64,000 nucleotides of DNA, taken from Leisingera aquaemixtae (GTDB taxonomy: Bacteria; Pseudomonadota; Alphaproteobacteria; Rhodobacterales; Rhodobacteraceae). Location of the stretch: NCBI RefSeq assembly GCF_001458395.1, contig NZ_CYSR01000022.1, positions 1-64,000 of the forward strand, written 5' to 3'. The translations under genes and the position numbers were made by a program. Below, piece by piece: positions 1-64,000 of this stretch (within the stretch, counting starts at the first letter, position 1; each line of letters starts with the position of its first letter). The notes under the pieces were generated by a model. It ran no database searches. It saw nothing but the letters and a program-made list of their open reading frames with translations, and was not told the DNA's origin.

Positions 1-142
1 TCGGCAGAAACTGGAACAGGCCAAGGTCAGATTTGATGGCGAAACGGATGTCGTCGAGGGCATGGTCAAGACCGCAACATTCTACGACCCCGACGGCAAC
101 GCCCTGATGCTTGCTGAGGATTTGACCGGAGGAGCTGGGTAA
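1..142 (+). CDS. VOC/glyoxalase-family protein, C-terminal fragment
   Basis: Only the last 46 codons are in the window; the reading frame is open from base 2 and stops with TAA at 140-142. The visible end contains FYDPDGNALML, the usual last beta strand of a vicinal-oxygen-chelate domain, in which the acidic residue of the following strand (here LAED) often ligands the metal. The family includes glyoxalases, dioxygenases and resistance proteins, so the substrate cannot be told from this piece. The start lies upstream of the window. Confidence 0.75.
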   Translation, partial: RQKLEQAKVRFDGETDVVEGMVKTATFYDPDGNALMLAEDLTGGAG

Positions 143-163
143 CGCTTAGGTTTCTTATCGTCT

Positions 164-183
164 CTGGAGCGTGCGCGCTCCAG
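164..183. repeat. 8-bp perfect hairpin after the VOC gene
   Basis: Arms CTGGAGCG (164-171) and CGCTCCAG (176-183) with a TGCG loop. It lies 21 bases after the VOC stop codon and could act in transcription termination or mRNA 3' protection, but no T-run follows. Confidence 0.5.
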
Positions 184-235
184 TCGCAAAGTGGTTTTCC
201 AATAGCTGCCGGTTAAAACCTTAGCAGCATCGGTT

Positions 236-258
236 AAACCGGGCTCGAAGCCCGGTTT
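236..258. repeat. 10-bp perfect hairpin
   Basis: Arms AAACCGGGCT (236-245) and AGCCCGGTTT (249-258) around a 3-base loop. The ends are A- and T-rich, so it could act as a weak bidirectional terminator, but there is no long T-tract on either strand. Confidence 0.55.
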
Positions 259-386
259 CGCCGCGCGCTGCATGAATGTCTGCTTCATACGAAGGTAAAT
301 CTATGAGTCGCTAAAGGTAACTTTGCTGCTTCGGATGAAAATATTTCCCTTTAAAATCAATCAGTCAAGTTCCCTAAAAGGGAGAC

Positions 387-427
387 ACTATGTGTCGCCC
401 GACACTTCTTGTCGGGCGACACATAGT
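387..427. repeat. 18-bp perfect inverted repeat with 5-base loop
   Basis: Arms at 387-404 (beginning ACTATGTGTCGCCCGACA) and 410-427 are exact reverse complements, separated by CTTCT. An 18-bp perfect stem is far beyond chance for a stretch of this size. No gene surrounds it and no T-tract follows. It could be a mobile-element end, a structured RNA or a protein-binding cruciform. Confidence 0.8.
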
Positions 428-526
428 TTTGCCACTTGCGGCAGACCCTTTCCTTTTTCGTGTCTCCAAAATCCTCGCTCGCGCCTCCTGTTCCGCCAGT
501 GGCGAAGCCTTCCCTGATTTTCACTT

Positions 527-547
527 CGGAAGACCTCGTGTCTTCCG
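527..547. repeat. 8-bp perfect hairpin
   Basis: Arms CGGAAGAC (527-534) and GTCTTCCG (540-547) with loop CTCGT. Two G-T wobbles can lengthen the stem. It is the fourth perfect hairpin in this gene-free stretch. Confidence 0.5.
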
Positions 548-996
548 GACTGCGGCCGGACGGTGATCTGACACCCGCGAAATGATAGGATGCGCCGTAG
601 CGGTGAAATTGGGAGGGGCCCGCGCCTGGTGCGGGAGGAACCGGGTTTCTCCGTGGAGGCTGACGCGCAAGCCACATCAGAACCCGTGTTCAGTGTGCCG
701 GCCGGATGGCAGGCGGACCAATCAAACGGAAAATGCCGGGGCAGGGGGGAGCGGGCGCAGCCCGTTGATGCCCTGCCGCGACTCCTGGGATATGCAATCC
801 GCGCGCCCCGCGCGGATTTCTACTGTCTCTTGTTGAAGGCGCAACTGGCCCAAAATCTCTGACGACGGACGCTGATAAAGTTTCACGGTGAAAATGCTCC
901 CGCCCTCCCTGAAACCAGAAAGGGCCAAAACTGGCCGGTTTTTCCGCCGCCCGCAGACCGCCGCCTACAGGCCACCGCAGGCGTTTCGAGCTTCCG

Positions 997-1884
997 TCAA
1001 GCCAAGTCAGCAACTGTTTTCCGGAAATGTGCCCCGCGTGGATTGGATACATGGGTATATAGGACGATATCCAGCGGCAGACGGCCGTACTCTGGAGAGA
1101 GAATGACAGCATCACCGGAAATGATGTGGTTCTGAATGATGGAGTGAGGCACCCAGGCGGCGCCGCTTCCTTCAAGAACCATCTGGGAAATCCCCACCGA
1201 AAATGCGCTTTCCACTGCCGGCGTACCCGTCCAGGCGCGTTCAGCCCTGTTTTGATGCAGCGTTAAAATCTGTCCAAAGAAACTTTCGGCAGGATAATCA
1301 ATGCAGGGAGCATCCGGCGGCAGTATCTGGCCTTCCAGGAGATCATGCCGCAGCGCGCCGCCGGCGACGGGAAGCAGGGTGTCCCGCCGCCAGACATAAC
1401 GGTCAACAGTGTCGTCAAAAGGTACCTGCGGCAGTTCACGGTACTCATAGCTCAAAAGCACGTCGCCTTCGTGGCGCAGAAACGTGGACATGGCAGATAC
1501 CTGGTTTTGCGTCCGCAGCCGGATTTGCGGCGTCCGGCCGCTGTTGCGGAATTTGCGGAGAATCTCCGGAACAACAGACACTGACAGCGAGTGCTGCGTT
1601 ACCAGCACCAGCGGTTCGCCAATGCCTTCCGAATTCTTCAGATGCCCATGCAATTGCCGTAAATGTGCCAGCAGCGCCCGGATCTGCGGCTCGCTTTGAA
1701 GCAACGTGGGAGACAGCTCTACCCGGTTGGCCTCACGCACCAGCAAGCTTCTGCCAATCCAATGCTCCAAGGCCCGTATGCGCCTGGAAAAGGCTGGTTG
1801 TGTTACGTTCCTGCGTGCTGCCGCGGCAGTCAGGCTGCGCTCCTCCAGCAGGATCAAAGCGTCTTCAAAAAGGCGGGTATCCAT
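997..1884 (-). CDS. LysR-family transcriptional regulator
   Basis: A 295-residue protein of normal length for a LysR-type regulator. Residues 1-60 form the winged helix-turn-helix (SLTAAAARRNVTQPAFSRR is the typical recognition region), followed by a linker helix and a periplasmic-binding-like effector domain. It is transcribed away from the PLP-enzyme/ABC-transporter operon that begins about 100 bp away, the classic arrangement in which the LysR protein regulates the divergent operon and itself. A 7-bp dyad sits in the shared intergenic space. The effector is unknown; the neighbouring genes suggest an amino acid or sulfonate such as cysteate or D-cysteine. Family sure, target inferred. Confidence 0.93.
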   Translation of the reverse strand: MDTRLFEDALILLEERSLTAAAARRNVTQPAFSRRIRALEHWIGRSLLVREANRVELSPTLLQSEPQIRALLAHLRQLHGHLKNSEGIGEPLVLVTQHSLSVSVVPEILRKFRNSGRTPQIRLRTQNQVSAMSTFLRHEGDVLLSYEYRELPQVPFDDTVDRYVWRRDTLLPVAGGALRHDLLEGQILPPDAPCIDYPAESFFGQILTLHQNRAERAWTGTPAVESAFSVGISQMVLEGSGAAWVPHSIIQNHIISGDAVILSPEYGRLPLDIVLYTHVSNPRGAHFRKTVADLA

Positions 1885-1889
1885 GCCTG

Positions 1890-1908
1890 CTCATACAATA
1901 TGTATGAG
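1890..1908. promoter_or_regulatory. Dyad in the lysR/PLP-enzyme divergent promoter
   Basis: CTCATAC (1890-1896), AATAT, GTATGAG (1902-1908): perfect 7-bp arms, six bases from the lysR start codon. The position would allow autorepression and control of the divergent operon. It is not a textbook T-N11-A box, so assignment to this LysR protein is an inference. Confidence 0.5.
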
Positions 1909-1986
1909 TAGGCTGCAATGTTTGCATTATTCAACGGCCATTCCAGCGTCTAGCCTTACTGAAAATACGCAAAAGGGATGTATTCG

Positions 1987-3060
1987 ATGAACACCGCAGT
2001 GACAGAAGACACAATGGCCGGGGGTGGCAACCTTGCGCTTGTAAAGCGCGCACTTGAAAACTTCCCGCGCGTGCGGCTGGGCCATCTGCCGACCCCTTTG
2101 GAACCTCTGGATAGATTGAGCGAAGAACTGGGCGGGCCGCGCATCTGGGTCAAGCGCGATGACTGCACCGGTCTTGCCTCTGGCGGCAACAAGACCCGCA
2201 AGCTGGAATTTCTGATGGCAGAAGCGCTGAAACTCGGTGCCGATACGGTTATTACCCAGGGAGCCACCCAGTCCAACCACGCCCGCCAGACGGCGGCGGC
2301 GGCGGCCAAGCTGGGCCTGGATTGCCAAATCCTTCTGGAGGACCGCACCGGGTCGAATGACGTGGCCTATAACTTCAACGGCAACGTTCTGCTGGACCAG
2401 CTGCATGGCGCAACCATCTCCAAGCGGGCCGGCGGTGCCGACATGAATGCCGAGATGGAAACCCTGGCTGGCGCGCTCCAAGACCAGGGCCGCAAGACCT
2501 ATATAATTCCGGGCGGCGGCTCCAACCGCGTTGGCGCGCTGGGGTATGTGAACTGCGCCGCCGAACTGGAGGAGCAGGCCGGAGCGCTTGGGCTGAAGGT
2601 CGACGCGCTGGTTCATGCCACTGGCAGTTCCGGAACTCAGGCGGGGCTGGTGGCGGGGCTTGCAGGTCTTGCAAGTGACATTCACCTGCTTGGGATCGGC
2701 GTGCGGGCGCCGCAGGAGAAACAGGAGAGCATGGTCTTTGATCTGGCCTGCAAGACCATGGATTACCTTGGCATGGGGGCCGAAATCAACCGGGCGTCGG
2801 TTCGGGCGAATTGCGACTATGTGGGGCCGGGTTACGGGCTGCCGACCGAGGGCATGCGCGCGGCGCTTCTGAAGCTGGCCCGGCTGGAGGGGCTTCTGTT
2901 TGATCCGGTCTATTCTGGCAAGGGACTCGACGGCCTGATCGACCAAGTCCGCAAGGGTTATTTCGACGGCATGGATAACATCGTGTTCCTTCATACCGGC
3001 GGCAGCGCAGCGCTGTTTGGATACCCCGGTATCTTCGGTCTGCCGGGCTATCAGGATTAA
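1987..3060 (+). CDS. PLP-dependent D-cysteine desulfhydrase / L-cysteate sulfo-lyase family protein
   Basis: A 357-residue fold-type II PLP enzyme of the ACC deaminase/D-cysteine desulfhydrase family. The PLP lysine lies in [11 protein letters not shown] near residue 55, and [13 protein letters not shown] follows as the substrate-binding serine/asparagine loop. [11 protein letters not shown] and the C-terminal [11 protein letters not shown] are also characteristic. The same family contains CuyA, the L-cysteate sulfo-lyase of roseobacters, which releases sulfite, ammonia and pyruvate; D-cysteine desulfhydrase releases sulfide. Overall resemblance looks nearer to CuyA, but motifs alone do not separate them and no sulfite exporter (cuyZ) is adjacent. 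The start at 1987 is preferred over ATG 1978 because AAAAGGG lies at proper distance from it. It is followed at once by an amino-acid ABC transporter, probably importing its substrate. Confidence 0.85.
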
Positions 3061-3094
3061 CAAAAGCACAAGACAATTCAATAGGGAGAAAAAC

Positions 3095-3958
3095 ATGAAA
3101 CTTCTGAAACCAGCCGCCGCCTTAGCCTTTGCTTTGGCCCTGGCGGCCCCGGCCGCCGCCCAGGAACGCACGGGAACCCTGGCCAAGATTGATGCCTCGG
3201 GCGAGATCGTCCTCGGGCATCGCGAAAGCTCGGTTCCGTTTGCCTATCTTGATGAGAACCAGAAACCGGTTGGCTATTCGATCGACCTTTGCATGAAAGT
3301 GGTCGATGCGGTGTCTGCGGAACTGGGCAAGGAACTGTCGATCAAATACGTGCCGGTGAATCCGAAAACCCGGATCGCACTGATGGCCAATGGCACAATT
3401 GATCTGGAGTGCGGCTCAACCACCAACAACCTTACGCGTCAGGATCAGGTGGAATACCTGCCCACCACCTTTATCACCGGAACCAAACTGATGGTGCGCA
3501 AAGGATCGGGGATTGGCTCGGTTGCAGACCTGGAAGGCAAAGCCGTGGCATTGGCGCAGGGCACCACCAACGAGCGCGCGGTAAAGGCGGCAATTGAAGA
3601 ACTGGGCTTGGACGTGAAGGTGCTGCCGGTGCGCGACCATGCCGAGGGCATGCTGTCGCTGGAAACTGACCGGGTGGATGTCTATGCAACCGATCACATC
3701 TTGCTGTTCGGGCTGATCGCCAAGTCGAAAACACCCGATTCATTTGAGGTCGTGGGCGATTTCCTCTCCTTCGACCCTTATGCGCTGATGGTGCGCCGCG
3801 ACGATAGCGCCTTTGAATTGGTGGGCAAGAAGGCCCTGGCCGAAGTGTTCCGCTCAGGCGAGATCAACGAGATCTATTCTAAGTGGTTCGATCCGCTGGG
3901 CGTTGCGCAGACCGATCTGCTGAAGGCTGCGTTCCAGATCAACGCGCTGCCCGAATAA
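3095..3958 (+). CDS. Polar amino-acid ABC transporter, periplasmic binding protein
   Basis: A 287-residue solute-binding protein of the glutamate/aspartate (GltI-like, family 3) type. Residues 1-22 are a Sec signal peptide (basic MKLLK, hydrophobic core, cleavage after AAAQ). The mature part begins with GEIVLGHRESSVPFAYLDEN, typical for this family. The start is set by AGGGAGAA a few bases upstream. It lies 34 bp behind the PLP enzyme and is followed by two permeases and an ATPase, so it defines the specificity of one import system. The ligand is not known; context suggests cysteate, D-cysteine or a related acidic or sulfur amino acid. Confidence 0.92.
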   Translation: MKLLKPAAALAFALALAAPAAAQERTGTLAKIDASGEIVLGHRESSVPFAYLDENQKPVGYSIDLCMKVVDAVSAELGKELSIKYVPVNPKTRIALMANGTIDLECGSTTNNLTRQDQVEYLPTTFITGTKLMVRKGSGIGSVADLEGKAVALAQGTTNERAVKAAIEELGLDVKVLPVRDHAEGMLSLETDRVDVYATDHILLFGLIAKSKTPDSFEVVGDFLSFDPYALMVRRDDSAFELVGKKALAEVFRSGEINEIYSKWFDPLGVAQTDLLKAAFQINALPE

Positions 3959-4030
3959 TCTCTTCCCGCGCTTGCACGGCCGGGCCTTCGCCGCTTGCGG
4001 GGCCCGGCACCTTCAACAGGGTAAACAATC

Positions 4031-4747
4031 ATGAACTACAACTGGAACTGGGGCGTCCTTTTTGAGGGGGAGTACCTGGGCTGGCTGATATCAGGGGTGG
4101 GCTGGACCTTTGCGGTCGCGCTTGCAGCCTGGGTTCTGGCACTGGCCGTCGGGGTGCTAGTAGGTGTCGGACGCACATTGCCGTCAAAGCCCGTCGCCAC
4201 CCTCTGCACCGCATATGTCGAGCTTTTCCGCAATGTCCCGCTCCTGGTGCAGCTGTTCCTGTGGTATTTCGTGATGCCCGAGATCGTCCCGGACGATCTG
4301 GGCCGCTGGATGAAGCGGGATATGCCAAACCCCGAGTATGTCACCGCTGTGATCGGCCTGGGCCTCTATACGGCCAGCCGCGTTGCCGAACAGGTCCGCG
4401 CCGGGATCAACGCTGTGGGCCCCGGCCTGACCAGCGCGGCCTACGCCAACGGCTTCTCGACCGCGCAAACCTACCGCTATGTGCTGCTGCCGATTTCCTT
4501 CCGGCTGATCGTGCCGCCGATGACGTCCGAGTTCCTGACCATCTTCAAGAACTCCTCCCTGGCGCTCACCATCGGGCTTCTGGAGCTGACTGCGCAAAGC
4601 CAGCAGATCGCGGAATACACCTTTCAGGGGTTCGAAGCCTTCACCGCCGCAACGGTCATCTATGTGGTTATTGCGCTTGGCGCGACGGTGATCGCGCAGA
4701 CGCTAGAAAAATATACCCGTATCCCGGGTTATGTCGGAAAGGACTGA
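4031..4747 (+). CDS. Amino-acid ABC transporter permease (first)
   Basis: A 238-residue inner-membrane permease of the HisM/GltJ type. Several hydrophobic helices are evident (for example around WTFAVALAAWVLALAVGVLVG). Conserved YVELFRNVPLLVQLFLWYF and the cytoplasmic EAA loop region near GLTSAAYANGFSTAQTYRY contact the ATPase. It lies 72 bp after the binding protein and 3 bp before the second permease. The two permeases form the heterodimeric channel. The gap before it (3959-4030) contains a GC-rich inverted stretch that may lower expression relative to the binding protein. Confidence 0.93.
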   Translation: MNYNWNWGVLFEGEYLGWLISGVGWTFAVALAAWVLALAVGVLVGVGRTLPSKPVATLCTAYVELFRNVPLLVQLFLWYFVMPEIVPDDLGRWMKRDMPNPEYVTAVIGLGLYTASRVAEQVRAGINAVGPGLTSAAYANGFSTAQTYRYVLLPISFRLIVPPMTSEFLTIFKNSSLALTIGLLELTAQSQQIAEYTFQGFEAFTAATVIYVVIALGATVIAQTLEKYTRIPGYVGKD

Positions 4748-4750
4748 GCC

Positions 4751-5407
4751 ATGGGTGATTTCGATCTTTCCGTCATTTGGAACAATCTTCCCTTTCTGTG
4801 GCAGGGTCTGCAGCTGTCGCTATGGCTCACCTTGCTGGCGGTTATTGGGGGCATCATCCTGGGCACCGGCCTGGCACTGATGCGGCTTTCCGGCATCATG
4901 CCCCTGGCTCTGGCTGCCGCTGGCTATGTGAACCTGATCCGCTCGGTGCCGCTGATCCTGGTGATCTTCTGGTTCTACTTCCTGGTGCCTCTGGCCCTGG
5001 GCCGCCCGATCGGCGGATTCTATTCGGCGCTGATCGCCTTTGTCATGTTTGAGGCGGCTTACTATTCGGAAATCATCCGCGCTGGCATTCAGTCGGTCCG
5101 TAAGGGTCAGGTGCATGCCGGGCAGGCAACAGGACTCAGCTATTGGCAGATTCAGCGCTATGTGGTTCTGCCGCAGGCGTTCCGCAACATGATCCCGATT
5201 CTGGTGACCCAGGGTATCATCCTGTTTCAGGACACCAGCTTGGTCTTTGTCGTCAGCCTGCGCGACTTCATGACCGCTTCCTCAATCGTCGCCCGCACTG
5301 AGGGTCGGCTGGCGGAAATGTATATCTTCGCAGCCCTTGTCTACTTCACCATTTGCTTCGCCGGCTCGCTTTTTGTCCGGCGCCTTCAGAAGGCCAAAAC
5401 CGCATGA
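4751..5407 (+). CDS. Amino-acid ABC transporter permease (second)
   Basis: A 218-residue permease of the GltK type, partner of the preceding one. Membrane helices begin at about residue 20 (LQLSLWLTLLAVIGGIILG). YVNLIRSVPLILVIFWFYF is the family signature, and the EAA loop lies around GQVHAGQATGLSYWQIQRY. Its TGA overlaps the ATG of the ATPase gene (ATGA at 5404-5407), indicating translational coupling. Confidence 0.93.
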   Translation: MGDFDLSVIWNNLPFLWQGLQLSLWLTLLAVIGGIILGTGLALMRLSGIMPLALAAAGYVNLIRSVPLILVIFWFYFLVPLALGRPIGGFYSALIAFVMFEAAYYSEIIRAGIQSVRKGQVHAGQATGLSYWQIQRYVVLPQAFRNMIPILVTQGIILFQDTSLVFVVSLRDFMTASSIVARTEGRLAEMYIFAALVYFTICFAGSLFVRRLQKAKTA

Positions 5408-6132
5408 TCAGCATCGAAAACATCTCCAAATGGTATGGCGACTTTCAGGTGCTGACCGATTGCACCACCCATGTCGGCAAGGGCGAGGTGGTGGTTGTCT
5501 GCGGGCCGTCCGGCTCGGGAAAATCGACCCTGATCAAATGCGTGAATGGGCTGGAACCGGTGCAGCAGGGCCGCATCCTGGTGGAGGATGCGGATGTCAC
5601 CGCCAAGGGCACCAATCTGACCAGGCTTCGCTCGCGGATCGGCATGGTGTTTCAGCACTTTGAGCTCTACCCGCACATGAGCGTGCGCGAAAACCTGTGC
5701 CTGGGCCAGCAGAAGGTTCTGGTCAGGTCGCGCGACGAAGCCAACGCCAAGGCCGAGGCCCTGATCAGCCGTGTCGGGCTGCTGCCGCATATCGAGAAGT
5801 TTCCCGGGCAACTGTCTGGCGGCCAGCAGCAGCGGGTGGCAATCAGCCGGGCGCTGGCAATGGACCCGATTGCGATGCTGTTTGACGAACCGACATCGGC
5901 ACTCGACCCGGAGATGATCAACGAGGTGCTGGACGTGATGGTTGAACTGGCGCAGGACGGTATGACGATGATGGTTGTCACCCACGAGATGGGCTTTGCC
6001 CGCAAGGTGGCGGACCGGGTGGTGTTCATGGATGCCGGCCGGGTCGTCGAAGACCGCGCCACGGAAGAGTTCTTCGGTAATCCAGAAAGCGAACGGGCAC
6101 AGGACTTCCTGAGCAAGATACTAAATCATTAG
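5404..6132 (+). CDS. Amino-acid ABC transporter ATP-binding protein
   Basis: A 242-residue ATPase of the GlnQ/GltL class. Walker A is GPSGSGKST near residue 38, the Q-loop is MVFQHFELYPHM, the signature LSGGQQQRVAISRALA, Walker B MLFDEPTSALDPE, and the H-loop VVTHEMGFA. The start at 5404 gives a normal N-terminus (MISIENISKWYGDF) and overlaps the preceding stop. It powers the uptake system encoded by the three genes upstream and is the last gene of the operon. Confidence 0.95.
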   Translation: MISIENISKWYGDFQVLTDCTTHVGKGEVVVVCGPSGSGKSTLIKCVNGLEPVQQGRILVEDADVTAKGTNLTRLRSRIGMVFQHFELYPHMSVRENLCLGQQKVLVRSRDEANAKAEALISRVGLLPHIEKFPGQLSGGQQQRVAISRALAMDPIAMLFDEPTSALDPEMINEVLDVMVELAQDGMTMMVVTHEMGFARKVADRVVFMDAGRVVEDRATEEFFGNPESERAQDFLSKILNH

Positions 6133-6143
6133 GCTTGCCCGGC

Positions 6144-6185
6144 GGGCTTGCGCCCGAAGGTGCCTTCAGCACTTGGCGCAAGCCC
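6144..6185 (+). terminator. Inverted repeat after the ABC operon, possible terminator
   Basis: Arms GGGCTTGCGCC (6144-6154) and GGCGCAAGCCC (6175-6185) are perfectly complementary. A second small hairpin (GAAGG/CCTTC, 6156-6167) lies in the loop. It starts 11 bases after the ATPase stop. No T-tract follows, so it is either a Rho-independent terminator of weak type or an mRNA 3'-end stabiliser. Confidence 0.5.
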
Positions 6186-6645
6186 GGACAGAGACCTGCT
6201 GGGAGCCGCCTTGACGTGTTGTGCGGGCAAGACTTCCTCCACGTCGTCTTTGTCGAGATCGGCCGCGGCGAAAAGGGCGGATTACATTTTGCACTTCAGG
6301 CTGTTTTGAATGCCCGGTCTGGCGGCATTGGCTGCAACACAGCGGTGAGCGTGCCGCGCCTGCGAGCGGATGCTGCGTCAGCAAACACCCGGAGGGGCAA
6401 CGGCGGCAATATCGGCACGGGGGGCAAGCCTGCCATTCGCCGCACACGCAGACAGGAAGCGCGCACATGTCCGCTGTAGGCACATATCACCCATTGCGGA
6501 CATTAATGCCGACGTTTTGGCTGCCGCCAGTGTGTGTCTCCTCCCAGCTTAAAGCTCGGGCAGTCAGCTCAAATTTTCGGCGCCAACGGGCTGTTGTAAA
6601 ATTGCGCCATACCTGCAGCCTTTACAGCCGTCTTCCACCCTTTTC
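6186..6645. other. Intergenic region before nasT
   Basis: About 460 bases without a credible gene. Short frames on both strands lack ribosome binding sites and family motifs. The nasT promoter must lie in the AT-richer part near 6490-6640, but I cannot point to boxes with confidence. Confidence 0.5.
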
Positions 6646-7242
6646 ATGCTCTGCCGCATGCCCGATGCCCTGTCCATTGTTGTTGTCGAAACCGACCGTG
6701 ACCGCGCCTTCATGATTGTGGACGGGCTGCGGGACGCCGGGGAATTTGACATTCAGGTCATCTCGGAACCTTCAGGCCTCGCGCGTCAAATACAGATGCG
6801 TGACCCGGATGTGGTGCTGATCGACATCGCCAACCCCTCCCGCGATGTGCTGGAGGAACTGACGCTGGCCTCAGGCCCCAAGGACCGGCCAGTGGCGATG
6901 TTTGTGGACCGCAGTGAAGACGGCATGACTGCGGCCGCTGTTGAAGCCGGGGTTTCGGCTTACGTGGTTGACGGGCTGCAGGCCGCCCGGCTGAAACCGG
7001 TCTTGGACGCAGCCATCGCGCGTTTCCGGCTGTTTCAGCGCATGCGCACCGAGCTTGCAGAAACCAAACGGGCCCTGGAAGAACGCAAGGTCATCGACCG
7101 CGCCAAAGGGATGGTCATGAAGGCCAGGGGCATCGGCGAGGACGAAGCCTACGCGCTGCTGCGAAAGGCCGCGATGGACCAGAACAAGCGCGTCGCGGAG
7201 GTTGCGCAGGCGCTGGTCACCGCGGCAGGGCTGCTGGCATGA
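6646..7242 (+). CDS. nasT: NasT: ANTAR-domain antitermination regulator of nitrate assimilation
   Basis: A 198-residue two-domain protein. The N-terminal part (about 1-125) is a receiver-like domain (LSIVVVETDRDRAF, DVVLIDIANPS), and the C-terminal 60 residues are an ANTAR RNA-binding domain (KRALEERKVIDRAKGMVMK through the EAYALLRKAAMDQNKRVAEVA helix). NasT proteins bind paired hexaloop hairpins in nas leader RNA and prevent termination; NasS holds NasT inactive without nitrate or nitrite. Such a leader is present at 8523-8634. The stop overlaps the nasS start (ATGA, 7239-7242). No clear Shine-Dalgarno is seen; the ATG at 6658 is an equally possible start. Confidence 0.94.
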   Translation: MLCRMPDALSIVVVETDRDRAFMIVDGLRDAGEFDIQVISEPSGLARQIQMRDPDVVLIDIANPSRDVLEELTLASGPKDRPVAMFVDRSEDGMTAAAVEAGVSAYVVDGLQAARLKPVLDAAIARFRLFQRMRTELAETKRALEERKVIDRAKGMVMKARGIGEDEAYALLRKAAMDQNKRVAEVAQALVTAAGLLA

Positions 7243-8417
7243 GCGCGACACGCATCCCCGCCGGTTATGTTCCGCTGACTGATGCGGCGCCGCTTATTGC
7301 CGCCCAAGAAATGGGCTTTGCCGCCGAAGAACGGCTGAGTCTGGAGCTGCACCGCGCGCCCTCGTGGTCTTCCCTGCGCGACATGCTGGCGTTCGGGCAG
7401 GTGGATGCCGCTCAGATGCTCGCGCCGGTGCCGGTCGCCGCGGCGCTTGGCGTTGGCGGCGCCAGCGCGCCATTCTCTGTTCTGTCCGTGCTGTCCGTCA
7501 ACGGCACCGTCATTGGCGTCAGCAGCAGCCTGGCCCGCAGACTTGCCGATGCAGGGCACAATTTTTCCTTCAATGACGCCGCATCCGCCGGCAAGGCCCT
7601 GATAGCCGCAGCCGGCCCCGGCCTGCGGATTGGCGTGCCGTTTCCCTTTTCCATGCATATGGAACTGCTGCACTACTGGCTGCAAGGGCTGGCGGCGGAC
7701 CGCGGCCGCGGCATCAGCATCCGCACGGTCCCGCCGCCGCTGATGAGCGATGCCATCAAAAGCGGTGAGATAGACGCGTTCTGCGTTGGCGAACCCTGGG
7801 GATCCATCGCGGTAGAAAATGGCGCGGGGGCGCTGCTGTTGCCCGGGCGGGCGATCTGGTCCTTTGCGCCGGAAAAGGTGCTGGCGGTCCGCAGTACCTG
7901 GGCAGAGGCCGAACCCGGCCTGACCGGCCGCCTGATCCGGGCCCTGTGGCGCGCGGGGCGCTGGCTGGCCGACCCGGCTTCCCGCGGGCTGGCGGCGGAA
8001 ATCCTGTCCGCGCGGCGGTATCTCGATCTGCCCGCCGAAATCATCGAACGCGCGCTGTCGGGAAAGTTCACGGTCACGCCCCAGGGGCTGCAGCGTGAAG
8101 TCTCCGGATTTATCGGCTTCCATGACGGCGCCGCTGGCTTTCCCTGGCGCAGCCAAGCCCAATGGGTTGCGCTGCAACTGGCGGAACGGACTGGCCTCGA
8201 CCGGCACAGGGCGCTGGAATTGGCCGGGCCGGTCTTCCGCAGCGATCTATACCGCTCCGCCCTGGCCGGGACCGGTGCGGACTTGCCCGGCGCCTCGTCG
8301 AAACTGGAAGGCGCGACCGGCGTTTCGCTGCTGGCCGCAGGAGAATCGGAAGCGGTCAGGCTGCTGCCGAACCGGTTCTTTGATGGCCGTGTTTTTGATC
8401 CCATGGCCGCGGACTGA
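7239..8417 (+). CDS. nasS: NasS: nitrate/nitrite-sensing partner of NasT
   Basis: A 392-residue protein of the NrtA/CmpA/NasS family of nitrate-binding proteins. It begins MSATRIPAGYVPLTDAAPL without a signal peptide, which separates cytoplasmic NasS from the secreted importer component NrtA encoded downstream. Conserved stretches include FGQVDAAQMLAPVPVAAALG and GEPWGSIAVENG. In Azotobacter, Paracoccus and Bradyrhizobium, NasS binds NasT and releases it when nitrate or nitrite is bound. The 4-bp overlap with nasT supports equimolar production. Confidence 0.92.
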   Translation: MSATRIPAGYVPLTDAAPLIAAQEMGFAAEERLSLELHRAPSWSSLRDMLAFGQVDAAQMLAPVPVAAALGVGGASAPFSVLSVLSVNGTVIGVSSSLARRLADAGHNFSFNDAASAGKALIAAAGPGLRIGVPFPFSMHMELLHYWLQGLAADRGRGISIRTVPPPLMSDAIKSGEIDAFCVGEPWGSIAVENGAGALLLPGRAIWSFAPEKVLAVRSTWAEAEPGLTGRLIRALWRAGRWLADPASRGLAAEILSARRYLDLPAEIIERALSGKFTVTPQGLQREVSGFIGFHDGAAGFPWRSQAQWVALQLAERTGLDRHRALELAGPVFRSDLYRSALAGTGADLPGASSKLEGATGVSLLAAGESEAVRLLPNRFFDGRVFDPMAAD

Positions 8418-8522
8418 TGAAAAAGCAGGCAGCTTGCCGCGCTGCAACGCTGCGGCGCAGAATTTCCTGCTGCGCGAGCAAAGAAACCTTTTGCGCAGGC
8501 CGGATCTTCCGGCAGTCTGAAG

Positions 8523-8589
8523 TCAGACAGGCAACGGAGCCTGACTGAGAATTTTCCCGAAGACCGGGTTTCACTGAGCAAAGCCGCTC
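8523..8589 (+). promoter_or_regulatory. ANTAR target RNA motif (P1 and P2 hexaloop hairpins) in the nas leader
   Basis: P1: stem CAGGC/GCCTG (8528-8532 with 8539-8543), extended past an A-A mismatch by TCAG-type pairs to 8523-8548, with hexaloop AACGGA. P2: stem GAGC/GCTC (8576-8579 with 8586-8589) with hexaloop AAAGCC. Both loops have A at position 1 and G at position 4, the two positions known to be conserved in ANTAR targets. The P2 loop and 3' arm overlap the 5' arm of the terminator beginning at 8580, so bound NasT would favour P2 and block termination ahead of nrtA. Confidence 0.88.
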
Positions 8590-8634
8590 GACCCGCCGCC
8601 ACTCCTCCTGGCGGTGCGTGTCAGCGGCTTTTTT
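8580..8634 (+). terminator. Leader terminator controlled by NasT
   Basis: Outer stem AAAGCCGCT (8580-8588) pairs with AGCGGCTTT (8623-8631). An inner hairpin CCGCC/GGCGG (8596-8600 with 8610-8614) stacks inside, and six T residues run from 8629 to 8634. It stands 48 bases before the nrtA start. The 5' arm is shared with ANTAR hairpin P2, giving two mutually exclusive folds. Confidence 0.9.
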
Positions 8635-8682
8635 CTGTTCCGTCCCCTGGGCGGGGCGCAGCTAGGAAAAGGAACCAACCCG

Positions 8683-10050
8683 ATGAAGACACTTATGATG
8701 GCGCTTGCGGCCTCGACTGCCCTTACCGGACCGGCATTGGCCGGAACATTGGAGCTGGAAAAGGATGTGCTGACCTTCGGCTTCATCAAGCTGACGGATA
8801 TGGCGCCGCTGGCGGTGGCTTATGAGAAGGGCTTTTTCGATGACGAGGGGCTGTTTGTCACGCTCGAAGCGCAGGCAAACTGGAAGGTCCTTCTGGATGG
8901 CGTGATCGGCGGCACCCTTGACGGCGCCCATATGCTGGCAGGCCAGCCGCTGGCCGCGACCATCGGTTATGGCACCGAAGCGCATATCGTCACACCGTTT
9001 TCCATGGATTTGAACGGCAACGGCATCACGCTCTCCAACGAAGTGTGGGAGATGATGAAACCGAACCTGCCCACGGATGCGGACGGCAAGATCGCGCATC
9101 CGATCTCCGCCTCTTTCCTGAAGCCGGTGATTGAGGACTTCAACGCCAAGGGCAAGCCCTTCAACATGGGCATGGTCTTCCCTGTCTCCACCCACAATTA
9201 TGAGCTGCGCTACTGGCTGGCAGCCGGCGGCATCAACCCTGGCTACTACTCGCCCGAAAACGTGACCGGCCAGATCGGCGCCGAAGTGTTCCTGTCGGTG
9301 ACCCCGCCGCCGCAGATGCCCGCCACGCTGGAGGCCGGCACGATCTCTGGCTACTGCGTGGGGGAGCCATGGAACCAGCAGGCTGTGTTCAAGGGCATCG
9401 GCGTTCCGGTCATCACCGATTACGAGCTGTGGAAGAACAACCCCGAAAAGGTGTTCGGCATCACCGCGGAATTCGCCGAGGAAAACCCGAACACCACGCT
9501 GGCGGTGGTCAAGGCGCTGATCCGCGCGGCCCAGTGGCTGGATGAAAACGAAAACGCCAACCGCCCCGAAGCGGTGGAGATCCTGTCGCGCCCCGATTAC
9601 GTCGGCGCCGACTATGAGGTGATCGCCAATTCGATGACCGGCACCTTCGAGTATGAGAAGGGCGACAAACGCGATGTTCCGGATTTCAACGTGTTCTTCC
9701 GCTACAACGCCACCTACCCGTTCTACTCGGACGCGGTCTGGTACCTGACCCAGATGCGCCGCTGGGGGCAGATCGCTGAACCCAAGCCCGACAGCTGGTA
9801 TGACGAGGTCGCCCGGTCGGTCTACAAGCCGGAGATTTACCTCGAAGCCGCAAAAATTCTGGTGGATGAGGGGCTTGCCAGTCCCGAGGACTTCCCCTGG
9901 GACAGCGATGGCTACAAGGCCCCGACGCCCGCAGAGGACATCATCGATGGCATCCCCTTCGATGGCAAAGCGCCCAACGCCTATATCGACAGCCTGCCGA
10001 TCGGACTGAAGGCCGGCCAAACCGTCGTCGGCAGCGCCATTCAGGGCTGA
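8683..10050 (+). CDS. nrtA: NrtA-type nitrate/nitrite ABC transporter binding protein
   Basis: A 455-residue secreted nitrate-binding protein, first gene after the NasT-controlled leader. Residues 1-20 form a Sec signal ([20 protein letters not shown]). The mature domain starts [21 protein letters not shown], as in NrtA/Cmp[20 protein letters not shown] and the C-terminal region rich in aromatic residues are conserved. The ATG at 8683 is preceded by AGGAAAAGGA. It delivers nitrate or nitrite to NrtB. Unlike NasS it carries an export signal, so the two paralogues have distinct jobs. Confidence 0.94.
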
Positions 10051-10136
10051 CCCCGGACAGGAGGGCAGGGGGGCGGTGACCTAGCAAGAGCCGCCGCCGC
10101 TCCACGCCCTCCCCGCACGCATCAGAGGATGACACC

Positions 10137-11210
10137 ATGACGATCGCCGATCCCGACACGCTCAGCTCCGAGGCCCGCCGCGCCCGGCTGTTTACCCGCA
10201 TCAGCAAGATGGACGCCTGGTTTCAGGTCTTTGGCCTGGCCTGGGTCACCCCGGTGCTGAAAGCCGCCGCCGGGGACAATCCCAAGGCGCAGTTGAAGGA
10301 AATCTGGCGGCTGCTAGCAATTCCCGTCATCGCCATTGCCGGCTTCCTCATGCTCTGGGCTGTGCTGGCACCCAAGGTTCAGACCTCGCTGGGCGCCATT
10401 CCCGGCCCGGGTGCGGTGTGGACCGAAGCGGTGAACCTGCACCAGGATGCGCAGGCCAAGGCTGCCAAGGAGCGCGCCCACCACGAGAAGGTGGAGGCCC
10501 GCAACCAGCGCTTTATCGACCGCGGCCAGCCGGAACGGGTCAAGGACATCCCCTATACGGGCGCGCCGTCCTACTACCAGCAAATTTGGACGTCGATAAA
10601 GACCGTCTTCTTCGGCTTCCTGATTGCCGCCGCCGTGGCGATCCCGCTGGGCATTCTGGCCGGTCTGTCGCCCGCTGCGAACGCGGCCATCAATCCGCTG
10701 GTGCAGATTTTCAAACCAGTGTCGCCGCTGGCCTGGCTGCCAATCGTGACCATGGTTGTCTCGGCGCTTTATGCCACCAACGACGGGCTGTTCTCCAAGT
10801 CGTTCCTGGTCTCTGCCATCACCGTCACGCTGTGTTCGCTGTGGCCTGCGCTGATCAACACCGCATTGGGGGTGGCCTCCATCGACAAGGACCTGGTGAA
10901 TGTCTCCAAGGTTCTGAAAATGAACACCTATACCAAGATCACCAAGCTGGTGCTGCCCTCGGCCCTGCCGCTGATCTTCACTGGGCTGCGGTTGTCGCTC
11001 GGGGTCGGCTGGATGGTGCTGATCGCGGCAGAGATGCTGGCGCAGAACCCGGGCCTCGGCAAATTCGTCTGGGACGAGTTCCAGAACGGCTCCAGCCAGT
11101 CGCTGGCCCGGATCATCGTTGCGGTGCTGACCATCGGTATCATCGGCTTCCTCTTGGACCGGGTGATGTACGCGCTGCAGTCGCTGTTTACCTTCACGAA
11201 CAACCGGTGA
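10137..11210 (+). CDS. nrtB: NrtB nitrate ABC transporter permease
   Basis: A 357-residue inner-membrane permease. Compared with typical NrtB (about 275-300 residues) it has a longer N-terminal region, with a first membrane helix near 65-85 (LAIPVIAIAGFLMLWAVLA) and a charged periplasmic segment rich in Lys/Arg/Glu before the permease core. The core carries VFFGFLIAAAVAIPLG, LIQ-type helices and the EAA-like loop near ASIDKDLVNVSKVLKMN. It follows nrtA by 86 bp; a G-rich stretch between them may adjust expression. Its partners are the double ATPase directly downstream. Confidence 0.93.
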   Translation: MTIADPDTLSSEARRARLFTRISKMDAWFQVFGLAWVTPVLKAAAGDNPKAQLKEIWRLLAIPVIAIAGFLMLWAVLAPKVQTSLGAIPGPGAVWTEAVNLHQDAQAKAAKERAHHEKVEARNQRFIDRGQPERVKDIPYTGAPSYYQQIWTSIKTVFFGFLIAAAVAIPLGILAGLSPAANAAINPLVQIFKPVSPLAWLPIVTMVVSALYATNDGLFSKSFLVSAITVTLCSLWPALINTALGVASIDKDLVNVSKVLKMNTYTKITKLVLPSALPLIFTGLRLSLGVGWMVLIAAEMLAQNPGLGKFVWDEFQNGSSQSLARIIVAVLTIGIIGFLLDRVMYALQSLFTFTNNR

Positions 11211-11216
11211 GCCGCC

Positions 11217-12899
11217 ATGAGCATTCTTGAATTTAGAAAAGTCTCCAAGAGCTTTAGCGAGGGCACCAGCCGCACGCAAGTTCTGAAAAACATCAGCCTC
11301 AGTGTTCAGGAGGGCGAGTTCCTTGTGCTGCTGGGCTTCTCCGGCACCGGCAAGACAACCCTGATCAACCTGATGGCCGGGCTGGATAGGCCGTCGCAGG
11401 GCACCGCCTCCTATCGGGGCAGGGAAATCACCGGCCCCGGTCCGGAGCGCGGCGTGATTTTCCAAAGCTATTCGCTGATGCCCTGGCTGACGGTGAGCGG
11501 CAATGTTGCGCTGGCGGTGGACACCGTGTTTCCCGGCCTGCCCAAAGCGGAAAAACAGGCGAAAGTGGACCATTACGTCAATATGGTCGGCCTCAGCCAT
11601 GCCGCCAGCCGCCGCCCGGTGGAATTGTCGGGGGGCATGCGCCAGCGGGTGAATGTGGCCCGCGCCCTGGCGATGGACCCGGAGATGCTCTTGCTGGATG
11701 AGCCGCTGTCGGCGCTGGATGCGCTGACCCGCGCCAATCTGGCGGAGGAGATCGAGATGATCTGGGAGGCGGACAAGAAGACCTGCGTGCTGATTACCAA
11801 TGACGTGGACGAGGCGATCCTCCTGGCCGACCGCATCATCGCGCTGAACCCGGACGGCAGCCTGGGAGAGGCGTTCCAAGTCACCATTCCCCGCCCGCGC
11901 GACCGTTCCGCGATGAACACGGACGAGACCTTCAAGCGGCTGCGGGCAGAGGTCACGTCCTACCTGATGGACGTGGGGGTCAAGGCCAGGATCGAAGGCT
12001 CGAAGATCCTGCCGAACGTGACCCCGATCCACGGTTTGCCTGCTGCCGTGGCCGAAGCCTCGAAGTCGCTGACAGAAGAACGCTTTCTGGATTTCTCGCA
12101 GCTGCACAAGATCTATCCGACGCCCAAGGGGCCGCTGACCGTGGTCGAGGATTTCAACCTCAAGATCAACAAGGGCGAATTCATCTCGCTGATCGGCCAC
12201 TCGGGCTGCGGCAAGTCCACCGTGCTGACCATGGCGGCCGGGCTGAACCCGATTTCCAAGGGGGCGATCAAGCTGGACCGCCGCCACGTCGAGGGCGCCG
12301 ACCCGGAGCGCGCCGTTGTGTTCCAGTCGCCCAACCTGTTTCCCTGGCTGACCGCCCGCGAAAACTGCGCCATCGGAGTCGACAAGGTCTATCCCAAGGC
12401 GTCCCAGGCGGAGCGGCAGGACGTGGTGGAATACTACCTGGAGCGCGTCGGCCTGGCGGACGCGATGGACAAGCCCGCGCATGCCATGTCGAACGGCATG
12501 CAGCAGCGGGTCGGCATCGCTCGGGCCTTTGCCCTGTCGCCCAAGCTGCTGCTGCTGGATGAGCCCTTCGGCATGCTCGACAGCCTCACCCGATGGGAGT
12601 TGCAGGAGGTGCTGATGGAGGTCTGGAGCCGCACCAAGGTGACCGCCATCTGCGTGACCCATGACGTGGACGAGGCAATCCTGCTGGCGGACCGGGTGGT
12701 GATGATGACCAACGGCCCGCAGGCCACCATCGGCAAGATCACCGACGTGGACCTGCCGCGCCCGCGCACCCGCAAGGCGCTGCTGGAGCACCCTGATTAT
12801 TACAGCTACCGGCAGGAGGTGCTCGATTTCCTCGAAGAATACGAGCACGGGACCAAACCCGCCGCCAAACCGGCCGCAGACAAGATAGCAGCGGAGTGA
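11217..12899 (+). CDS. NrtC/NrtD-like fused double ATP-binding protein
   Basis: A 560-residue protein with two complete ABC ATPase domains. Domain 1 (about 1-260) has Walker A GFSGTGKTT, signature LSGGMRQRVNVARALA and Walker B LLLDEPLSALDA. Domain 2 (about 290-540) has GHSGCGKST, a divergent signature MSNGMQQRVGIARAFA and LLLDEPFGMLDS. In cyanobacteria NrtC and NrtD are separate ATPases; here both nucleotide-binding sites are on one chain. Domain 1 lacks the classical histidine after Walker B (VLITND instead of VTHD), so the two sites may be unequal. No NrtC-type binding-protein domain is attached. It lies 6 bp after nrtB. Confidence 0.92.
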   Translation: MSILEFRKVSKSFSEGTSRTQVLKNISLSVQEGEFLVLLGFSGTGKTTLINLMAGLDRPSQGTASYRGREITGPGPERGVIFQSYSLMPWLTVSGNVALAVDTVFPGLPKAEKQAKVDHYVNMVGLSHAASRRPVELSGGMRQRVNVARALAMDPEMLLLDEPLSALDALTRANLAEEIEMIWEADKKTCVLITNDVDEAILLADRIIALNPDGSLGEAFQVTIPRPRDRSAMNTDETFKRLRAEVTSYLMDVGVKARIEGSKILPNVTPIHGLPAAVAEASKSLTEERFLDFSQLHKIYPTPKGPLTVVEDFNLKINKGEFISLIGHSGCGKSTVLTMAAGLNPISKGAIKLDRRHVEGADPERAVVFQSPNLFPWLTARENCAIGVDKVYPKASQAERQDVVEYYLERVGLADAMDKPAHAMSNGMQQRVGIARAFALSPKLLLLDEPFGMLDSLTRWELQEVLMEVWSRTKVTAICVTHDVDEAILLADRVVMMTNGPQATIGKITDVDLPRPRTRKALLEHPDYYSYRQEVLDFLEEYEHGTKPAAKPAADKIAAE

Positions 12900-12903
12900 G
12901 ACC

Positions 12904-15345
12904 ATGACCCAGAAACTCGTCATTATCGGGGCCGGCATGGCCTCCGGCCGGGTGATCGAGCATCTGCTCGATGCAGACCCCGGCGCCTATGACATTACCC
13001 TGTTCAACGCCGAGCCGCGCGGCAATTACAACCGCATCATGCTGAGCCCGGTGCTGTCGGGTGAAAAGATCTATGAGGAGATCGTCACCCATTCGGACGA
13101 CTGGTACGTGGAGCGCGGCATCACCTGCCGCTTCGGCGAACATGTGGTGAAGATCGACCGCGAGATGAAGGTGGTCGAGGGCGAAAACGGCCATGTGCCC
13201 TATGACAAGCTGGTGATCGCCACCGGCTCCGCCCCCTTTATCATCCCGGTGCCGGGACACGACCTGCCGGGGGTGATCTCTTACCGCGACCTGGACGACA
13301 CCAACGCGATGATCGAGGCCGCCGCAAAGGGCGGCAAGGCGGTGGTGATCGGCGGCGGGCTGCTGGGTCTGGAAGCCGCCGCAGGGCTCAAGGAACGCGG
13401 CATGGATGTGACCGTGCTGCACCTGATGGGCCATCTTATGGAGCGCCAGCTGGATGAGGCCGCCGGGTATCTCTTGCGCAAGGATCTGGAGGCACGGGGC
13501 ATCACCGTAAAAACCCAGGCCTCGACCAAGGCGATCCTGGGCGAGGACCGCGCCCGGGCGGTGCTCTTGGAAAGCGGCGAGACGCTGGGAGCCGATCTGG
13601 TGGTGATGGCGGTGGGCATCCGCCCGGAAACCCGGCTGGCCAATGACGCGCATCTGGATGTGGCCCGCGGCATCGAGGTGAACGCGCAGATGCAGACCTC
13701 CGATCCCGATATCTACGCGGTCGGCGAATGCGTGGAGTTCGACGGCCATCTGTTTGGCCTCGTTGCGCCGCTCTACGACCAGGCCAAGGTTCTGGCGGAC
13801 AGCCTGCTGGGCCGGCCCAACGTCTTCGTGGTCAAGGAACTGGCGACCAAGCTCAAAGTCACCGGCTGCGATCTGTTCAGTGCCGGGGACTTCGCGGAGG
13901 GCGAAACCCGCGAGGACATTGTCTTCCGCGACCCCGCCCGCGGTATCTACAAGCGGCTGGTGATCGAGGACGACAAGCTGATGGGCGCGGTGATGTACGG
14001 CGACACCGCCGACGGCAGCTGGTTCTTCGGTCTGATTAAAGACGGCACAGAAATCGAAGAGATGCGCGAGACGCTGATCTTCGGTCCGGCCTTCCAGGGG
14101 GGCGCCTCCGCGGACCCTCTGTCAGCCGTTGCAGCCTTGCCGCCTGAGGCGGAGATCTGCGGCTGCAACGGCGTTTGCAAGGGACAGATCACCAGCGCCA
14201 TCGAAGGCGGCGCCACCGACCTCGGCGCGATCCGCGCCACCACCAAGGCCAGCGCCTCCTGCGGTACCTGCACCGGGCTGGTGGAGCAGCTGCTGTCGGT
14301 GACGCTCGGCGACGGCTACGCCGCCCCGCAGGCGCAGCCGATCTGCGGCTGCACCCAGCACACCCACGAGGACGTGCGCCGCCTGATCAAGTCGCAAGAG
14401 CTGAAAAGCCAGGCCGCGGTCTGGCAGGAGCTTGGCTGGACCACCCCCAACGGCTGCCATGTCTGCCGCCCTGCGGTGAACTATTACCTCCTGGCGGACT
14501 GGCCGCTGGAATACCGCGACGACCCGCAAAGCCGTTTCGTGAACGAGCGCAAACACGCCAACATCCAGAAGGACGGCACCTTTTCCGTGGTGCCGCGCAT
14601 GTGGGGCGGCATCACCACCCCGGATGAGCTGCGCGCCATCGCCGATGCCGCCGACAAATACGACGTGCCAACGGTCAAGGTCACCGGCGGTCAGCGCATT
14701 GATCTCTTGGGTGTCAGGGGCGAGGACTTGCCCGGCATATGGTCCGATCTGAACCGCGCCGGGCTGGTTTCGGGCCACGCTTATTCCAAGGGGCTGCGCA
14801 CGGTTAAAACCTGCGTCGGCACCGATCACTGCCGCTTTGGCACCCAGGACTCGACTGGCCTCGGCATCAAGCTGGAGAAACACCTGTGGGGGGCCTGGAC
14901 GCCGCACAAGTTGAAGCTTGCGGTCTCCGGCTGCCCGCGCAACTGCGCCGAGGCAACCTGCAAGGATATCGGCGTCGTCTGTGTCGACAGCGGCTACGAG
15001 ATCCACGTCGGCGGCGCTGCGGGGATGGAGATCAAGGGCACTGAGGTCTTGTGCAAGGTGACGAGTGAGGAGGAGGCGGTCGAGGTGATCTCTGCCATGA
15101 CCCAGATCTACCGCGAAAACGCCCGCTATCTGGACCGGATCTACAAATGGCTGGCCAGGGTCGGCCTTGACTGGGTCAAGGCGCAGATCGTCGACGACCT
15201 TGAGAACCGCAGGGCGCTGGCGGAGCGGTTTGCGCTGTCGCAATCCGTCTACCGCAAGGACCCGTGGGCCGAGCACGCACAGAACAGCACCACGCGGGCG
15301 CAATACGCGCCGCTTGCCAATCTCACACTGGAGGCTGCGGAATGA
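12904..15345 (+). CDS. nirB: Assimilatory nitrite reductase large subunit NirB (NasB)
   Basis: An 813-residue siroheme nitrite reductase. It has an FAD/NAD(P)H-binding pyridine-nucleotide oxidoreductase module (IIGAGMASGRVIEHL at the start, VVIGGGLLGLEAAAGL near 150), two BFD-type [2Fe-2S] segments around ICGCNGVCKGQ and ICGCTQHTHEDV, the ferredoxin-like half domain, and the [4Fe-4S]/siroheme ligands in KTCVGTDHCRFG and SGCPRNCAEATCKD. It reduces nitrite to ammonium with six electrons in the cytoplasm. It overlaps nirD by 4 bp. The enzyme needs siroheme, and the cobA gene that should help make it is a broken remnant further downstream. Confidence 0.97.
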   Translation: MTQKLVIIGAGMASGRVIEHLLDADPGAYDITLFNAEPRGNYNRIMLSPVLSGEKIYEEIVTHSDDWYVERGITCRFGEHVVKIDREMKVVEGENGHVPYDKLVIATGSAPFIIPVPGHDLPGVISYRDLDDTNAMIEAAAKGGKAVVIGGGLLGLEAAAGLKERGMDVTVLHLMGHLMERQLDEAAGYLLRKDLEARGITVKTQASTKAILGEDRARAVLLESGETLGADLVVMAVGIRPETRLANDAHLDVARGIEVNAQMQTSDPDIYAVGECVEFDGHLFGLVAPLYDQAKVLADSLLGRPNVFVVKELATKLKVTGCDLFSAGDFAEGETREDIVFRDPARGIYKRLVIEDDKLMGAVMYGDTADGSWFFGLIKDGTEIEEMRETLIFGPAFQGGASADPLSAVAALPPEAEICGCNGVCKGQITSAIEGGATDLGAIRATTKASASCGTCTGLVEQLLSVTLGDGYAAPQAQPICGCTQHTHEDVRRLIKSQELKSQAAVWQELGWTTPNGCHVCRPAVNYYLLADWPLEYRDDPQSRFVNERKHANIQKDGTFSVVPRMWGGITTPDELRAIADAADKYDVPTVKVTGGQRIDLLGVRGEDLPGIWSDLNRAGLVSGHAYSKGLRTVKTCVGTDHCRFGTQDSTGLGIKLEKHLWGAWTPHKLKLAVSGCPRNCAEATCKDIGVVCVDSGYEIHVGGAAGMEIKGTEVLCKVTSEEEAVEVISAMTQIYRENARYLDRIYKWLARVGLDWVKAQIVDDLENRRALAERFALSQSVYRKDPWAEHAQNSTTRAQYAPLANLTLEAAE

Positions 15346-15674
15346 ACTGGATCGACATCGGCCAAATCGACGACATCCCGCTGCACGGCGCCCGGGTGGT
15401 GAAAACCCCCGTCGGCTGCGTCGCCCTGTTCCGCACCGGAGAGGACGAGGTCTTTGCCGCCGATGACCGCTGCCCGCACAAGGGCGGCCCGCTGTCCGAA
15501 GGCATCGTGCACGGCCAAAGCGTCACCTGTCCGCTGCACAACTGGGTGTTCGACCTGAACACCGGCCAGGCGCAGGGAGCAGATGAAGGCCGGATCGGCA
15601 CCTACCCGGTGCGCGTCGAAGGCGGCCGTCTTCTGATCGACGGCGATGCAATCGGCAAGCGGAGCGCCGCGTGA
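15342..15674 (+). CDS. nirD: Nitrite reductase small subunit NirD (NasG), Rieske [2Fe-2S]
   Basis: A 110-residue Rieske-type protein. The cluster ligands are Cys-x-His in DDRCPHKGGPLSEG and Cys-x2-His in VTCPLHNWVFDL. It is the electron-transfer partner of NirB. The start at 15342 overlaps the nirB stop as ATGA, which fixes it better than upstream in-frame ATGs. Its own stop overlaps the start of the nitrate reductase gene, so three reductase proteins are translationally coupled. Confidence 0.95.
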   Translation: MNWIDIGQIDDIPLHGARVVKTPVGCVALFRTGEDEVFAADDRCPHKGGPLSEGIVHGQSVTCPLHNWVFDLNTGQAQGADEGRIGTYPVRVEGGRLLIDGDAIGKRSAA

Positions 15675-18304
15675 TGCCCGGTGCGGATTGCCGGGAAACC
15701 CGCTCCGCCTGCCCCTATTGCGGCACCGGCTGCGGCGTGCTGCTGCGCCCGGATGGCGCGGGCGGGCTGGCGGTGCGCGGCGACCCCGATCACCCGGCCA
15801 ACCGCGGGCGGCTCTGCTCCAAGGGGCTGGCGCTGGGGGAGACGCTGGGGCTGGAGGGCCGCCTGCTGGCGCCGCAAGTGAACGGCCAGGAGACGGATTG
15901 GGACAGTGCTCTGGACCTGGTGGCCGCCAGGTTCCGGCAGGCGGTGGACCGGCACGGCCCGGACAGCGTCGGGTTCTACCTGTCGGGCCAGATGCTGACC
16001 GAAGACTACTATGTCGCCAACAAGCTGATGAAGGGATTCCTTGGCTCGGCCAATATCGACACCAACTCGCGCCTGTGCATGGCCTCCACCGTCGCGGGCC
16101 ACAAACGCGCCTTCGGCACCGACACGGTGCCCGGCACCTATGATGACCTCGACCAGGCGGACCTGATCGTCCTGGCGGGCTCCAATCTCGCCTGGTGCCA
16201 CCCGGTTCTGTACCAGCGCATCCTCGCCGCCCGCGAAAAGCGCGGCACCAAGCTGGTGGTGATCGACCCGCGGCGCACGGCGAGCTGCGATCAGGCGGAC
16301 ATGCATCTGAAACTTCGGGCAGGCAGCGACGTGGCGCTGTTCAACCGGCTTTTGACCGGGCTTTATGAGGGCGGCGCGCTGGACGCGGAGTATTTGCAGC
16401 ATGTGGAGGGGCTGGGAGGCGCGCTGGAAGCCGCCTTTGCGAGCGATGCCTCCGTCACCGGGTTGTCTGACAGCGAAATCGCAGCCTTCTGCCGCATCTG
16501 GATGGGCACTGAAAAGGTGGTGACCATCTTCAGCCAGGGAGTGAACCAGTCCATCTCCGGCACGGACAAGGTGAACGCGATCCTGAACTGCCATCTGGCA
16601 ACCGGCCGCATTGGCAAACCCGGTTGCGGCCCCTTCTCGGTGACAGGCCAGCCGAACGCGATGGGCGGGCGCGAGGTTGGCGGACTGGCCAATATGCTGG
16701 CCTGCCATATGGATCTGGAAAACCGCAGCCACCGCGCGGCGGTGCAGGAATTCTGGTGTGCCCCCGCAATGCCGGACCGGCCCGGGCTGAAGGCGGTCGA
16801 CCTGTTCCGCGCGGCAGGCGACGGGCGGCTCAAGGCGCTGTGGATCATCCATACCAACCCCGCCGTCACCATGCCTGAGGCCGATGCCGTGCGGGCCGCG
16901 ATCAAGGCCTGCGACTTCACCGTTGTGAGCGACATCACCGCGGCAACCGACACCGCGCGGCTGGCGGATGTGCTGTTGCCTGCCGCGGCTTGGGCCGAGA
17001 AGGATGGCACTGTCACCAATTCGGACCGCACCATCAGCCGCCAGCGCGCTGTCTTGCCGCCGCCGGGCCTAGCGCGCCCGGACTGGGACATTCTGGCAGA
17101 CGCGGGCAGGCGGATGGGCTGGAGTGCGGCCTTCGATTATCAGTCTCCGGCGCAAATCTTCCGGGAGCATGCCGTATTGTCCGGCCTGGCCGGCAGCTTC
17201 GGGCTGGATTTCGACATTTCCGGCCTCAGCCGCATATCCGATTCTGACTACGAGAGCCTGGGCCCGGTCCGCTGGCCGGTGAGCCGGAACCGGCAGGGCG
17301 GCCGGTTCTTTGCGGACGGGCAGTTCTTTCACCCGGACGGAAAGGCCCGCATGCTGCCGGTCCGCTGGCGCCCTCCGGCGTCTGCGCCGGACCGCCAGTA
17401 TCCGTTCCGCCTCAACACAGGCCGAATCCGGGACCAGTGGCACACGATGACCCGCACCGGACGGGCTGCCCGCCTGTCAGGGCATCTGGCCGAACCCTTT
17501 GCCGATATCCACCCGGAGGACGCCCGGCGGCTGGGAGTACAGCCCGCTGACCTGCTGCGCCTCAGCAGCCCGTCTGGGCAGGCCATCCTGCGCGCGCGGA
17601 TCACCTCCGATGTGCAGCCCGGCGATCTGTTCGTGCCGATCCACTGGACCGGCGAAACCGCCCCTTCGGCGTGTGTTGATACCCTTGTCGCCGCTGCCGT
17701 TGATCCTGTTTCGGGGCAGCCGGAAAGCAAAGCCGCCGTTGTTGCGGCGGAGCGCTGGCAGCCGGCCTGGTACGGGTTTGCCGTATCCTGCCGGCCGATG
17801 GCTCCCCGGTCAGAGTACTGGGCCATGGCACGCACGGAAGCCGGGTACCGTGCAGAACTGGCCGGGGTGTCTCCGCTTGCTGATCCGGAGGCCGCGGCAC
17901 GGGATCTGTTCGCCCAGCCCGAGGCCGGGGTGCAGATAATGACAGACAGCGGCAAAGGCAGTACCCGGCTGGCGCTGTTTCATAACGGCAAGGTCATGGC
18001 AGCGCTGTTCACCGCGCCGGACCCGGTGGCGGTCAGCCGGGACTACCTGGCGGGACTGCCGGGCACCAGCGCGGAAGGTGTTCTGACCGGCATTCCGGCA
18101 GCAGACCGGCCCGACCCCGGCCCGGTGGTCTGCGCCTGCTTCAACGTCGGGGCCAACACCATTTTGAACGCCATCCAAAGCGGCGGGCTGGTGAGCATTG
18201 CGGACGTCGGCACTGCCTTGCACGCGGGAACAAACTGCGGCTCCTGCCGTCCTGACATCGCTGAATTGCTAGCGCGGCGCCCGTTCCGGCAGGCCGCGGA
18301 ATAG
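15674..18304 (+). CDS. nasA: Assimilatory nitrate reductase catalytic subunit (Mo-bisMGD)
   Basis: An 876-residue cytoplasmic molybdoenzyme (called NasC in Paracoccus) that reduces nitrate to nitrite. The N-terminal [4Fe-4S] ligands are in CPYCGTGCGVLL and RGRLCSKGLALG. The molybdopterin domains follow (NTNSRLCMAS, GSNLAWCHPVL, NMLACHMD), then the C-terminal MGD domain (NTGRIRDQWHTMTRTG). The last 60 residues form a BFD-like [2Fe-2S] domain (VVCACFNV, TNCGSCRPD), as in enzymes that take electrons from a ferredoxin-type chain. The start may be GTG 15671 or ATG 15674, both overlapping nirD. It ends the nitrate operon; no separate nasD/nasH flavoprotein is seen. Confidence 0.95.
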   Translation: MPGADCRETRSACPYCGTGCGVLLRPDGAGGLAVRGDPDHPANRGRLCSKGLALGETLGLEGRLLAPQVNGQETDWDSALDLVAARFRQAVDRHGPDSVGFYLSGQMLTEDYYVANKLMKGFLGSANIDTNSRLCMASTVAGHKRAFGTDTVPGTYDDLDQADLIVLAGSNLAWCHPVLYQRILAAREKRGTKLVVIDPRRTASCDQADMHLKLRAGSDVALFNRLLTGLYEGGALDAEYLQHVEGLGGALEAAFASDASVTGLSDSEIAAFCRIWMGTEKVVTIFSQGVNQSISGTDKVNAILNCHLATGRIGKPGCGPFSVTGQPNAMGGREVGGLANMLACHMDLENRSHRAAVQEFWCAPAMPDRPGLKAVDLFRAAGDGRLKALWIIHTNPAVTMPEADAVRAAIKACDFTVVSDITAATDTARLADVLLPAAAWAEKDGTVTNSDRTISRQRAVLPPPGLARPDWDILADAGRRMGWSAAFDYQSPAQIFREHAVLSGLAGSFGLDFDISGLSRISDSDYESLGPVRWPVSRNRQGGRFFADGQFFHPDGKARMLPVRWRPPASAPDRQYPFRLNTGRIRDQWHTMTRTGRAARLSGHLAEPFADIHPEDARRLGVQPADLLRLSSPSGQAILRARITSDVQPGDLFVPIHWTGETAPSACVDTLVAAAVDPVSGQPESKAAVVAAERWQPAWYGFAVSCRPMAPRSEYWAMARTEAGYRAELAGVSPLADPEAAARDLFAQPEAGVQIMTDSGKGSTRLALFHNGKVMAALFTAPDPVAVSRDYLAGLPGTSAEGVLTGIPAADRPDPGPVVCACFNVGANTILNAIQSGGLVSIADVGTALHAGTNCGSCRPDIAELLARRPFRQAAE

Positions 18305-18312
18305 GACGGCTC

Positions 18313-18527
18313 CTGATGACAGCTCCACCCGAAACTTGAAACGCACCGGGGTCACTTGCTCTGGTGGGGCAGGCCCCGGCGCACGCGACCTGCTGACGCT
18401 TGGCGCATTGCAAAGACTGCAGCAGGCTGACACGGTTTTTTGACCGCCTCGTTGATGGTGAGGTCTTGGAACTGGCCCGCCTTCGGCAAAAAGGGTCTTT
18501 GTTGGCAAACACGCCGACGCCCATGGG
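18313..18527 (+). pseudogene. Remnant of uroporphyrinogen-III C-methyltransferase (cobA/cysG-type)
   Basis: Three frames each keep a piece of the SUMT N-terminus in the right order. They are SGGAGPGARDLLTLGALQRL with LQQADTVF after it (18349-18436), DRLVDGEVLELAR after a one-base shift at a run of six T (18437 on), and AKRVFVGKHADAHG after a second shift (18486-18527). SUMT enzymes read VGAGPGDPxLLT...ADVVLYDRLV...AERIFVGKRxG, so the match is clear. The catalytic remainder is gone. SUMT makes the siroheme precursor needed by NirB, and nas operons often end with it. The function must be supplied elsewhere in the genome. Confidence 0.8.
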
Positions 18528-19052
18528 TATATCGAGGTCGAAAGCGCATCGTGTGACAAAGTTTTCATCCCGGACGGCGGGTATCTCGATCCTACCGGCA
18601 AGCGGTGGAATTGCCTGCGCGGATACCGGAAGATCGACGACAGTTGCCAGGAAATTGCCCTGCCGGAAAATTCCTATCTGACGAACGACACCAGTGCGCC
18701 AGCCTGGCAGTGCAATCGAGGGTTTGAGGCAAAAGGGGAAAAATGCCTTGCCATCGAAGTGCCGGAACGCGCCTACCTGAACGGCTCAAGATACGGGCGT
18801 CCATGGACATGCGAGCGCGGGTTCTTTGAACAGGACGGGACATGCGCAGCCGTGTTTGTCCCTGAAAATGCATTCTTCGACGATGCACCTTACAGATCAG
18901 GGTGGAAGTGCGCCCGCGGTTACGAGGTGTCTGGAGAGCGCTGCATTCTCATAGATCTGCCTGAAAACGCTCATCTCGACAGGTCAGGCAACCGATGGGA
19001 GTGCAACAAGAGCTTTCAGCGGACAAGAGGCCGTTGTGCCCTGAGCAACTAG
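18528..19052 (+). pseudogene. Cysteine-rich repeat protein, start-less C-terminal fragment
   Basis: The frame that carries the last cobA piece stays open to TAG at 19050-19052 and encodes five tandem repeats of about 35 residues. Each reads roughly [V/L]PE-N/R-A-Y/H/F-L, then W-x-C, then RG[F/Y], then a second Cys (for example LPENAHLDRSGNRWECN and VPERAYLNGSRY). Two cysteines per repeat suggest a disulfide-linked secreted module. I have seen such PENAHLD...WxC repeats in bacterial extracytoplasmic proteins but know no function. There is no start codon or signal peptide in frame (open from 18462), so this is probably a truncated gene joined to cobA debris. Confidence 0.7.
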
Positions 19053-19144
19053 GCTTTGCACCTTCTGCTGCCCTGATTGGCAGCGTCATAACTTGCGGCG
19101 GGCACGTGAATGCCAAGCGCTTGTTTCAATCCAAAGGACAAATC

Positions 19145-20344
19145 ATGGACCCCGCAGCCAAGGCTGGACTCTCAGTCCGGCGAAATATCAGCAATGGGCG
19201 CTTACGCTCACCCTTCCAATTCGGTGACACTGGGAGCACAGGCAAACTGCCGTTCCTCCCCGTTCCCACTGCAATAGTGTACTGCGAAGGAAACTTCGCC
19301 GAGATTGACGGGAAAACTGCAAACGGGCTGGTTCGCCACTCAGAGGCTTATCGGATACTTTCAGTGATCGACAGCGGGCACCACGGGAGTGACAGCGGGC
19401 AAATCCTGGATGGCGGGTTCAACCGGATTCCTATTTTCGGCAGCCTTGACGCAGCCATTGCCCACCAAAGCACAGTCCCTGATACGCTGATTTACGGGAT
19501 GGCGCCGTCCAACGGGAAACTCGCTGGCGAGGACCGGCGGGTCGTTCTGGAAGCGATTTCGCGGGGAATGAATATCGTCGCTGGCCTGCATGAGTACCTT
19601 AGCGAAGATCCGGAGATCGTTGCTGCCGCAAAATCCTGGAACGTCACTGTCCGGGATATCCGAAAACCGAAGCTCAGCAAGGACATGCGCCTGTTCGACG
19701 GCAGTATTGCGCGTGTAAAGGCGATCCGTATCGCCATTTTGGGAACCGATTGCGCAATTGGAAAACGGACCACGGCAACCCTCCTCGCCAGGGCACTGAA
19801 TGCGCAAGGCATCAAGACGGTTCTGGTTGGCACCGGCCAAACAGGTTTGATGCAGGGGGCCAGATATGGCGTCGCGATGGACGCGGTGCCGCCGCAATTC
19901 TGCTGCGGGGAACTGGAAGGGGCTGTGCTTGCGGCGTACGAAATCGAACAGCCGGATGTCATTCTGATCGAAGGCCAGGGCGCACTCAGCCATCCGGCGT
20001 TCTGCACATCTGCATTCATTCTGCGCGGCAGCCAGCCCGACGCGGTAATCCTTCAGCATGCACCAGCGCGGGCGCACCGCTGCGATTTCCCAGAGATGGC
20101 AATGCCAGATCCCAGTGACGAGATTGCCCTGATCGAAGCGTTTTCGGACACAAAGGTAATCGGCGTGACCCTCAACCATGAAGGGCTGACAGACGCAGGG
20201 ATCAATGCCGCGATCAGGGACCATGCGCGGAAACTGGACCTGCCGGTCAGCGACGCCCTGAGCTGCCCTCCGGCGCATCTGGCTGAACTTGTTCTGTCAG
20301 CCTATCCTCAACTGCGGCCGGTGCCGGGGAAGGCCGCGTTATGA
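19145..20344 (+). CDS. DUF1611-family P-loop protein
   Basis: A 399-residue protein of the DUF1611 family. The N-terminal half (about 40-190) is a Rossmann-like domain (AIVYCEGNFAEIDGKTANGL). The C-terminal half starts with a P-loop-like GTDCAIGKRTTATLLARAL near residue 200 and contains VILIEGQGALSHPA. In marine bacteria one DUF1611 member (DgcN) acetylates D-glutamate; others are uncharacterised. Start 19145 has AAAGGA six bases upstream. It overlaps the next gene, a PLP racemase-like protein, by 4 bp, so the two very probably act on the same amino acid or peptide. Role inferred only: D-amino-acid metabolism. Confidence 0.85.
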   Translation: MDPAAKAGLSVRRNISNGRLRSPFQFGDTGSTGKLPFLPVPTAIVYCEGNFAEIDGKTANGLVRHSEAYRILSVIDSGHHGSDSGQILDGGFNRIPIFGSLDAAIAHQSTVPDTLIYGMAPSNGKLAGEDRRVVLEAISRGMNIVAGLHEYLSEDPEIVAAAKSWNVTVRDIRKPKLSKDMRLFDGSIARVKAIRIAILGTDCAIGKRTTATLLARALNAQGIKTVLVGTGQTGLMQGARYGVAMDAVPPQFCCGELEGAVLAAYEIEQPDVILIEGQGALSHPAFCTSAFILRGSQPDAVILQHAPARAHRCDFPEMAMPDPSDEIALIEAFSDTKVIGVTLNHEGLTDAGINAAIRDHARKLDLPVSDALSCPPAHLAELVLSAYPQLRPVPGKAAL

Positions 20345-21462
20345 CCGCGCCGCGCATGGAAATAGATCTGAGCAAAATCCGCCAGAATACGCGCGTGCTT
20401 GTCGACCGCCTGAAGCCCCGCGGGATCACTGTGACGGGGGTAACCAAAGCCGTATGCGGCCACCCGGGCATCGCAAGAGCCATGCTTGCAGGCGGTGCAA
20501 TAGGACTGGCTGATGCGCGGATGGCAAATGTTGAGCGCATGCGCGCGGCAGGGATAACCTGTCCGGTCCTGATGATCCGGACACCCATGCTGAGCCAGGT
20601 GGAGCGCGTTGTTTCGTCCTGCGAAGCCAGTTGCAACACCGAACCTGGGGTCATCGCCAGCCTCGCCGCTGCTGCCCTGCGCCAAGGCACCAATCATGGG
20701 ATCATCCTGATGGTGGAGATGGGGGATCTTCGCGAAGGCATTATGCCTGAGGATCTGACCGACATCGCGCTTCAGGTCACCAGGACACCGGGCGCGCTGC
20801 TCAGAGGCATCGGAGCAAACTTTGCCTGCCTGGCCGGCCCGGCGCCCACTGCTGAGGATATGGCAGCACTCTCATCGCTTGCGAACGGCACCGGAGAAGT
20901 ATGCGGTCCCTTCGTTGATGTGGTCGCCGGAGGCAGTTCCGCAAATCTTCTGTGGGCGCTTGGTACAGGACCGGCGGGAAGGGTGAACAGTTTGCGCCTG
21001 GGTGAGGCCATCCTGCTCGGCACCGATCCGGTATCCGGGAACCCGATAAGCGGGCTTCACACGGACGCTTTCGTCCTGCAGGCAGAGGTGATCGAGACGA
21101 AGGCGAAATCAAAGCTGGCCCCCTTGAAGCTGTCCGACCCCGCATTGTCAGCGCTAAGCCTGGTACCCGGCAATCATTGGAAAACCCGGTCGATCCTGGC
21201 CGTCGGGCTGCAAGACACAGATCCTGCCGGGCTCACTTTTCCCGCAGCGGTTTCCTACATCGGAGCGACCAGCGATCACCTCGTCGTGGAAACGACCAAT
21301 TGCCCGCTGCGCATCGGGAGCGAGATAAGGCTGCGTGTCAATTACAGCGCCCTTCTTCGCGCCATGGCCGCGCCCGATGTTGAAAAGGTCATTTGCAGCG
21401 GCAGGCCTGCAGCAGACGGTCGTACAGCCAGCCGCAATGGGCGGCACGCGGCTCTGCTGTGA
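20341..21462 (+). CDS. Alanine/ornithine racemase-like fold-type III PLP protein
   Basis: A 373-residue protein with the alanine racemase N-terminal TIM-barrel. The PLP lysine is in GVTKAVCGHPGIARA near residue 40; DARMANVERMRAAG and VEMGDLREG follow as in the alanine/ornithine-racemase subfamily. A C-terminal domain of about 130 residues follows the barrel (after SLRLGEAILLG). The start overlaps the DUF1611 stop (ATGA). Substrate unknown: racemisation of an amino acid that the DUF1611 partner then modifies is the simplest reading. Confidence 0.83.
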   Translation: MTAPRMEIDLSKIRQNTRVLVDRLKPRGITVTGVTKAVCGHPGIARAMLAGGAIGLADARMANVERMRAAGITCPVLMIRTPMLSQVERVVSSCEASCNTEPGVIASLAAAALRQGTNHGIILMVEMGDLREGIMPEDLTDIALQVTRTPGALLRGIGANFACLAGPAPTAEDMAALSSLANGTGEVCGPFVDVVAGGSSANLLWALGTGPAGRVNSLRLGEAILLGTDPVSGNPISGLHTDAFVLQAEVIETKAKSKLAPLKLSDPALSALSLVPGNHWKTRSILAVGLQDTDPAGLTFPAAVSYIGATSDHLVVETTNCPLRIGSEIRLRVNYSALLRAMAAPDVEKVICSGRPAADGRTASRNGRHAALL

Positions 21463-21842
21463 TACCGGCGGTTCCTTGGAATTGCAGCTCCAAGCCTCGT
21501 TCAGCGCCTTCGAGTTTGCGGCGCCCCGTAGCAATTTGAGCCGGGAATACCTATATAGGATGTGACTGCGGGTGCTTTCTTCGCCTCACGGCGAGCTTGA
21601 AAACTGTGGCTCGCAATCGATCGGCCGCAACATCTCTTTCAATGGTCCGAGCACCGGTGACGCGGTTTTTCCGAACAATTCGGCTGGCGCGAATGCAGGA
21701 AAGAGAGAGCGGGGTTCAGATCCGCTTGCATGTTCCAGACCAGCCCCGACGGCCCTCTAAAGGGCCCTGATGCCGCCAGTCCGCGGCAACTCCGCTTTGC
21801 CAGAGCGGCTGGAACAGCACCGCAGCAAAGGAGAACTGGAAA
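21463..21842. other. Intergenic region without genes
   Basis: About 380 bases. It contains a small hairpin GGCCCT/AGGGCC (21751-21766) and a 14-base segment (TGTTCCAGACCAGC, 21731-21744) repeated at 22614-22627. No credible reading frame; the promoter for the following small genes probably lies here. Confidence 0.5.
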
Positions 21843-22400
21843 ATGGATCAGATGAAACGCAAGGCCGTCGCAATATTCTCCCGCCCTTTCACCTTGCCTG
21901 GATTCGACGAGACACTTCCAGCTGGGGAATACGGCATTGAAACCGAATTGTCCGCACCTCCGGGCCACCTGACACCACAAGCCTGGAAAGCTTCTGTTTT
22001 GATACAGTTGCACCCGCGCGCGTCCCATCCCGGGCTGGCGCGCAACCTGACGGTTTCACTGGCGGACCTCGAAAGCGCCCAAGCCAAGGACAAGCTGACG
22101 GGCAAGGATCTGTCGCAGTTCTTCCTTGACGAAATGCTTGCCGACCCAATGGTGCGCTTGGTCATGCAGGCCGACGGGGTGTCAGAAGCCCAGGTTCGCC
22201 GCCTGTACCTTGGCGAGTGCGTCTCGGACCAGGGTCGCGACCAAGCTGCCCGGAATGCTGAACGGGCAGGCCCTTCAGGCGCATCTGCAATCCAAGCTGC
22301 AGAGAACGAAGGGCTAGCACCTCTGGCAGACAATCGCGCCAGTAATCGTGCCAGTCCAGCACCGGACTCGCCAAGCCGCAAGGAACCACGTCATGACTGA
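21843..22400 (+). CDS. Conserved hypothetical protein
   Basis: A 185-residue protein with a good ribosome binding site (AAAGGAG). The opening FSRPFTLPGFDETLPAGEY resembles a short N-terminal module common in alphaproteobacterial hypothetical proteins, in which a LPGxDxxLPxGEYxxET motif is followed by a helical part. The C-terminal 50 residues are rich in Ala, Asn, Arg, Pro and Ser and probably disordered. No signal peptide or membrane segment. It overlaps the start of a zinc-ribbon gene, forming a two-gene unit that ends in an intrinsic terminator. Function unknown. Confidence 0.75.
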   Translation: MDQMKRKAVAIFSRPFTLPGFDETLPAGEYGIETELSAPPGHLTPQAWKASVLIQLHPRASHPGLARNLTVSLADLESAQAKDKLTGKDLSQFFLDEMLADPMVRLVMQADGVSEAQVRRLYLGECVSDQGRDQAARNAERAGPSGASAIQAAENEGLAPLADNRASNRASPAPDSPSRKEPRHD

Positions 22401-22587
22401 TGAAAACGAACCAGAGGTTATTGTGGCACCTGCCCGCGGAGACGTGCCACGGGAGCGCCGTTGCTTGCGGTGCAATTCGGTTTTCTGGAGTGAAGGGTTC
22501 GGTGAACGGATTTGCCGGCGCTGCAAGTCTTCAAATACATGGCGTACCGCTGTTCCAGTAAGATCCGGTTCGCCTGGCCGCCGTTGA
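22393..22587 (+). CDS. Small zinc-ribbon protein
   Basis: A 64-residue protein. Two CxxC knuckles, CLRC and CRRC, are 15 residues apart (RRCLRCNSVFWSEGFGERIC), the spacing of a small zinc ribbon. Many alphaproteobacterial genomes carry similar 60-75-residue proteins of unknown role. The start at 22393 overlaps the end of the preceding gene by 8 bases; a farther upstream in-frame ATG (22348) lies inside that gene and has no ribosome binding site. A terminator follows at 22623-22660. Confidence 0.75.
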   Translation: MTDENEPEVIVAPARGDVPRERRCLRCNSVFWSEGFGERICRRCKSSNTWRTAVPVRSGSPGRR

Positions 22588-22622
22588 AACCCTTCGGACA
22601 GCACAGCTTTTATTGTTCCAGA

Positions 22623-22660
22623 CCAGCACTTCGCCAAGCTCCTGCTGGGGTTTATTTTTT
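22623..22660 (+). terminator. Intrinsic terminator after the zinc-ribbon gene
   Basis: Stem CCAGCA (22623-22628) with TGCTGG (22643-22648), an inner CTT/AAG pair set, then GGTTTATTTTTT to 22660. Position 36 bases after the stop codon and the T-tract fit a Rho-independent terminator. Confidence 0.75.
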
Positions 22661-22680
22661 GGCAGCCTAACTGACTGGAA

Positions 22681-22869
22681 TCAGCCTCCGGTAAACCCCG
22701 CGCGGTTCAAATGAGGCTCGTTGGGCCAGTCTTTGTTCCGCCATCTTCCCACCGTCTTCGGATTGATCCCAAGCTCCCGGCTCAGTTCCGCGATCGAAGC
22801 TTGCGATCGCTGTAATGCTGTTCTGACAGCGTGCGTGGTCGCGGCGCTGCCATGACCATACTACCCCAT
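22681..22869 (-). pseudogene. Transposase N-terminal remnant (IS481-like)
   Basis: On the minus strand the 63-codon frame from 22869 reads Met-Gly-stop and then GHGSAATTHAVRTALQRSQ, SIAELSRELGINPKTVGRWR and so on to a TGA at 22681-22683. This is the helix-turn-helix leader of IS481-type transposases (HGSATTTHAVRAAIQRSQ...INPKTVAKWR). Codon 3 is a stop and the DDE catalytic core is missing, so it is a dead fragment. Confidence 0.75.
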
Positions 22870-23100
22870 GGTGCCTCCTTCCATTCCAACGAAAAGATCA
22901 CGCCATCAAGCCGCGGGATCAAATGCTTAAGCGGCGACGGGCTGCAATCCGCCCGGCGGCCGGCAAGGACTTTGGTCGAATACCGCGGCTATTGCCGATG
23001 GTCTAAGCCTTGAAGCAGCACCGGACCGAGTGCCTGCCATCGAAGGTGCATGGCCGCCAGTTCCGCTGCATTTCTTGGATCAATTCTTGGGAGGAATGGC

Positions 23101-24645
<1,545 letters not shown>

Positions 24646-24662
24646 GCAAGGCGCGCTGCAGG

Positions 24663-24695
24663 CGGCCCCGGGTGTCCGGGGCCGTTCCTTTTTTC
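24663..24695 (+). terminator. Terminator/attenuator between aldehyde dehydrogenase and DUF779
   Basis: CGGCCCCGG (24663-24671) and CCGGGGCCG (24676-24684) form a 9-bp perfect stem with a GTGT loop, followed by TTCCTTTTTTC. It probably ends most aldehyde dehydrogenase transcripts while letting some read-through reach the small downstream gene. Confidence 0.75.
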
Positions 24696-24716
24696 ATTCA
24701 GCCGGGGGAGATTGCA

Positions 24717-25064
24717 ATGACCGGGGCAACTGGCATGACCGTGACGGCAACACAGGCGGCGCTGGATCTGATCGGCGCGCTGAAGGCGCGGTTCGGGCAG
24801 GATCTGCTGTTTCACCAGTCCGGCGGCTGCTGCGACGGGTCGGCGCCGATGTGCTTTCAGCAGGGCGACTACATCATCGGCGGCAGCGATGTGCTGGTGG
24901 GGGAGATCGGCGGCGTGCCGTTTTACATGAATGCCGATCAGCACGCGCGCTGGAAGCATACCAGCCTGGTGATCGACGCGATTGATGGCATCGGCGGGAT
25001 GTTCTCGCTGGAGAACGGCAGCGGAAAGCGGTTCCTGACCCGCTCGGACGTGTGCCTGCGCTGA
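24717..25064 (+). CDS. DUF779 family protein
   Basis: A 115-residue protein matching the DUF779 family, usually found directly after ExaC/AcoD aldehyde dehydrogenases. A cysteine cluster HQSGGCCDGSAPMC near residues 35-48 suggests metal binding or redox chemistry; this is an inference. The start 24717 has GGGGGAG upstream. It faces the nahK gene, which ends 18 bp away on the other strand. No biochemical role is established. Confidence 0.85.
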   Translation: MTGATGMTVTATQAALDLIGALKARFGQDLLFHQSGGCCDGSAPMCFQQGDYIIGGSDVLVGEIGGVPFYMNADQHARWKHTSLVIDAIDGIGGMFSLENGSGKRFLTRSDVCLR

Positions 25065-25081
25065 GACGCGCCGCGATTTGG

Positions 25082-27283
25082 TCAGGTCAGCGCACGCTCC
25101 AGGAAGCCGCGCAGCGCGCCGGTGTCTATCGGTTTGTGCAAGAGCGCCGCGTTCAGCCCGGCGCAGGCAGCCGCCAGATCCGGTGAACGGTTGGCGGTCA
25201 CCAGGCAGGCCGGGACCGGCCCGTGCTGCGCCCTGAGCGCGGCAATCGCATCGGTTCCCAGTGCCCCGTCGTCCAGCTGGTAATCGGCGATGATCGCATC
25301 CGGGCTGATGTCGATTTCCTGCAGCAGCGCTCTGGCCTCGGCGCAGCTGGCGCAGGGCAGCACGTTCAGCCCCCAGCTGTCCAGCGTGATCTCCAGCGCC
25401 GCCCTGAGGCCGGCGTCGTTTTCGATCAGAACCACGATCCGGTGCTCGAACGGCACCGCGGCGCCGGCACCGGGGACGGGCAGGGGTGACGGCGCGCGCG
25501 CCGCCGTGCTCAGCGGCAGCTCCACCGAAAAGCAGGTGCCGCGCCCGACCTCCGAGGTGAGGTTCAGCGGATGTTTCAGCAGCCGGCAGGCCCGCTCGAC
25601 AATGGCGAGACCCAGCCCCATGCCGTCCGAAGGGCTGGCCTTGGCGTTAAGCCGCTGAAACTCCTGGAACACCCTGTCCTGATGCTCCGGCGGGATGCCG
25701 GGGCCGGTGTCGCGGACCTCCAGCAGCACCCGGCCGGGCCGCTGCCGCACCCCGATCAGCACCTTGCCGCTGCCGGTATAGCGCACCGCGTTGGAGGCGA
25801 GATTCTGCAGGATGCGGCGCAGGTAGGCGGCGTCGCTTTCCACCACTGCGCCGCTGCGCACGACCCGGAAGTCCAGCCCCTTGATCCGGGCAACGGGTTC
25901 CAGTTCGTCCTTCAGCTGGTCCAGCAGACTGCCCAGGCTGATGGCGGTGCGGTCGATTGCCGCCAGGCCGGAGTCGAGCTTGGAGATGTCCAGCAGGGCG
26001 CCGAGGATACGCTCGACCGCGACCAGCGCGTTGCCGGCCTTGGCCGCCCGGTCCCTAAGGCCCGCGTCCTGCAGGTCGTCCTCCAGCGAGCCGACATAGA
26101 GCTTGGCGGCGGACAGCGGCTGCAGCAGGTCGTGGCTGGCGGCGGCAACGAACCTCGATTTGGAGGCATTGGCACGCTCCGCCTCCGACAGCGCGTCCTC
26201 CAGTTCCAGAGTCCGTTCAGCAACACGCTGTTCCAGCGTTTCGTTGACCTGGGAAATGGTGCGGACGGCGGCGCGTTCGGCGGTCACATCGGTAAAGCTG
26301 ATGACAAATCCCTTGTCCGGCATTTGCTGCGCAAACACTGCCAGGATGCGGTCGCGTCCCAGCCCGATCTCGAACGACAGGGGCGCCCGCTTGGCGGTGC
26401 TGGCCACCCAGGCCTCAACGTCGTCCAGCCGGGTGCCGCCCAGGATGCGGATGCTGTCCGCAGCCTGGCGGTAGAGGGTCGCGAAAAACATGCCCAGCTG
26501 AAACTTGCCCGCGGGCATCGACAAGAGCTCTCCGGCGCGGCGGTTCCAGCCGACCAGGCGGTTCTGGGCGTCGAAGATGCAGACACCCTGGTTCAGATGC
26601 TCCAGGGTTGCCTTGATGACCCGCGACTGGTCGTCGAGCAGCCGCTCGCGCTCCTGCCGCTCCAGCCGCATCATGTCGGTGATGTCGGTCTGCAGGATCA
26701 CGGTGCCGCCGTCCGGGGTGCGGTGCTCGCTGACCTGCAGCCAGCTGTTGCCGGCCATCATCACGTTGAACACCGCATGGTCGTCTTTGTGGCGGGCGAT
26801 CCGGTAGGCCTCCCAGCCTTCGGCGCTCTCCCCCTCCGGCAGCGCCAGATGGACGCTGGTTGCCACAAGGTTCACGTAGTCGGCAAATCTCAGTCCCGGC
26901 CGCAGCAGATGGTAGATATCGGCCATGTGCTTGCCGAAGCGGGTGTTGCACATGACCAGCACGTCCTGCGCGTCAAACAGGGCAAAGCCTTCCTGCACCG
27001 TCTCGATCGCATTGGCCAGGTTGGCGCGGGCGGCCTCGGTCTCGGCATTGGCCAGCGCCAGCCTGGCGTTCGACTCGTTGAGCAGGTCCAGCGCGTGCTC
27101 CAGCTCGCGGGTGCGCACGCGCACCTCCTCCTCCAGCATCACCGCACGCTGGAACTGGGCATAGGCCTCGCCAGAGGCATCCGAGCTCTGCTCGGCCCGG
27201 CGCATCAGGGTTTCCACGATCTTCAGCAGCTTCTGGTTCTGCCGCTCCGGCGTGTCGCGGGGGTCGATCAGTTCATGCACCAT
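25082..27283 (-). CDS. nahK: Hybrid sensor histidine kinase/response regulator (NahK/ErcS' type)
   Basis: A 733-residue cytoplasmic kinase without membrane helices. There is an N-terminal coiled coil (about 1-95), two PAS-like domains (about 95-215 and 230-350), a HisKA domain with ASHDLLQPLSAAKLY, a HATPase_c domain (NLASNAVRYT, DTGPGIP, GMGLGLAIV) and a C-terminal receiver with the phosphoacceptor Asp in AIIADYQLDDG. It lies 3 bp behind the FIST gene. In Pseudomonas aeruginosa the same pair, NosP (heme NO sensor) and NahK/ErcS', sits in the ethanol-oxidation region, and NosP modulates NahK autophosphorylation. Identity rests on domain order and synteny; the phosphorelay target is probably the LuxR regulator upstream. 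Confidence 0.87.
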   Translation of the reverse strand: MVHELIDPRDTPERQNQKLLKIVETLMRRAEQSSDASGEAYAQFQRAVMLEEEVRVRTRELEHALDLLNESNARLALANAETEAARANLANAIETVQEGFALFDAQDVLVMCNTRFGKHMADIYHLLRPGLRFADYVNLVATSVHLALPEGESAEGWEAYRIARHKDDHAVFNVMMAGNSWLQVSEHRTPDGGTVILQTDITDMMRLERQERERLLDDQSRVIKATLEHLNQGVCIFDAQNRLVGWNRRAGELLSMPAGKFQLGMFFATLYRQAADSIRILGGTRLDDVEAWVASTAKRAPLSFEIGLGRDRILAVFAQQMPDKGFVISFTDVTAERAAVRTISQVNETLEQRVAERTLELEDALSEAERANASKSRFVAAASHDLLQPLSAAKLYVGSLEDDLQDAGLRDRAAKAGNALVAVERILGALLDISKLDSGLAAIDRTAISLGSLLDQLKDELEPVARIKGLDFRVVRSGAVVESDAAYLRRILQNLASNAVRYTGSGKVLIGVRQRPGRVLLEVRDTGPGIPPEHQDRVFQEFQRLNAKASPSDGMGLGLAIVERACRLLKHPLNLTSEVGRGTCFSVELPLSTAARAPSPLPVPGAGAAVPFEHRIVVLIENDAGLRAALEITLDSWGLNVLPCASCAEARALLQEIDISPDAIIADYQLDDGALGTDAIAALRAQHGPVPACLVTANRSPDLAAACAGLNAALLHKPIDTGALRGFLERALT

Positions 27284-27286
27284 CGC

Positions 27287-28456
27287 TCAGCCCTCTTCGG
27301 GCGGGTAGATCGCCACCCCGGTCAGGGTCTGGTTGACATGCATCGAGTTGATCTGCTCGCCATAGGTCGAAAAGCCCGCCACCCGGTTGTCGCGCAGGAT
27401 GCGGGAAATGTCCTGCGAGACCTGTTTCTGCTGCGCTTCCAGCCGCCGCAGGATGCAGTCGCAGGCCAGGATGATTTCGGGGCGGCCCTTGGCGCTGAGC
27501 GCGGCCATTTCGCGCTCCAGGTGAGTCACCATGTCCTCCGGCTCGGCCAGGGTCAGAACCACGCCCTCGTCGATGGCGGAGAAAAATACCAGCTCGTCAT
27601 TGTCGGCGACCCGCTGGATGGCGCGCACATGGTGCTGATCACCGAACTGCACGGCGACGGGATGCGCGGCAAAGGTAAAGGCGGTGAGCTGCTCCGGGTC
27701 TTTGCCCAGCACCCGCGCGTATTCGCGGGCGGCGGGTTCGGCATTGATTTCATGCACCACCCTGCGGGCCGGATCGGCCCCGGTCACCACCATGCGCTTC
27801 TGAGAGGGGATCAGGTGGTCGGTCTTGAAGACCTTGATCGGGCAGCGGCTGCGCACCTGGATCAGGATGGCAGCGTTGGAATGGGCCTGTCCGCCATGCA
27901 GCACATAGGTCTTGCCAAAGTTGGTGCCGTCACCCGCCGACCCGCCGAAAAAGGCCACCGGCCCCAGCCCCACCGACAGCTGCGAGGTCAGCGCGTCCTC
28001 CTTGGTGGAAAGCCCGTCGACCAGCAGGAAGGTAAAGTCTGAGATCCACCTGCCGGGCTCCTGCGCCATGTGGCTGCGGTTGCGGATCATCCGCTCGATC
28101 ACGCTGTGCGGATCGAAGCTGTCGAGGTCCTCGATCAGGATGGTGCGGGTCTGAAAATGCGATTGGGCAAAGCCGATGGCGACGATCTCGCCTTCGACAT
28201 AGCCGGCCGCTGAGATTTCTCCCGCAGAGGTGCAGCCGACAACCTGCGCCGGGGCAAACCGGCGCTGCGCCTCGTCGATCAGCCGCGCCACGTCGGTGTC
28301 CGGAGACAGAAACAGAACCACCAGCGAAAGGCCGTTCGGGTTCAGCGCCTGTGCCAGTTGTTCGACAGCGTCCGCCGCCCGGCAGTCAACCGAACCGGAC
28401 CGGACAACCTGCGGTTCCGCCATGGTTGCACCCGACGGGCCATGGACAGGGTCCAT
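27287..28456 (-). CDS. nosP: FIST-domain sensor protein (NosP-like)
   Basis: A 389-residue protein with FIST N- and C-terminal domains (VVGCTSAGEISAAGYVEGEIVA, FFGGSAGDGTNFGKTYV). NosP members of this family bind heme and sense nitric oxide, then act on an adjacent hybrid kinase. The gene is followed after 3 bp by such a kinase and preceded by a LuxR regulator. The start at 28456 has GGAGAAAGG upstream. FIST proteins can also bind small ligands such as amino acids, so the NO-sensing role is inferred from gene order and not shown by the sequence. Confidence 0.85.
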   Translation of the reverse strand: MDPVHGPSGATMAEPQVVRSGSVDCRAADAVEQLAQALNPNGLSLVVLFLSPDTDVARLIDEAQRRFAPAQVVGCTSAGEISAAGYVEGEIVAIGFAQSHFQTRTILIEDLDSFDPHSVIERMIRNRSHMAQEPGRWISDFTFLLVDGLSTKEDALTSQLSVGLGPVAFFGGSAGDGTNFGKTYVLHGGQAHSNAAILIQVRSRCPIKVFKTDHLIPSQKRMVVTGADPARRVVHEINAEPAAREYARVLGKDPEQLTAFTFAAHPVAVQFGDQHHVRAIQRVADNDELVFFSAIDEGVVLTLAEPEDMVTHLEREMAALSAKGRPEIILACDCILRRLEAQQKQVSQDISRILRDNRVAGFSTYGEQINSMHVNQTLTGVAIYPPEEG

Positions 28457-28489
28457 CGCCTTTCTCCTCCCCGAATTTCGTCCGCCAGA

Positions 28490-29185
28490 CTAGGCGGACG
28501 GCGGCGTGTCTTGCAAGACGTTTGCAAAACTCGCCTGCTTGGCGGCCAGCACCGCCTGGGTGCGGCTTTGCACGCCTAGCTTGCGCATGATGGCGGTGAT
28601 ATGGGCCTTTACCGTGGTCTCGGCGATCGACAGGTCATAGGCGATCTGTTTGTTCAGCTTGCCTTCGCAGATCAGCTGCAGGATCCGGGCCTGCTGGTTG
28701 GTCAGCTGCGACAGCCGCTGCAGGACGTCGTCGCTGCTGCCGGCGCTGTCTTCCAGCAGCACGTATCCGTCGGGCAGGAACACCTTGCCCTGGTTGATCG
28801 CCTCCACTGCCTTCTGGAACACGTCGCGCTGGCTGTGCTTGGGAATGAAGCCGTTGGCGCCGGCATGGATCACCGAGCTGACGATGCGGTTGTCGGCCAT
28901 GGAGGAGACCACCAGGATTGGGCAGTCCGTCACCTTGCGCAGGCGCAGCAGCCCGTCCAGCCCGTTGACGTCGGGCAGGTTCAGGTCCAGCACCACCAGG
29001 TCGATGCGGATTCCCCCGGCGATCATGTCGAGCGCAGCCTGCAGGGCCGGCGCAGTGTGCATGCTGCTGATCGCGGTCACCGCCTGCAAGGTCATCGCCA
29101 GAGCGTCACAGAACAGCGGGTGGTCATCCACCAGCAGCGCCGCATTGAACCCTGGGGTTTTCGGCGTGTCCGTGTGTGTCGGCAT
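28490..29185 (-). CDS. LuxR-type response regulator (ErbR/AgmR-like)
   Basis: A 231-residue response regulator. The receiver domain carries the phosphoacceptor in LVVLDLNLPDVNGL, and the C-terminal LuxR helix-turn-helix covers LTNQQARILQLICEGKLNKQ and the following helix. In Pseudomonas the NosP-NahK pair is next to ErbR (AgmR), which activates the quinoprotein alcohol dehydrogenase and pqq genes; here the regulator lies between nosP and the dehydrogenase. A TTG at 29224 would add 13 residues, but ATG 29185 is the more usual start. A copy of the regulon box lies 54 bp upstream of this start (29239-29258), suggesting autoregulation. Confidence 0.88.
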   Translation of the reverse strand: MPTHTDTPKTPGFNAALLVDDHPLFCDALAMTLQAVTAISSMHTAPALQAALDMIAGGIRIDLVVLDLNLPDVNGLDGLLRLRKVTDCPILVVSSMADNRIVSSVIHAGANGFIPKHSQRDVFQKAVEAINQGKVFLPDGYVLLEDSAGSSDDVLQRLSQLTNQQARILQLICEGKLNKQIAYDLSIAETTVKAHITAIMRKLGVQSRTQAVLAAKQASFANVLQDTPPSA

Positions 29186-29238
29186 ATCTGCACCAGAGCT
29201 GTTGTTTTCCTGCCAGCTTAGCAAGCGGGCAGCAGCAG

Positions 29239-29258
29239 CGGTATACGCCTAAAGTCGC
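29239..29258 (-). promoter_or_regulatory. Alcohol-regulon box upstream of the LuxR regulator
   Basis: Minus strand GCGACTTTAGGCGTATACCG. It shares GAC at positions 3-5 and ATACCG at the end with the boxes before exaF (31183-31202) and pqqA (40284-40303). Probable binding site of the ErbR-like regulator. Confidence 0.55.
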
Positions 29259-29267
29259 ATATGGAAG

Positions 29268-29291
29268 ACGCGCCTCCCGCAGGAGACGCGC
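29268..29291 (-). terminator. Probable terminator of the exaF-like gene
   Basis: Ten-base-pair stem ACGCGCCTCC/GGAGACGCGC read on the plus strand (29268-29277 with 29282-29291), with two wobble pairs in the minus-strand transcript and a 4-base loop. It lies 36 bp after the dehydrogenase stop and is followed by CTT only, so termination strength is uncertain. Confidence 0.5.
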
Positions 29292-29327
29292 CTGAGTTCA
29301 TTGCATTTACCTTCAGTCGGTGCGGGA

Positions 29328-31094
29328 TCAGTCCGCTTGCGCCAGTTGGCGGGGGAGGCGGAACGTCCAGACCATGCCGCCTTGGTTCAGGTAGTTGACC
29401 TTCTTGGCGACCTCGCCGCCCCACAGCGGCACCGCGCCGCCCCAGCCGGAGACGACAGAAACATACTGCACACCGTCCTGCTCCCAGGTAACCGGCTGGC
29501 CGACGATGCCGGAGCCGGTCTGGAACGACCACAGCTCCTCGCCGGTCTCGTCGTCGAAGGCGATGAAGCGGCCCTCGGGGGTGCCGGTGAACACCAGCCC
29601 GCCCGCGGTGGTCATCACCCCGGCCCAAAGCGGCGCGTCATTCTTGTATTCCCACTTGATCTCGCCGGTGTCCGGGTCGATCGCCTTCAGGCTTCCGATA
29701 TGGTCCTCGTAGTTCGGCTTGATGGTGAAGCCCGCGCCCAGGTAGGCGGCGCCCTTTTTGTAGCTGATCGGCTCGTTCCAGATATCCATGCCCCATTCGT
29801 TCGAAGGCACATAGAAGTTGCCGGTGTTCTGGGAGAACGCCATCGGCATCCAGTTCTTGCCGCCCAGGAACGACGGCGAGGCAAAGATCACCTCCCCCTT
29901 GTTGCCGTCGGCTGTATCCGCCGGGTTGCCGGGGCGGTTGTCCTCGTTGAACACCGGGCGGCCGGTCTCGTCGATGCGCTTGGCCCAGGTGATATCCTTG
30001 ACGAAGGGCGTTGCGCTGACGAACTTGCCGTCGTCGCGGTTCAGGACATAGAAGAAGCCGTTGCGGTCGGCGGTGGCGAAACGCTTGTTGCCGCTGCGGT
30101 CGGTGTAGGCGACCACCTCGTTGACGCCGTCATAATCCCAGCCCTCGCGCGGGGTGGTCTGGAAGTGCCACTTGATCTCACCGTTGGCGGGGTCGATACC
30201 GATGCGGCTGGCGGCATAGAGGTTGTCGCCCGCGTTGCCCTCGACCGGGGCGCCGGCGTTGCGCAGGTGGCTGTTCCAGGGCGCCGGGTTGCCCGCGCCG
30301 AAGACCAGCGTGTCGGTCTCCGCATCATAGGAGCCGCCGAGCCAGGTGGCGCCGCCGCCGGTCTTCCACATATCGCCCGGCCAGGTGGCATTCAGGGTGC
30401 CGGTCATGGTGCTGTCCTCACCCTTGAAGGTGCCCATGTGGCCCTCGATCACCGGCCGGGTCCAGACCAACTCGCCGGTTTCTGCGTCGCGCGCCTGCAC
30501 CTCGCCGACAATACCGAACTCGCCGCCGGAATTGCCGGTGATCACCAGCCCGTTGACGATCAGCGGTGCTGCGGTCATCGAATAGCCGGCCTTGTAGTCG
30601 GCCACCTTCTTGCGCCATTTCACGTCGCCGGTCTTGAGGTCCAGCGCCACGATGCGGGCGTCCAGCGTGCCGAAATAGAAGGTGTCGCCATAAATCGCAC
30701 CGCCGCGGTTCACCACGTCGCAGCAGGGCAGGATGCCTTCGGGCAGCCGGGCGTCGTACTGCCAGATCTCGCGGCCGGTCTCGACGTCGATGGCATAGAC
30801 CCGGCTGTAGGAGCCGGTGATATACATGATGCCGTCATAGATCAGCGGCTGGGTTTCCTGGCCGCGCTGCTTTTCGCCGCCGAGGCTGAAGGCCCAGGCG
30901 GGCACCAGGTTTGCGACGTTGTCCTTGTTCAGGGTATCGAGCGGGCTGTAGCGCTGCAGGTGCCGCCCCATCCCGTTGGTCACCACCTGGGTGGTGGTTG
31001 TCTGGTCATTCTTGAGATCGTCCTCGGTGACCCCGGCGTGGCTGACGCCCGCCATCATGGTCCCTGCGGCGACCGCCGCGATAAAGCGGTTCAT
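29328..31094 (-). CDS. exaF: PQQ-dependent alcohol dehydrogenase, lanthanide-type (ExaF/PedH-like)
   Basis: A 588-residue periplasmic quinoprotein. Residues 1-20 are a Sec signal ([20 protein letters not shown]). The eight-bladed propeller has PQQ-enzyme repeats such as [14 protein letters not shown] and [10 protein letters not shown]. The adjacent-cysteine disulfide is [10 protein letters not shown] (Cys124-125). The catalytic Asp is in [10 protein letters not shown] (Asp320), and Asp322 two residues later is the extra metal ligand that marks lanthanide-dependent enzymes; calcium types carry Ala or Ser there. [12 protein letters not shown] is typical of the ethanol-oxidising ExaA/ExaF group. 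Start 31094 has GGGAGGAAG upstream. Electrons should pass to the PedF-like cytochrome. Substrate: primary alcohols, exact range unknown. Confidence 0.92.
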
Positions 31095-31182
31095 TGGCTT
31101 CCTCCCTTTCGTTTGATCCTCAACAGCCACGGCCCGGTGCGGGCTGCCGGCTTGCCACAGTATTCAGCGCGCACCGGGCGGG

Positions 31183-31202
31183 CGGTATTGCACAATGGTC
31201 GT
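31183..31202 (-). promoter_or_regulatory. Alcohol-regulon box upstream of exaF
   Basis: Minus strand ACGACCATTGTGCAATACCG, 89 bp before the exaF start. It matches the pqqA box in 15 of 20 positions. Probable activator site. Confidence 0.6.
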
Positions 31203-31306
31203 ACGCGGGCGGCAGCCGGGGCGGGACGGCGGCGCAACGCGGCAGCGCCCGGCGCCTTGCGGCCCGGGTTTGCGGTGCATTTGCATACGGCGCGGTCAGG
31301 GGCCGC

Positions 31307-32107
31307 TCAGCCCGGTTTCCCAGCCTTGCGGATCAGCCCGCGCTCAGGGTCGTAGCCCCAGACTGCCAGCCCCAGCCAGACCAGCCCCGACAGCAGCACC
31401 CAGGCCAGCGCGGCGGCGTTCAGCTGCTGATAGAGCGCAAAGCGGATCAGCTCCACCGCCTGGCTGAAGGGGTTCACGGCACAGATGTCGCGCAGCAGCG
31501 CCGAGCTTTCGGCCATCTTCCACAGCGGGTAAAGCGCGGTGGAGAGAAAAAACATCGGGAAGATCACGAAATTCATCACCCCGGCAAAGTTCTCCAGCTG
31601 GCGGATCACCGAGGACAGCGCCAGCCCCAGCGCCCCCAGCATCAGCCCGGCGGGGACCAGGGCGGGCAGCAGTGCGGCATAACCGCCCCAGCTGAAGCGG
31701 ATGCCGAACAGCGCTGCCAGTCCCAGGAACACGTAGACCTGCAGGATCGAGATTGCGGTGCTGGCCAGCAGGCGGCAGACCAGCAGCCACCAGCGAGGCA
31801 GCGGGCTGGTCAGCAGCAGCCGCATTGAGCCCATCTCCCGGTCATAAACCATCGACAGCGAGCTTTGCATGCCGTTGAACAGCAGGATCATGCCGCACAG
31901 ACCCGGCACGATATAGACCTCGTAAGTGGTGTAGGTGGCATAGGGCGGGGTGATCGACAGTCCAAGCGCGGCGCGGAAACCGGCGGCAAAAACCACCAGC
32001 CACAGCATCGGCCGCACCAGCGCCGCGACAAAGCGGCCGCGCTGGCCGATGAACCGCAGCGCCTCGCGCTGTGTGATTGCCGTCAGGGCGGCCAGCCAGT
32101 CCATCAT
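31307..32107 (-). CDS. ABC transporter permease, PQQ alcohol-dehydrogenase-associated (PedC-like)
   Basis: A 266-residue ABC-2 type permease with about six membrane helices (PMLWLVVFAAGFRAALG, ILQVYVFLGLAALFG, AALAWVLLSGLVWLGLAVWG). It overlaps the upstream ATPase gene by 4 bp and is the last gene of a five-gene minus-strand operon whose composition equals that of the ped/exa-linked ABC systems. In Pseudomonas putida the PedABC transporter is needed for growth on phenylethanol, but whether it imports substrate, exports a product or handles a metal carrier is not settled. Confidence 0.88.
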   Translation of the reverse strand: MMDWLAALTAITQREALRFIGQRGRFVAALVRPMLWLVVFAAGFRAALGLSITPPYATYTTYEVYIVPGLCGMILLFNGMQSSLSMVYDREMGSMRLLLTSPLPRWWLLVCRLLASTAISILQVYVFLGLAALFGIRFSWGGYAALLPALVPAGLMLGALGLALSSVIRQLENFAGVMNFVIFPMFFLSTALYPLWKMAESSALLRDICAVNPFSQAVELIRFALYQQLNAAALAWVLLSGLVWLGLAVWGYDPERGLIRKAGKPG

Positions 32108-32823
32108 GCCGCCTCTCCCGTCAGCCTGAGAAAGTGATCCGCCAGCCCCAGCCCGCCGCGCAGCTGCCGGGCGGTGCCGTCCTCAGTCAGCCTGCCGCGG
32201 TGCAGGATCAGCAGCTGGTCGGCGTCGTCAATTTCGTCGGTCAGATGGGTGGCCCAAAGCACCGTCAGCCCCTTGCGCCGGGACAGGTCATGCACATGGG
32301 CGGTGATCGCGCGCCGGGTCGCCGCATCCAGCCCCACCGTTGGCTCATCCAGCAGCAAAACCTTGGGGTGGTGGATCAGGCTGCGGGCAATCTCCAGCCG
32401 GCGGCGGTGGCCGCCATTGAGGTCGCGCACCCTCTCGCCCAGCCGGCCGCGCATCTCCAGCCGCTCCAGCGCGGCCTCGATCCGGGCTTGCGCCCTGGCG
32501 CCGCGCAGCCCGTGCAGGGCCGCGAAATAGCTGAGGTTGCACTGCACCGTCAGGTCCAGGTCCAGTGTCGGCTGCTGGAACACCACCCCCATCTGCCGCA
32601 GCGCCTGGCGCGGGGCGCGGGCCATGTCGTGGCCTGCAATCCCGATCCTGCCCTGCGGCGCGGCGAACAGCCGGGTGAGCAGCGCAAACAGCGTCGACTT
32701 GCCCGCGCCGTTGGGGCCGAGCAGGGCGCAGAAGGTGCCGGGCTCAACCCGGAAGCTGACCCGGTCCAGCGCCTGCCGGGCACCGTAGGCATAGCTCAGG
32801 TTTTCCACCCGCAGCCCGGTCAT
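32104..32823 (-). CDS. ABC transporter ATP-binding protein, PQQ alcohol-dehydrogenase-associated
   Basis: A 239-residue ATPase. Walker A is LGPNGAGKST near residue 40, the Q-loop VVFQQPTLD, the signature LNGGHRRRLEIARSL (divergent from LSGGQ), Walker B VLLLDEPTVGLDA, and the H-loop LWATHLTDE. It overlaps the genes on both sides by 4 bp. The NGGHRRR signature is seen in the PQQ-associated subfamily. It energises the PedC-like permease. The overlaps on both sides point to production of a complete complex from one mRNA. Confidence 0.9.
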   Translation of the reverse strand: MTGLRVENLSYAYGARQALDRVSFRVEPGTFCALLGPNGAGKSTLFALLTRLFAAPQGRIGIAGHDMARAPRQALRQMGVVFQQPTLDLDLTVQCNLSYFAALHGLRGARAQARIEAALERLEMRGRLGERVRDLNGGHRRRLEIARSLIHHPKVLLLDEPTVGLDAATRRAITAHVHDLSRRKGLTVLWATHLTDEIDDADQLLILHRGRLTEDGTARQLRGGLGLADHFLRLTGEAA

Positions 32824-33278
32824 TGGATGGTGATCTCCAGCCGCTGGGTATCGCCGGTGGAGCCGGGCACCTTGAGATGGTATTTCCCAGGCTTCAGCGC
32901 GATGAAGCCGATCTCCATCTCGCCCGCCTCGTCGAATTCGATACTGTCGAGTCCCAGCGGGCGGATCTCAAGGCCCTCCACCACGATCTCGTCGATCCAA
33001 ACCGCGCGGAAGAACTCCGCGCCCGTCAGCGCCAGCTCCTGGCTGCCGTCGCCCTGGATCTCGAACTCGTAATAGGTGCCGGATTTCAGCACCCAGGGCG
33101 CCTCGGCCAGCGGCATCCCCGCCGACAGGGTGATGGGCGGCAAGTCCTCCTTGTTGCTGGCGGACAGCAGCCCGGCGAGGCCGAGGCCGGCCTTGCCCGG
33201 ATCATCATCGTCACCAGCCAGGGCGACTGCGGGCAGCGCCAGGCACAGCGCCACGGCAAAAAGGCGGGAGTTCAGCAT
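32820..33278 (-). CDS. Hypothetical periplasmic protein of the ped-type operon
   Basis: A 152-residue protein with a Sec signal peptide (about 1-21, ending ALA) followed by an Asp-rich start GDDDDPG. The rest is predicted mostly beta-stranded (GTYYEFEIQGDGSQELALTG, LKPGKYHLKVPG) and ends in a strand like those of small cupredoxin-type sandwiches, but no Cys/His/Met copper site is visible. It sits between the beta-propeller protein and the ATPase, overlapping the latter by 4 bp. It is probably a periplasmic accessory of the ABC system; no function is known to me. Confidence 0.8.
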   Translation of the reverse strand: MLNSRLFAVALCLALPAVALAGDDDDPGKAGLGLAGLLSASNKEDLPPITLSAGMPLAEAPWVLKSGTYYEFEIQGDGSQELALTGAEFFRAVWIDEIVVEGLEIRPLGLDSIEFDEAGEMEIGFIALKPGKYHLKVPGSTGDTQRLEITIQ

Positions 33279-33327
33279 CGGAGATCCTCCTGTCTGGATG
33301 CGCCGCGCCGCCGGGGCGCGGCAGGTC

Positions 33328-34302
33328 TCAGGGGCGCAGCGCCGCGCCCCAGGGAAAACGGCCGACCTTGATCGACTTCAGCGCCTGGCGCTTGGCGGTG
33401 TCGATCACGGTCACATCGCCGGACACGCCGTTGGTGGTGAACAGCAGCGACTTGTCGGGGGAAAACGCCATGTGCCAGACCCGGCGGCCAACCAGGATGT
33501 AATCCTCCACCTCCAGCGTCTCCGCATTGACCACCGCCACATGGTTGGAAGGACCCAGCGCCACAAAGGCGGTCTTTTCATCTTCGGTGAAGGCAAACCC
33601 CACCGGCTGCACGCGGTCGGGGTGCACGCCTTTGACAGCAAAGGCGATCTTGCCGGTCTCGGTCTGGGTGGCGGTGTCAAAGACGGTGATGGTGCCGCCA
33701 ATCTCGGAAGAGACCCACAGCGCGCTGCCGCCGGCGGTGAATTCGGCGTGGCGGGGCCGGGCGTCGACCAGCGTGTTGGCAAACAGCTGTTGCGTTTCCG
33801 TGTCGATCCAATGCGCCATGTTGGTGGTCTCGGAAGTGGTGATGGCGATCCTGCCATCTGGCGAGACGGCCATGCCCTCGGGCTCGATCCCGACGTTGAT
33901 CTGGGCGACCACCTTGCGGGTTTCCGTGTCGACCACTGTGGTCACGGCGTCGTCCTCGTTCGCGATGTAAAGATGCCGGCCGTCGGGATGCAGCACGAAC
34001 TGCTCGGGATCCTCGCCCGAGGGCAGCTCGTGCAGGATCTCGCCGGTGGCGGCATCCAGAACTTGAACCGTGTCGCTGTCGGAGGCGCAGACGTAGACCC
34101 GCGAGAAATCCTTGGAAAAGGTGATCCCGCGCGGCCGCTCCCCGGTTGCGATTGTGCGGACCACCTCCAATGTGGCGATGTCGATCACGCTGATGGTGTC
34201 GTCCTTCTCGTTGGTGACCCAGATTTCCTGGGCATCAAGGGGTGCGGTGGCCAGCAGCGCCGGCAAGGCCAGCGCGGCGAGGGGTTTTGCAGAAAATGTC
34301 AT
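33328..34302 (-). CDS. PQQ-catabolism-associated YVTN beta-propeller protein
   Basis: A 324-residue secreted protein. A signal peptide of about 24 residues ends at DAQE. Seven-blade YVTN-type repeats follow (IWVTNEKDDTISVIDIATLE, VYVCASDSDTVQVLDAATGE, LYIANEDDAVTTVVDTETRK). Such proteins are regular members of quinoprotein alcohol-dehydrogenase clusters together with the ABC components on either side. Role unknown; the propeller could scaffold other periplasmic proteins or bind a ligand. The start overlaps the stop of the binding-protein gene. Confidence 0.9.
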   Translation of the reverse strand: MTFSAKPLAALALPALLATAPLDAQEIWVTNEKDDTISVIDIATLEVVRTIATGERPRGITFSKDFSRVYVCASDSDTVQVLDAATGEILHELPSGEDPEQFVLHPDGRHLYIANEDDAVTTVVDTETRKVVAQINVGIEPEGMAVSPDGRIAITTSETTNMAHWIDTETQQLFANTLVDARPRHAEFTAGGSALWVSSEIGGTITVFDTATQTETGKIAFAVKGVHPDRVQPVGFAFTEDEKTAFVALGPSNHVAVVNAETLEVEDYILVGRRVWHMAFSPDKSLLFTTNGVSGDVTVIDTAKRQALKSIKVGRFPWGAALRP

Positions 34303-35459
34303 TGGAAGGCTCCGCAGCGGCTTTCGGGTTCATCAAGGCCCAGGGTGTCAAGTTCGCTGTGCTGGTGCAGGAAACCGGGCAAGGGTGCCTGCGCTGCCAG
34401 CGCGCGGGGAGTGGCAAGCGGGATCGGCTGGCGCAGCTGACCGTTCCAGCTGCGGTAACTGAGCGGGCGGCCCTTGAAACCCGCCAGCTCGAACGCGTCC
34501 GACAGCAGGTATTGGCGCAGGACGTCCGCGTCGGCTGAGCCGGTGCGGGTCACAGCCTCGCCGATGCTGCGCACCGCGGCCCAGGCGGCGTAGTCCCGCG
34601 CCAGCATCTTGCGCCCGGCCAGATCGTGGAACCGCGATTGCAGCTGCGCGGCGCCCCATTGCTCGACCACCGGCGCCCAAGCGGTTGGCACCAGGCCCTC
34701 GGAGCCGGCAACCGGCCGCGGCAACCAGGTGTTGTATGGAAGGTATCGGGCGAAATCCTGCAACTCGTCGGCGACCAGCAGCAGGTCATGGCGGCCCAGT
34801 CCCTGCGACAGCAAGGGCACCTCCTGGGCGGCGTTGCGGCGCATGTCGGCGCCATAGTCCCAGGTCTGCTCAGCGGCGATTTCCAGCCCGAACTTGGCGG
34901 CGCTCTGGCGCAGGGCAGCGGCAAAGGCCTGGTCCTGCGGGTGGCTGCCGGAGATCAGCGCGAGGCCGGTCCAGCGCTTGGTCAGCGCAAACTGCATCAG
35001 CGCATCGCTGCGCATCAGGTCCGAGGGCAGAGTGTGCAAGAGGTTGCGGCGGCAGTCGCCGCTGCGCAGGCCGGTGTCCGGGCTGGCGGTGTTGAACAGC
35101 AGCGCTTCCTCCGCCTCCGGCAGGGCGGCGGCAGCCAGCAGCGCCGGCTTGGGCGCATCGAGGATCAGCAGCGCGCTGCGGCTCAGCGCCGCGCGCGCCG
35201 CCGCGGCAAAATCGCCGCCCGGCGGTACCGCCACCGTCTCCAGGCTGTAGCTGTGGCCAAGGAAGCTGCCGGTGGTCCGGTTGTCGGCCAGCCCCAGCCG
35301 GGCGCCGGTTTCGCCCAGGTCCGCGGGCTGCGGGTCGAGATTGGAAAGGGTGGGGGGCTGCTGTTCCTGCTGCTTCAGGTAGATGACCGGCACCTCAAGC
35401 CCGGCGGCGGCAAGGGCGGCGGGGCAAAGGGCCATCAGGAGTGTGATCAGGAAGCGCAT
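34299..35459 (-). CDS. ABC transporter substrate-binding protein, PQQ alcohol-dehydrogenase system
   Basis: A 386-residue periplasmic protein of the branched-chain-amino-acid-binding (type I) fold. The signal peptide is MRFLITLLMALCPAALA. SHPQDQAFAAALRQSAAKFG and LAFDT-like hinge regions (LLFNTASPDTGLRSGDC) match the binding proteins of ped-type ABC systems. It is the first gene of the five-gene operon. The start at 35459 gives a proper signal peptide; earlier in-frame starts would precede it with a non-signal stretch. A regulon box lies at 35515-35534. Ligand unknown. Confidence 0.85.
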   Translation of the reverse strand: MRFLITLLMALCPAALAAAGLEVPVIYLKQQEQQPPTLSNLDPQPADLGETGARLGLADNRTTGSFLGHSYSLETVAVPPGGDFAAAARAALSRSALLILDAPKPALLAAAALPEAEEALLFNTASPDTGLRSGDCRRNLLHTLPSDLMRSDALMQFALTKRWTGLALISGSHPQDQAFAAALRQSAAKFGLEIAAEQTWDYGADMRRNAAQEVPLLSQGLGRHDLLLVADELQDFARYLPYNTWLPRPVAGSEGLVPTAWAPVVEQWGAAQLQSRFHDLAGRKMLARDYAAWAAVRSIGEAVTRTGSADADVLRQYLLSDAFELAGFKGRPLSYRSWNGQLRQPIPLATPRALAAQAPLPGFLHQHSELDTLGLDEPESRCGAFQ

Positions 35460-35514
35460 GGGGGCACCCGGTTCTGGCTGCATGGGCCGAGCGTACTGCC
35501 GCCCAGAGGCCCGC

Positions 35515-35534
35515 TGCCATTGGACCAAGGTCGT
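35515..35534 (-). promoter_or_regulatory. Alcohol-regulon box in the ABC operon/pedF divergent promoter
   Basis: Minus strand ACGACCTTGGTCCAATGGCA, 56 bp before the ABC operon start. It is nearly identical to the box before the NosR-like gene (40253-40272, 17 of 20). A weaker related sequence CAACTTAAGTCGCGTATCGG (35555-35574) points toward pedF. Confidence 0.55.
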
Positions 35535-35629
35535 AGGCCGCCTGCGCGGTTCTCCAACTTAAGTCGCGTATCGGGGCAGGGGCCGGGCTGGCTATGCTTT
35601 CGGCAAGCACAAACTTACGGGAGGAACTC

Positions 35630-36307
35630 ATGTTCAAATTGCCTTTTGCGGCCCTCGGGCTCGCGGCTCTTGCCACAGCGGCGCTTGCCCACGGAGACGT
35701 CGCGCCGCAGCCGGTGAATACCGATGCCCTGCCCGATGTGGGCGAGGAATGGCTGACAGAAAATCCCTATCGCGGCCAGGAGGCGGAGGTCTGGCAGGCG
35801 GCGATTGACATTGGCGGCAGCGGCTACACCCAGAACTGCGCCCGCTGCCACGGGCTGGGCGGCGTTTCTGGCGGGCTGGCGCCTGACCTGCGTTACCTGG
35901 AGGCGGAGGAGATGGGCGACGAGTGGTTCGTCGAACGCTTCCGCACCGGTTACACCCAGAACGGCATCACCAAAATGCCCGCCTTCGGGGAGCTGCTGGG
36001 CCAGAAGGCCGCCTGGGCGATACGCACTTATCTGGAAACCCGGCCCGATGATGGCGCTCTGGACGAGGCCACCGGCCGGCTGCTGGAGATCCGCGACGAA
36101 CTGACGTCCCTGGCCAGCGGCGGCGGCGGTGATGCGGCGGCGCTGCAGGCAGAGCTTTCGGAAATCGCGGAGGGTGTCGAAACCGGCTCCGGCGCCCCGG
36201 TCGCTGACAGCGCGGCCTACCGGGCGGCAAGCCTGATCGGCGGCGCGCAGCCGGACTTTGCCGGGGCTGCGGAGGCCCTGACTGTCGGCCTCTCGGCGGC
36301 GCATTAG
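35630..36307 (+). CDS. pedF: Cytochrome c-550, PedF-like
   Basis: A 225-residue periplasmic c-type cytochrome. Signal peptide residues 1-21 end at ALAHG. One heme-binding CxxCH motif is in NCARCHGLGG near residue 80, and the axial methionine is probably in GITKMPAFGELLG. The C-terminal 80 residues are an Ala/Glu/Gly-rich tail. Cytochromes of this type accept electrons from ethanol-oxidising quinoproteins. The start 35630 has CGGGAGGAA upstream. It is divergent from the ABC operon and followed after 18 bp by a XoxJ-like gene. Confidence 0.88.
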   Translation: MFKLPFAALGLAALATAALAHGDVAPQPVNTDALPDVGEEWLTENPYRGQEAEVWQAAIDIGGSGYTQNCARCHGLGGVSGGLAPDLRYLEAEEMGDEWFVERFRTGYTQNGITKMPAFGELLGQKAAWAIRTYLETRPDDGALDEATGRLLEIRDELTSLASGGGGDAAALQAELSEIAEGVETGSGAPVADSAAYRAASLIGGAQPDFAGAAEALTVGLSAAH

Positions 36308-36325
36308 GGCGGAGGGCGGCGGCAC

Positions 36326-37228
36326 ATGAGACAGCAACTGGCCGGTTTCCTTACGATTGCGGCGCTGGCCTGCGGCTGGGCGCAGGCCGGGCAGACCCGC
36401 TGTGCGGACCACGTGCCGCAGCCCAAGCCGCAGAACGCCTCGCGCGACATTGTCGGGCAGGACTTGGAGGCCATCCTTGAGCGCGGCTTCATCACCTTTG
36501 CGGCCTATGAGGAGTTTTCCCCCTGGTCCTACGAGGAGGCGGGCCGCATCAAAGGCGCCGACATCGACCTCGCCCGGCTGATTGCTGCGGAGCTGGGGGT
36601 CGAGGCCCGGTTCACCCTGGTCGCGGCGGGCGAAAATCTGGACGCGGACCTGCGCAACTGGATCTGGAAAGGACCGGTCGTGGGCGGCAGCGTTGCCAAC
36701 GTCATGCTGCATGTGCCCTATGACAGCGAATTTGCCTGCCGGGTCGAACAGGTTGTGTTCACCGGCCAGTACCACGTCGAGGAGGTCGCCATCGCCTACC
36801 GCCGCGACGCCTATCCCGAAGACCCGCCACTGCCCGCCTATTTCCGCTTCGACAGCGTCGCGGTGGAGAATGATTCCATCGCCGACTTCTACCTTTCAGC
36901 CTTTCCCGGCGGCCAGCTGAGCGGCAATATCCGCCGTTACCCGACGGCGGCGGCGGCAATGGCAGGCCTGGACCGGGCCGAAACCAAGGCCGCGATGGGG
37001 CCGCTGGCGCAGCTGGAGGCCGGGCTGACCGCGCAGACCGCCGTCCACACGCCGCCTTTGCCCGGCTTCTCCGCGGGCACCTGGACCGCCGGGGTGGCGG
37101 TGCATTTTTCCTACCGCCCGCTGGCCTATGCGGTAGAAGATGCCATTGCCGCCGCGCTGCAGGATGGCCGGATTGCCGCCATCTTTGCGGCCCACGGCCT
37201 CAGCCACCGTCCGCCTGAGCTGCGCTGA
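36326..37228 (+). CDS. xoxJ: Quinoprotein-associated periplasmic binding protein (MoxJ/XoxJ-like)
   Basis: A 300-residue secreted protein with a family-3 solute-binding fold. The signal peptide ends near AQAG. KGADIDLARLIAAELGVEAR and the WIWKGPVVGGSVANVMLHVP segment are typical of the MoxJ-like proteins linked to methanol and lanthanide dehydrogenases, in which the protein helps to activate the apo-enzyme. No ABC permease of the matching class is adjacent, which supports a chaperone role over transport. It forms a two-gene unit with pedF. Function by analogy with XoxJ; not proven for ethanol-type enzymes. Confidence 0.87.
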   Translation: MRQQLAGFLTIAALACGWAQAGQTRCADHVPQPKPQNASRDIVGQDLEAILERGFITFAAYEEFSPWSYEEAGRIKGADIDLARLIAAELGVEARFTLVAAGENLDADLRNWIWKGPVVGGSVANVMLHVPYDSEFACRVEQVVFTGQYHVEEVAIAYRRDAYPEDPPLPAYFRFDSVAVENDSIADFYLSAFPGGQLSGNIRRYPTAAAAMAGLDRAETKAAMGPLAQLEAGLTAQTAVHTPPLPGFSAGTWTAGVAVHFSYRPLAYAVEDAIAAALQDGRIAAIFAAHGLSHRPPELR

Positions 37229-37234
37229 TCCTTC

Positions 37235-38140
37235 TTATCCCAGCGTTTTTTGGCTGCCGTCCTGCGCCAGCAGGGTAACGCTGGTGCCGCCCGGAAGGCG
37301 CGCCAGCGCGGCACTGATTTCACGTTCAGTCATCAGGCAGAAGGCGGTGGAGGCCGCATCCGCCAGCGCGGCGCTTCCGGCCTCGGTGCTGACGGTCGCC
37401 CATAGCGGCCGCCGGTCACGCGCGGGGTGCAGGATATGCGCCGCACCCTGCAGCCGCAGCGCGCCGGGGCTGGAGGTGGCGATGGCGCGGCCGGTCAGGC
37501 TGCGGATGGCAAAGGCGCCGTGGTCCGGATCGGCGAGCCCGATGCGGAACGGTCCGCCGAGGGCAGCAAACTCGCCGGCGTTGACCAGAACCCGCTCCAG
37601 CCCCAAACGGCCAAGCGCGGCGCGGACCATGCCGGTGGCATAGCCCTGGGCAATGCCATTGAAGGTCAGCGCCTGGCCCGGCGCCAGCCGGATTTCCCGT
37701 GCCGTCACCGACACCTTGTGCCAGCCGGTGAGGCGGGCAGCCGCGCGGACACCGCCGCCGCCGTGCGCCAGCGCCTGCCAAAGCGGCTGCACCGAGGGGT
37801 CGAACACTCCCGCTGTTGCCGCGTGCACCCGGGTGCAGAGCCGGGCCAGATCCAGAAACGGCGGCGGCGGGTTCTTCAGAACCCCGGTCCGGTTCAGCCG
37901 CGACAGCGCGGAGGCCGGATCGTAGAGGCTGAACAGCTGTTCGGCCTGCAGCAGCTGCGACAGCGCGGCGGCAATTGCCCGGTCTGCCAGCGGCGGCGGC
38001 GCATGGATGGTCAGGCGCGCCTCGGCGCCCAGGGCAAACCCCTGCCAGGTGACGGGCGCGGCCCGCGCCGCCGGAGCCGCGCCTCCAAGGGCGGCGGCAG
38101 AGATTGCCAGGAACCGGCGGCGGGTCAGTTCGGCGCTCAT
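37235..38140 (-). CDS. apbE: FAD:protein FMN transferase (ApbE family)
   Basis: A 301-residue protein with a twin-arginine-like leader (RRRFLAISAAALGGAAPAARA), placing it in the periplasm. NGIAQGYATGMVRAALG and VNAGEFAALGG are the FAD-binding segments, and DAASTAFCLM the metal-binding Asp/Thr motif. ApbE enzymes attach FMN covalently to a Ser/Thr in target proteins. The gene overlaps the downstream end of the NosR-like gene, whose FMN_bind domain has a fitting threonine, so that protein is the obvious client. It is convergent with xoxJ, 6 bp away. Confidence 0.92.
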   Translation of the reverse strand: MSAELTRRRFLAISAAALGGAAPAARAAPVTWQGFALGAEARLTIHAPPPLADRAIAAALSQLLQAEQLFSLYDPASALSRLNRTGVLKNPPPPFLDLARLCTRVHAATAGVFDPSVQPLWQALAHGGGGVRAAARLTGWHKVSVTAREIRLAPGQALTFNGIAQGYATGMVRAALGRLGLERVLVNAGEFAALGGPFRIGLADPDHGAFAIRSLTGRAIATSSPGALRLQGAAHILHPARDRRPLWATVSTEAGSAALADAASTAFCLMTEREISAALARLPGGTSVTLLAQDGSQKTLG

Positions 38141-40221
38141 TCCGCGGCCTCCAGCTGCTGTTTCTTGCGCGCCGACAGGATCAGCGGCACGCAGCGGGAC
38201 GGGTCATCGTGGATCGACACGCAGTCGAGGCAGCCGAAGCATTCGTCATAGCGGACCGCGCCGGATGGTTTGATCGCGCCATAGGCGCATTTCACCCGGC
38301 ACAGCTGGCAAGGGCTGCCGCAGGCGGCGCGCCGGGCGATCCAGTTGCGCCGCCGCAGCAGCCCGCCTGCCGCCATGGCCGCGCCCAGCGGGCACAGGTA
38401 GCGGCAGAAGGGCTTGAACAGCACCAGCCCCGCCGCCAGCCAGAAAACGGCGTAGGCTGTGAAATACCATTCGCGCAGGAAATAGGTGGTGATCGCGGTC
38501 TTGAAGGGTTCGACCTCCGCCGCGGTGTCCACATGCGCAGGCGCCAGGAAGACCAGCGAAACCAGCCCGGCCAGTGCGCCGTATTTCAAGTACCTGAGCC
38601 GCCCGTCCCAGGCCGGCGAAAGGCCCGTTTGCGGCACGCCCAGCCTGCGGCCCAGATGGTGGGCGAACTCTTGTAGCGCGCCAAACGGGCACAGCCAGCC
38701 GCAGAACAGGGCCCGCCCCCACAGCACCAGCCCGAGGATGGCAAAACCCCAGATCAGCAGCGAAAACGGGTCGTAGGCGAGAAAGGCAAAGCTGCCGCCC
38801 TCGGCCGTGGCGCGCAGCACGCCAAGAACGGTGACGATGGACAGCTGGCCCTGGCCCCACCAGCCGATGAACAGAGTGACAGCCGCCAGCACAGTCAGCC
38901 GCAGCGGGGTCAGGGTCTTGCGGGCGGCGATCCGGCTTTGGGCCAGCAGCAGTGCGGCGGTCAGCGTGGTCAGCAGCACGCCCAGCACGATCAGGTCCGT
39001 GCGGCGGCTGCGCAGTGCCTCCAGCCAGGGCGGCACCGGCGCCGGCGCCTCGGCCCGCAGGAAAAAGCGTTCGGGGGTCCGGTGGGTGACAGGGAATTCC
39101 ACGGTGCCGGTTTCGGGCTGGAACATGCCGTGCGCACGCATCGCTTGGGCGTGCAGGGTCCACGCCTGCGCCGGGTCAAAGCCGAGGCGGCGGTCGGCCC
39201 GCAGGATCATTGCCGTGCCGTCGTGCAAAGGCTCGGGCAGATCCGGCGACAGCTCGACCAGCAGGTCGCTGTCGCGCAGCGCCACCGGCAGGCCGTTCTG
39301 CGTTGCAAACACCCGGTCCGGCGCGGTGTTGCGGATGAACTCCGGGCTGACCAGCCCGTGGCGGCCGGTCTCAATCAGCAAGAGCGGCTCATCATCGGGG
39401 GAGATCGCCAGGAACTCCTGCAGCTCGTCGTAACCGTCGCGCGACAGTGCCGCCTGTGCAATTGACGGCGGCCCGAGGTCGATGATCCAGAGATCCAGAT
39501 AGGGCGCCTCGGGGTGCTGCTGCGCCTCCGGATCGTCATCAGCCCAGAGGGTGCCGGCGAAGGCCGCGTCGACCTCCGCATTGGAGACGGTGGCGCGGGT
39601 GGCCAGCCCCTGATCCACCAGCGCCGCCCAGTCCAGCGGCTCGCTGTGGTCCGGGTCCGGCCGGGCCGGGGGGGCGGCGATGACGCCATGCATCTTCTCC
39701 CGCGCGACCGCCAGCGCCGCGGCCATCACCGAGTCATGCGCGATCCGCACCGACGCGGTCGCCTTGCTCACCCCGTCGAGATAGACCAGCGATGAGCCGG
39801 AATCTGTCTCGCCATAGGGGGTGCCGACGGTGATCGCCGAAAAGACCGACAGGCCGGGATACTGCTCGAAGAACCTGTGGAACGGGGCCGGGCCAAGCCC
39901 GGAGACAAAGACCGGCTCGTTATGGCTGATCAGCCGGACATCCAGAAAATTGCCGTCCAAGTCCAGCAGCACCAGCACGTTGACCGGCGCGCCGGAAAAC
40001 CCGGGCAGGGGGGCAAGGGGTTCGGTTTCAAAGGCATAGCCAGCCTCCGCCCCGCCGGAGTTGAGCAGGGTATAGACGCCCTTGCCGTTCACCGGCTCCC
40101 CCAGGGAGAACGGCGGCATGATCAGAGCGCTGATCTGCTCGCGCGGCAATGGGGACGCCGCCAGAACGCTGGCCGCAAACAGCCAAGCCTGAAGCCAGAG
40201 TATGAACCGGGATACGCGCAT
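38137..40221 (-). CDS. NosR-like membrane flavo-iron-sulfur protein
   Basis: A 694-residue protein built like NosR: signal peptide, periplasmic FMN-binding domain (flavinylation motif DGVSKATASVRI, residues 149-160, probable Thr155), a second soluble region, about five or six membrane helices (LIVLGVLLTTLTAALLLAQ, LTVLAAVTLFIGWWG), then polyferredoxin-type segments FCGWLCPFGALQ and FCRYLCPLGAAM and two [4Fe-4S] sites in CQLCRVKCAYG and CFGCLDC. NosR passes electrons from the quinol pool to periplasmic nitrous oxide reductase, but no nosZ is in this window. Its gene, with apbE, lies inside the alcohol-oxidation cluster and shares the regulon box with pqqA. Role here unknown: possibly a membrane redox conduit for the quinoprotein system. 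Confidence 0.87.
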   Translation of the reverse strand: MRVSRFILWLQAWLFAASVLAASPLPREQISALIMPPFSLGEPVNGKGVYTLLNSGGAEAGYAFETEPLAPLPGFSGAPVNVLVLLDLDGNFLDVRLISHNEPVFVSGLGPAPFHRFFEQYPGLSVFSAITVGTPYGETDSGSSLVYLDGVSKATASVRIAHDSVMAAALAVAREKMHGVIAAPPARPDPDHSEPLDWAALVDQGLATRATVSNAEVDAAFAGTLWADDDPEAQQHPEAPYLDLWIIDLGPPSIAQAALSRDGYDELQEFLAISPDDEPLLLIETGRHGLVSPEFIRNTAPDRVFATQNGLPVALRDSDLLVELSPDLPEPLHDGTAMILRADRRLGFDPAQAWTLHAQAMRAHGMFQPETGTVEFPVTHRTPERFFLRAEAPAPVPPWLEALRSRRTDLIVLGVLLTTLTAALLLAQSRIAARKTLTPLRLTVLAAVTLFIGWWGQGQLSIVTVLGVLRATAEGGSFAFLAYDPFSLLIWGFAILGLVLWGRALFCGWLCPFGALQEFAHHLGRRLGVPQTGLSPAWDGRLRYLKYGALAGLVSLVFLAPAHVDTAAEVEPFKTAITTYFLREWYFTAYAVFWLAAGLVLFKPFCRYLCPLGAAMAAGGLLRRRNWIARRAACGSPCQLCRVKCAYGAIKPSGAVRYDECFGCLDCVSIHDDPSRCVPLILSARKKQQLEAAE

Positions 40222-40252
40222 GGCTGGCAGTCTGCCGAGGGGCGCGCCTGCG

Positions 40253-40303
40253 TGCCATTGGACCAAAGTCTGAGGCTGCCCCTACGACCAAAGGCCAATA
40301 CCG
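40253..40303. promoter_or_regulatory. Divergent promoter of the NosR-like gene and pqqA with two regulon boxes
   Basis: Minus-strand box CAGACTTTGGTCCAATGGCA (40253-40272) faces the NosR-like gene; plus-strand box ACGACCAAAGGCCAATACCG (40284-40303) faces pqqA, 55 bp before its start. The two are copies of the element also found before exaF, the ABC operon and the LuxR gene. TAGGCT at 40322-40327 may be the pqqA -10 box. Confidence 0.6.
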
Positions 40304-40358
40304 GGGCCAGGGGCGGGCAGCTAGGCTGAAGGGATCAAAGCCAGCAAAGGAGGATGCA

Positions 40359-40466
40359 ATGGCCTGGTCTGCCCCGAAACTGAAAGAAATCAACTGCGGC
40401 ATGGAAATCAACATGTACTCCCCGTCCGAGGACGAGGGCCGCGAATACGAACCCGATCTGTTCTGA
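40359..40466 (+). CDS. pqqA: PqqA, precursor peptide of the PQQ cofactor
   Basis: A 35-residue peptide starting MAWSAPKLKE. The crosslinked residues are Glu16 and Tyr20 in CGMEINMY, exactly the E-x3-Y spacing and numbering of known PqqA peptides. Those two side chains become the PQQ skeleton. A strong ribosome binding site AAAGGAGG lies at 40346-40353. The C-terminal tail (SPSEDEGREYEPDLF) is longer and more acidic than the 23-24-residue PqqA of Klebsiella. It is easily missed because of its size. PqqB follows after 21 bp. Confidence 0.95.
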   Translation: MAWSAPKLKEINCGMEINMYSPSEDEGREYEPDLF

Positions 40467-40487
40467 TCGCCTAACAGGAAAACGGCC

Positions 40488-41372
40488 ATGCGGTTTCTGG
40501 TTCTTGGCGCGGCAGCGGGCGGCGGCCTGCCGCAGTGGAATTGCGGCTGCCGGAACTGCCGGGACGTGCGTCTCGGCAGGATCGCTTCCGCCACCCAGTC
40601 CTCGCTTGCCGTGACACTGGACGGGCAGAACTGGGCGGTTTTGAACACCTCTCCCGACATCCGTGTTCAGTTGCAGAACTGCCCGTCCATGCACCCGCAG
40701 TCGCTGCGCCACAGCCCGCTGCGCGCAGTGCTGCTGACCAATGGCGACATTGACCACATCGCGGGGCTGCTGTCCTTGCGGGAGCAATCGCCGTTTTCCC
40801 TGTTCGCCACGTCCGGCCTCTTGGATGTGCTGGCGTCCAACCCGGTGTTCAACGCCCTTCCGGCGGCTGTCGGCCGCAACCCGGTGCGGTTGAGCGAGGG
40901 CTTCGAGCTGCTTCCGGGCCTGCAGGCAACGGTCTTCGCGGTGCCCGGCAAGGTGCCGCTGTTCCTGGAAGGCGGGCAGGTAGAGACGGATCTGTTGGGC
41001 GAGCAGACCGTCGGCGTCCGGCTGAGCGACGGCACGAAAACCGCCTATTACATCCCCGGCTGTTCCGCTGTCTCCGCCGAATTGCTGGAGATACTGGCAG
41101 ATGCCGATCAGATCTTCTTTGACGGCACGCTCTGGCACGATCAGGAGATGATCCAGAGCGGGACGGGGACCAAGACTGGCCAGCGAATGGGGCATATCTC
41201 CATCAGCGGCCCCCAAGGCTCCATCGCCAGCTTGCGGAGTGTGGATGCCGCCAAGACCTTCATTCACATCAACAACACCAATCCCGTCTGGCAGCCCGGC
41301 AGCGCCGAGCGCGCGCAGGTGCTGGCCGCCGGATGGACAATTGCAGCGGATGGGATGGAGATCGCCCTATGA
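40488..41372 (+). CDS. pqqB: PqqB, PQQ biosynthesis metallo-hydrolase
   Basis: A 294-residue protein of the metallo-beta-lactamase fold. It begins MRFLVLGAAAGGGLPQWNCG, the PqqB signature, with CxCxxC-like cysteines (CGCRNC) at the N-terminal metal site. LLTNGDIDHIAGLLSLRE is the metal-binding loop, in which the first histidine of HxHxDH is replaced as usual for PqqB. PqqB hydroxylates the tyrosine-derived intermediate. The stop overlaps pqqC (ATGA). Confidence 0.97.
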   Translation: MRFLVLGAAAGGGLPQWNCGCRNCRDVRLGRIASATQSSLAVTLDGQNWAVLNTSPDIRVQLQNCPSMHPQSLRHSPLRAVLLTNGDIDHIAGLLSLREQSPFSLFATSGLLDVLASNPVFNALPAAVGRNPVRLSEGFELLPGLQATVFAVPGKVPLFLEGGQVETDLLGEQTVGVRLSDGTKTAYYIPGCSAVSAELLEILADADQIFFDGTLWHDQEMIQSGTGTKTGQRMGHISISGPQGSIASLRSVDAAKTFIHINNTNPVWQPGSAERAQVLAAGWTIAADGMEIAL

Positions 41373-42121
41373 ATGCCTACCCCCGGGAAATGCCCGCCAC
41401 AGAGCCGCTTGAGGCCCGCCTGCGCGCCATCGGCGCGGCGCGCTACCACGATAAGCACCCGTTTCACCACAGGCTGCACGGCGGGGAGTGTTCGCCGGAC
41501 GAGGTCCGCGCCTGGGTGATCAACCGCTGGGCCTATCAGGCGGCGATCCCGATGAAGGACGCGGCCTTTCTGTCCCGCTGCGCCAATCCCGCCATGCGCC
41601 GGGCCTGGCGCAGCCGGATCGAAGACCATGACGGCGGCATCAGCGAGGGCGGCGGCATCCGCCGCTGGCTGCGGCTGGCTGAAGCGGTCGGGCTGGATCC
41701 CGACTACGTGGCCTCCGGCCGGGGCGTGCTGCCGGCCACCCAATTCGCTGTCGACGCCTATATCCGCTATGTCCGCGACATGCCGCTCCTGCAGGCGGTG
41801 GCCTCGTCTCTGACGGAACTCTTTGCCCCCTCCATCCACGAACGGCGAATCGAAGGCCTGCTGCAGCACTACGATTTTGCCAATGCCGCCAGCCTGTCCT
41901 ATTTCCGCAAACGGCTGACTGAGGCGCCGAAAGACGTGAAATTCGGCCTGGCCTGGGTGCTGGAGAAGGCCAACAACCCGGAAAAGGAAGACGCCGCCTG
42001 CGAGGCGCTGATCTTCAAGACCAATGTCCTGTGGGCGCAGCTGGATGCGCTTTGGGGCGCCTATGTTGAGCCGGGGCGGATCCCGCCGGGCGCCTGGCAG
42101 CCGGGCGAGGGGCTGGCATGA
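41369..42121 (+). CDS. pqqC: PqqC, pyrroloquinoline-quinone synthase
   Basis: A 250-residue all-helical oxidase that catalyses the last ring closure and eight-electron oxidation to PQQ. Conserved segments are [40 protein letters not shown] and RIEDHDG. Length and motifs are those of stand-alone PqqC. ATGA overlaps on both sides couple it to pqqB and pqqD. Confidence 0.97.
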
Positions 42122-42405
42122 CACTGGCGTTTGCCCCCACGGACCGCCCCTATCTGCCGCGCGGGGTGCGGATGATCACGGATAAGGTGCGGGGCGGCAC
42201 AGTGCTGCTCTGCCCGGAAAAGGCCATTGCTTTGGATGCCATCGGCGAGGCGATCCTGTCGCGGGTGGATGGCAGCGCTTCGTTCAAGGAAATCGTTGCC
42301 GGTCTGGCGGAGGCATACGATGCCCCGGCGGAGCAGATCGCCGGGGACGTGCAGCGCTTCCTGGCCGGGCTGCGGGCCCGCATGTATCTGGCGGTGCGGT
42401 CATGA
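42118..42405 (+). CDS. pqqD: PqqD, PqqA peptide chaperone
   Basis: A 95-residue winged-helix-like RiPP recognition protein. It presents PqqA to the radical SAM enzyme Pqq[21 protein letters not shown] and [19 protein letters not shown] are family segments. Separate from PqqC and PqqE here, whereas some bacteria fuse it to either. Overlaps both neighbours by 4 bp. Confidence 0.96.
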
Positions 42406-43487
42406 CCGTGCCTCCTCCCATCGCGATGCTGGCTGAGCTGACGCACCGCTGCCCGCTGTCCTGCCCCTATTGCTCTAACCCGCAGGACCTGCTGGGCCGC
42501 GAGGCGGAGATGACCACCGCCGAATGGGCGGACACCTTCCGCCAGGCTGCCGAACTGGGCGTCCTGCAACTGCACCTGTCCGGCGGCGAACCCGCTGCGC
42601 GCCCCGATCTGGCGGAACTGACCGCCGCGGCACAGGGCTGCGGGCTCTATACCAACCTGATCACCAGCGGCATCGGCCTGACGCCCAAGCGGCTGGATGC
42701 GCTGGAGGCCGCAGGGCTGGACCACATCCAGCTGTCCCTGCAAGGCACGACTGCAGAGCTCGCGGACTGGATCGGCGGCTACAAGGGCGGGTTTGACCGC
42801 AAGATGAAGATCGCGGCCGAAATCAAGGCCCGGGGCATTCCCCTGACGCTGAACGCCGTCATGCACCGGCACAATCTGGATGATCTGGAGCGCACCATCG
42901 AAATGGCCGTCGAAATGGGCGCCCGGCGGCTTGAGGTCGCCTGCGTCCAATTCCACGGATGGGCGTCCCGCAACCGGGCGCAGTTGCTGCCGACCCGCGC
43001 GCAGACAGAGGCAGCCAAGCGCATCGTCTCAGAGGCAGAGCAGCGGCTGCGCGGGGTGCTGGCGTTTGATTTCGTGCCGCCCGACTACTATGCGGATTAC
43101 CCCAAGGCCTGCATGGGGGGCTGGGGCACGGCCGGGCTGAACATCGCGCCGGACGGCACCGTGCTGCCCTGCCATGCGGCCCAGACCATCCCGCATCTGG
43201 ACTTTGACAATGTCCGCGGTAAACCTTTGGCGGCGATCTGGTACGGCGGTGCGGCCTTCAATGCCTACCGCGGCACCGATTGGCTGCCGCAGCCCTGCCG
43301 CAGCTGCGACCGCAAGGACACCGATTTCGGCGGCTGCCGCTGCCAGGCGCTGGCCCTGGCAGGGGACGCTGGCGCAACCGATCCCGTCTGCCGCAAGTCG
43401 CCCCGGCATCAGGCCGTGCTTGAACTTCTCGAAACAGGCGGAAGCCGGGCTGATACGGCTTTTGTCTACCGCAGCGCTGCTGGCTGA
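42402..43487 (+). CDS. pqqE: PqqE, radical SAM PqqA crosslinking enzyme
   Basis: A 361-residue radical SAM/SPASM enzyme. The SAM-cluster cysteines are CPLSCPYC (CxxxCxxC) near residues 18-25. The C-terminal SPASM region has [28 protein letters not shown] and a last Cys in DPVCRKSP, which bind the auxiliary clusters. It joins Glu16 and Tyr20 of PqqA. It is the last pqq gene here; no pqqF/pqqG protease follows, so precursor trimming must be done by a protease encoded elsewhere. Confidence 0.97.
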
Positions 43488-44161
43488 AGCACACCGGCTG
43501 CGGCCGCGGTTTTCCAGGGCGTCCTGGCATGTCCCTCTGCGGCCGTGCATCATAGAGAGATGCTGCAAATGGGAGCGAACGGCAGCTTCACGGAAGCTGC
43601 GATGAGGCGTGCCCGGCATTGATAGGGTCACTATCTGCGCTTGCAGTAAACCACTCCGCGATAGGGGCTCTGCGTTGATTGCCCTGGGCTGAAGCGGGGC
43701 TTGTTTCGCGGTGCCGAAAGCCGGGTACGTGCTGTTGGCCGAGGCAATCCTCCCCCGGCACACAGAGATTTCCCCCTGAGTGGTCAGCACCTGGTACCGG
43801 CTGCACTTCTTCGCTCGCTCATGTCCGGGAAAATGCCGGCACGTTATCCCTGCCCGCCCCTGTTGCTGACCTGCCACTTGCGGGTTTTCAAGCGATTTGC
43901 GGCCTGGCTCTAGAGCTCTGCGGAGGTCGTGCCACCAGATGACGAAAGTTACTCCCAAATGCATCCGCTGGAGCGCGGCGTGGACATCCGGCTCATCCTG
44001 GCGCTGCCGAGACATGCCAGGCGCGCCACGCCGGCGCGCTGCGCGAGCGGGGTTACCTGAATAGTCCCGGAAGTGCTGGTTTTTCAGCTGGAGCAGCCGT
44101 TTCCGGTCTCCGGAAAGTGGTAGCGGCGGGTGAAACGCCGAGTCAGCTCCGCGCTCATATA
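43488..44161. other. Long intergenic region between pqqE and the CoA-catabolic operon
   Basis: About 675 bases. A 329-codon minus-strand frame crosses it but runs on into pqqE, has no ribosome binding site and shows no family resemblance, so I do not call it. GC falls toward the right end, where the operator pair and the promoter of the next operon lie. No repeats or RNA genes were recognised. Confidence 0.55.
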
Positions 44162-44198
44162 ATTCCGCAAATAGAAATGTAATTTTACATATTGAAAT
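44162..44198. promoter_or_regulatory. Paired IclR-type operator sites before the CoA-catabolic operon
   Basis: ATTCCGCAAATAGAAAT (44162-44178) and ATTTTACATATTGAAAT (44182-44198), two copies of a 17-bp imperfect palindrome with centres 20 bp apart. They match two sites before the TRAP operon (53749-53805). Probably bound by the IclR regulator encoded at 56914. Confidence 0.65.
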
Positions 44199-44262
44199 TA
44201 TAGGCCGGGCTGGGTACCAAAGCTAAACCAAGAGACTCTGCGAACAACGGGCGAGGCAAGAG

Positions 44263-46356
44263 ATGGGGAACCTAGTCAATTTGACACTCGACGACGGCAT
44301 TGCGGTCGTGAGGGTAGTCAACCCGCCGGTGAATGCTCTTTCGCACGCGGTACGTGCTGGGTTGCGGGACAGTTTGCGCGCGGCGCTGAACAAGCCGCAG
44401 ACCAGCGCGGTCGTTATATTCTGCGCGGGGCCCAGCTTCTTTTCCGGGGCAGACATCCGCGAGTTCGGCCAGCCGCCCCAAGCCCCGTTCCTGCCGGATC
44501 TGATCAGCGAAATCGAGGCAGCGCCAGTGCCTGTCATCGCAGCGATACACGGGAACGCACTCGGCGGCGGGCTGGAGGTGGCATTGGGTGCGCATCACCG
44601 TGTTGCAGTGAAGGGCACCCGTTTCGGTCTGCCGGAAGTTTCACTGGGATTGTTGCCGGGTGCTGGTGGAACGCAGCGTTTGCCGAGGCTGATCCCGGCT
44701 GCAGATGCGGCCCGGCTGATCACTGGCGGCAAACCCGTTGATACGCATGCAGCGCTGTCCCTAGGGCTGATTGACCGGATTGGGAGCAGCAACGATACCT
44801 GCGCCGAAGGGGTTGCCTTTGCCCGCGAACTGATCGCGGCAGGCAAGGAGCCGCGCCGGGCCGGCAGTCTGCCGTGCAACCAGTTGGAGCCTGCGGAGCT
44901 GGAGGCAATCACAGCAGAAACGGCCAAGGCGGCTCGCGGGGCGACTGCGCCATTGGCCTGTTTGGAGGCCGTGAAGGCAGCAATGACGCTGCCGTTCGGC
45001 GAGGGCTTGAAGAAAGAGCGCGCGCTGTTTCAGGACCTGATGGCATCGGATGAAAGCAAAGCGTTGATCCACGCCTTCTTTGCCGAACGCCAGGTTGGAA
45101 AACTGCCGGAAGCTGAAAGCGTGGAGCCGCGCGCGATCAGGCGTGTCGGGGTTGTCGGGGGCGGCACTATGGGGGCGGGAATTGCTGTCAGCGCCCTGCT
45201 CAGCGGGCTGGATGTGACCCTGGCCGAGCGTGATGAAGCGGCGGCAGCCAAGGCCGCAGCCAGTGTCGGGCAGATGCTTGGCAATGCGGTGGATCGCGGC
45301 AAACTGGCCGGGACGCAGCGTGAGGCCATTCTGGCGGCGTCTTTCCGCACCACCACCTGTTTCGAGGATTTCGCAACGGCTGACTTGGTGATCGAGGCCG
45401 TGTTCGAGAGCATGGACGTTAAGAAGGACGTGTTTACCCGGCTGGATCAGGTCTGCAGGCCCGGTGCCATTCTGGCGTCAAACACTTCCTATCTGGATCT
45501 GAATGCGATCGCCGCGATGACCAGCCGCCCGCAGGACGTAATCGGGCTGCATTTCTTCTCGCCCGCGCATGTTATGCGGCTGCTCGAGGTGGTGGTGGGC
45601 GCTGAAACTGCTCCTGATGCGGTTGCATCTGGATTTGCGCTGGCAAAACGGCTGAAGAAGGTGGCGGTGCGTGCCGGGGTCTGCGACGGGTTTATCGGCA
45701 ACCGGATCCTGTCGCATTACAGCAAGTCCGTTTATGGAATGGTGCTGGCCGGGGCGAGCCCCTACGCGGTGGACAGGGCTCTGACCGGCTTCGGCCTGGC
45801 CATGGGGCCTTTTGCCGTCGGAGATCTGGCAGGACTGGATATCGGCTGGGCCAACCGCAAACGCCTTGCCCGCTATCGCGATCCGCGCGAGCTTTATCCG
45901 GAATTTGCCGACCGGCTGTGCGAGTTGGGCCGGTTCGGGCGAAAGAGCGGACGCGGATTCTACATTTACGAAGAGGGGGCAGGCAGAGCCCGGCCGGACC
46001 CAGAGGTGGAAGAAATCATCGCCGCTGAGCGTGCGGCAAAGGGCATTACCCCGCGAAGCATTGGCGAAAAGGACATCATCAGCCGCTACATGGCCGCGAT
46101 GGTGAACGAGGCCGCGCGTGTGGTCGGGGACGGGATCGCCCTGCGGCCGCTGGACGTGGATGTGACCCTGCTGAACGGCTACGGGTTTCCGCGCTGGCGG
46201 GGCGGGCCGATGCATTACGCCGACACCATCGGGCTGGACAGGATCTTGCAGGATATCTGTCGCTTCCATGAGGAAGATCCTTTCTTCTGGCAACCCGCGC
46301 CGCTGCTGGAGCGTCTGGCCGCCGAAGGCCGGACCTTTGCTAGCCTCAATACCTGA
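44263..46356 (+). CDS. Bifunctional enoyl-CoA hydratase/3-hydroxyacyl-CoA dehydrogenase
   Basis: A 697-residue FadB/FadJ-like fusion. The N-terminal crotonase domain (about 1-190) has [17 protein letters not shown] and [20 protein letters not shown] with the two catalytic acids. The NAD-binding domain starts near 290 ([20 protein letters not shown]), and the two C-terminal dehydrogenase domains include [15 protein letters not shown] and [11 protein letters not shown]. It performs hydration and oxidation of enoyl-CoA. In pim operons for dicarboxylate degradation an equivalent fusion (PimF) is the first gene, as here. It is preceded by the operator pair. Substrate chain not deducible. Confidence 0.94.
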
Positions 46357-46367
46357 AGGAGCTTATT

Positions 46368-47546
46368 ATGAAACAGGCGGTCATCGTCTCCACCGCGCGC
46401 ACCGGTCTGGCCAAATCCTACCGCGGCGCCTTCAATGAAACCCATGGGGCAACCATGGCAGGCCATGCCATCAGCCACGCGGTGCAGCGGGCCGGCATTG
46501 CGCCGGATCTGATCGAGGACGCGCTGGTTGGCTGCGGCTACCCTGAGGGCTGGACCGGGTCCAACATCGCCCGTCAGTCAGTGATCCGCGCGGGCCTTCC
46601 GGTGTCGGTTTCAGCAGCCACAGTGAACCGCTTCTGCTCCTCCGGCCTGCAGGCGGTTGCAATGGCGGCGCATTCGATTGTGGTGGAGGGCGCGCCGGCC
46701 GCGATCGGCGCTGGGGTGGAAAGCATCAGTCAGATGCCGCCCGCACGGCCGCCGCAGGCGCAGGAAGCCTGGATCCTGGAGAATAAGCCGGAGCTGTATC
46801 TGCCAATGATCCAGACCGCCGACATCGTCGCCAAACGCTATGGCATCAGCCGCGCCGCACAAGATGAGCTGGCGCTGGCCAGCCAGCAGCGCACAGCAGC
46901 GGCGCAGGCGGCAGGCAAGTTCGACGGTGAGATCGTGCCGATCACTGTGACACAGGCCTTCAAGGACAAGGAAAGTGGCGAGATCACCCGCAAGGAGGTG
47001 ACCTTTGCCATGGACGACTGCAACCGTCCCGGCACCACGCTGGAGGGGCTGGCTGGTCTGGCCCCGGTGCAGGGCGAGGGGCATTTCGTCACCGCCGGCA
47101 ATGCCTCGCAACTCAGCGACGGCGCGGCGGCGCTAGTGCTGGTGGACAGTGCCGTGGCCGAGCGCGAAGGGGCCGAACCGCTCGGCGCGTTCAAGGGCTT
47201 CGCGGTTGCGGGCTGCGAGCCGGATGAAATGGGCATCGGCCCTGTTTATGCGGTGCCGCGCCTGCTGAAACGGCATGGGCTGACCGTCAGCGACATTGAT
47301 CTGTGGGAACTGAACGAAGCTTTCGCATCGCAGGCGCTTTACTGCCGGGACCGGCTGGAGATCGACCCGGAGATTTGCAACGTCAACGGCGGCTCGATTT
47401 CCATCGGCCACCCGTTTGGCATGACCGGCGCGCGGATGACCGGGCATCTGCTGCTCGAAGGCCGGCGGCGCGGCGCAAAGCTTGGTGTGGTTACCATGTG
47501 CATCGGCGGCGGCATGGGCGCGGCCGGCCTGTTTGAAATCTTCTGA
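46368..47546 (+). CDS. Thiolase (acetyl-CoA acyltransferase)
   Basis: A 392-residue thiolase. The nucleophilic Cys is in [12 protein letters not shown] near residue 88, the His in [13 protein letters not shown] and the second Cys in [12 protein letters not shown]. It cleaves 3-oxoacyl-CoA into acetyl-CoA and the shortened acyl-CoA. It lies 11 bp after the FadB-like gene. In some quinolone-type thiolases the His motif differs; here it is normal. Probably equivalent to PimB. Confidence 0.95.
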
Positions 47547-47559
47547 GGGGCAGCTCGCA

Positions 47560-48756
47560 ATGGATCTGAATTACACCAAGGAAGAACAAGCGTTCCGGGC
47601 CGAGGTGCGCCAGTGGCTGGAGGATACCCTGCCGAATGAGCTGCGCGAGAAGGTGCGGCTGGGCAAGCGGCTTGCCAAGGCTGACATCGAGCGGTGGCAC
47701 AGCCTGCTGCATACGCGCGGCTGGCTGGCCCCGAACTGGCCGCGGGCCTATGGCGGCTGCGAGTGGAATGCGGTGCAGCGCCATATCTTTGAGGAGGAAG
47801 CTTGCCTGGCCCATGCCCCGCGCAGCCTGCCGTTTGGCCTGTCGATGCTGGCGCCGGTGCTGCTGGCGTTTGGATCGGAAGACCAGCGCCAGCGCTTCCT
47901 GCCGCGTATCCTGAACGGGCAGGACTGGTGGTGCCAGGGCTATTCCGAACCGGGCGCCGGGTCCGATCTGGCGGCAGTGAAGACCCGCGCGGTGCGTGAC
48001 GGCGATCACTATGTGGTCAATGGCCAGAAAACCTGGACCACGCTGGGCCAGCACGCGAACTGGATTTTCTGCCTGGTGCGGACCGATCCGGACGCCAAGA
48101 AGCAGGAGGGCATCTCTTTCCTTCTGATCGACATGGAGACGCCCGGCGTCACCGTGCGCCCCATCGTGCTGATCGACGGCGAGCCGGAAGTGAACGAAGT
48201 GTTCTTTGACAACGTCCGGGTGCCGGCGGAGAACCTGGTGGGCGAGGAGAACAAGGGCTGGACCTATGCCAAGTATCTGCTGACCCATGAGCGCACCAAT
48301 ATTGCCGGGGTGGGGTTCTCCAACGCTTTGCTGACGACGCTGAAACACGTGGCCGCGCGGGTAAATTCCGGCGGGCGGCCATTGGCGCAGAACCCGCATT
48401 TCGCGGCCAGGATGGCACAGGCGGAGATCGACTTGATGGCAATGGCGACCACCAACCTGCGGGTGGTATCGGCTGCGGCCAAGGGGCAGGCGCCCGGTGC
48501 CGAAAGCTCGATGCTCAAGGTCAAGGGCACGGTGATCCGGCAAGAGCTGACATCGCTGCTGCGCCGCGCGATGGGGCCCGACGCGCTGCCGTTCCAGCCT
48601 GATTTCCTGGACGGCGGCAGCAATGCTGCGGCGCTGGGTCCGGATCATGCCGCCGCGGCGGCCCCCGCGTATTTCAACATGCGCAAGCTGTCGATCTTTG
48701 GCGGCTCGAACGAGGTGCAGCGCACCATCATCACCAAGGCCATTCTGGGGCTGTAA
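47560..48756 (+). CDS. Acyl-CoA dehydrogenase (first, PimC-like)
   Basis: A 398-residue FAD-dependent acyl-CoA dehydrogenase. WWCQGYSEPGAGSDLAAVKT is the substrate/FAD loop, and FGGSNEVQRTIITKAILGL the C-terminal signature. The start at 47560 is 13 bp after the thiolase stop. It is followed by a second, distinct acyl-CoA dehydrogenase; such neighbouring pairs (as in PimC/PimD and steroid-degrading FadE pairs) often form heterotetramers with one functional active site per dimer. Here the usual base glutamate near the end is not obvious, so catalytic share is open. Confidence 0.93.
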   Translation: MDLNYTKEEQAFRAEVRQWLEDTLPNELREKVRLGKRLAKADIERWHSLLHTRGWLAPNWPRAYGGCEWNAVQRHIFEEEACLAHAPRSLPFGLSMLAPVLLAFGSEDQRQRFLPRILNGQDWWCQGYSEPGAGSDLAAVKTRAVRDGDHYVVNGQKTWTTLGQHANWIFCLVRTDPDAKKQEGISFLLIDMETPGVTVRPIVLIDGEPEVNEVFFDNVRVPAENLVGEENKGWTYAKYLLTHERTNIAGVGFSNALLTTLKHVAARVNSGGRPLAQNPHFAARMAQAEIDLMAMATTNLRVVSAAAKGQAPGAESSMLKVKGTVIRQELTSLLRRAMGPDALPFQPDFLDGGSNAAALGPDHAAAAAPAYFNMRKLSIFGGSNEVQRTIITKAILGL

Positions 48757-48770
48757 CGGGAGCAGGCGAC

Positions 48771-49901
48771 ATGGAATTCAATCTGACCGAAGAACGGATG
48801 ATGCTCCGCGATACGCTGCAGCGGTTTCTGGCGGACAAATACTCGCATGAGAACCGCCGCGCGATGATTGCAGCGGGTGAGCCCTATGACGCCGGGATCT
48901 ATGCGGGATTGGCCGAATTGGGTGTGCTGGGCGCCATGTTCAGCGAGGGTCAGGGCGGTTTCGGCGGCCAGGGCTTTGACCTGATGGTGGTGTTCGAAGA
49001 GCTGGGCCGTGCCGGTGTGATCGAGCCTGTGCTGCCTGCCGTGCTGGCGGGCGGGCTGATCGCGGCCCTTGGCAGTGAGCAGCAGCGCGGGCTGGTGGAG
49101 GAAATCATCGCCGGCACCCATGTGGCCGCGCTGGCACAGGGGGAGGCAGGATCGCGTTATGACCTGAACCATGTGGAGACCACGGCGGCTGCCGAAGGCG
49201 ATGCCATCGTTCTGAATGGCATCAAGACCCATGTGCTGTACGGCGCCGAGGCGCAGACCCTGGTGGTTTCGGCGCGGGAAGCCGGCGCTGCAACGGATGC
49301 GGCAGGCATCTCGCTGTTTCTGGTGCCGGTGAATGCGCCTGGCGTGACGGTCAGCGGTCACCGGAACATGGACGGCATCCCGTCTGCAACGGTTGCTTTG
49401 GACGGGGTGCGGCTGGCTGCCTCATCGCGGCTGGGCGCTGCCGGAGAGGGGTTGGAGGCACTGGAAGCCGCTGTTGCCCGCGGCCTCACGGCCATCTGCT
49501 CCGAAGCGCTGGGCGCGATGGAGGCGGCCAAGGAACTGACCATCGGCTACTTGAAGGAACGCAAGCAGTTTGGAGTGCCGATTGGCAAGTTTCAGGCGCT
49601 GCAGCACCGGATGGCGGACATGCTGATCGAAGTGGAACAAGCGCGATCAGCGGTGATTAACCTGGCGGGCAACCTGGATCAGCCGCGTGGCCGGCGTGAA
49701 ATCCACGCCTGCGCCGCAAAGAACCTGATTGGCCGGGCCGGGGCGCTGGTGGCCGAAGAATGCATCCAGATGCATGGGGGTATCGGCATGACGGATGAAT
49801 ACGCTTTGTCCCACTTTGCCCGCCGCCTGACGATGATCGACCATCTGTTCGGCGATACGGACTATCATTTAGAGCGCTTCATCGCGCTCAAGGCGGGGTG
49901 A
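48771..49901 (+). CDS. Acyl-CoA dehydrogenase (second, PimD-like)
   Basis: A 376-residue acyl-CoA dehydrogenase, divergent from the preceding one. The middle region is shortened (LAQGEAGSRYDLNHVETTAA where the first enzyme has the SEPGAGSDL loop), while the C-terminal EECIQMHGGIGMTDEYALSH loop, typical of FAD-contacting and catalytic regions, is intact. This fits the small-subunit type of heteromeric dehydrogenases. It lies 14 bp after its partner and 3 bp before the thioesterase gene. Confidence 0.92.
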   Translation: MEFNLTEERMMLRDTLQRFLADKYSHENRRAMIAAGEPYDAGIYAGLAELGVLGAMFSEGQGGFGGQGFDLMVVFEELGRAGVIEPVLPAVLAGGLIAALGSEQQRGLVEEIIAGTHVAALAQGEAGSRYDLNHVETTAAAEGDAIVLNGIKTHVLYGAEAQTLVVSAREAGAATDAAGISLFLVPVNAPGVTVSGHRNMDGIPSATVALDGVRLAASSRLGAAGEGLEALEAAVARGLTAICSEALGAMEAAKELTIGYLKERKQFGVPIGKFQALQHRMADMLIEVEQARSAVINLAGNLDQPRGRREIHACAAKNLIGRAGALVAEECIQMHGGIGMTDEYALSHFARRLTMIDHLFGDTDYHLERFIALKAG

Positions 49902-49904
49902 TAC

Positions 49905-50330
49905 ATGCCGGCGATGCCTCTCGACAGACCCTTGATCCCTCTGTTTCAGGCAATGGGCTATAACGTCGAAATCAATGCAGAGGCAGTTGAGGCGCACTGC
50001 GTGATGGAGATTTCCCAGCTGCATTTGAACCGTCAAGGCAGCTTGCATGGCGGGGTCGCAGCAACGCTTCTGGATACCGCCAGCGGGATCACCGCCAGCC
50101 TGTCCTGTGATCCGCAAGGGCTGACGCCCTTTGTAACCCTTTCGCTGAACGTCAACTACATGGCGCTGGCCCGGCAGGGGGCGGTGCGCGCATCCGGCCG
50201 GATTACCGGCGGCGGCAGGACAACCAAGTTTGTCGCCTGCGATCTGCGGGACGCAGAGGGCCGGCTGATCGCGGCGTCCACCGGGGTCTTCAAGCGGATG
50301 CGGAATACAGGAACGGAGGCAGCGGCATGA
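49905..50330 (+). CDS. PaaI-family hotdog thioesterase
   Basis: A 141-residue hotdog-fold protein. NRQGSLHGGVAATLLDTASG carries the conserved HGG and the downstream Asp of PaaI-like thioesterases. It probably releases CoA from dead-end acyl-CoA esters in the pathway of the surrounding genes. It overlaps the enoyl-CoA hydratase gene by 4 bp. Confidence 0.9.
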   Translation: MPAMPLDRPLIPLFQAMGYNVEINAEAVEAHCVMEISQLHLNRQGSLHGGVAATLLDTASGITASLSCDPQGLTPFVTLSLNVNYMALARQGAVRASGRITGGGRTTKFVACDLRDAEGRLIAASTGVFKRMRNTGTEAAA

Positions 50331-51106
50331 GCGCGCTTTACCGGCATGAGGTCCGCGGCGGGACCCTGATTATCTGGAACTGCAACAGGGCGATGCGAAA
50401 TGCGCTGTCGTATGAATACTACCAGGGTCTGCAGGACGGTCTTTCGAGGGCGGCTTCTGATCCAGCAATTGCGGCAGTGATCCTGGCCGGGGAAGGCGGA
50501 TTTTTCTGTTCCGGCGGCAATCTGAACATGCTGAAGGAACGCCGTGAGATGCCCTATGAGGAACGCCAGGTGCAGATCGGCAAGCTGAATGCCCTTATCC
50601 GAGCCGTCCGCACCTGCCCCAAACCTGTCATCGCGGCGGTGGAGGGCGGCGCGGCAGGGGCCGGTCTGTCGCTGGCAATGGCGGCGGATATGATCGTGGC
50701 GGAAGAAAGGGCGCAGTTCACCCTGGCCTATGTCAAAGCGGGCCTGGTGCCGGATGGCGGCGCTACCTATGCACTGACGCAGGCGCTGCCGCGGGCGACC
50801 GTGGCGCGGATGGCGATGCTGGCCGAGCCGCTGAGCGCCGAGCGCATGCACCAGCTGGGTGCAATAACCGAACTGGCCGCCGCAGGCACCGCAGTAGCAC
50901 AAGCCGAGGCGCTGGCGGCCGCCGTCGCCAAAGGGCCTGAGACGGCGATCGCCGATATCAAGGGTCTGATCAATCAGGCGGAAACCGCCAGCTTCGAAGA
51001 GCAGCTCGCGCATGAACGCGATGCCATGGCCAAAGCCCTCGGCGGAAACGAGGCCCAGGCGGGCATCGGTGCCTTTCTCACAAAAACATCCCCAGTATTC
51101 CGGTAA
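50327..51106 (+). CDS. Enoyl-CoA hydratase/isomerase family protein
   Basis: A 259-residue crotonase-fold protein. The oxyanion hole residues are in EGGFFCSGGNLNMLKERR and GGAAGAGLSLAMAADMIVAE. The first catalytic acid position falls in VKAGLVPDGGATYAL, where Asp-Gly-Gly is kept but the preceding Glu of EXXXG hydratases is replaced by Lys-Ala, so it may act as an isomerase or other crotonase rather than a plain hydratase. It would supplement the fused hydratase of the operon for an unusual double-bond position. Confidence 0.92.
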   Translation: MSALYRHEVRGGTLIIWNCNRAMRNALSYEYYQGLQDGLSRAASDPAIAAVILAGEGGFFCSGGNLNMLKERREMPYEERQVQIGKLNALIRAVRTCPKPVIAAVEGGAAGAGLSLAMAADMIVAEERAQFTLAYVKAGLVPDGGATYALTQALPRATVARMAMLAEPLSAERMHQLGAITELAAAGTAVAQAEALAAAVAKGPETAIADIKGLINQAETASFEEQLAHERDAMAKALGGNEAQAGIGAFLTKTSPVFR

Positions 51107-51116
51107 GGAGACCGAA

Positions 51117-52121
51117 ATGATGCATTCTTCTGCACTGCCGGCGATTTTCGACACGCCCGTGACCCGGACCTATGGCACCCGCCTGCCGGTTGTGGCGGGC
51201 GGCCTGCAATGGCTTGCCAATGCCGAGTACGTGTCCGCTGCGGCGCGGGCTGGAATCATTTCCTTCATCACCGCCGCCAGTTTCCCCGAAACGAAGGACC
51301 TGCGTGCCGAGATCCGCCGCTGCCGCGAGATGTGCGGCGGCAAGCCCTTTGGGGTCAATGTCTCGATGATCCCCAAGCTGGTTCCTGGGGAGAAAACCGA
51401 AGAAGTGTTCCGCCTGATCGCAGAAGAAGGCATCCGGTTTGTGGAAACCTCGGGCCGCAGCCCGGAGGCATTCATGCCGATCCTAAAGGACGCTGGGATC
51501 ACTGTGCTGCACAAGGTGCCCAGCCTGCGTTATGCGGTGAAGGCCGAGCAAGTGGGGGTCGACATGGTCTCGATCGTCGGGGCCGAATGCGGCGGGCACC
51601 CCGGCATGGACATGATCGGCAGCATGGTCAATGCGGGTCTGGCGGGGGACCGGCTGACCATCCCCTGGCTGATCGGCGGTGGCATTGGTCACGGCAAGCA
51701 GATCCTGGCAGCGCTGGTGATGGGAGCTTCGGGCGTGGTGATGGGAACCCGGTTCCTGGTTGCAAGTGAGCTGACCGCGCATCCGGACTATAAACAAGCG
51801 ATGATTGACGCAAGCGAATTGGACACTCAACTGACGATGCAATCCGTCCGCAACACCGTTCGCAGCCTGCGCAACCAGACCACTGAAACAGTCGCCCGGC
51901 TTGAGCGCGACAACCCCGAAATCAGTATCCAAGAGCTGCTTCAGCACGTGTCCGGCAAGATAGGGCGCAATGCCTATGCAACCGGCGACGTGTCCCAAGG
52001 CCTGCTGTCGGCAGGCCACGCGCTGGGCTTTGTCGATGAGGTGGAACCGTTTGCCGAAATCGTCGGCAGGCTGGAAGCCGAGGCGCTGACGGCATTTGCG
52101 CGGCTGGGTGTGGCAGCGTGA
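51117..52121 (+). CDS. Nitronate monooxygenase family flavoprotein
   Basis: A 334-residue FMN-binding TIM-barrel protein of the 2-nitropropane dioxygenase/nitronate monooxygenase family. GAECGGHPGMDMIGSM and IGGGIGHGKQILAALVMGAS are the FMN-binding segments. The start 51117 has AAGGAG seven bases upstream. The class also includes enoyl reductases (FabK-like) and enzymes with no nitronate activity, and a place inside a beta-oxidation operon suggests a reductase or an accessory flavoprotein for unsaturated CoA esters; this is inference. It ends at the CoA-ligase gene leader. Confidence 0.88.
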   Translation: MMHSSALPAIFDTPVTRTYGTRLPVVAGGLQWLANAEYVSAAARAGIISFITAASFPETKDLRAEIRRCREMCGGKPFGVNVSMIPKLVPGEKTEEVFRLIAEEGIRFVETSGRSPEAFMPILKDAGITVLHKVPSLRYAVKAEQVGVDMVSIVGAECGGHPGMDMIGSMVNAGLAGDRLTIPWLIGGGIGHGKQILAALVMGASGVVMGTRFLVASELTAHPDYKQAMIDASELDTQLTMQSVRNTVRSLRNQTTETVARLERDNPEISIQELLQHVSGKIGRNAYATGDVSQGLLSAGHALGFVDEVEPFAEIVGRLEAEALTAFARLGVAA

Positions 52122-52144
52122 TGGCAAATGGGAGGAGAAGTGAC

Positions 52145-53665
52145 ATGCACAACCGTGTACATGGGCTGCTGGAAGCAGCAGCTGAGACCCGCCCGGATGC
52201 CCTGGCGCTTGCGGATCAGGATGGCCGCCGCCTGAGCTGGCTGCAAATGCTCGAAGCGGCTTTGGCCGCGGCGGCGCAGCTGAAGGCAGCGGGTGTTCGG
52301 GCAGGCGACCGCGTGGTGCTGGTGTTCGAGAACTGTGCCGAGGCGATTGCGTTCTTCTTTGGCGCAAGCATGCTGGACGCGTCGGCTGTAGCCATCAACG
52401 CCCGGCTGACCACGGCGGAACTGGACCGGATCATTGCGCATTCCGATCCCTGCGCCATTTTGTTTTCAGCGGCTTCATCCGAAGCGGCGCGTGCCCACGC
52501 GGGCCACTATGGGGCACAGGATGTTCACGGCGCCTTTGGTGCTGCGGCCCTGATGCCCCGGGCAGGAGCCTCTCCGGAGCCGGTGTCAGAGGACGGGCGC
52601 GAACAGCTTGCCTTGCTGCTTTACACCTCGGGCACCACCGGCACTCCCAAAGCGGCAATGCTGACCCACGCCAACCTTATTGCAGGGGCCGCGGCCTCGG
52701 CAGAGGTGCGGGGCATCAAGAACTCGGATGTGACCTATCTGGCGCTGCCGCTCAGCCATATCTTCGGGCTGGTGACTATGCTTTCAGTCACCTTTGCGCA
52801 GTCAGCGATGCGGATGGAGGCGCAATTCTCGGCAGAGCGTCTTTATAATGCGCTGCAGGAGGATGTCACTCTGCTGCCTGCAGTGCCGCAGATGCATGCG
52901 CATCTGTTCAACTATGCCCGCTCCCACGGCAAGCCGCGCTATGACGGGCACAAACTGCGGTTTGTGTCTTCGGGCGGCGCGCCCTTGGATCCGGCTTGGA
53001 AACGCGAGGCAGAGGCATTTTATGGCCTTCCCCTGCAGAACGGATACGGGCTGACCGAGGGCGCAGCGGGTGTTTGTGCGACCCGTAACGGCATTGGCGA
53101 TCCTGACATCAGCGTCGGTCTGGCGATGGGGGAATGCAGCCTCAAGCTTGATCTGGACGCAGCGGGCGCCACCCCCGAAGAGGGGATCGGCGAAATCCTG
53201 GTGGGCGGCCCGCAGGTTATGAAGGGCTACTTCCACGACCCGGAGCAGACCGCAGCAGCTTTTACAAAGGACGGGTTTTTCCGCACAGGCGATCTGGGCC
53301 GGTTTGACGATGAAGGCAGGCTGCATATTGCCGGGCGCACCAAGGAGCTGATCATCCGGTCCGGTTTCAATGTCTACCCGGTCGAAATTGAAGCGGCCCT
53401 GACCGAGCATCCGGATGTGGTCGTGGCAAGCGTCGTGGGGCGGTCTGTCGAAGGGAACGAGGAGGTTCTGGCCTTTGTCAGCGCCGCCACTGGCAGCAGC
53501 GTGACAGAACAAGAGCTGAAGACTTTTCTGCATGACCGGCTGGCGCCCTACAAGCGGCCTGCGCGGGTTATTGTGGCCAACGCGCTGCCTGCTGCGCCGA
53601 CCGGGAAAATCCTGAAGGCGAAGCTGATCGAAACATTCGCCAGCGAGCTGGACGTGGTCGTGTGA
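52145..53665 (+). CDS. Acyl-CoA synthetase (AMP-forming CoA ligase)
   Basis: A 506-residue adenylate-forming enzyme. The P-loop is LLYTSGTTGTPKAAMLTH, the A5 motif YGLTEGAAGVC, the A8 hinge GRTKELIIRSGFNVYP and the catalytic Lys of A10 is in PTGKILKAKL. It activates the incoming acid as its CoA thioester, the first step of the pathway, and would correspond to PimA. The start 52145 is set by GGGAGGAG seven bases upstream; the GTG at 52118 overlapping the previous stop has no such signal. Last gene of the operon. Confidence 0.94.
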   Translation: MHNRVHGLLEAAAETRPDALALADQDGRRLSWLQMLEAALAAAAQLKAAGVRAGDRVVLVFENCAEAIAFFFGASMLDASAVAINARLTTAELDRIIAHSDPCAILFSAASSEAARAHAGHYGAQDVHGAFGAAALMPRAGASPEPVSEDGREQLALLLYTSGTTGTPKAAMLTHANLIAGAAASAEVRGIKNSDVTYLALPLSHIFGLVTMLSVTFAQSAMRMEAQFSAERLYNALQEDVTLLPAVPQMHAHLFNYARSHGKPRYDGHKLRFVSSGGAPLDPAWKREAEAFYGLPLQNGYGLTEGAAGVCATRNGIGDPDISVGLAMGECSLKLDLDAAGATPEEGIGEILVGGPQVMKGYFHDPEQTAAAFTKDGFFRTGDLGRFDDEGRLHIAGRTKELIIRSGFNVYPVEIEAALTEHPDVVVASVVGRSVEGNEEVLAFVSAATGSSVTEQELKTFLHDRLAPYKRPARVIVANALPAAPTGKILKAKLIETFASELDVVV

Positions 53666-53748
53666 ACCGCTGATTCCGTTGCTTGGCTGCAGAAGGGCAG
53701 AAACGGGCTTGCTGATCCGCTGCGCGGTAAACGCGGACACGCCCTAAA

Positions 53749-53805
53749 ATTCCGTTATGTGGAATAAATTTCTAGACTAGCGACAACAATTCCACATAGT
53801 GAAAT
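53749..53805. promoter_or_regulatory. Paired IclR-type operator sites before the TRAP operon
   Basis: ATTCCGTTATGTGGAAT (53749-53765) and ATTCCACATAGTGAAAT (53789-53805); centres are 40 bp apart. The first is the most symmetrical of the four copies (TTCC-N7-GGAA). The sequence between them is AT-rich (for example ATAAATTTCTAGACT) and may include the promoter. The start of the TRAP binding protein is 35 bp downstream. Confidence 0.7.
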
Positions 53806-53839
53806 ATATAAAGTGACTTTGGAGGAGGAGAGGCCAGTC

Positions 53840-54910
53840 ATGGGAATGGTGAAAAATTTTCTGGGAGGGCTGACCATTGCAGCCAGCCTTGGGGTAACCG
53901 CAGCGTCTGCGGAAACCGTGATCTATTACGGCCACAGCGGTCCAGACCGTGGCACGGTTCCTGCGGCGCTGAAGTGGTATAACAGCAGGATCGGCGAGCT
54001 GTCCGGCGGCGATTTGCGGATGGACGTCCAGTGGGGCGGAGCGCTGTTCAAGGCGAGCGCGGCGCTGCAGGGGATCGGCGACGGGGTTGCAGACGCAGGC
54101 TCCATCATCGCGGCCTATTTCCAGAAGGGGATGGCGGCCTATTCACTGGCTGATTTTCCGATTGGCGGACCAAATGCCTGGGTTGCAATGCGTGCAGCTG
54201 ACCACCTTATGCGCTCAGAGTCCCAGATCACCGAGCACCTTGCACGCCAGAACCTCGTATACATCGGCACGTTCACCGCGTCGGCTGTGAACGTGGCCTG
54301 CACCGGTGCACCAATCCGTTCGGTTTCGGACATCAAGGGAAAGAAGGTCCGCGGCGCTGGAGTTTACGGCAAGGTCTTCGGAGAAATGGGTGCAACCCCC
54401 GTGAACCTCTCGGTTTATGAGGCGTATCAGGGCCTGGATACTGGGCTGATCGATTGCAGCCAGGGGTACGACTACATCATTCCGTCACTCAAATGGGAGG
54501 AGGTGATCGACAGCTACACCGTCCTGAATTGGGGTCAGATCGGCGGCTATGGCATGTTCATGAACAAGCAGGTCTTTGACAGCCTGGAGGCGGGCCAGCA
54601 GCAGGTTCTGATGCAGGCGGGCGAGGAGTTGGCCGACCAGTTCGCCAAGATTGTGACGGGTGCCAATGACAAGGCAATGCAGGCGATGATCTCAGGCGGC
54701 ACCGCCCGCAAGATCGAAGTCATCGAGCTAAGCGAGGCTGACAAGGCACTGCTCAATGCCGCAGCCGAACCCTTCATTGCCGACTGGATGGAAAATGCCC
54801 GCAGCGTCGGTCTGGATGCGGACCGGCTGATGGCAACCTATACCGCTGCGGTGGCTCAATACACTGCGGAATTCGAAGCCAAGGGCTACCCCTGGATGCG
54901 CGGCAACTGA
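53840..54910 (+). CDS. TRAP transporter substrate-binding protein (DctP family)
   Basis: A 356-residue periplasmic binding protein. The signal peptide covers about residues 1-24 (ends AASA). KGKKVRGAGVYGKVFGEMGA and VYEAYQGLDTGLIDCSQGYD are typical TRAP-binding segments; the conserved Arg in VRGAG usually pairs with the carboxylate of the ligand. The start 53840 follows GGAGGAGGAG. Together with the next two genes it forms a complete TRAP system for an organic acid, probably the substrate of the CoA-dependent operon upstream that shares its operators. Confidence 0.93.
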   Translation: MGMVKNFLGGLTIAASLGVTAASAETVIYYGHSGPDRGTVPAALKWYNSRIGELSGGDLRMDVQWGGALFKASAALQGIGDGVADAGSIIAAYFQKGMAAYSLADFPIGGPNAWVAMRAADHLMRSESQITEHLARQNLVYIGTFTASAVNVACTGAPIRSVSDIKGKKVRGAGVYGKVFGEMGATPVNLSVYEAYQGLDTGLIDCSQGYDYIIPSLKWEEVIDSYTVLNWGQIGGYGMFMNKQVFDSLEAGQQQVLMQAGEELADQFAKIVTGANDKAMQAMISGGTARKIEVIELSEADKALLNAAAEPFIADWMENARSVGLDADRLMATYTAAVAQYTAEFEAKGYPWMRGN

Positions 54911-54966
54911 GCCAGGCCAAACAAGAGCCGGGTGGCTGGGGGCTGCCCGGCAACTCCAGGGAGGAT

Positions 54967-55467
54967 GTGACTTTGAGCAGGCTGGAACGAGTATTTGTAG
55001 ATGTATCGGCAGCGGCCATCATCTTGCTGGCGCTGTTGATCTTTGCGGATGTTGTGGCACTCAATGTGTTCAGCAGCGCTGTGCCGGACACAATTGTCAT
55101 CGTTCGCGAACTGATGGTTCTGGCAATTGTGATGCCCTTGGCTGCCGCAACTGCGCAGCGCGCGCATATCGCAGTGGAGTTCCTGACACAAGCGCTGCCG
55201 CCGCGCGTGTCCGGGTGGCTGACAGTGTTCGGCACCTTGTTCGGGCTGATGGCGCTGTCGCCGATCCTGTATTCCGGCGGCAGGGATTTCCTGCACCAAT
55301 GGCAGACCGGCAACGTGTTTTACGGTGACCTGAACCTGCCGCAGTGGCCGGGGCGTCTGGCCTTTGTGCTGGGCATCGCGCTGGCATGGTTGCGGCTTGC
55401 CGTAATGGCCGCAGCCGATGGCCTGGCGCTGCTGCGCGGCGGCGAAATCGCCCCGAACGGAAACTGA
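54967..55467 (+). CDS. TRAP transporter small permease (DctQ)
   Basis: A 166-residue protein with four membrane helices (for example VDVSAAAIILLALLIFADVV and VSGWLTVFGTLFGLMAL). ERVFVDVSAAAIILL opens the family domain. The start is uncertain: GTG 54967 is only two bases behind the Shine-Dalgarno GGAGG, whereas TTG 54973 has the better spacing of about seven. Associates with the large permease below. Confidence 0.9.
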   Translation: MTLSRLERVFVDVSAAAIILLALLIFADVVALNVFSSAVPDTIVIVRELMVLAIVMPLAAATAQRAHIAVEFLTQALPPRVSGWLTVFGTLFGLMALSPILYSGGRDFLHQWQTGNVFYGDLNLPQWPGRLAFVLGIALAWLRLAVMAAADGLALLRGGEIAPNGN

Positions 55468-55508
55468 AATCCATCTGAAAACATAAAGATCTGCCGAGGA
55501 GACTGACT

Positions 55509-56849
55509 GTGGATCCTGCCTTGATCGGCCTTGTGGCCTTTGCTGTAATGCTTGTCCTCCTGGCCATTCGTGTGCCGATTGCCTTTGCCCTGATCGGCGT
55601 GGCGTCTGTGGCGGCCTTTTCGATTTTCGCCTTCCGGACCGGTACTTTCTTGCCGGAGCGCGCGTTCCGGGCCACATCGGCTCTGGTCTTCAACAACTCG
55701 TTCGACCTGCTGCATTCCTTTGACCTGTCGATGATCCCGCTATTCATTGCGCTGGGCAATATCGCTTACCGTGCCGGAATCACAACGGCGGTGTATGATG
55801 CGGCAAAGGTCTGGCTGTTGCGGGTGCGAGGCGGCATTGCGGTAGCCTCGGTCATGGGGTGCGGCGGGTTTTCCGCGATTACCGGTTCCAGTCTGGCATG
55901 CGCGTCGACCATGGGTAAAATCTGCACGCCTGAAATGCTGCGCCTTGGTTATGACCCAAGGCTGGCAACCGCCAGCGTCGCTGCCGGGGGCACACTTGGC
56001 TCTCTGATCCCTCCGAGCATCCTGTTCATCATCTATGCGATCTTTACCGAGACCTCGGTGAACAAGCTGTTCATTGCCGGCATCCTGCCGGGGCTGCTGA
56101 CGCTGGCCGGTTTTGTTCTGGTAATCGCGATGTGGATCAGAGCGGACCCGTCGGCGGTGCCCGCCTGCGGCGAAGCGGCCAGCATAGCGGACAAGGTGAA
56201 AGCGTTCCGCAGGGCTTGGCCCGCGGCGGTTATCTTTGCGGTAATTGTGGTCGGGATTTACGGCGGCTACTTTACCGCTACCGCGGCAGCGGCGGTGAGC
56301 GTGGTTCTGACCATGCTGATCGGCCTCGCGCAGCGGCAGCTGGATTTGTCCGGAATCTGGCAGGCTGTGCGGGAAACCTGTGTGCAAACTGCCGCGATTT
56401 TCTTTGTGGCAGCGGGTGCCAAGATATTTGTTGCGGCCATCGCGCTGACTGGAATGGCGCCGGCGCTGGTGGAGTGGGTTTCTGAGGCTGAGTTCTCGAC
56501 GGCTGCGCTGCTTCTTGCGATCTGCGCAGTCTATCTTGTGCTGGGCATGTTCTTGGATCCGATCGGTATCATGGTCCTGACCTTGCCGCTGGTCGTGCCG
56601 CTGGTGGAATCCTACGGGCTGAACCTGATCTGGTTTGGTGTGGTCGTGGTGAAGCTTCTTGAGATCGGCCTGATTACTCCGCCTGTGGGGCTGAACGTCT
56701 TTGTCCTGTCAAATGTCGTCGGCAAGGATGCCCCGGTCGGGATGGTGTTTTCCGGCATCTGGCGGTTCCTCAGCATTGACGTGGTCGTGCTGCTGCTGCT
56801 GGTGGCTTTCCCGTCAATCTCTCTGGTACTGTCAAATGCGGTTCAGTAG
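55509..56849 (+). CDS. TRAP transporter large permease (DctM)
   Basis: A 446-residue membrane protein of about twelve helices that forms the sodium-coupled channel. It starts with GTG at 55509 behind GAGGAG. MGCGGFSAITGSSLACASTM and GGTLGSLIPPSILFIIYAIF are the DctM signature loops, and ITPPVGLNVFVLSNVVG the second conserved repeat. The end overlaps the region just before the IclR gene, so that gene may be co-transcribed. Confidence 0.95.
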   Translation: MDPALIGLVAFAVMLVLLAIRVPIAFALIGVASVAAFSIFAFRTGTFLPERAFRATSALVFNNSFDLLHSFDLSMIPLFIALGNIAYRAGITTAVYDAAKVWLLRVRGGIAVASVMGCGGFSAITGSSLACASTMGKICTPEMLRLGYDPRLATASVAAGGTLGSLIPPSILFIIYAIFTETSVNKLFIAGILPGLLTLAGFVLVIAMWIRADPSAVPACGEAASIADKVKAFRRAWPAAVIFAVIVVGIYGGYFTATAAAAVSVVLTMLIGLAQRQLDLSGIWQAVRETCVQTAAIFFVAAGAKIFVAAIALTGMAPALVEWVSEAEFSTAALLLAICAVYLVLGMFLDPIGIMVLTLPLVVPLVESYGLNLIWFGVVVVKLLEIGLITPPVGLNVFVLSNVVGKDAPVGMVFSGIWRFLSIDVVVLLLLVAFPSISLVLSNAVQ

Positions 56850-56913
56850 TATCCGGCTGGTGAACAGCGGCGGCCCTGAACGGGCGCGACCCCAAACAGA
56901 CTCAGAGAATGCA

Positions 56914-57717
56914 ATGCCAGCCGATTCATCGGATAAAAGATTTGCCAATACACTGGCGCGGGGTCTGACAATCCTGAGGGCATTCCGTCCCACCGATGAC
57001 GGATTGGGCAATCTTGAAATCTCCGAACGCACCGGCATTCCGCGCCCGACAGTGTCGAGGCTGACCTTCACGCTGTGTGCGCTTGGATATTTGACACATG
57101 GACGGCGGCACGACAAATACCGCCTGGGTCCGGCGGCACTGGCGCTGGGGAACATCGCGGCAGCCTCATTTGCCTTTGTAGAGATTGCTTCGCCGGTGAT
57201 GCAGCGGCTGGCGGATGCAACAGGTACCTTGACAGCGATCAGCATCAAGGACGACCGGCGGATGCTGCTGACCAGAGCCTGGCGGCCGGTGAACTCTTCC
57301 TCGATCTGGCTGGACGTCGGCTACAGGATGCCGTTGCATACTTCTTCCAGCGGCAAAGCGTATCTGGGGGCGCTCAGCGATGAGGAATTTGCCCGCTTTC
57401 TTGAGAGCCGCGGGGATGAGCCCGAAGACCTGCTGGCGGAGTTTGCGGCAATCAGAACCGCCGCGCACGGCGAGATCCTGGCTGAAGGCTATACCCAGGT
57501 GCGGGGCGAAGACCGGTTTTCCGAGACCATCAACGCCGCTGCTGTGCCATACCGTCCGTCTGATTTGGGTGAGCCGGTGGCTTTTCTGGCAAGCTCCACT
57601 TCACAGCAGCTGTCTGATCAGCGGATCTCCGAAGAAGTCGGCCCGGCACTCGCCGAGGCAGTGGCTGAGGTCCGCAGGATGACAGGCCAGCAATCGGCGC
57701 TAGTGGTAAAGGGATAA
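56914..57717 (+). CDS. IclR-family transcriptional regulator
   Basis: A 267-residue regulator. The N-terminal winged helix-turn-helix contains LEISERTGIPRPTVSRLTFT, and the C-terminal effector domain has HTSSSGKAYLGAL and VRGEDRFSETINAAAVPY. The start 56914 has only a weak ribosome signal; ATG 56836 in frame, inside the end of dctM, is a possible alternative. It is the natural candidate for the four operator-like sites at 44162-44198 and 53749-53805. AzeR, an azelaic-acid-responsive regulator of dicarboxylate catabolism, also belongs to this family, in agreement with the pim-like genes; the ligand here is inferred. Confidence 0.93.
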   Translation: MPADSSDKRFANTLARGLTILRAFRPTDDGLGNLEISERTGIPRPTVSRLTFTLCALGYLTHGRRHDKYRLGPAALALGNIAAASFAFVEIASPVMQRLADATGTLTAISIKDDRRMLLTRAWRPVNSSSIWLDVGYRMPLHTSSSGKAYLGALSDEEFARFLESRGDEPEDLLAEFAAIRTAAHGEILAEGYTQVRGEDRFSETINAAAVPYRPSDLGEPVAFLASSTSQQLSDQRISEEVGPALAEAVAEVRRMTGQQSALVVKG

Positions 57718-57892
57718 GGCTGCCCAAGCGCTTCCGCGCCTATCGGCAGAACTGTTCCCGAACGGATGTGGCTGAAGGAGGCAAGCACAGCGGAACATGG
57801 TCTGGCCGTGTGACGTGATCTGGCCACGCAGACCACTTGTCAGCGACGGTCGTACCGCAAGGCGGCAAAGTGCTAAACATGACAGCCCTTAC

Positions 57893-59449
57893 TCAAAGAA
57901 GCTGTTTCAGCTCATCCAGCGTGCCGGCTTCCGAGGCCGGTTTGTCCGTCCTGATCCGGTTGATGCGGGGAAACCGCATGGCCAGGCCGCTCTTGTGGCG
58001 GCTGGATTGGTTCAAGCCTTCGAAGGCGACTTCCAGCACCAGCTCGGGCTTGACGGCGCGCACCGGCCCGAACCGGTCCGTGGTGTTGTTGCGCACGAAC
58101 CGGTCCAGCTCCTTCAGCTCAGCGTCGGTGAAGCCGAAATACGCCTTGCCCACGGGCACCAGATGGTTCCCCTGCCACACGCCAAAGGTGAAATCCGAAT
58201 AATAGCCCGAGCGTTTGCCATGACCGCGCTGCGCATACAGCATGACGGCGTCAACAAGCATCGGATCGTGCTTCCATTTGAACCAGTTGCCGCGTTTGCG
58301 CCCGGCAACATAAGCACTGCCGCGGCGCTTGATCATGACGCCTTCGACCACGCTTTCGGGCGGGTTTGCGCGCAGCTCTGCCAGCTCTTGCCAGCTGGCA
58401 AAGGCAAGGGCAGGGGAGAGATCGATGCGCGGATCGCTGAGTTCAGCCACAACATCCCGCAGTCTGGTTTGCCGCTGAACCAGCGGCCGCGTCCGCCAGT
58501 CTTCGCCATTCCAGAACAGCAGATCATAGGCCCGAAACGCTGCAGGATGGCTGGCCAAAATGGCTTTGCCGGGCTTCTTGCGGCCCAAACGCTTTTGCAG
58601 ATCGCCAAACGGGGCAATGCCGCCACCGCGCTTGACCAGCAGTTCGCCGTCCAGCGTGCCCTCAAAGTTGAGGGCGCCGATAACATCGGGGAATGATCGC
58701 GAAATGTCCTCTCCCGTGCGGGAATAGAGACGCCGCGTGCCACTGTCATTCACCGCCTGAACGCGAATGCCGTCCCACTTCCATTCCGCTGTGAAATCGG
58801 CCGGTGCGAACTCTGCCAGATCGTCCAGGTTGGTGGCTGTCGACAGCATCACCGGCCGGAAGGGGGCAGCCGCGAGGCTTACCGGCTTTTCACCGCCTTC
58901 TAGCCAGGCAAACAGGGGCAGATACGGCGGGGAAAGCCCGTGCCAAAGTTCTTCGATCTCGGTGACCTCAACACCGCCAAACCGGGCCAGCGCCGTCCTG
59001 GCAAGCTGAGCCGACACCCCGACACGCAAGCCCCCGGTGGCCAGTTTCAGATAGGCATAGCGCTGCGAAGGCGTCATGTGCGTCAGGCGGCGGGCAATCA
59101 AGGCAGGCAGCTCTGCCTTTGCGGTGGCGGCCAGTTCCTCCACCGCATCGGTCAGGGGCATGTCTGCCACCGTGCCGGAATGCGGCCAGATCAGCGCAAC
59201 GGTCTCTGCCAGGTCGCCGACAAACTCATAGGACAGGCGGAACAGTTCGGCATCTGTCTCCTCTGCCACCAGCCCCCGCAGAAGGGAGGGCGTCACATTG
59301 CGCAGCGCAAGATCACCCGTAAAGGCGGCAAGCGCGTAGCCGCGTTCAGGATCCGGCATCGAGCGGAAGGCCTCTACCAGATGCGCGATCTTGCCGTTGC
59401 GCGACGGCGTAAAGGCAAGCTGCTCCAGAACACGGGCAAAAGACTGCAT
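57893..59449 (-). CDS. ATP-dependent DNA ligase
   Basis: A 518-residue ligase of the bacterial LigB/LigC-like repair type. The N-terminal alpha-helical DNA-binding domain (about 1-190) is followed by the nucleotidyltransferase core with the adenylated Lys in AEWKWDGIRVQA (KxDG motif), LDGELLV, and VEGVMIKRRGSAYVAGRKRG. The OB domain follows. It is encoded directly behind an exonuclease, with an overlapping start/stop. Such ligases act with the exonuclease, the Lhr helicase and an MPE phosphoesterase in a DNA repair cluster; the latter two are absent here. Confidence 0.95.
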   Translation of the reverse strand: MQSFARVLEQLAFTPSRNGKIAHLVEAFRSMPDPERGYALAAFTGDLALRNVTPSLLRGLVAEETDAELFRLSYEFVGDLAETVALIWPHSGTVADMPLTDAVEELAATAKAELPALIARRLTHMTPSQRYAYLKLATGGLRVGVSAQLARTALARFGGVEVTEIEELWHGLSPPYLPLFAWLEGGEKPVSLAAAPFRPVMLSTATNLDDLAEFAPADFTAEWKWDGIRVQAVNDSGTRRLYSRTGEDISRSFPDVIGALNFEGTLDGELLVKRGGGIAPFGDLQKRLGRKKPGKAILASHPAAFRAYDLLFWNGEDWRTRPLVQRQTRLRDVVAELSDPRIDLSPALAFASWQELAELRANPPESVVEGVMIKRRGSAYVAGRKRGNWFKWKHDPMLVDAVMLYAQRGHGKRSGYYSDFTFGVWQGNHLVPVGKAYFGFTDAELKELDRFVRNNTTDRFGPVRAVKPELVLEVAFEGLNQSSRHKSGLAMRFPRINRIRTDKPASEAGTLDELKQLL

Positions 59450-60462
59450 CAGTCCGCTTCCTCCTCATAGCCGACCAGCCGCAGCGGGCGGGCGGCGATC
59501 TGGTTCAACTCGCACCAGCGCACCAGCGCGTCCTCCCGGCCATGCGTGACCCACACCTGTTGCGGTGCCAGTTCCTGGATGGTCCGCGTCAGATCCTGCC
59601 AGTCGGCGTGGTCGCTGAGGATCAGCGGCAGCTCAACACCGCGCTGGCGGGCCCGCGCGCGCACCTGCATCCAGCCGCTTGCAAAACAGATGACCGGATC
59701 GGGAAAGCGCTGCGCCCAGGTTGCCGCAAACGCCGAGGGCGGGCCAAGGATGATCTGCCCCTTGAAGGCTGCCTTGCCGTCACCGGTTGTCGCCGGGCGC
59801 AGGTCGCCGAGGTCAATGCCCTGTTCGATGTGGTAGTCGCACAGCCGCTGCAACGCGCCGTGGATATAGATGGGCTGCTCCCAGCCTGCCTGCCTCAGCA
59901 GCGCTATGACCCGCTGCGCCTTGCCCAAGGCGTAGGCGCCGACGAGATGGCAGCGGTCAGGCTGCGCGGCGACGGACCGCAGCAGTTTTTCGATCTCGGA
60001 AAGGGGCGCGGGATGGTTGAAGACAGGCAGGCCAAAGGTCGCCTCGGTCACGAAGATATCGCAGGGCGCCAGCTGGAACGGCGCGCAGGCCGGGTTGTCA
60101 GCCCGCGCATAGTCGCCAGAGACGGTGATGGCGGTGCTGCCATCGTCCACCGTGATCTGGCAGGACCCGAGAACGTGACCGGCCGGGGTGAATGCCACGC
60201 GAATGCCGCCTGCCTCCGTTTGGCCTTCTACTGGAATACGGGTGTCGCAAAACGCCTCGCCGTAACGGATCGCCATGATGTCCAGCGTCTGCGGGCTGGC
60301 CCAGACGGTGCCGTGCCCTGCGCGCGCATGGTCGGCATGGCCATGCGTGATCATCGCGCGCGGCACCGGCCGCACCGGATCGATGAAAAAATCGCCCGCC
60401 GGGCAGTAAAGCCCCTCCGGGCGCGGATGCAGCAGCTGTTCCGGGGGGCGTGAAGCGGTCAA
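59449..60462 (-). CDS. Ligase-associated DNA exonuclease (metallo-beta-lactamase fold)
   Basis: A 337-residue metallo-beta-lactamase/beta-CASP protein. The metal ligands start with ITHGHADHARAGHG (HxHxDH), FTPAGHVLGSC and ILSDHADWQDL follow. It belongs to the exonucleases found with ATP-dependent ligases, which share this fold with mRNA-processing and SNM1/Pso2 repair nucleases. The stop overlaps the ligase start by one base. Together they probably process and seal DNA ends. Confidence 0.93.
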   Translation of the reverse strand: MTASRPPEQLLHPRPEGLYCPAGDFFIDPVRPVPRAMITHGHADHARAGHGTVWASPQTLDIMAIRYGEAFCDTRIPVEGQTEAGGIRVAFTPAGHVLGSCQITVDDGSTAITVSGDYARADNPACAPFQLAPCDIFVTEATFGLPVFNHPAPLSEIEKLLRSVAAQPDRCHLVGAYALGKAQRVIALLRQAGWEQPIYIHGALQRLCDYHIEQGIDLGDLRPATTGDGKAAFKGQIILGPPSAFAATWAQRFPDPVICFASGWMQVRARARQRGVELPLILSDHADWQDLTRTIQELAPQQVWVTHGREDALVRWCELNQIAARPLRLVGYEEEAD

Positions 60463-60519
60463 AATGCAGTACCCGTTTGCAACCTTCTCAGAGACGTCGC
60501 ACTAGAGTTAAGCTGCCTT

Positions 60520-60595
60520 GGGCGCCGAACAAGGGGCGCCCTCCGGCACGCCAGGCGGGTGCCGCACCTGACCTGCGGAAGGAAACCCGCCTTGG
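60520..60595. repeat. Two stacked inverted repeats between exonuclease and dctM genes
   Basis: First: GGGCGCC (60520-60526) with GGCGCCC (60535-60541). Second: CCAGGCGGGT (60551-60560) with ACCCGCCTTGG (60585-60595, one bulge), enclosing CCGCA/TGCGG (60562-60566 with 60574-60578). They lie in the spacer upstream of the exo-ligase unit and downstream of dctM. They may terminate the TRAP operon or form a structured RNA. Confidence 0.5.
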
Positions 60596-60644
60596 TTGTA
60601 GGTTCCAGGCAGCACAGCCGCAGCCCCGCCGCAAAGGCGGCCGC

Positions 60645-61961
60645 CTATCTTGCCATCAGCCCCGGCAGCCAGGTGCCCACGGCCGGCTGCCAGACAACCA
60701 ACGCCAGCACCGCCAGCTTGATCACCAGGAAAGGCGTGACCGCGGCATAGATGTGCTTCATCCCGATGCCCTCCGGCGCCACGCCTCGCATCACGAACAG
60801 CAACAGCCCGAAGGGCGGGGTCAGCAGGCCGATCTCCATGGTCAGCAGGTAGACCACGCCCAGCACCAGTTCGTTGATCCCCATCTGTCCCGCCAGCGGC
60901 ACAAACACCGGCACGGTGACCATCAGCATCGACACCTGATCGACGAAACAGCCGAGCAGCAGCAGGATCACGATCATGCCAACCAGCACCATGGTGGGGG
61001 TCGGGTCCACCGCGTTGATTGCCTTGATCAGCCCATTGGTGGCGCCGCTGAAGGACAGCACCTGGGCAAAGGTCTGGCTGGCGGCCATGATGAAAAGGAT
61101 CATCACCGACAGCTTCACGGTTTCCATCAGCGCCTTGGCGACCTTGTCAAACGACAGCGAGCGGTAGGCCGCACCGGTGGCAAGCGCCGCCAGACAGCCA
61201 AGCGCGGCGGATTCCGTAGGCGTGGCGAAACCCAGCAGCAGGCTGCCGATCACCACGGCGAACAGCACCGACAGCGGCGCCACATATACCAGGAAGGGCC
61301 GCCAGCGCTCTCCCAGACTCATCTGGGGCAGGTCGTCCGGCGGCGCCACCGTTGGATCCAGCAGGCTGCGGGTCACGATATAGACGACGAAGGCGGCGGC
61401 CAGCAGCAGCGCAGGCATGACGCCCGCCACCAGCAGCCCGGCGATGGAAATCCCTGCCAAACTGCCGACCAGCACCGCCAGCGCCGACGGCGGAATGAGC
61501 ATGGCAATGGCGCCCGAGGCCATGATCGGCCCCATCGCCATGGTCGGGTGATAGCCCCGCTGCAGCATCCCCGGCATCAGGGTGGAGCCCAGCATGGCGG
61601 TATTGGCGATGGTCGATCCTGACAGCGCGGCAAAGATGGTGCCACCGAACACCGTGACCACCGACAGCCGCCCGGGCACCCGGGTGACCACCCGCTCGAT
61701 CGCGTCGATGGCGCGGTGGGCGATGCCGGTCTGGAACAGGATCTCTCCCATCAGGATGAACAGCGGGATCGGCGCCATCTGGAAATTGGCAATTGACTGG
61801 GTGGCATTGCGCGCCAGCTGCAGCAGGCCGCGGTCGCCGCCCAGCACCTCGTAAGCGCCGATCATGGTGACGGTGATGAAGGCGAAGGCCACCGGCAGAC
61901 CGATCAGCAGCAGCGCGGCCAGGCCGCCCAGCATCAGCGACAGAGTAAGGATCCAGTCCAT
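60645..61961 (-). CDS. TRAP transporter large permease (DctM), second system
   Basis: A 438-residue DctM protein. Membrane helices begin at MDWILTLSLMLGGLAALLLI. FGGTIFAALSGSTIANTAML, PSALAVLVGSLAGISIAGLL and GLLTPPFGLLLFVMRGVAPE are conserved. The start at 61961 gives the usual short N-terminus. It is the last gene of a dctPQM operon on the minus strand. Confidence 0.95.
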   Translation of the reverse strand: MDWILTLSLMLGGLAALLLIGLPVAFAFITVTMIGAYEVLGGDRGLLQLARNATQSIANFQMAPIPLFILMGEILFQTGIAHRAIDAIERVVTRVPGRLSVVTVFGGTIFAALSGSTIANTAMLGSTLMPGMLQRGYHPTMAMGPIMASGAIAMLIPPSALAVLVGSLAGISIAGLLVAGVMPALLLAAAFVVYIVTRSLLDPTVAPPDDLPQMSLGERWRPFLVYVAPLSVLFAVVIGSLLLGFATPTESAALGCLAALATGAAYRSLSFDKVAKALMETVKLSVMILFIMAASQTFAQVLSFSGATNGLIKAINAVDPTPTMVLVGMIVILLLLGCFVDQVSMLMVTVPVFVPLAGQMGINELVLGVVYLLTMEIGLLTPPFGLLLFVMRGVAPEGIGMKHIYAAVTPFLVIKLAVLALVVWQPAVGTWLPGLMAR

Positions 61962-61972
61962 CGGCAGTCCTT

Positions 61973-62473
61973 TCAGAGGCCGGAGAGCGGCGCGTCTGCC
62001 GCCGCGGGGCGGAAGATCTTGCGCAGAAATTCGAGGGTGCACAGCGCCATCGACAACGGCAGCACTGTCAGCGTCCACCATTCCGGGAAGGTGAACGCCG
62101 TGCGCACCATGGAGCCGCGGGCATAAGATTGCATCAGCGCCTGCAGCCCGGCCCATCCAAGGAGGGCACAGGTTGCCGCGCCCAGCAGGCAGGCCGCCAC
62201 AACGACCCTGCGGCGGGCGCGCGGCGGCAGGCCATGGGTGATCAGGTCAACCTGCACATGGGCGTTGAGGCGCAGCACCCAGGGCGCCCCGAGGAATGCC
62301 GCCGCCATCAGCCCGTATTCGATGGCATCGAGCGCGCCGTAGATCACCGGCAGGCCGAGGTTGCGCAACAGCACATTGAGCGGAATCACCAGGGTGATCG
62401 CGGCGAGAAGGGCAGCGCTGAGCACGGCCAGGCCGGTGAGCAGGGCGCCGAAACTGCGGTCTAAGCGGGTCAT
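61973..62473 (-). CDS. TRAP transporter small permease (DctQ), second system
   Basis: A 166-residue, four-helix protein (LLTGLAVLSAALLAAITLVI, VVVAACLLGAATCALLGW). LNAHVQVDLITHGLPPRARR is the typical cytoplasmic loop. ATG 62473 is chosen over GTG 62479. It lies 11 bp before dctM and 40 bp behind dctP, separated from the latter by a strong hairpin. Confidence 0.9.
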   Translation of the reverse strand: MTRLDRSFGALLTGLAVLSAALLAAITLVIPLNVLLRNLGLPVIYGALDAIEYGLMAAAFLGAPWVLRLNAHVQVDLITHGLPPRARRRVVVAACLLGAATCALLGWAGLQALMQSYARGSMVRTAFTFPEWWTLTVLPLSMALCTLEFLRKIFRPAAADAPLSGL

Positions 62474-62485
62474 GGGCACAGAGGC

Positions 62486-62506
62486 GGGGCGGCATCAGGC
62501 CGCCCC
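62486..62506 (-). terminator. Hairpin between dctP and dctQ, probable attenuator
   Basis: GGGGCGGC (62486-62493) and GCCGCCCC (62499-62506) form a perfect 8-bp GC stem with a 5-base loop, 7 bp after the dctP stop. Without a T-tract it probably protects the dctP mRNA end and lowers expression of the permeases, as binding proteins are needed in excess. Confidence 0.6.
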
Positions 62507-62513
62507 GGTCCCA

Positions 62514-63482
62514 TCACTTCAGCAGGCAGGCCTGCAGCTTTTCCCCAAGCTGCGGGTCTGTCTTCATCACTTCGCCCCAGCCTTCGGTCTGCGCGGTCTC
62601 GCTCCACAGCTTCCCGTTCTCGCCGTCCAGGGTAATGGTCTTGATCCCCGCCTCGGCCTGGGCTTTGGCCTCGGCCTCGTTGCGGGCGATGTTCCCGGCG
62701 TTCTGCTCTTCGATCCAGGCCGCGCCTTTTTCCAGCAGGGCGCGCTGCTCATCGCTCAGGCCGTTCCAGCTGTCGAGGTTGACCAGGAAGTTCACGTCCA
62801 CCTGATAAAAGCCGGGATCGACGCGATAGGCGGTCTGTTCGTGCCAGCCAAGGTCCAGCACGCCCTGGCTGGGCCAGCCATAGCCGTCGATCGCCCCGCG
62901 CTCCAGCGCGGTGTAGACCTCGCCCGGTGCGGTGCGCACCAGCGTGGCCCCCAGTTTTTCGAACATGGCGCGGTAGACCGGCGTGGTGCGGATGGTCAGT
63001 CCGGTCAGGTCCGGGCCTTCCAGCGGCTTGGTCAGATATAGATGATAATTCATGTGATCACCCACGCGGGCGAGGTATTTCACACCCATCTGGTCCTGGT
63101 GGACCTGGTCGATCAACTCGTAGCAGCCATTCGCCCGCTGGTCCTGAATGGTGTTCTGCGCCAGGTGCAGCGCGTCGCCGGCAGGCAGCAGGTTCGGATA
63201 GTAGGCGGTGGTGTTGTTGGCGATGTCGACGATCCCCGCCTGCACTGCATTGCCCAGTTCAAAGGGCGGCACGGCTTCCGGCCCGCCCAGCAGGTCGATC
63301 TGCACCACACCCTCTCCGTTCTCGTTGACCCAGTCAACGAAGGCTTCGAAATCACGGGAAAAAGTTGTGCCGGTGGCAAAGGCAGTCACCGCCTTCAGCG
63401 TGACTTCCCCGGCCTGGGCAGAGGCGGTGGTGAGCGTGGCAGCCCCTAAAAGGACGGCGGCGGAAAGTGTGCGGAATGTCAT
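62514..63482 (-). CDS. TRAP transporter substrate-binding protein (DctP), second system
   Basis: A 322-residue periplasmic protein. The signal peptide is about MTFRTLSAAVLLGAATLTTA with cleavage after SAQA. TIRTTPVYRAMFEKLGATLV has the ligand-contact Arg, and VYTALERGAIDGYGWP the conserved specificity loop. An upstream in-frame ATG (63608) would place 42 non-signal residues first and is rejected. The ligand is unknown. Confidence 0.92.
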   Translation of the reverse strand: MTFRTLSAAVLLGAATLTTASAQAGEVTLKAVTAFATGTTFSRDFEAFVDWVNENGEGVVQIDLLGGPEAVPPFELGNAVQAGIVDIANNTTAYYPNLLPAGDALHLAQNTIQDQRANGCYELIDQVHQDQMGVKYLARVGDHMNYHLYLTKPLEGPDLTGLTIRTTPVYRAMFEKLGATLVRTAPGEVYTALERGAIDGYGWPSQGVLDLGWHEQTAYRVDPGFYQVDVNFLVNLDSWNGLSDEQRALLEKGAAWIEEQNAGNIARNEAEAKAQAEAGIKTITLDGENGKLWSETAQTEGWGEVMKTDPQLGEKLQACLLK

Positions 63483-63613
63483 GTTGGTCTCCCTGGATGT
63501 GTGGCGGCGCGCAGACCGGGCGGTTTGCTGTCCCTTGTTTTCCGGGCGCCCTTGAAAAAGCCTAGGTCCAGGCTGTCTCACCTTCAAGCATGAAGTTTTA
63601 AGCTTCAAGTAAG

Positions 63614-63635
63614 TTTATATGCAAACGCATAAAAA
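63614..63635. promoter_or_regulatory. Operator-like inverted repeat upstream of the second TRAP operon
   Basis: TTTATATGC-AAAC-GCATAAAAA: arms TATGC/GCATA are perfect and extend past one mismatch. It lies 130 bp before dctP. CTTCA-AGCA-TGAAG (63582-63595) lies between. The arms look like a dimeric repressor site (GntR or LacI type); no regulator is in view. Confidence 0.45.
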
Positions 63636-63766
63636 ACTTTGGTGGCGCAGCTATGTCAGGCGGTCGGCGGCCCGGTTGATTCGGAATTTCGCGACCGCTG
63701 TCCTTCCCTGACCGGCGCAATAGCCGCGCATCCACCCCCCGCGACCTGCCGGCCGCCTTGGCCCGG

Positions 63767-64000
63767 CTATGCCGCGAAGCTCCGGATGGTTCTAAGCGCG
63801 CCGTCCAGGGCCTCTCCCTTTTCGTCCTGCAAGGCGGCCTCGCGCAGGCGGGCCACCCATTGCGGCCCGTCTTCGCGCCCTGCCACCAGCGTGGCGCCCT
63901 GCATCACAATGTCGAACTTCGAATGCCCCCGCGCGTGCGTGTCCGAATAGCCTTTGATCAGGCGGCGGCAGCGGATCACCTCGACTGCCATGCCGTAGCT
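63767..64000 (-). CDS. Indolepyruvate oxidoreductase-like protein, C-terminal fragment
   Basis: The last 77 codons of a minus-strand gene that continues beyond the window; the frame is open to base 64000 and the stop is at 63767-63769. RRLIKGYSDTHARGHSKFD and WVARLREAALQDEKGEALDG resemble the end of large indolepyruvate ferredoxin oxidoreductase beta-type subunits. I rely on memory of that ending, so the assignment is tentative. A real start is not visible; the Met at 63991 is internal. Confidence 0.6.
   Translation of the reverse strand, partial: SYGMAVEVIRCRRLIKGYSDTHARGHSKFDIVMQGATLVAGREDGPQWVARLREAALQDEKGEALDGALRTIRSFAA

Follow-up and report, generated by a model that had tools for sequence, protein, structure and literature searches.

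The following genes lie in the window, the whole stretch of 64,000 nucleotides that was analysed, and are given with the matches or other evidence on which their names are based:

23050-24645, plus strand: aldehyde dehydrogenase of the ExaC type (NF050026, 906 bits, cut-off 900)
25082-27283, minus strand: hybrid histidine kinase, NahK/ErcS-like (model matches under the curated cut-offs)
27287-28456, minus strand: NosP-like FIST protein, its gene flanked by those of the regulator and the kinase (409 bits with the NosP model, cut-off 450)
28490-29185, minus strand: response regulator of the NarL/LuxR type, presumed to bind the box described below (receiver and GerE domains, co-occurrence, tree)
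29328-31094, minus strand: PQQ alcohol dehydrogenase of the exaF type (TIGR03075, adjacent Cys pair and DYD motif)
31307-35459, minus strand: ABC operon for a permease, an ATPase, a 152-aa protein, a beta-propeller protein and a substrate-binding protein (TIGR03861, TIGR03864, TIGR03866, TIGR03863)
35630-37228, plus strand: cytochrome c550 PedF and a second periplasmic binding protein (TIGR04494, PF00497)
37235-40221, minus strand: NosR-like protein and ApbE (NF046105, PF02424)
40359-43487, plus strand: pqqABCDE

The PQQ alcohol dehydrogenase is probably lanthanide-dependent. The regulator matches PF00072 and PF00196, both over the cut-offs. No model match was obtained for the 152-aa protein of the ABC operon, and the 435 bits scored with the NosR model NF046105 fall under its cut-off of 1000, so this protein is called NosR-like only.

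A preliminary description had placed a shared 20-bp box at five promoters, and all five 20-mers were found at those positions and on those strands. As described there, GAC is present at box positions 3-5 in each of the five and CAAT at positions 13-16 in four, and every box points to its own gene. The box edge lies 53 (luxR), 88 (exaF), 55 (ABC), 31 (nosR) or 55 bp (pqqA) from the start codon. Together with two further sites, the boxes are (scores with the matrix from relatives unless indicated):

22966-22985, plus strand: sixth box, ExaC-like aldehyde dehydrogenase gene; -10 TAAGCC at 23004-23009; 17.5 bits
29239-29258, minus strand: box of the regulator gene; palindrome at 29244-29259; -10 TAAGCT at 29215-29220; 18.1 bits
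31183-31202, minus strand: box of the PQQ alcohol dehydrogenase gene (exaF type); -10 AATACT at 31159-31164; 24.9 bits
35515-35534, minus strand: box of the ABC/beta-propeller operon; -10 TACGCT at 35490-35495; 24.3 bits
35554-35573, plus strand: weaker seventh box, cytochrome c550 gene pedF; -10 TATGCT at 35593-35598; 14.1 bits
40253-40272, minus strand: box of the NosR-like/ApbE pair; -10 CAGACT at 40229-40234; 19.4 bits
40284-40303, plus strand: box of pqqABCDE; -10 TAGGCT at 40322-40327; 25.5 bits (model built without Leisingera)

When each of the five original sites was omitted in turn and scored with a matrix of the other four, 5 or 6 of the 127,962 positions of the two strands scored at least as high as the omitted site. 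Five of the counted positions are the omitted site itself and those used for training, which leaves one other position at most. The five boxes are beyond chance. The sixth box (AGGACTTTGGTCGAATACCG, plus strand) scored 21.8 bits with the five-site matrix, compared with 12.8 bits at the next-ranked position, and lies 64 bp from the start of the ExaC-like gene. The pedF box was matched in part by a model, at 7.8 bits. The aldehyde dehydrogenase site and the weaker pedF site had been overlooked in the preliminary description. A position inside pqqC (42016) scores 16.3 bits, which is higher than the pedF box, and is probably a chance match.

The box is an imperfect 7-2-7 inverted repeat, TACGACC-WW-GGTCGTA, which starts one base ahead of the 20-mer as originally marked. 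Over 317 sites, symmetry peaks at the 7-2-7 centre (box position 7.5), with 3.75 of 7 pairs matching versus 2.51 at the next best centre scanned; individual sites of the window pair at 3-5 of 7. As a consequence of this near-palindromic character, sites also score on the opposite strand (28 of 49 NosR sites, 17 of 42 and 1 of 30 coxG promoters, and 24 of 38 in a further set). A -10-like hexamer follows 18-19 bp past the end of the 20-mer. Among the 317 sites selected by the box alone, 165 have TANNNT starting at box position 38-40; this is the unbiased figure, since the -10 columns of model R1 carry a bias from its training on 79 sites, which were chosen to score 9 or more and to have a -10 in place. 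Under a looser rule ([TA]ANNNT at 39 or 40), 55.8 % of sites qualify, compared with 1.5 % on average at the control offsets 20-36. At pedF promoters, the -10 was at the expected place in merely 3 of 75.

The operators of NarL and NarP have the same 7-2-7 layout and are built from TACYNMT heptamers. The box likewise consists of tail-to-tail heptamers with a 2-bp gap and outer TAC...GTA, and differs in its inner bases, GACC/GGTC. Judged by sequence, the box and its fixed spacing to the -10 are arranged as would be expected for a NarL-family activator bound near -43. The near-constant distance to the -10 and the gene-facing orientation would also suit an extended -35 element for an alternative sigma factor, but such a reading is very improbable in view of the two-fold symmetry and the 7-2-7 layout, the co-occurrence with a response regulator described below and the sigma-70-like TANNNT form that the -10 retains.

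Conservation was examined in 77 loci outside Leisingera and in six control gene classes. The preliminary description had named beforehand the loss of the box upstream of orthologous operons as refuting; the box was found to be kept there. With the five-site matrix and a cut of at least 9 bits, it was present at exaF in 63 of 68 loci outside Leisingera, at the ABC operon in 64 of 77, at pedF in 68 of 76, at the NosR-like gene in 35 of 49 and at pqqA in 9 of 13, while the same matrix and cut gave 0 to 4 matches per class upstream of the six control classes. Ahead of the regulator gene itself, many genomes have a degenerate box, and 9 bits were reached with this matrix in 13 of 43 loci. The pqqB gene (7 of 11 at 9 bits) was counted neither way, since the pqqA promoter falls within its upstream stretch. 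At a lenient cut of 5 bits, applied after refinement on the same sequences, the numbers were 39 of 43 (regulator), 67 of 68 (exaF), 75 of 77 (ABC), 75 of 76 (pedF), 48 of 49 (NosR-like) and 13 of 13 (pqqA). An unseeded motif search returned the box from four promoter sets (exaF, pedF, NosR and regulator) and also from the ABC set, there in the reverse orientation. The proposed extension of control to the NosR/ApbE pair is supported by the conservation of the box upstream of the orthologues as against its rarity at controls, and the pair may in this way be tied to the alcohol-oxidation regulon. The aldehyde dehydrogenase box was also seen in L. thetidis (L290). Broad conservation of this site was considered and rejected: one other genus (L192) has a site of 26.5 bits and ten other loci have at most 10.2 bits, a count from which eight loci lacking upstream sequence are excluded. 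Two Paracoccus plasmids with the same genes carry sites of at least 13 bits before pedF and none before the PQQ dehydrogenase gene.

In the 4.6-Mb genome of the window, a model built without Leisingera placed four window sites at the top of the scored candidates (150 of 511), with the pqqA box as the best match of the genome; the window sites of nosR, pedF and the aldehyde dehydrogenase gene were missed in this search. A fifth match (C30) was set aside, as it lies within a frame named by eye as integrase-like. The 14-base core, with at most one mismatch, occurs at background level genome-wide (12 places versus 13 in the reversed control). A genome-wide regulon drawn from the core was rejected: four places are in the window and the eight elsewhere all lie within open frames of at least 80 aa on either strand. 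Two of these outside places have a frame starting 40-42 bp further on, too near for the -10 spacing. The background-level core count and the fact that the original five sites were selected by eye could be taken to mean a chance likeness in a GC-rich window. Such an origin is exceedingly improbable given the leave-one-out ranks, the unseeded rediscovery and the conservation outside the genus.

The regulator was found in 29 of 30 genomes with exaF versus 19 of 119 without it. In a genome search with stricter filters, in which 41 candidates were scored per genome, box matches at E 0.05 or better were obtained in 17 of 48 regulator-positive versus 1 of 94 regulator-negative genomes; two of the 48 regulator matches (G501, G475) carry an in-frame stop. 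Part of this co-occurrence may reflect inheritance of one cluster, given the non-independence of the genomes and the frequent position of the regulator beside its targets. One genome (G538, assembly 73 % complete) has no regulator match, yet has the box at exaF and coxG. The proposal that the LuxR-type regulator is the binder is supported by the co-occurrence in genomes, the 7-2-7 layout and the sites at its own gene, and the box is very probably the operator at which this response regulator (28490-29185) acts.

A different binder from the NarL family, namely an ErdR-like or EraR/PedR2-like paralogue that would have the neighbouring regulator gene as just one target, is unlikely. The best NCBIfam match of the regulator is indeed ErdR (NF041830), under the cut-off (153.5 bits versus 390); ErdR of P. 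aeruginosa is said, in an excerpt of PMC9927353, to control genes including agmR; and the genome itself has paralogues, the best three with 26-33 % identity. The closest of these is merely 33 % identical, however, and the box, including that at coxG promoters far from the regulator gene, tracks the presence of the 28490-29185-type regulator.

We infer binding, activation, phosphorylation and the signal from the observed box, its symmetry, the -10 spacing, the conservation and the regulator co-occurrence. A phosphorylated dimer of the regulator would bind the two TACGACC half-sites flanking the 2-bp A/T spacer. With the box at about -43, over the -35 position, and the -10 retained, the regulator would be a class II activator. 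The signal would arrive via the NahK-like hybrid kinase and the NosP-like FIST protein, the cue probably being an alcohol or aldehyde. One signal could thus turn on the dehydrogenase, the synthesis of its cofactor (pqq), its cytochrome (pedF), the ABC system, NosR/ApbE and the aldehyde dehydrogenase, along with the operon of the regulator; a form II coxG-S-L-M operon would come under the same control in many relatives. That the regulator operates the box to activate alcohol-oxidation promoters is, as a whole, considered highly likely. The sequence data support a regulon wider than first proposed, with pedF, the aldehyde dehydrogenase gene (in Leisingera) and form II cox (in many relatives) as additional members. 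For the PQQ-dependent oxidation of alcohols by roseobacters, the box would provide a candidate operator consensus together with a regulon.

The coxG promoters had no part in matrix training. The box was found ahead of form II coxG in 25 of 42 regulator-positive versus 1 of 30 sampled regulator-negative genomes; the 42 are all regulator-positive genomes with coxG, and the 30 were taken from about 79 negatives for their high coxG scores, with one (G426) passed over. For non-adjacent coxG alone, a status assigned by hand from coordinates, the numbers were 6 of 15 versus 1 of 30 (p = 0.003). Genomes with a weaker regulator match were kept outside the test; three of these, when examined, gave 12.2, 8.9 and -5.2 bits. 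Of 80 named loci, 38 have coxG within the alcohol cluster; exaF and coxG share one cluster in, for example, the Ruegeria pomeroyi strain of L066 and Litoreibacter of L062. Cox-linked and exaF-linked regulators are intermixed in one tree, from which one row was left out. A separate clade of cox-type regulators was rejected, as the 11 regulators from regions with cox and no exaF need seven label changes; their clustering nonetheless exceeds that under shuffled labels (mean of 10.5 changes).

The order G-S-L-M was fully read in one region (L191), of which the large subunit scored 628.6 bits with TIGR02416, the model for the large subunit of aerobic CO dehydrogenase, under the cut-off of 991. The AYRGAGR motif occurs in 12 of 20 regions and AYXCSFR, the motif that goes with the aerobic CO dehydrogenase subunit, in 0 of 20. 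Genes after box matches in the cox-region survey were given names by eye on the basis of the first residues, and for L171 the gene was taken after the best-scoring site and not after the model match. In the genome of the window, no box was found at the form II coxSLM genes (C40), at a second AYRGAGR gene (C36) or at coxG (C10). The operon of the relatives resembles that of form II CO dehydrogenase (coxSLM) in having AYRGAGR and differs in that it falls under the box of an alcohol regulator. Very probably, coxG-S-L-M in the family of the window is a member of this regulator's alcohol-oxidation regulon, and the enzyme labelled as a CO dehydrogenase may belong to alcohol and aldehyde oxidation. 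Excerpts of two papers describe the role of form II CO dehydrogenase as unclear (PMC13203968) and CO as perhaps not its substrate (PMC6794299). The chances that the substrate is an aldehyde are put at roughly even, and even chances are also given to the joint reading, in which coxG-S-L-M belongs to the regulon and encodes a molybdenum aldehyde oxidase using the aldehyde from the PQQ dehydrogenase instead of a CO dehydrogenase. This would be a concrete substrate hypothesis for the form II enzyme. If true, surveys that take form II coxL as a measure of potential CO oxidation could in fact be counting the oxidation of aldehydes; matches to coxG-like genes were obtained in 125 of 149 genera within the family.

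The nearest described systems by operon layout would be AfdRTS/RfdRTS of Rhodobacter sphaeroides and FlhR-orf2-FlhS of Paracoccus denitrificans, in which a third gene lies between those of the regulator and kinase (excerpt of PMC4776306), as in the window. These systems also control C1/alcohol oxidation genes, the targets described being adhI, flhA-fghA, mxa and mau, unlike the exaF, pqq, pedF, ABC and NosR/ApbE targets of the window and form II cox in relatives. Likened by description, their third gene may encode a FIST protein; the excerpt gives no binding consensus for them. ErbR/AgmR/PedR1 activates the PQQ alcohol dehydrogenase cluster and the pqq genes (excerpt of PMC12997753, in which the word "consensus" occurs 0 times). 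The Pseudomonas regulator (PA1978) has the FIST protein NosP (PA1975) and the hybrid kinase NahK/ErcS' (PA1976) nearby, and the label "ErbR-like" is fair by neighbouring genes, the sole basis compared, as listed in a table of the same source.

Outside the family, 20 pedF regions were surveyed, from 20 of 28 non-family genomes with a pedF match. Ten showed no convincing site at first look, one of which (L160) yielded a variant in a later search. Six regions, all of the same class, carry strong sites, the top score per region ranging from 18.1 to 26.5 bits; in L147, the top-scoring site is not ahead of any recognised target. Four regions of other classes carry a weak TACTACC variant (11.1 to 14.8 bits). 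An unseeded search of 13 other-class regions ranked a start-codon sequence first; by reading, a diverged TACTACC-like form was seen in at least 4 of these 13 regions of the phylum.

The box, a 20-bp promoter element, is real and conserved, and its earlier reading as a feature of five promoters (luxR, exaF, the ABC operon, nosR and pqqA) was correct in outline. The sequences and coordinates of the five 20-mers were exact. With a matrix built from them, they scored 20.8 to 24.7 bits when both strands of the whole window were scanned. In leave-one-out scans of the same positions, the score of the omitted site was reached at 5 or 6 of 127,962, a count that takes in the omitted site and the four training sites. 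All five sites stand, but the list was incomplete: a further site on the plus strand (22966-22985), 64 bp upstream of an ExaC-type aldehyde dehydrogenase gene, scored 21.8 bits, and the best window position after it 12.8 bits. A second matrix, of 317 sites from relatives, gave the following scores.

Scores of window positions with the matrix of relatives
exaF, box: 24.9 bits
pqqA, box: 24.6 bits
ABC operon, box: 24.3 bits
nosR, box: 19.4 bits
luxR, box: 18.1 bits
Aldehyde dehydrogenase gene, box: 17.5 bits
Position within pqqC: 16.3 bits
pedF, box: 14.1 bits, below the pqqC position

The position within pqqC is probably a chance match. In the divergent pairs ABC/pedF (35515-35573) and nosR/pqqA (40253-40303), the boxes are 19 and 11 bp apart, respectively, gaps at which two dimers could be seated side by side.

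Genes of the cluster
25082-29185: hybrid kinase (NahK/ErcS-like), NosP-like FIST protein and NarL/LuxR-type response regulator (28490-29185, minus strand)
Cluster member: PQQ alcohol dehydrogenase
Cluster member: ABC operon, of families named 'PQQ-dependent alcohol dehydrogenase system'
Cluster members: cytochrome c550 PedF and binding protein
37235-40221: NosR-like protein with ApbE
Cluster member: pqqABCDE

The PQQ alcohol dehydrogenase carries, by its sequence, an adjacent Cys pair and a DYD motif; DYD marks lanthanide-dependent enzymes, and this one is probably of that kind. A 152-aa protein (32820-33278) without Pfam or NCBIfam match recurs in many of 80 loci from relatives, flanked by the propeller and ATPase genes. 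In about 50 of these 80 a NosR-like gene is close to ABC/pedF, often accompanied by ApbE; the two may carry electrons for alcohol oxidation instead of serving nitrous oxide reduction. The -10 of the NosR-like gene lies about 7 bp before the ATG (40221-40234), and transcription seems to start at or adjoining the start codon, making a leaderless mRNA possible. Its relatives have a consistent layout, with a median of 51 bp from box to start (starts placed by alignment).

The 317 pooled sites read T-N-C-G-A-C-C-W-W-R-G-T-C-S-N-A-T, an inverted repeat TACGACC-WW-GGTCGTA. Pairing peaked at the 7-2-7 centre (mean of 3.75 of 7 pairs; next best centre, 2.51). Dimers of the NarL family recognise sites of 7-2-7 layout that have TAC...GTA at the outer ends. 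In sites picked on the box alone, a TANNNT sequence started at box positions 38, 39 and 40 in 23, 77 and 65 of the 317, and at positions 37, 41 and 42 in 0, 5 and 1. Under a looser rule, [TA]ANNNT at 39 or 40, the figure was 55.8 % (control offsets: mean 1.5 %, maximum 2.8 %). The pedF promoters are the exception to this spacing (3 of 75). The spacing places the centre of the box near -43, overlapping the -35 region, a position from which class II activation is predicted.

Conservation was scored as at least 9 bits with the five-site matrix in the stretch upstream of a gene. The named loci, each with a relative of the ABC binding protein, were taken as the best 80 of 508 confirmed, and the counts leave out the three from Leisingera. 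The box is kept upstream of the orthologous operons: it was present at exaF in 63 of 68 loci, ABC in 64 of 77, pedF in 68 of 76, the NosR-like gene in 35 of 49, pqqA in 9 of 13 and the regulator in 13 of 43, versus 0 to 4 per class of control genes (second binding protein 2/76, ApbE 0/44, FIST 1/42, kinase 3/27, propeller 4/77, permease 3/60). The ABC and pedF counts are not independent because one divergent intergenic region is common to both, and the near-palindromic box also scores on the opposite strand. Once the matrix was refined, the same loci gave, at a lenient cut, exaF 67/68, ABC 75/77, pedF 75/76, NosR-like 48/49, pqqA 13/13 and regulator 39/43. This motif was also the top result of expectation-maximisation from random seeds for the exaF, pedF, NosR and regulator sets; the ABC set yielded it in the opposite orientation. 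Four loci from other classes of the phylum (L141, L142, L146 and L150) have a TACTACC-like variant before pedF, and in some of them a further ACCAAAG or CCAAAG comes after it.

Among 149 genomes of the family, each from a different genus, 48 have the regulator at over 220 bits and seven more have lower-scoring matches; its next paralogue in the own genome is 33 % identical. The regulator was present in 29 of 30 genomes with an exaF-type enzyme (79 % identity or more) versus 19 of 119 others (Fisher p = 5e-17), the exception being G538, a 73 % complete assembly. With a threshold of E 0.05, a sequence model of 79 sites from other genera had matches in 17 of 48 regulator-positive genomes and, among the 94 negative ones, in a single genome, again G538 (p = 1.5e-8). 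Between E 0.05 and 0.3 there were 22 further genomes, 14 positive and eight negative. Regulator and FIST genes also occur with pedF and a PQQ dehydrogenase on plasmids of Paracoccus (two), Sulfitobacter and Leisingera thetidis (L288-L291), adjoined by the kinase in three of the four.

On the whole 4.61-Mb genome, with 150 of 511 candidates scored, ranks 1 to 4 of this model (25.5 to 15.3 bits) were the window's pqqA, exaF, regulator and ABC sites. Rank 5 (13.4 bits) lay within an integrase-like frame. The matches listed did not include the boxes before nosR, pedF and the aldehyde dehydrogenase gene. Three of the four exact genomic matches to the core pattern lie in the window. Within the reach of these searches, this genome's regulon consists of the cluster described here.

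The operator belongs to an already known kind. According to the available text of PMC4776306, a third gene separates those of the regulator and the kinase in AfdRTS, RfdRTS and FlhRS, systems with targets in formaldehyde and methanol genes. That of PMC12997753 describes Pseudomonas AgmR/PedR1/ErbR, adjoined by NosP and NahK homologues, as activator of the ped cluster and pqq; the word 'consensus' does not occur in it. The accessible parts of PMC8879981, PMC6115532, PMC11996626, PMC5934484 and PMC4344238 gave no site for this regulator; PMC9927353, as far as available, deals with ErdR. In the open-access literature, as far as accessible, no operator consensus for the family was found; subscription papers may describe one, e.g. 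for the adhI or flh promoters.

The chief value of the box is as a pointer to form II cox, a CO-dehydrogenase-like operon. Among 29 loci fetched around model matches, the own genome not counted, the downstream gene was exaF in nine, NosR-like in six, CoxG-like in six, and pqqA, aldehyde dehydrogenase, an ABC protein and pedF in one each; four were unassigned or chance. The training set held no CoxG promoters. In one fetched locus (L191), CoxG (PF06240) is the first gene of an operon G-S-L-M, of which the subunits score best on glyceraldehyde dehydrogenase models, all below cut-off (large subunit 634, versus 628.6 on the CO dehydrogenase model with its cut-off of 991). The form II motif AYRGAGR was found in 12 of the 20 regions from the 19 regulator-positive genomes without an exaF-type enzyme. 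It occurs 32 times in the 80 named loci, in which AYXCSFR, expected of CO dehydrogenase, was not found. In 38 of these loci coxG and the gene of the second binding protein are less than 300 bp apart, and 30 of the 38 have a coxG box of at least 12 bits.

A coxG box of at least 12 bits, mostly 60-90 bp upstream, is present in 25 of the 42 regulator-positive genomes versus 1 of 30 sampled negative ones (p = 3e-7), the one being G538. The 25 are made up of 19 of 27 genomes with coxG near the regulator and 6 of 15 with coxG away from it. Against generality count the 17 of 42 positive genomes below 12 bits and the own genome, in which form II cox and coxG lie elsewhere and no box was found. Cox-linked and exaF-linked regulators formed no separate clades in a tree. 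The open-access literature, as far as accessible, did not connect alcohol oxidation by PQQ enzymes with form II cox; subscription papers may differ. According to the available part of PMC10675870, CO is oxidised only by roseobacters with both forms, a requirement that leaves room for a form II role in CO oxidation.
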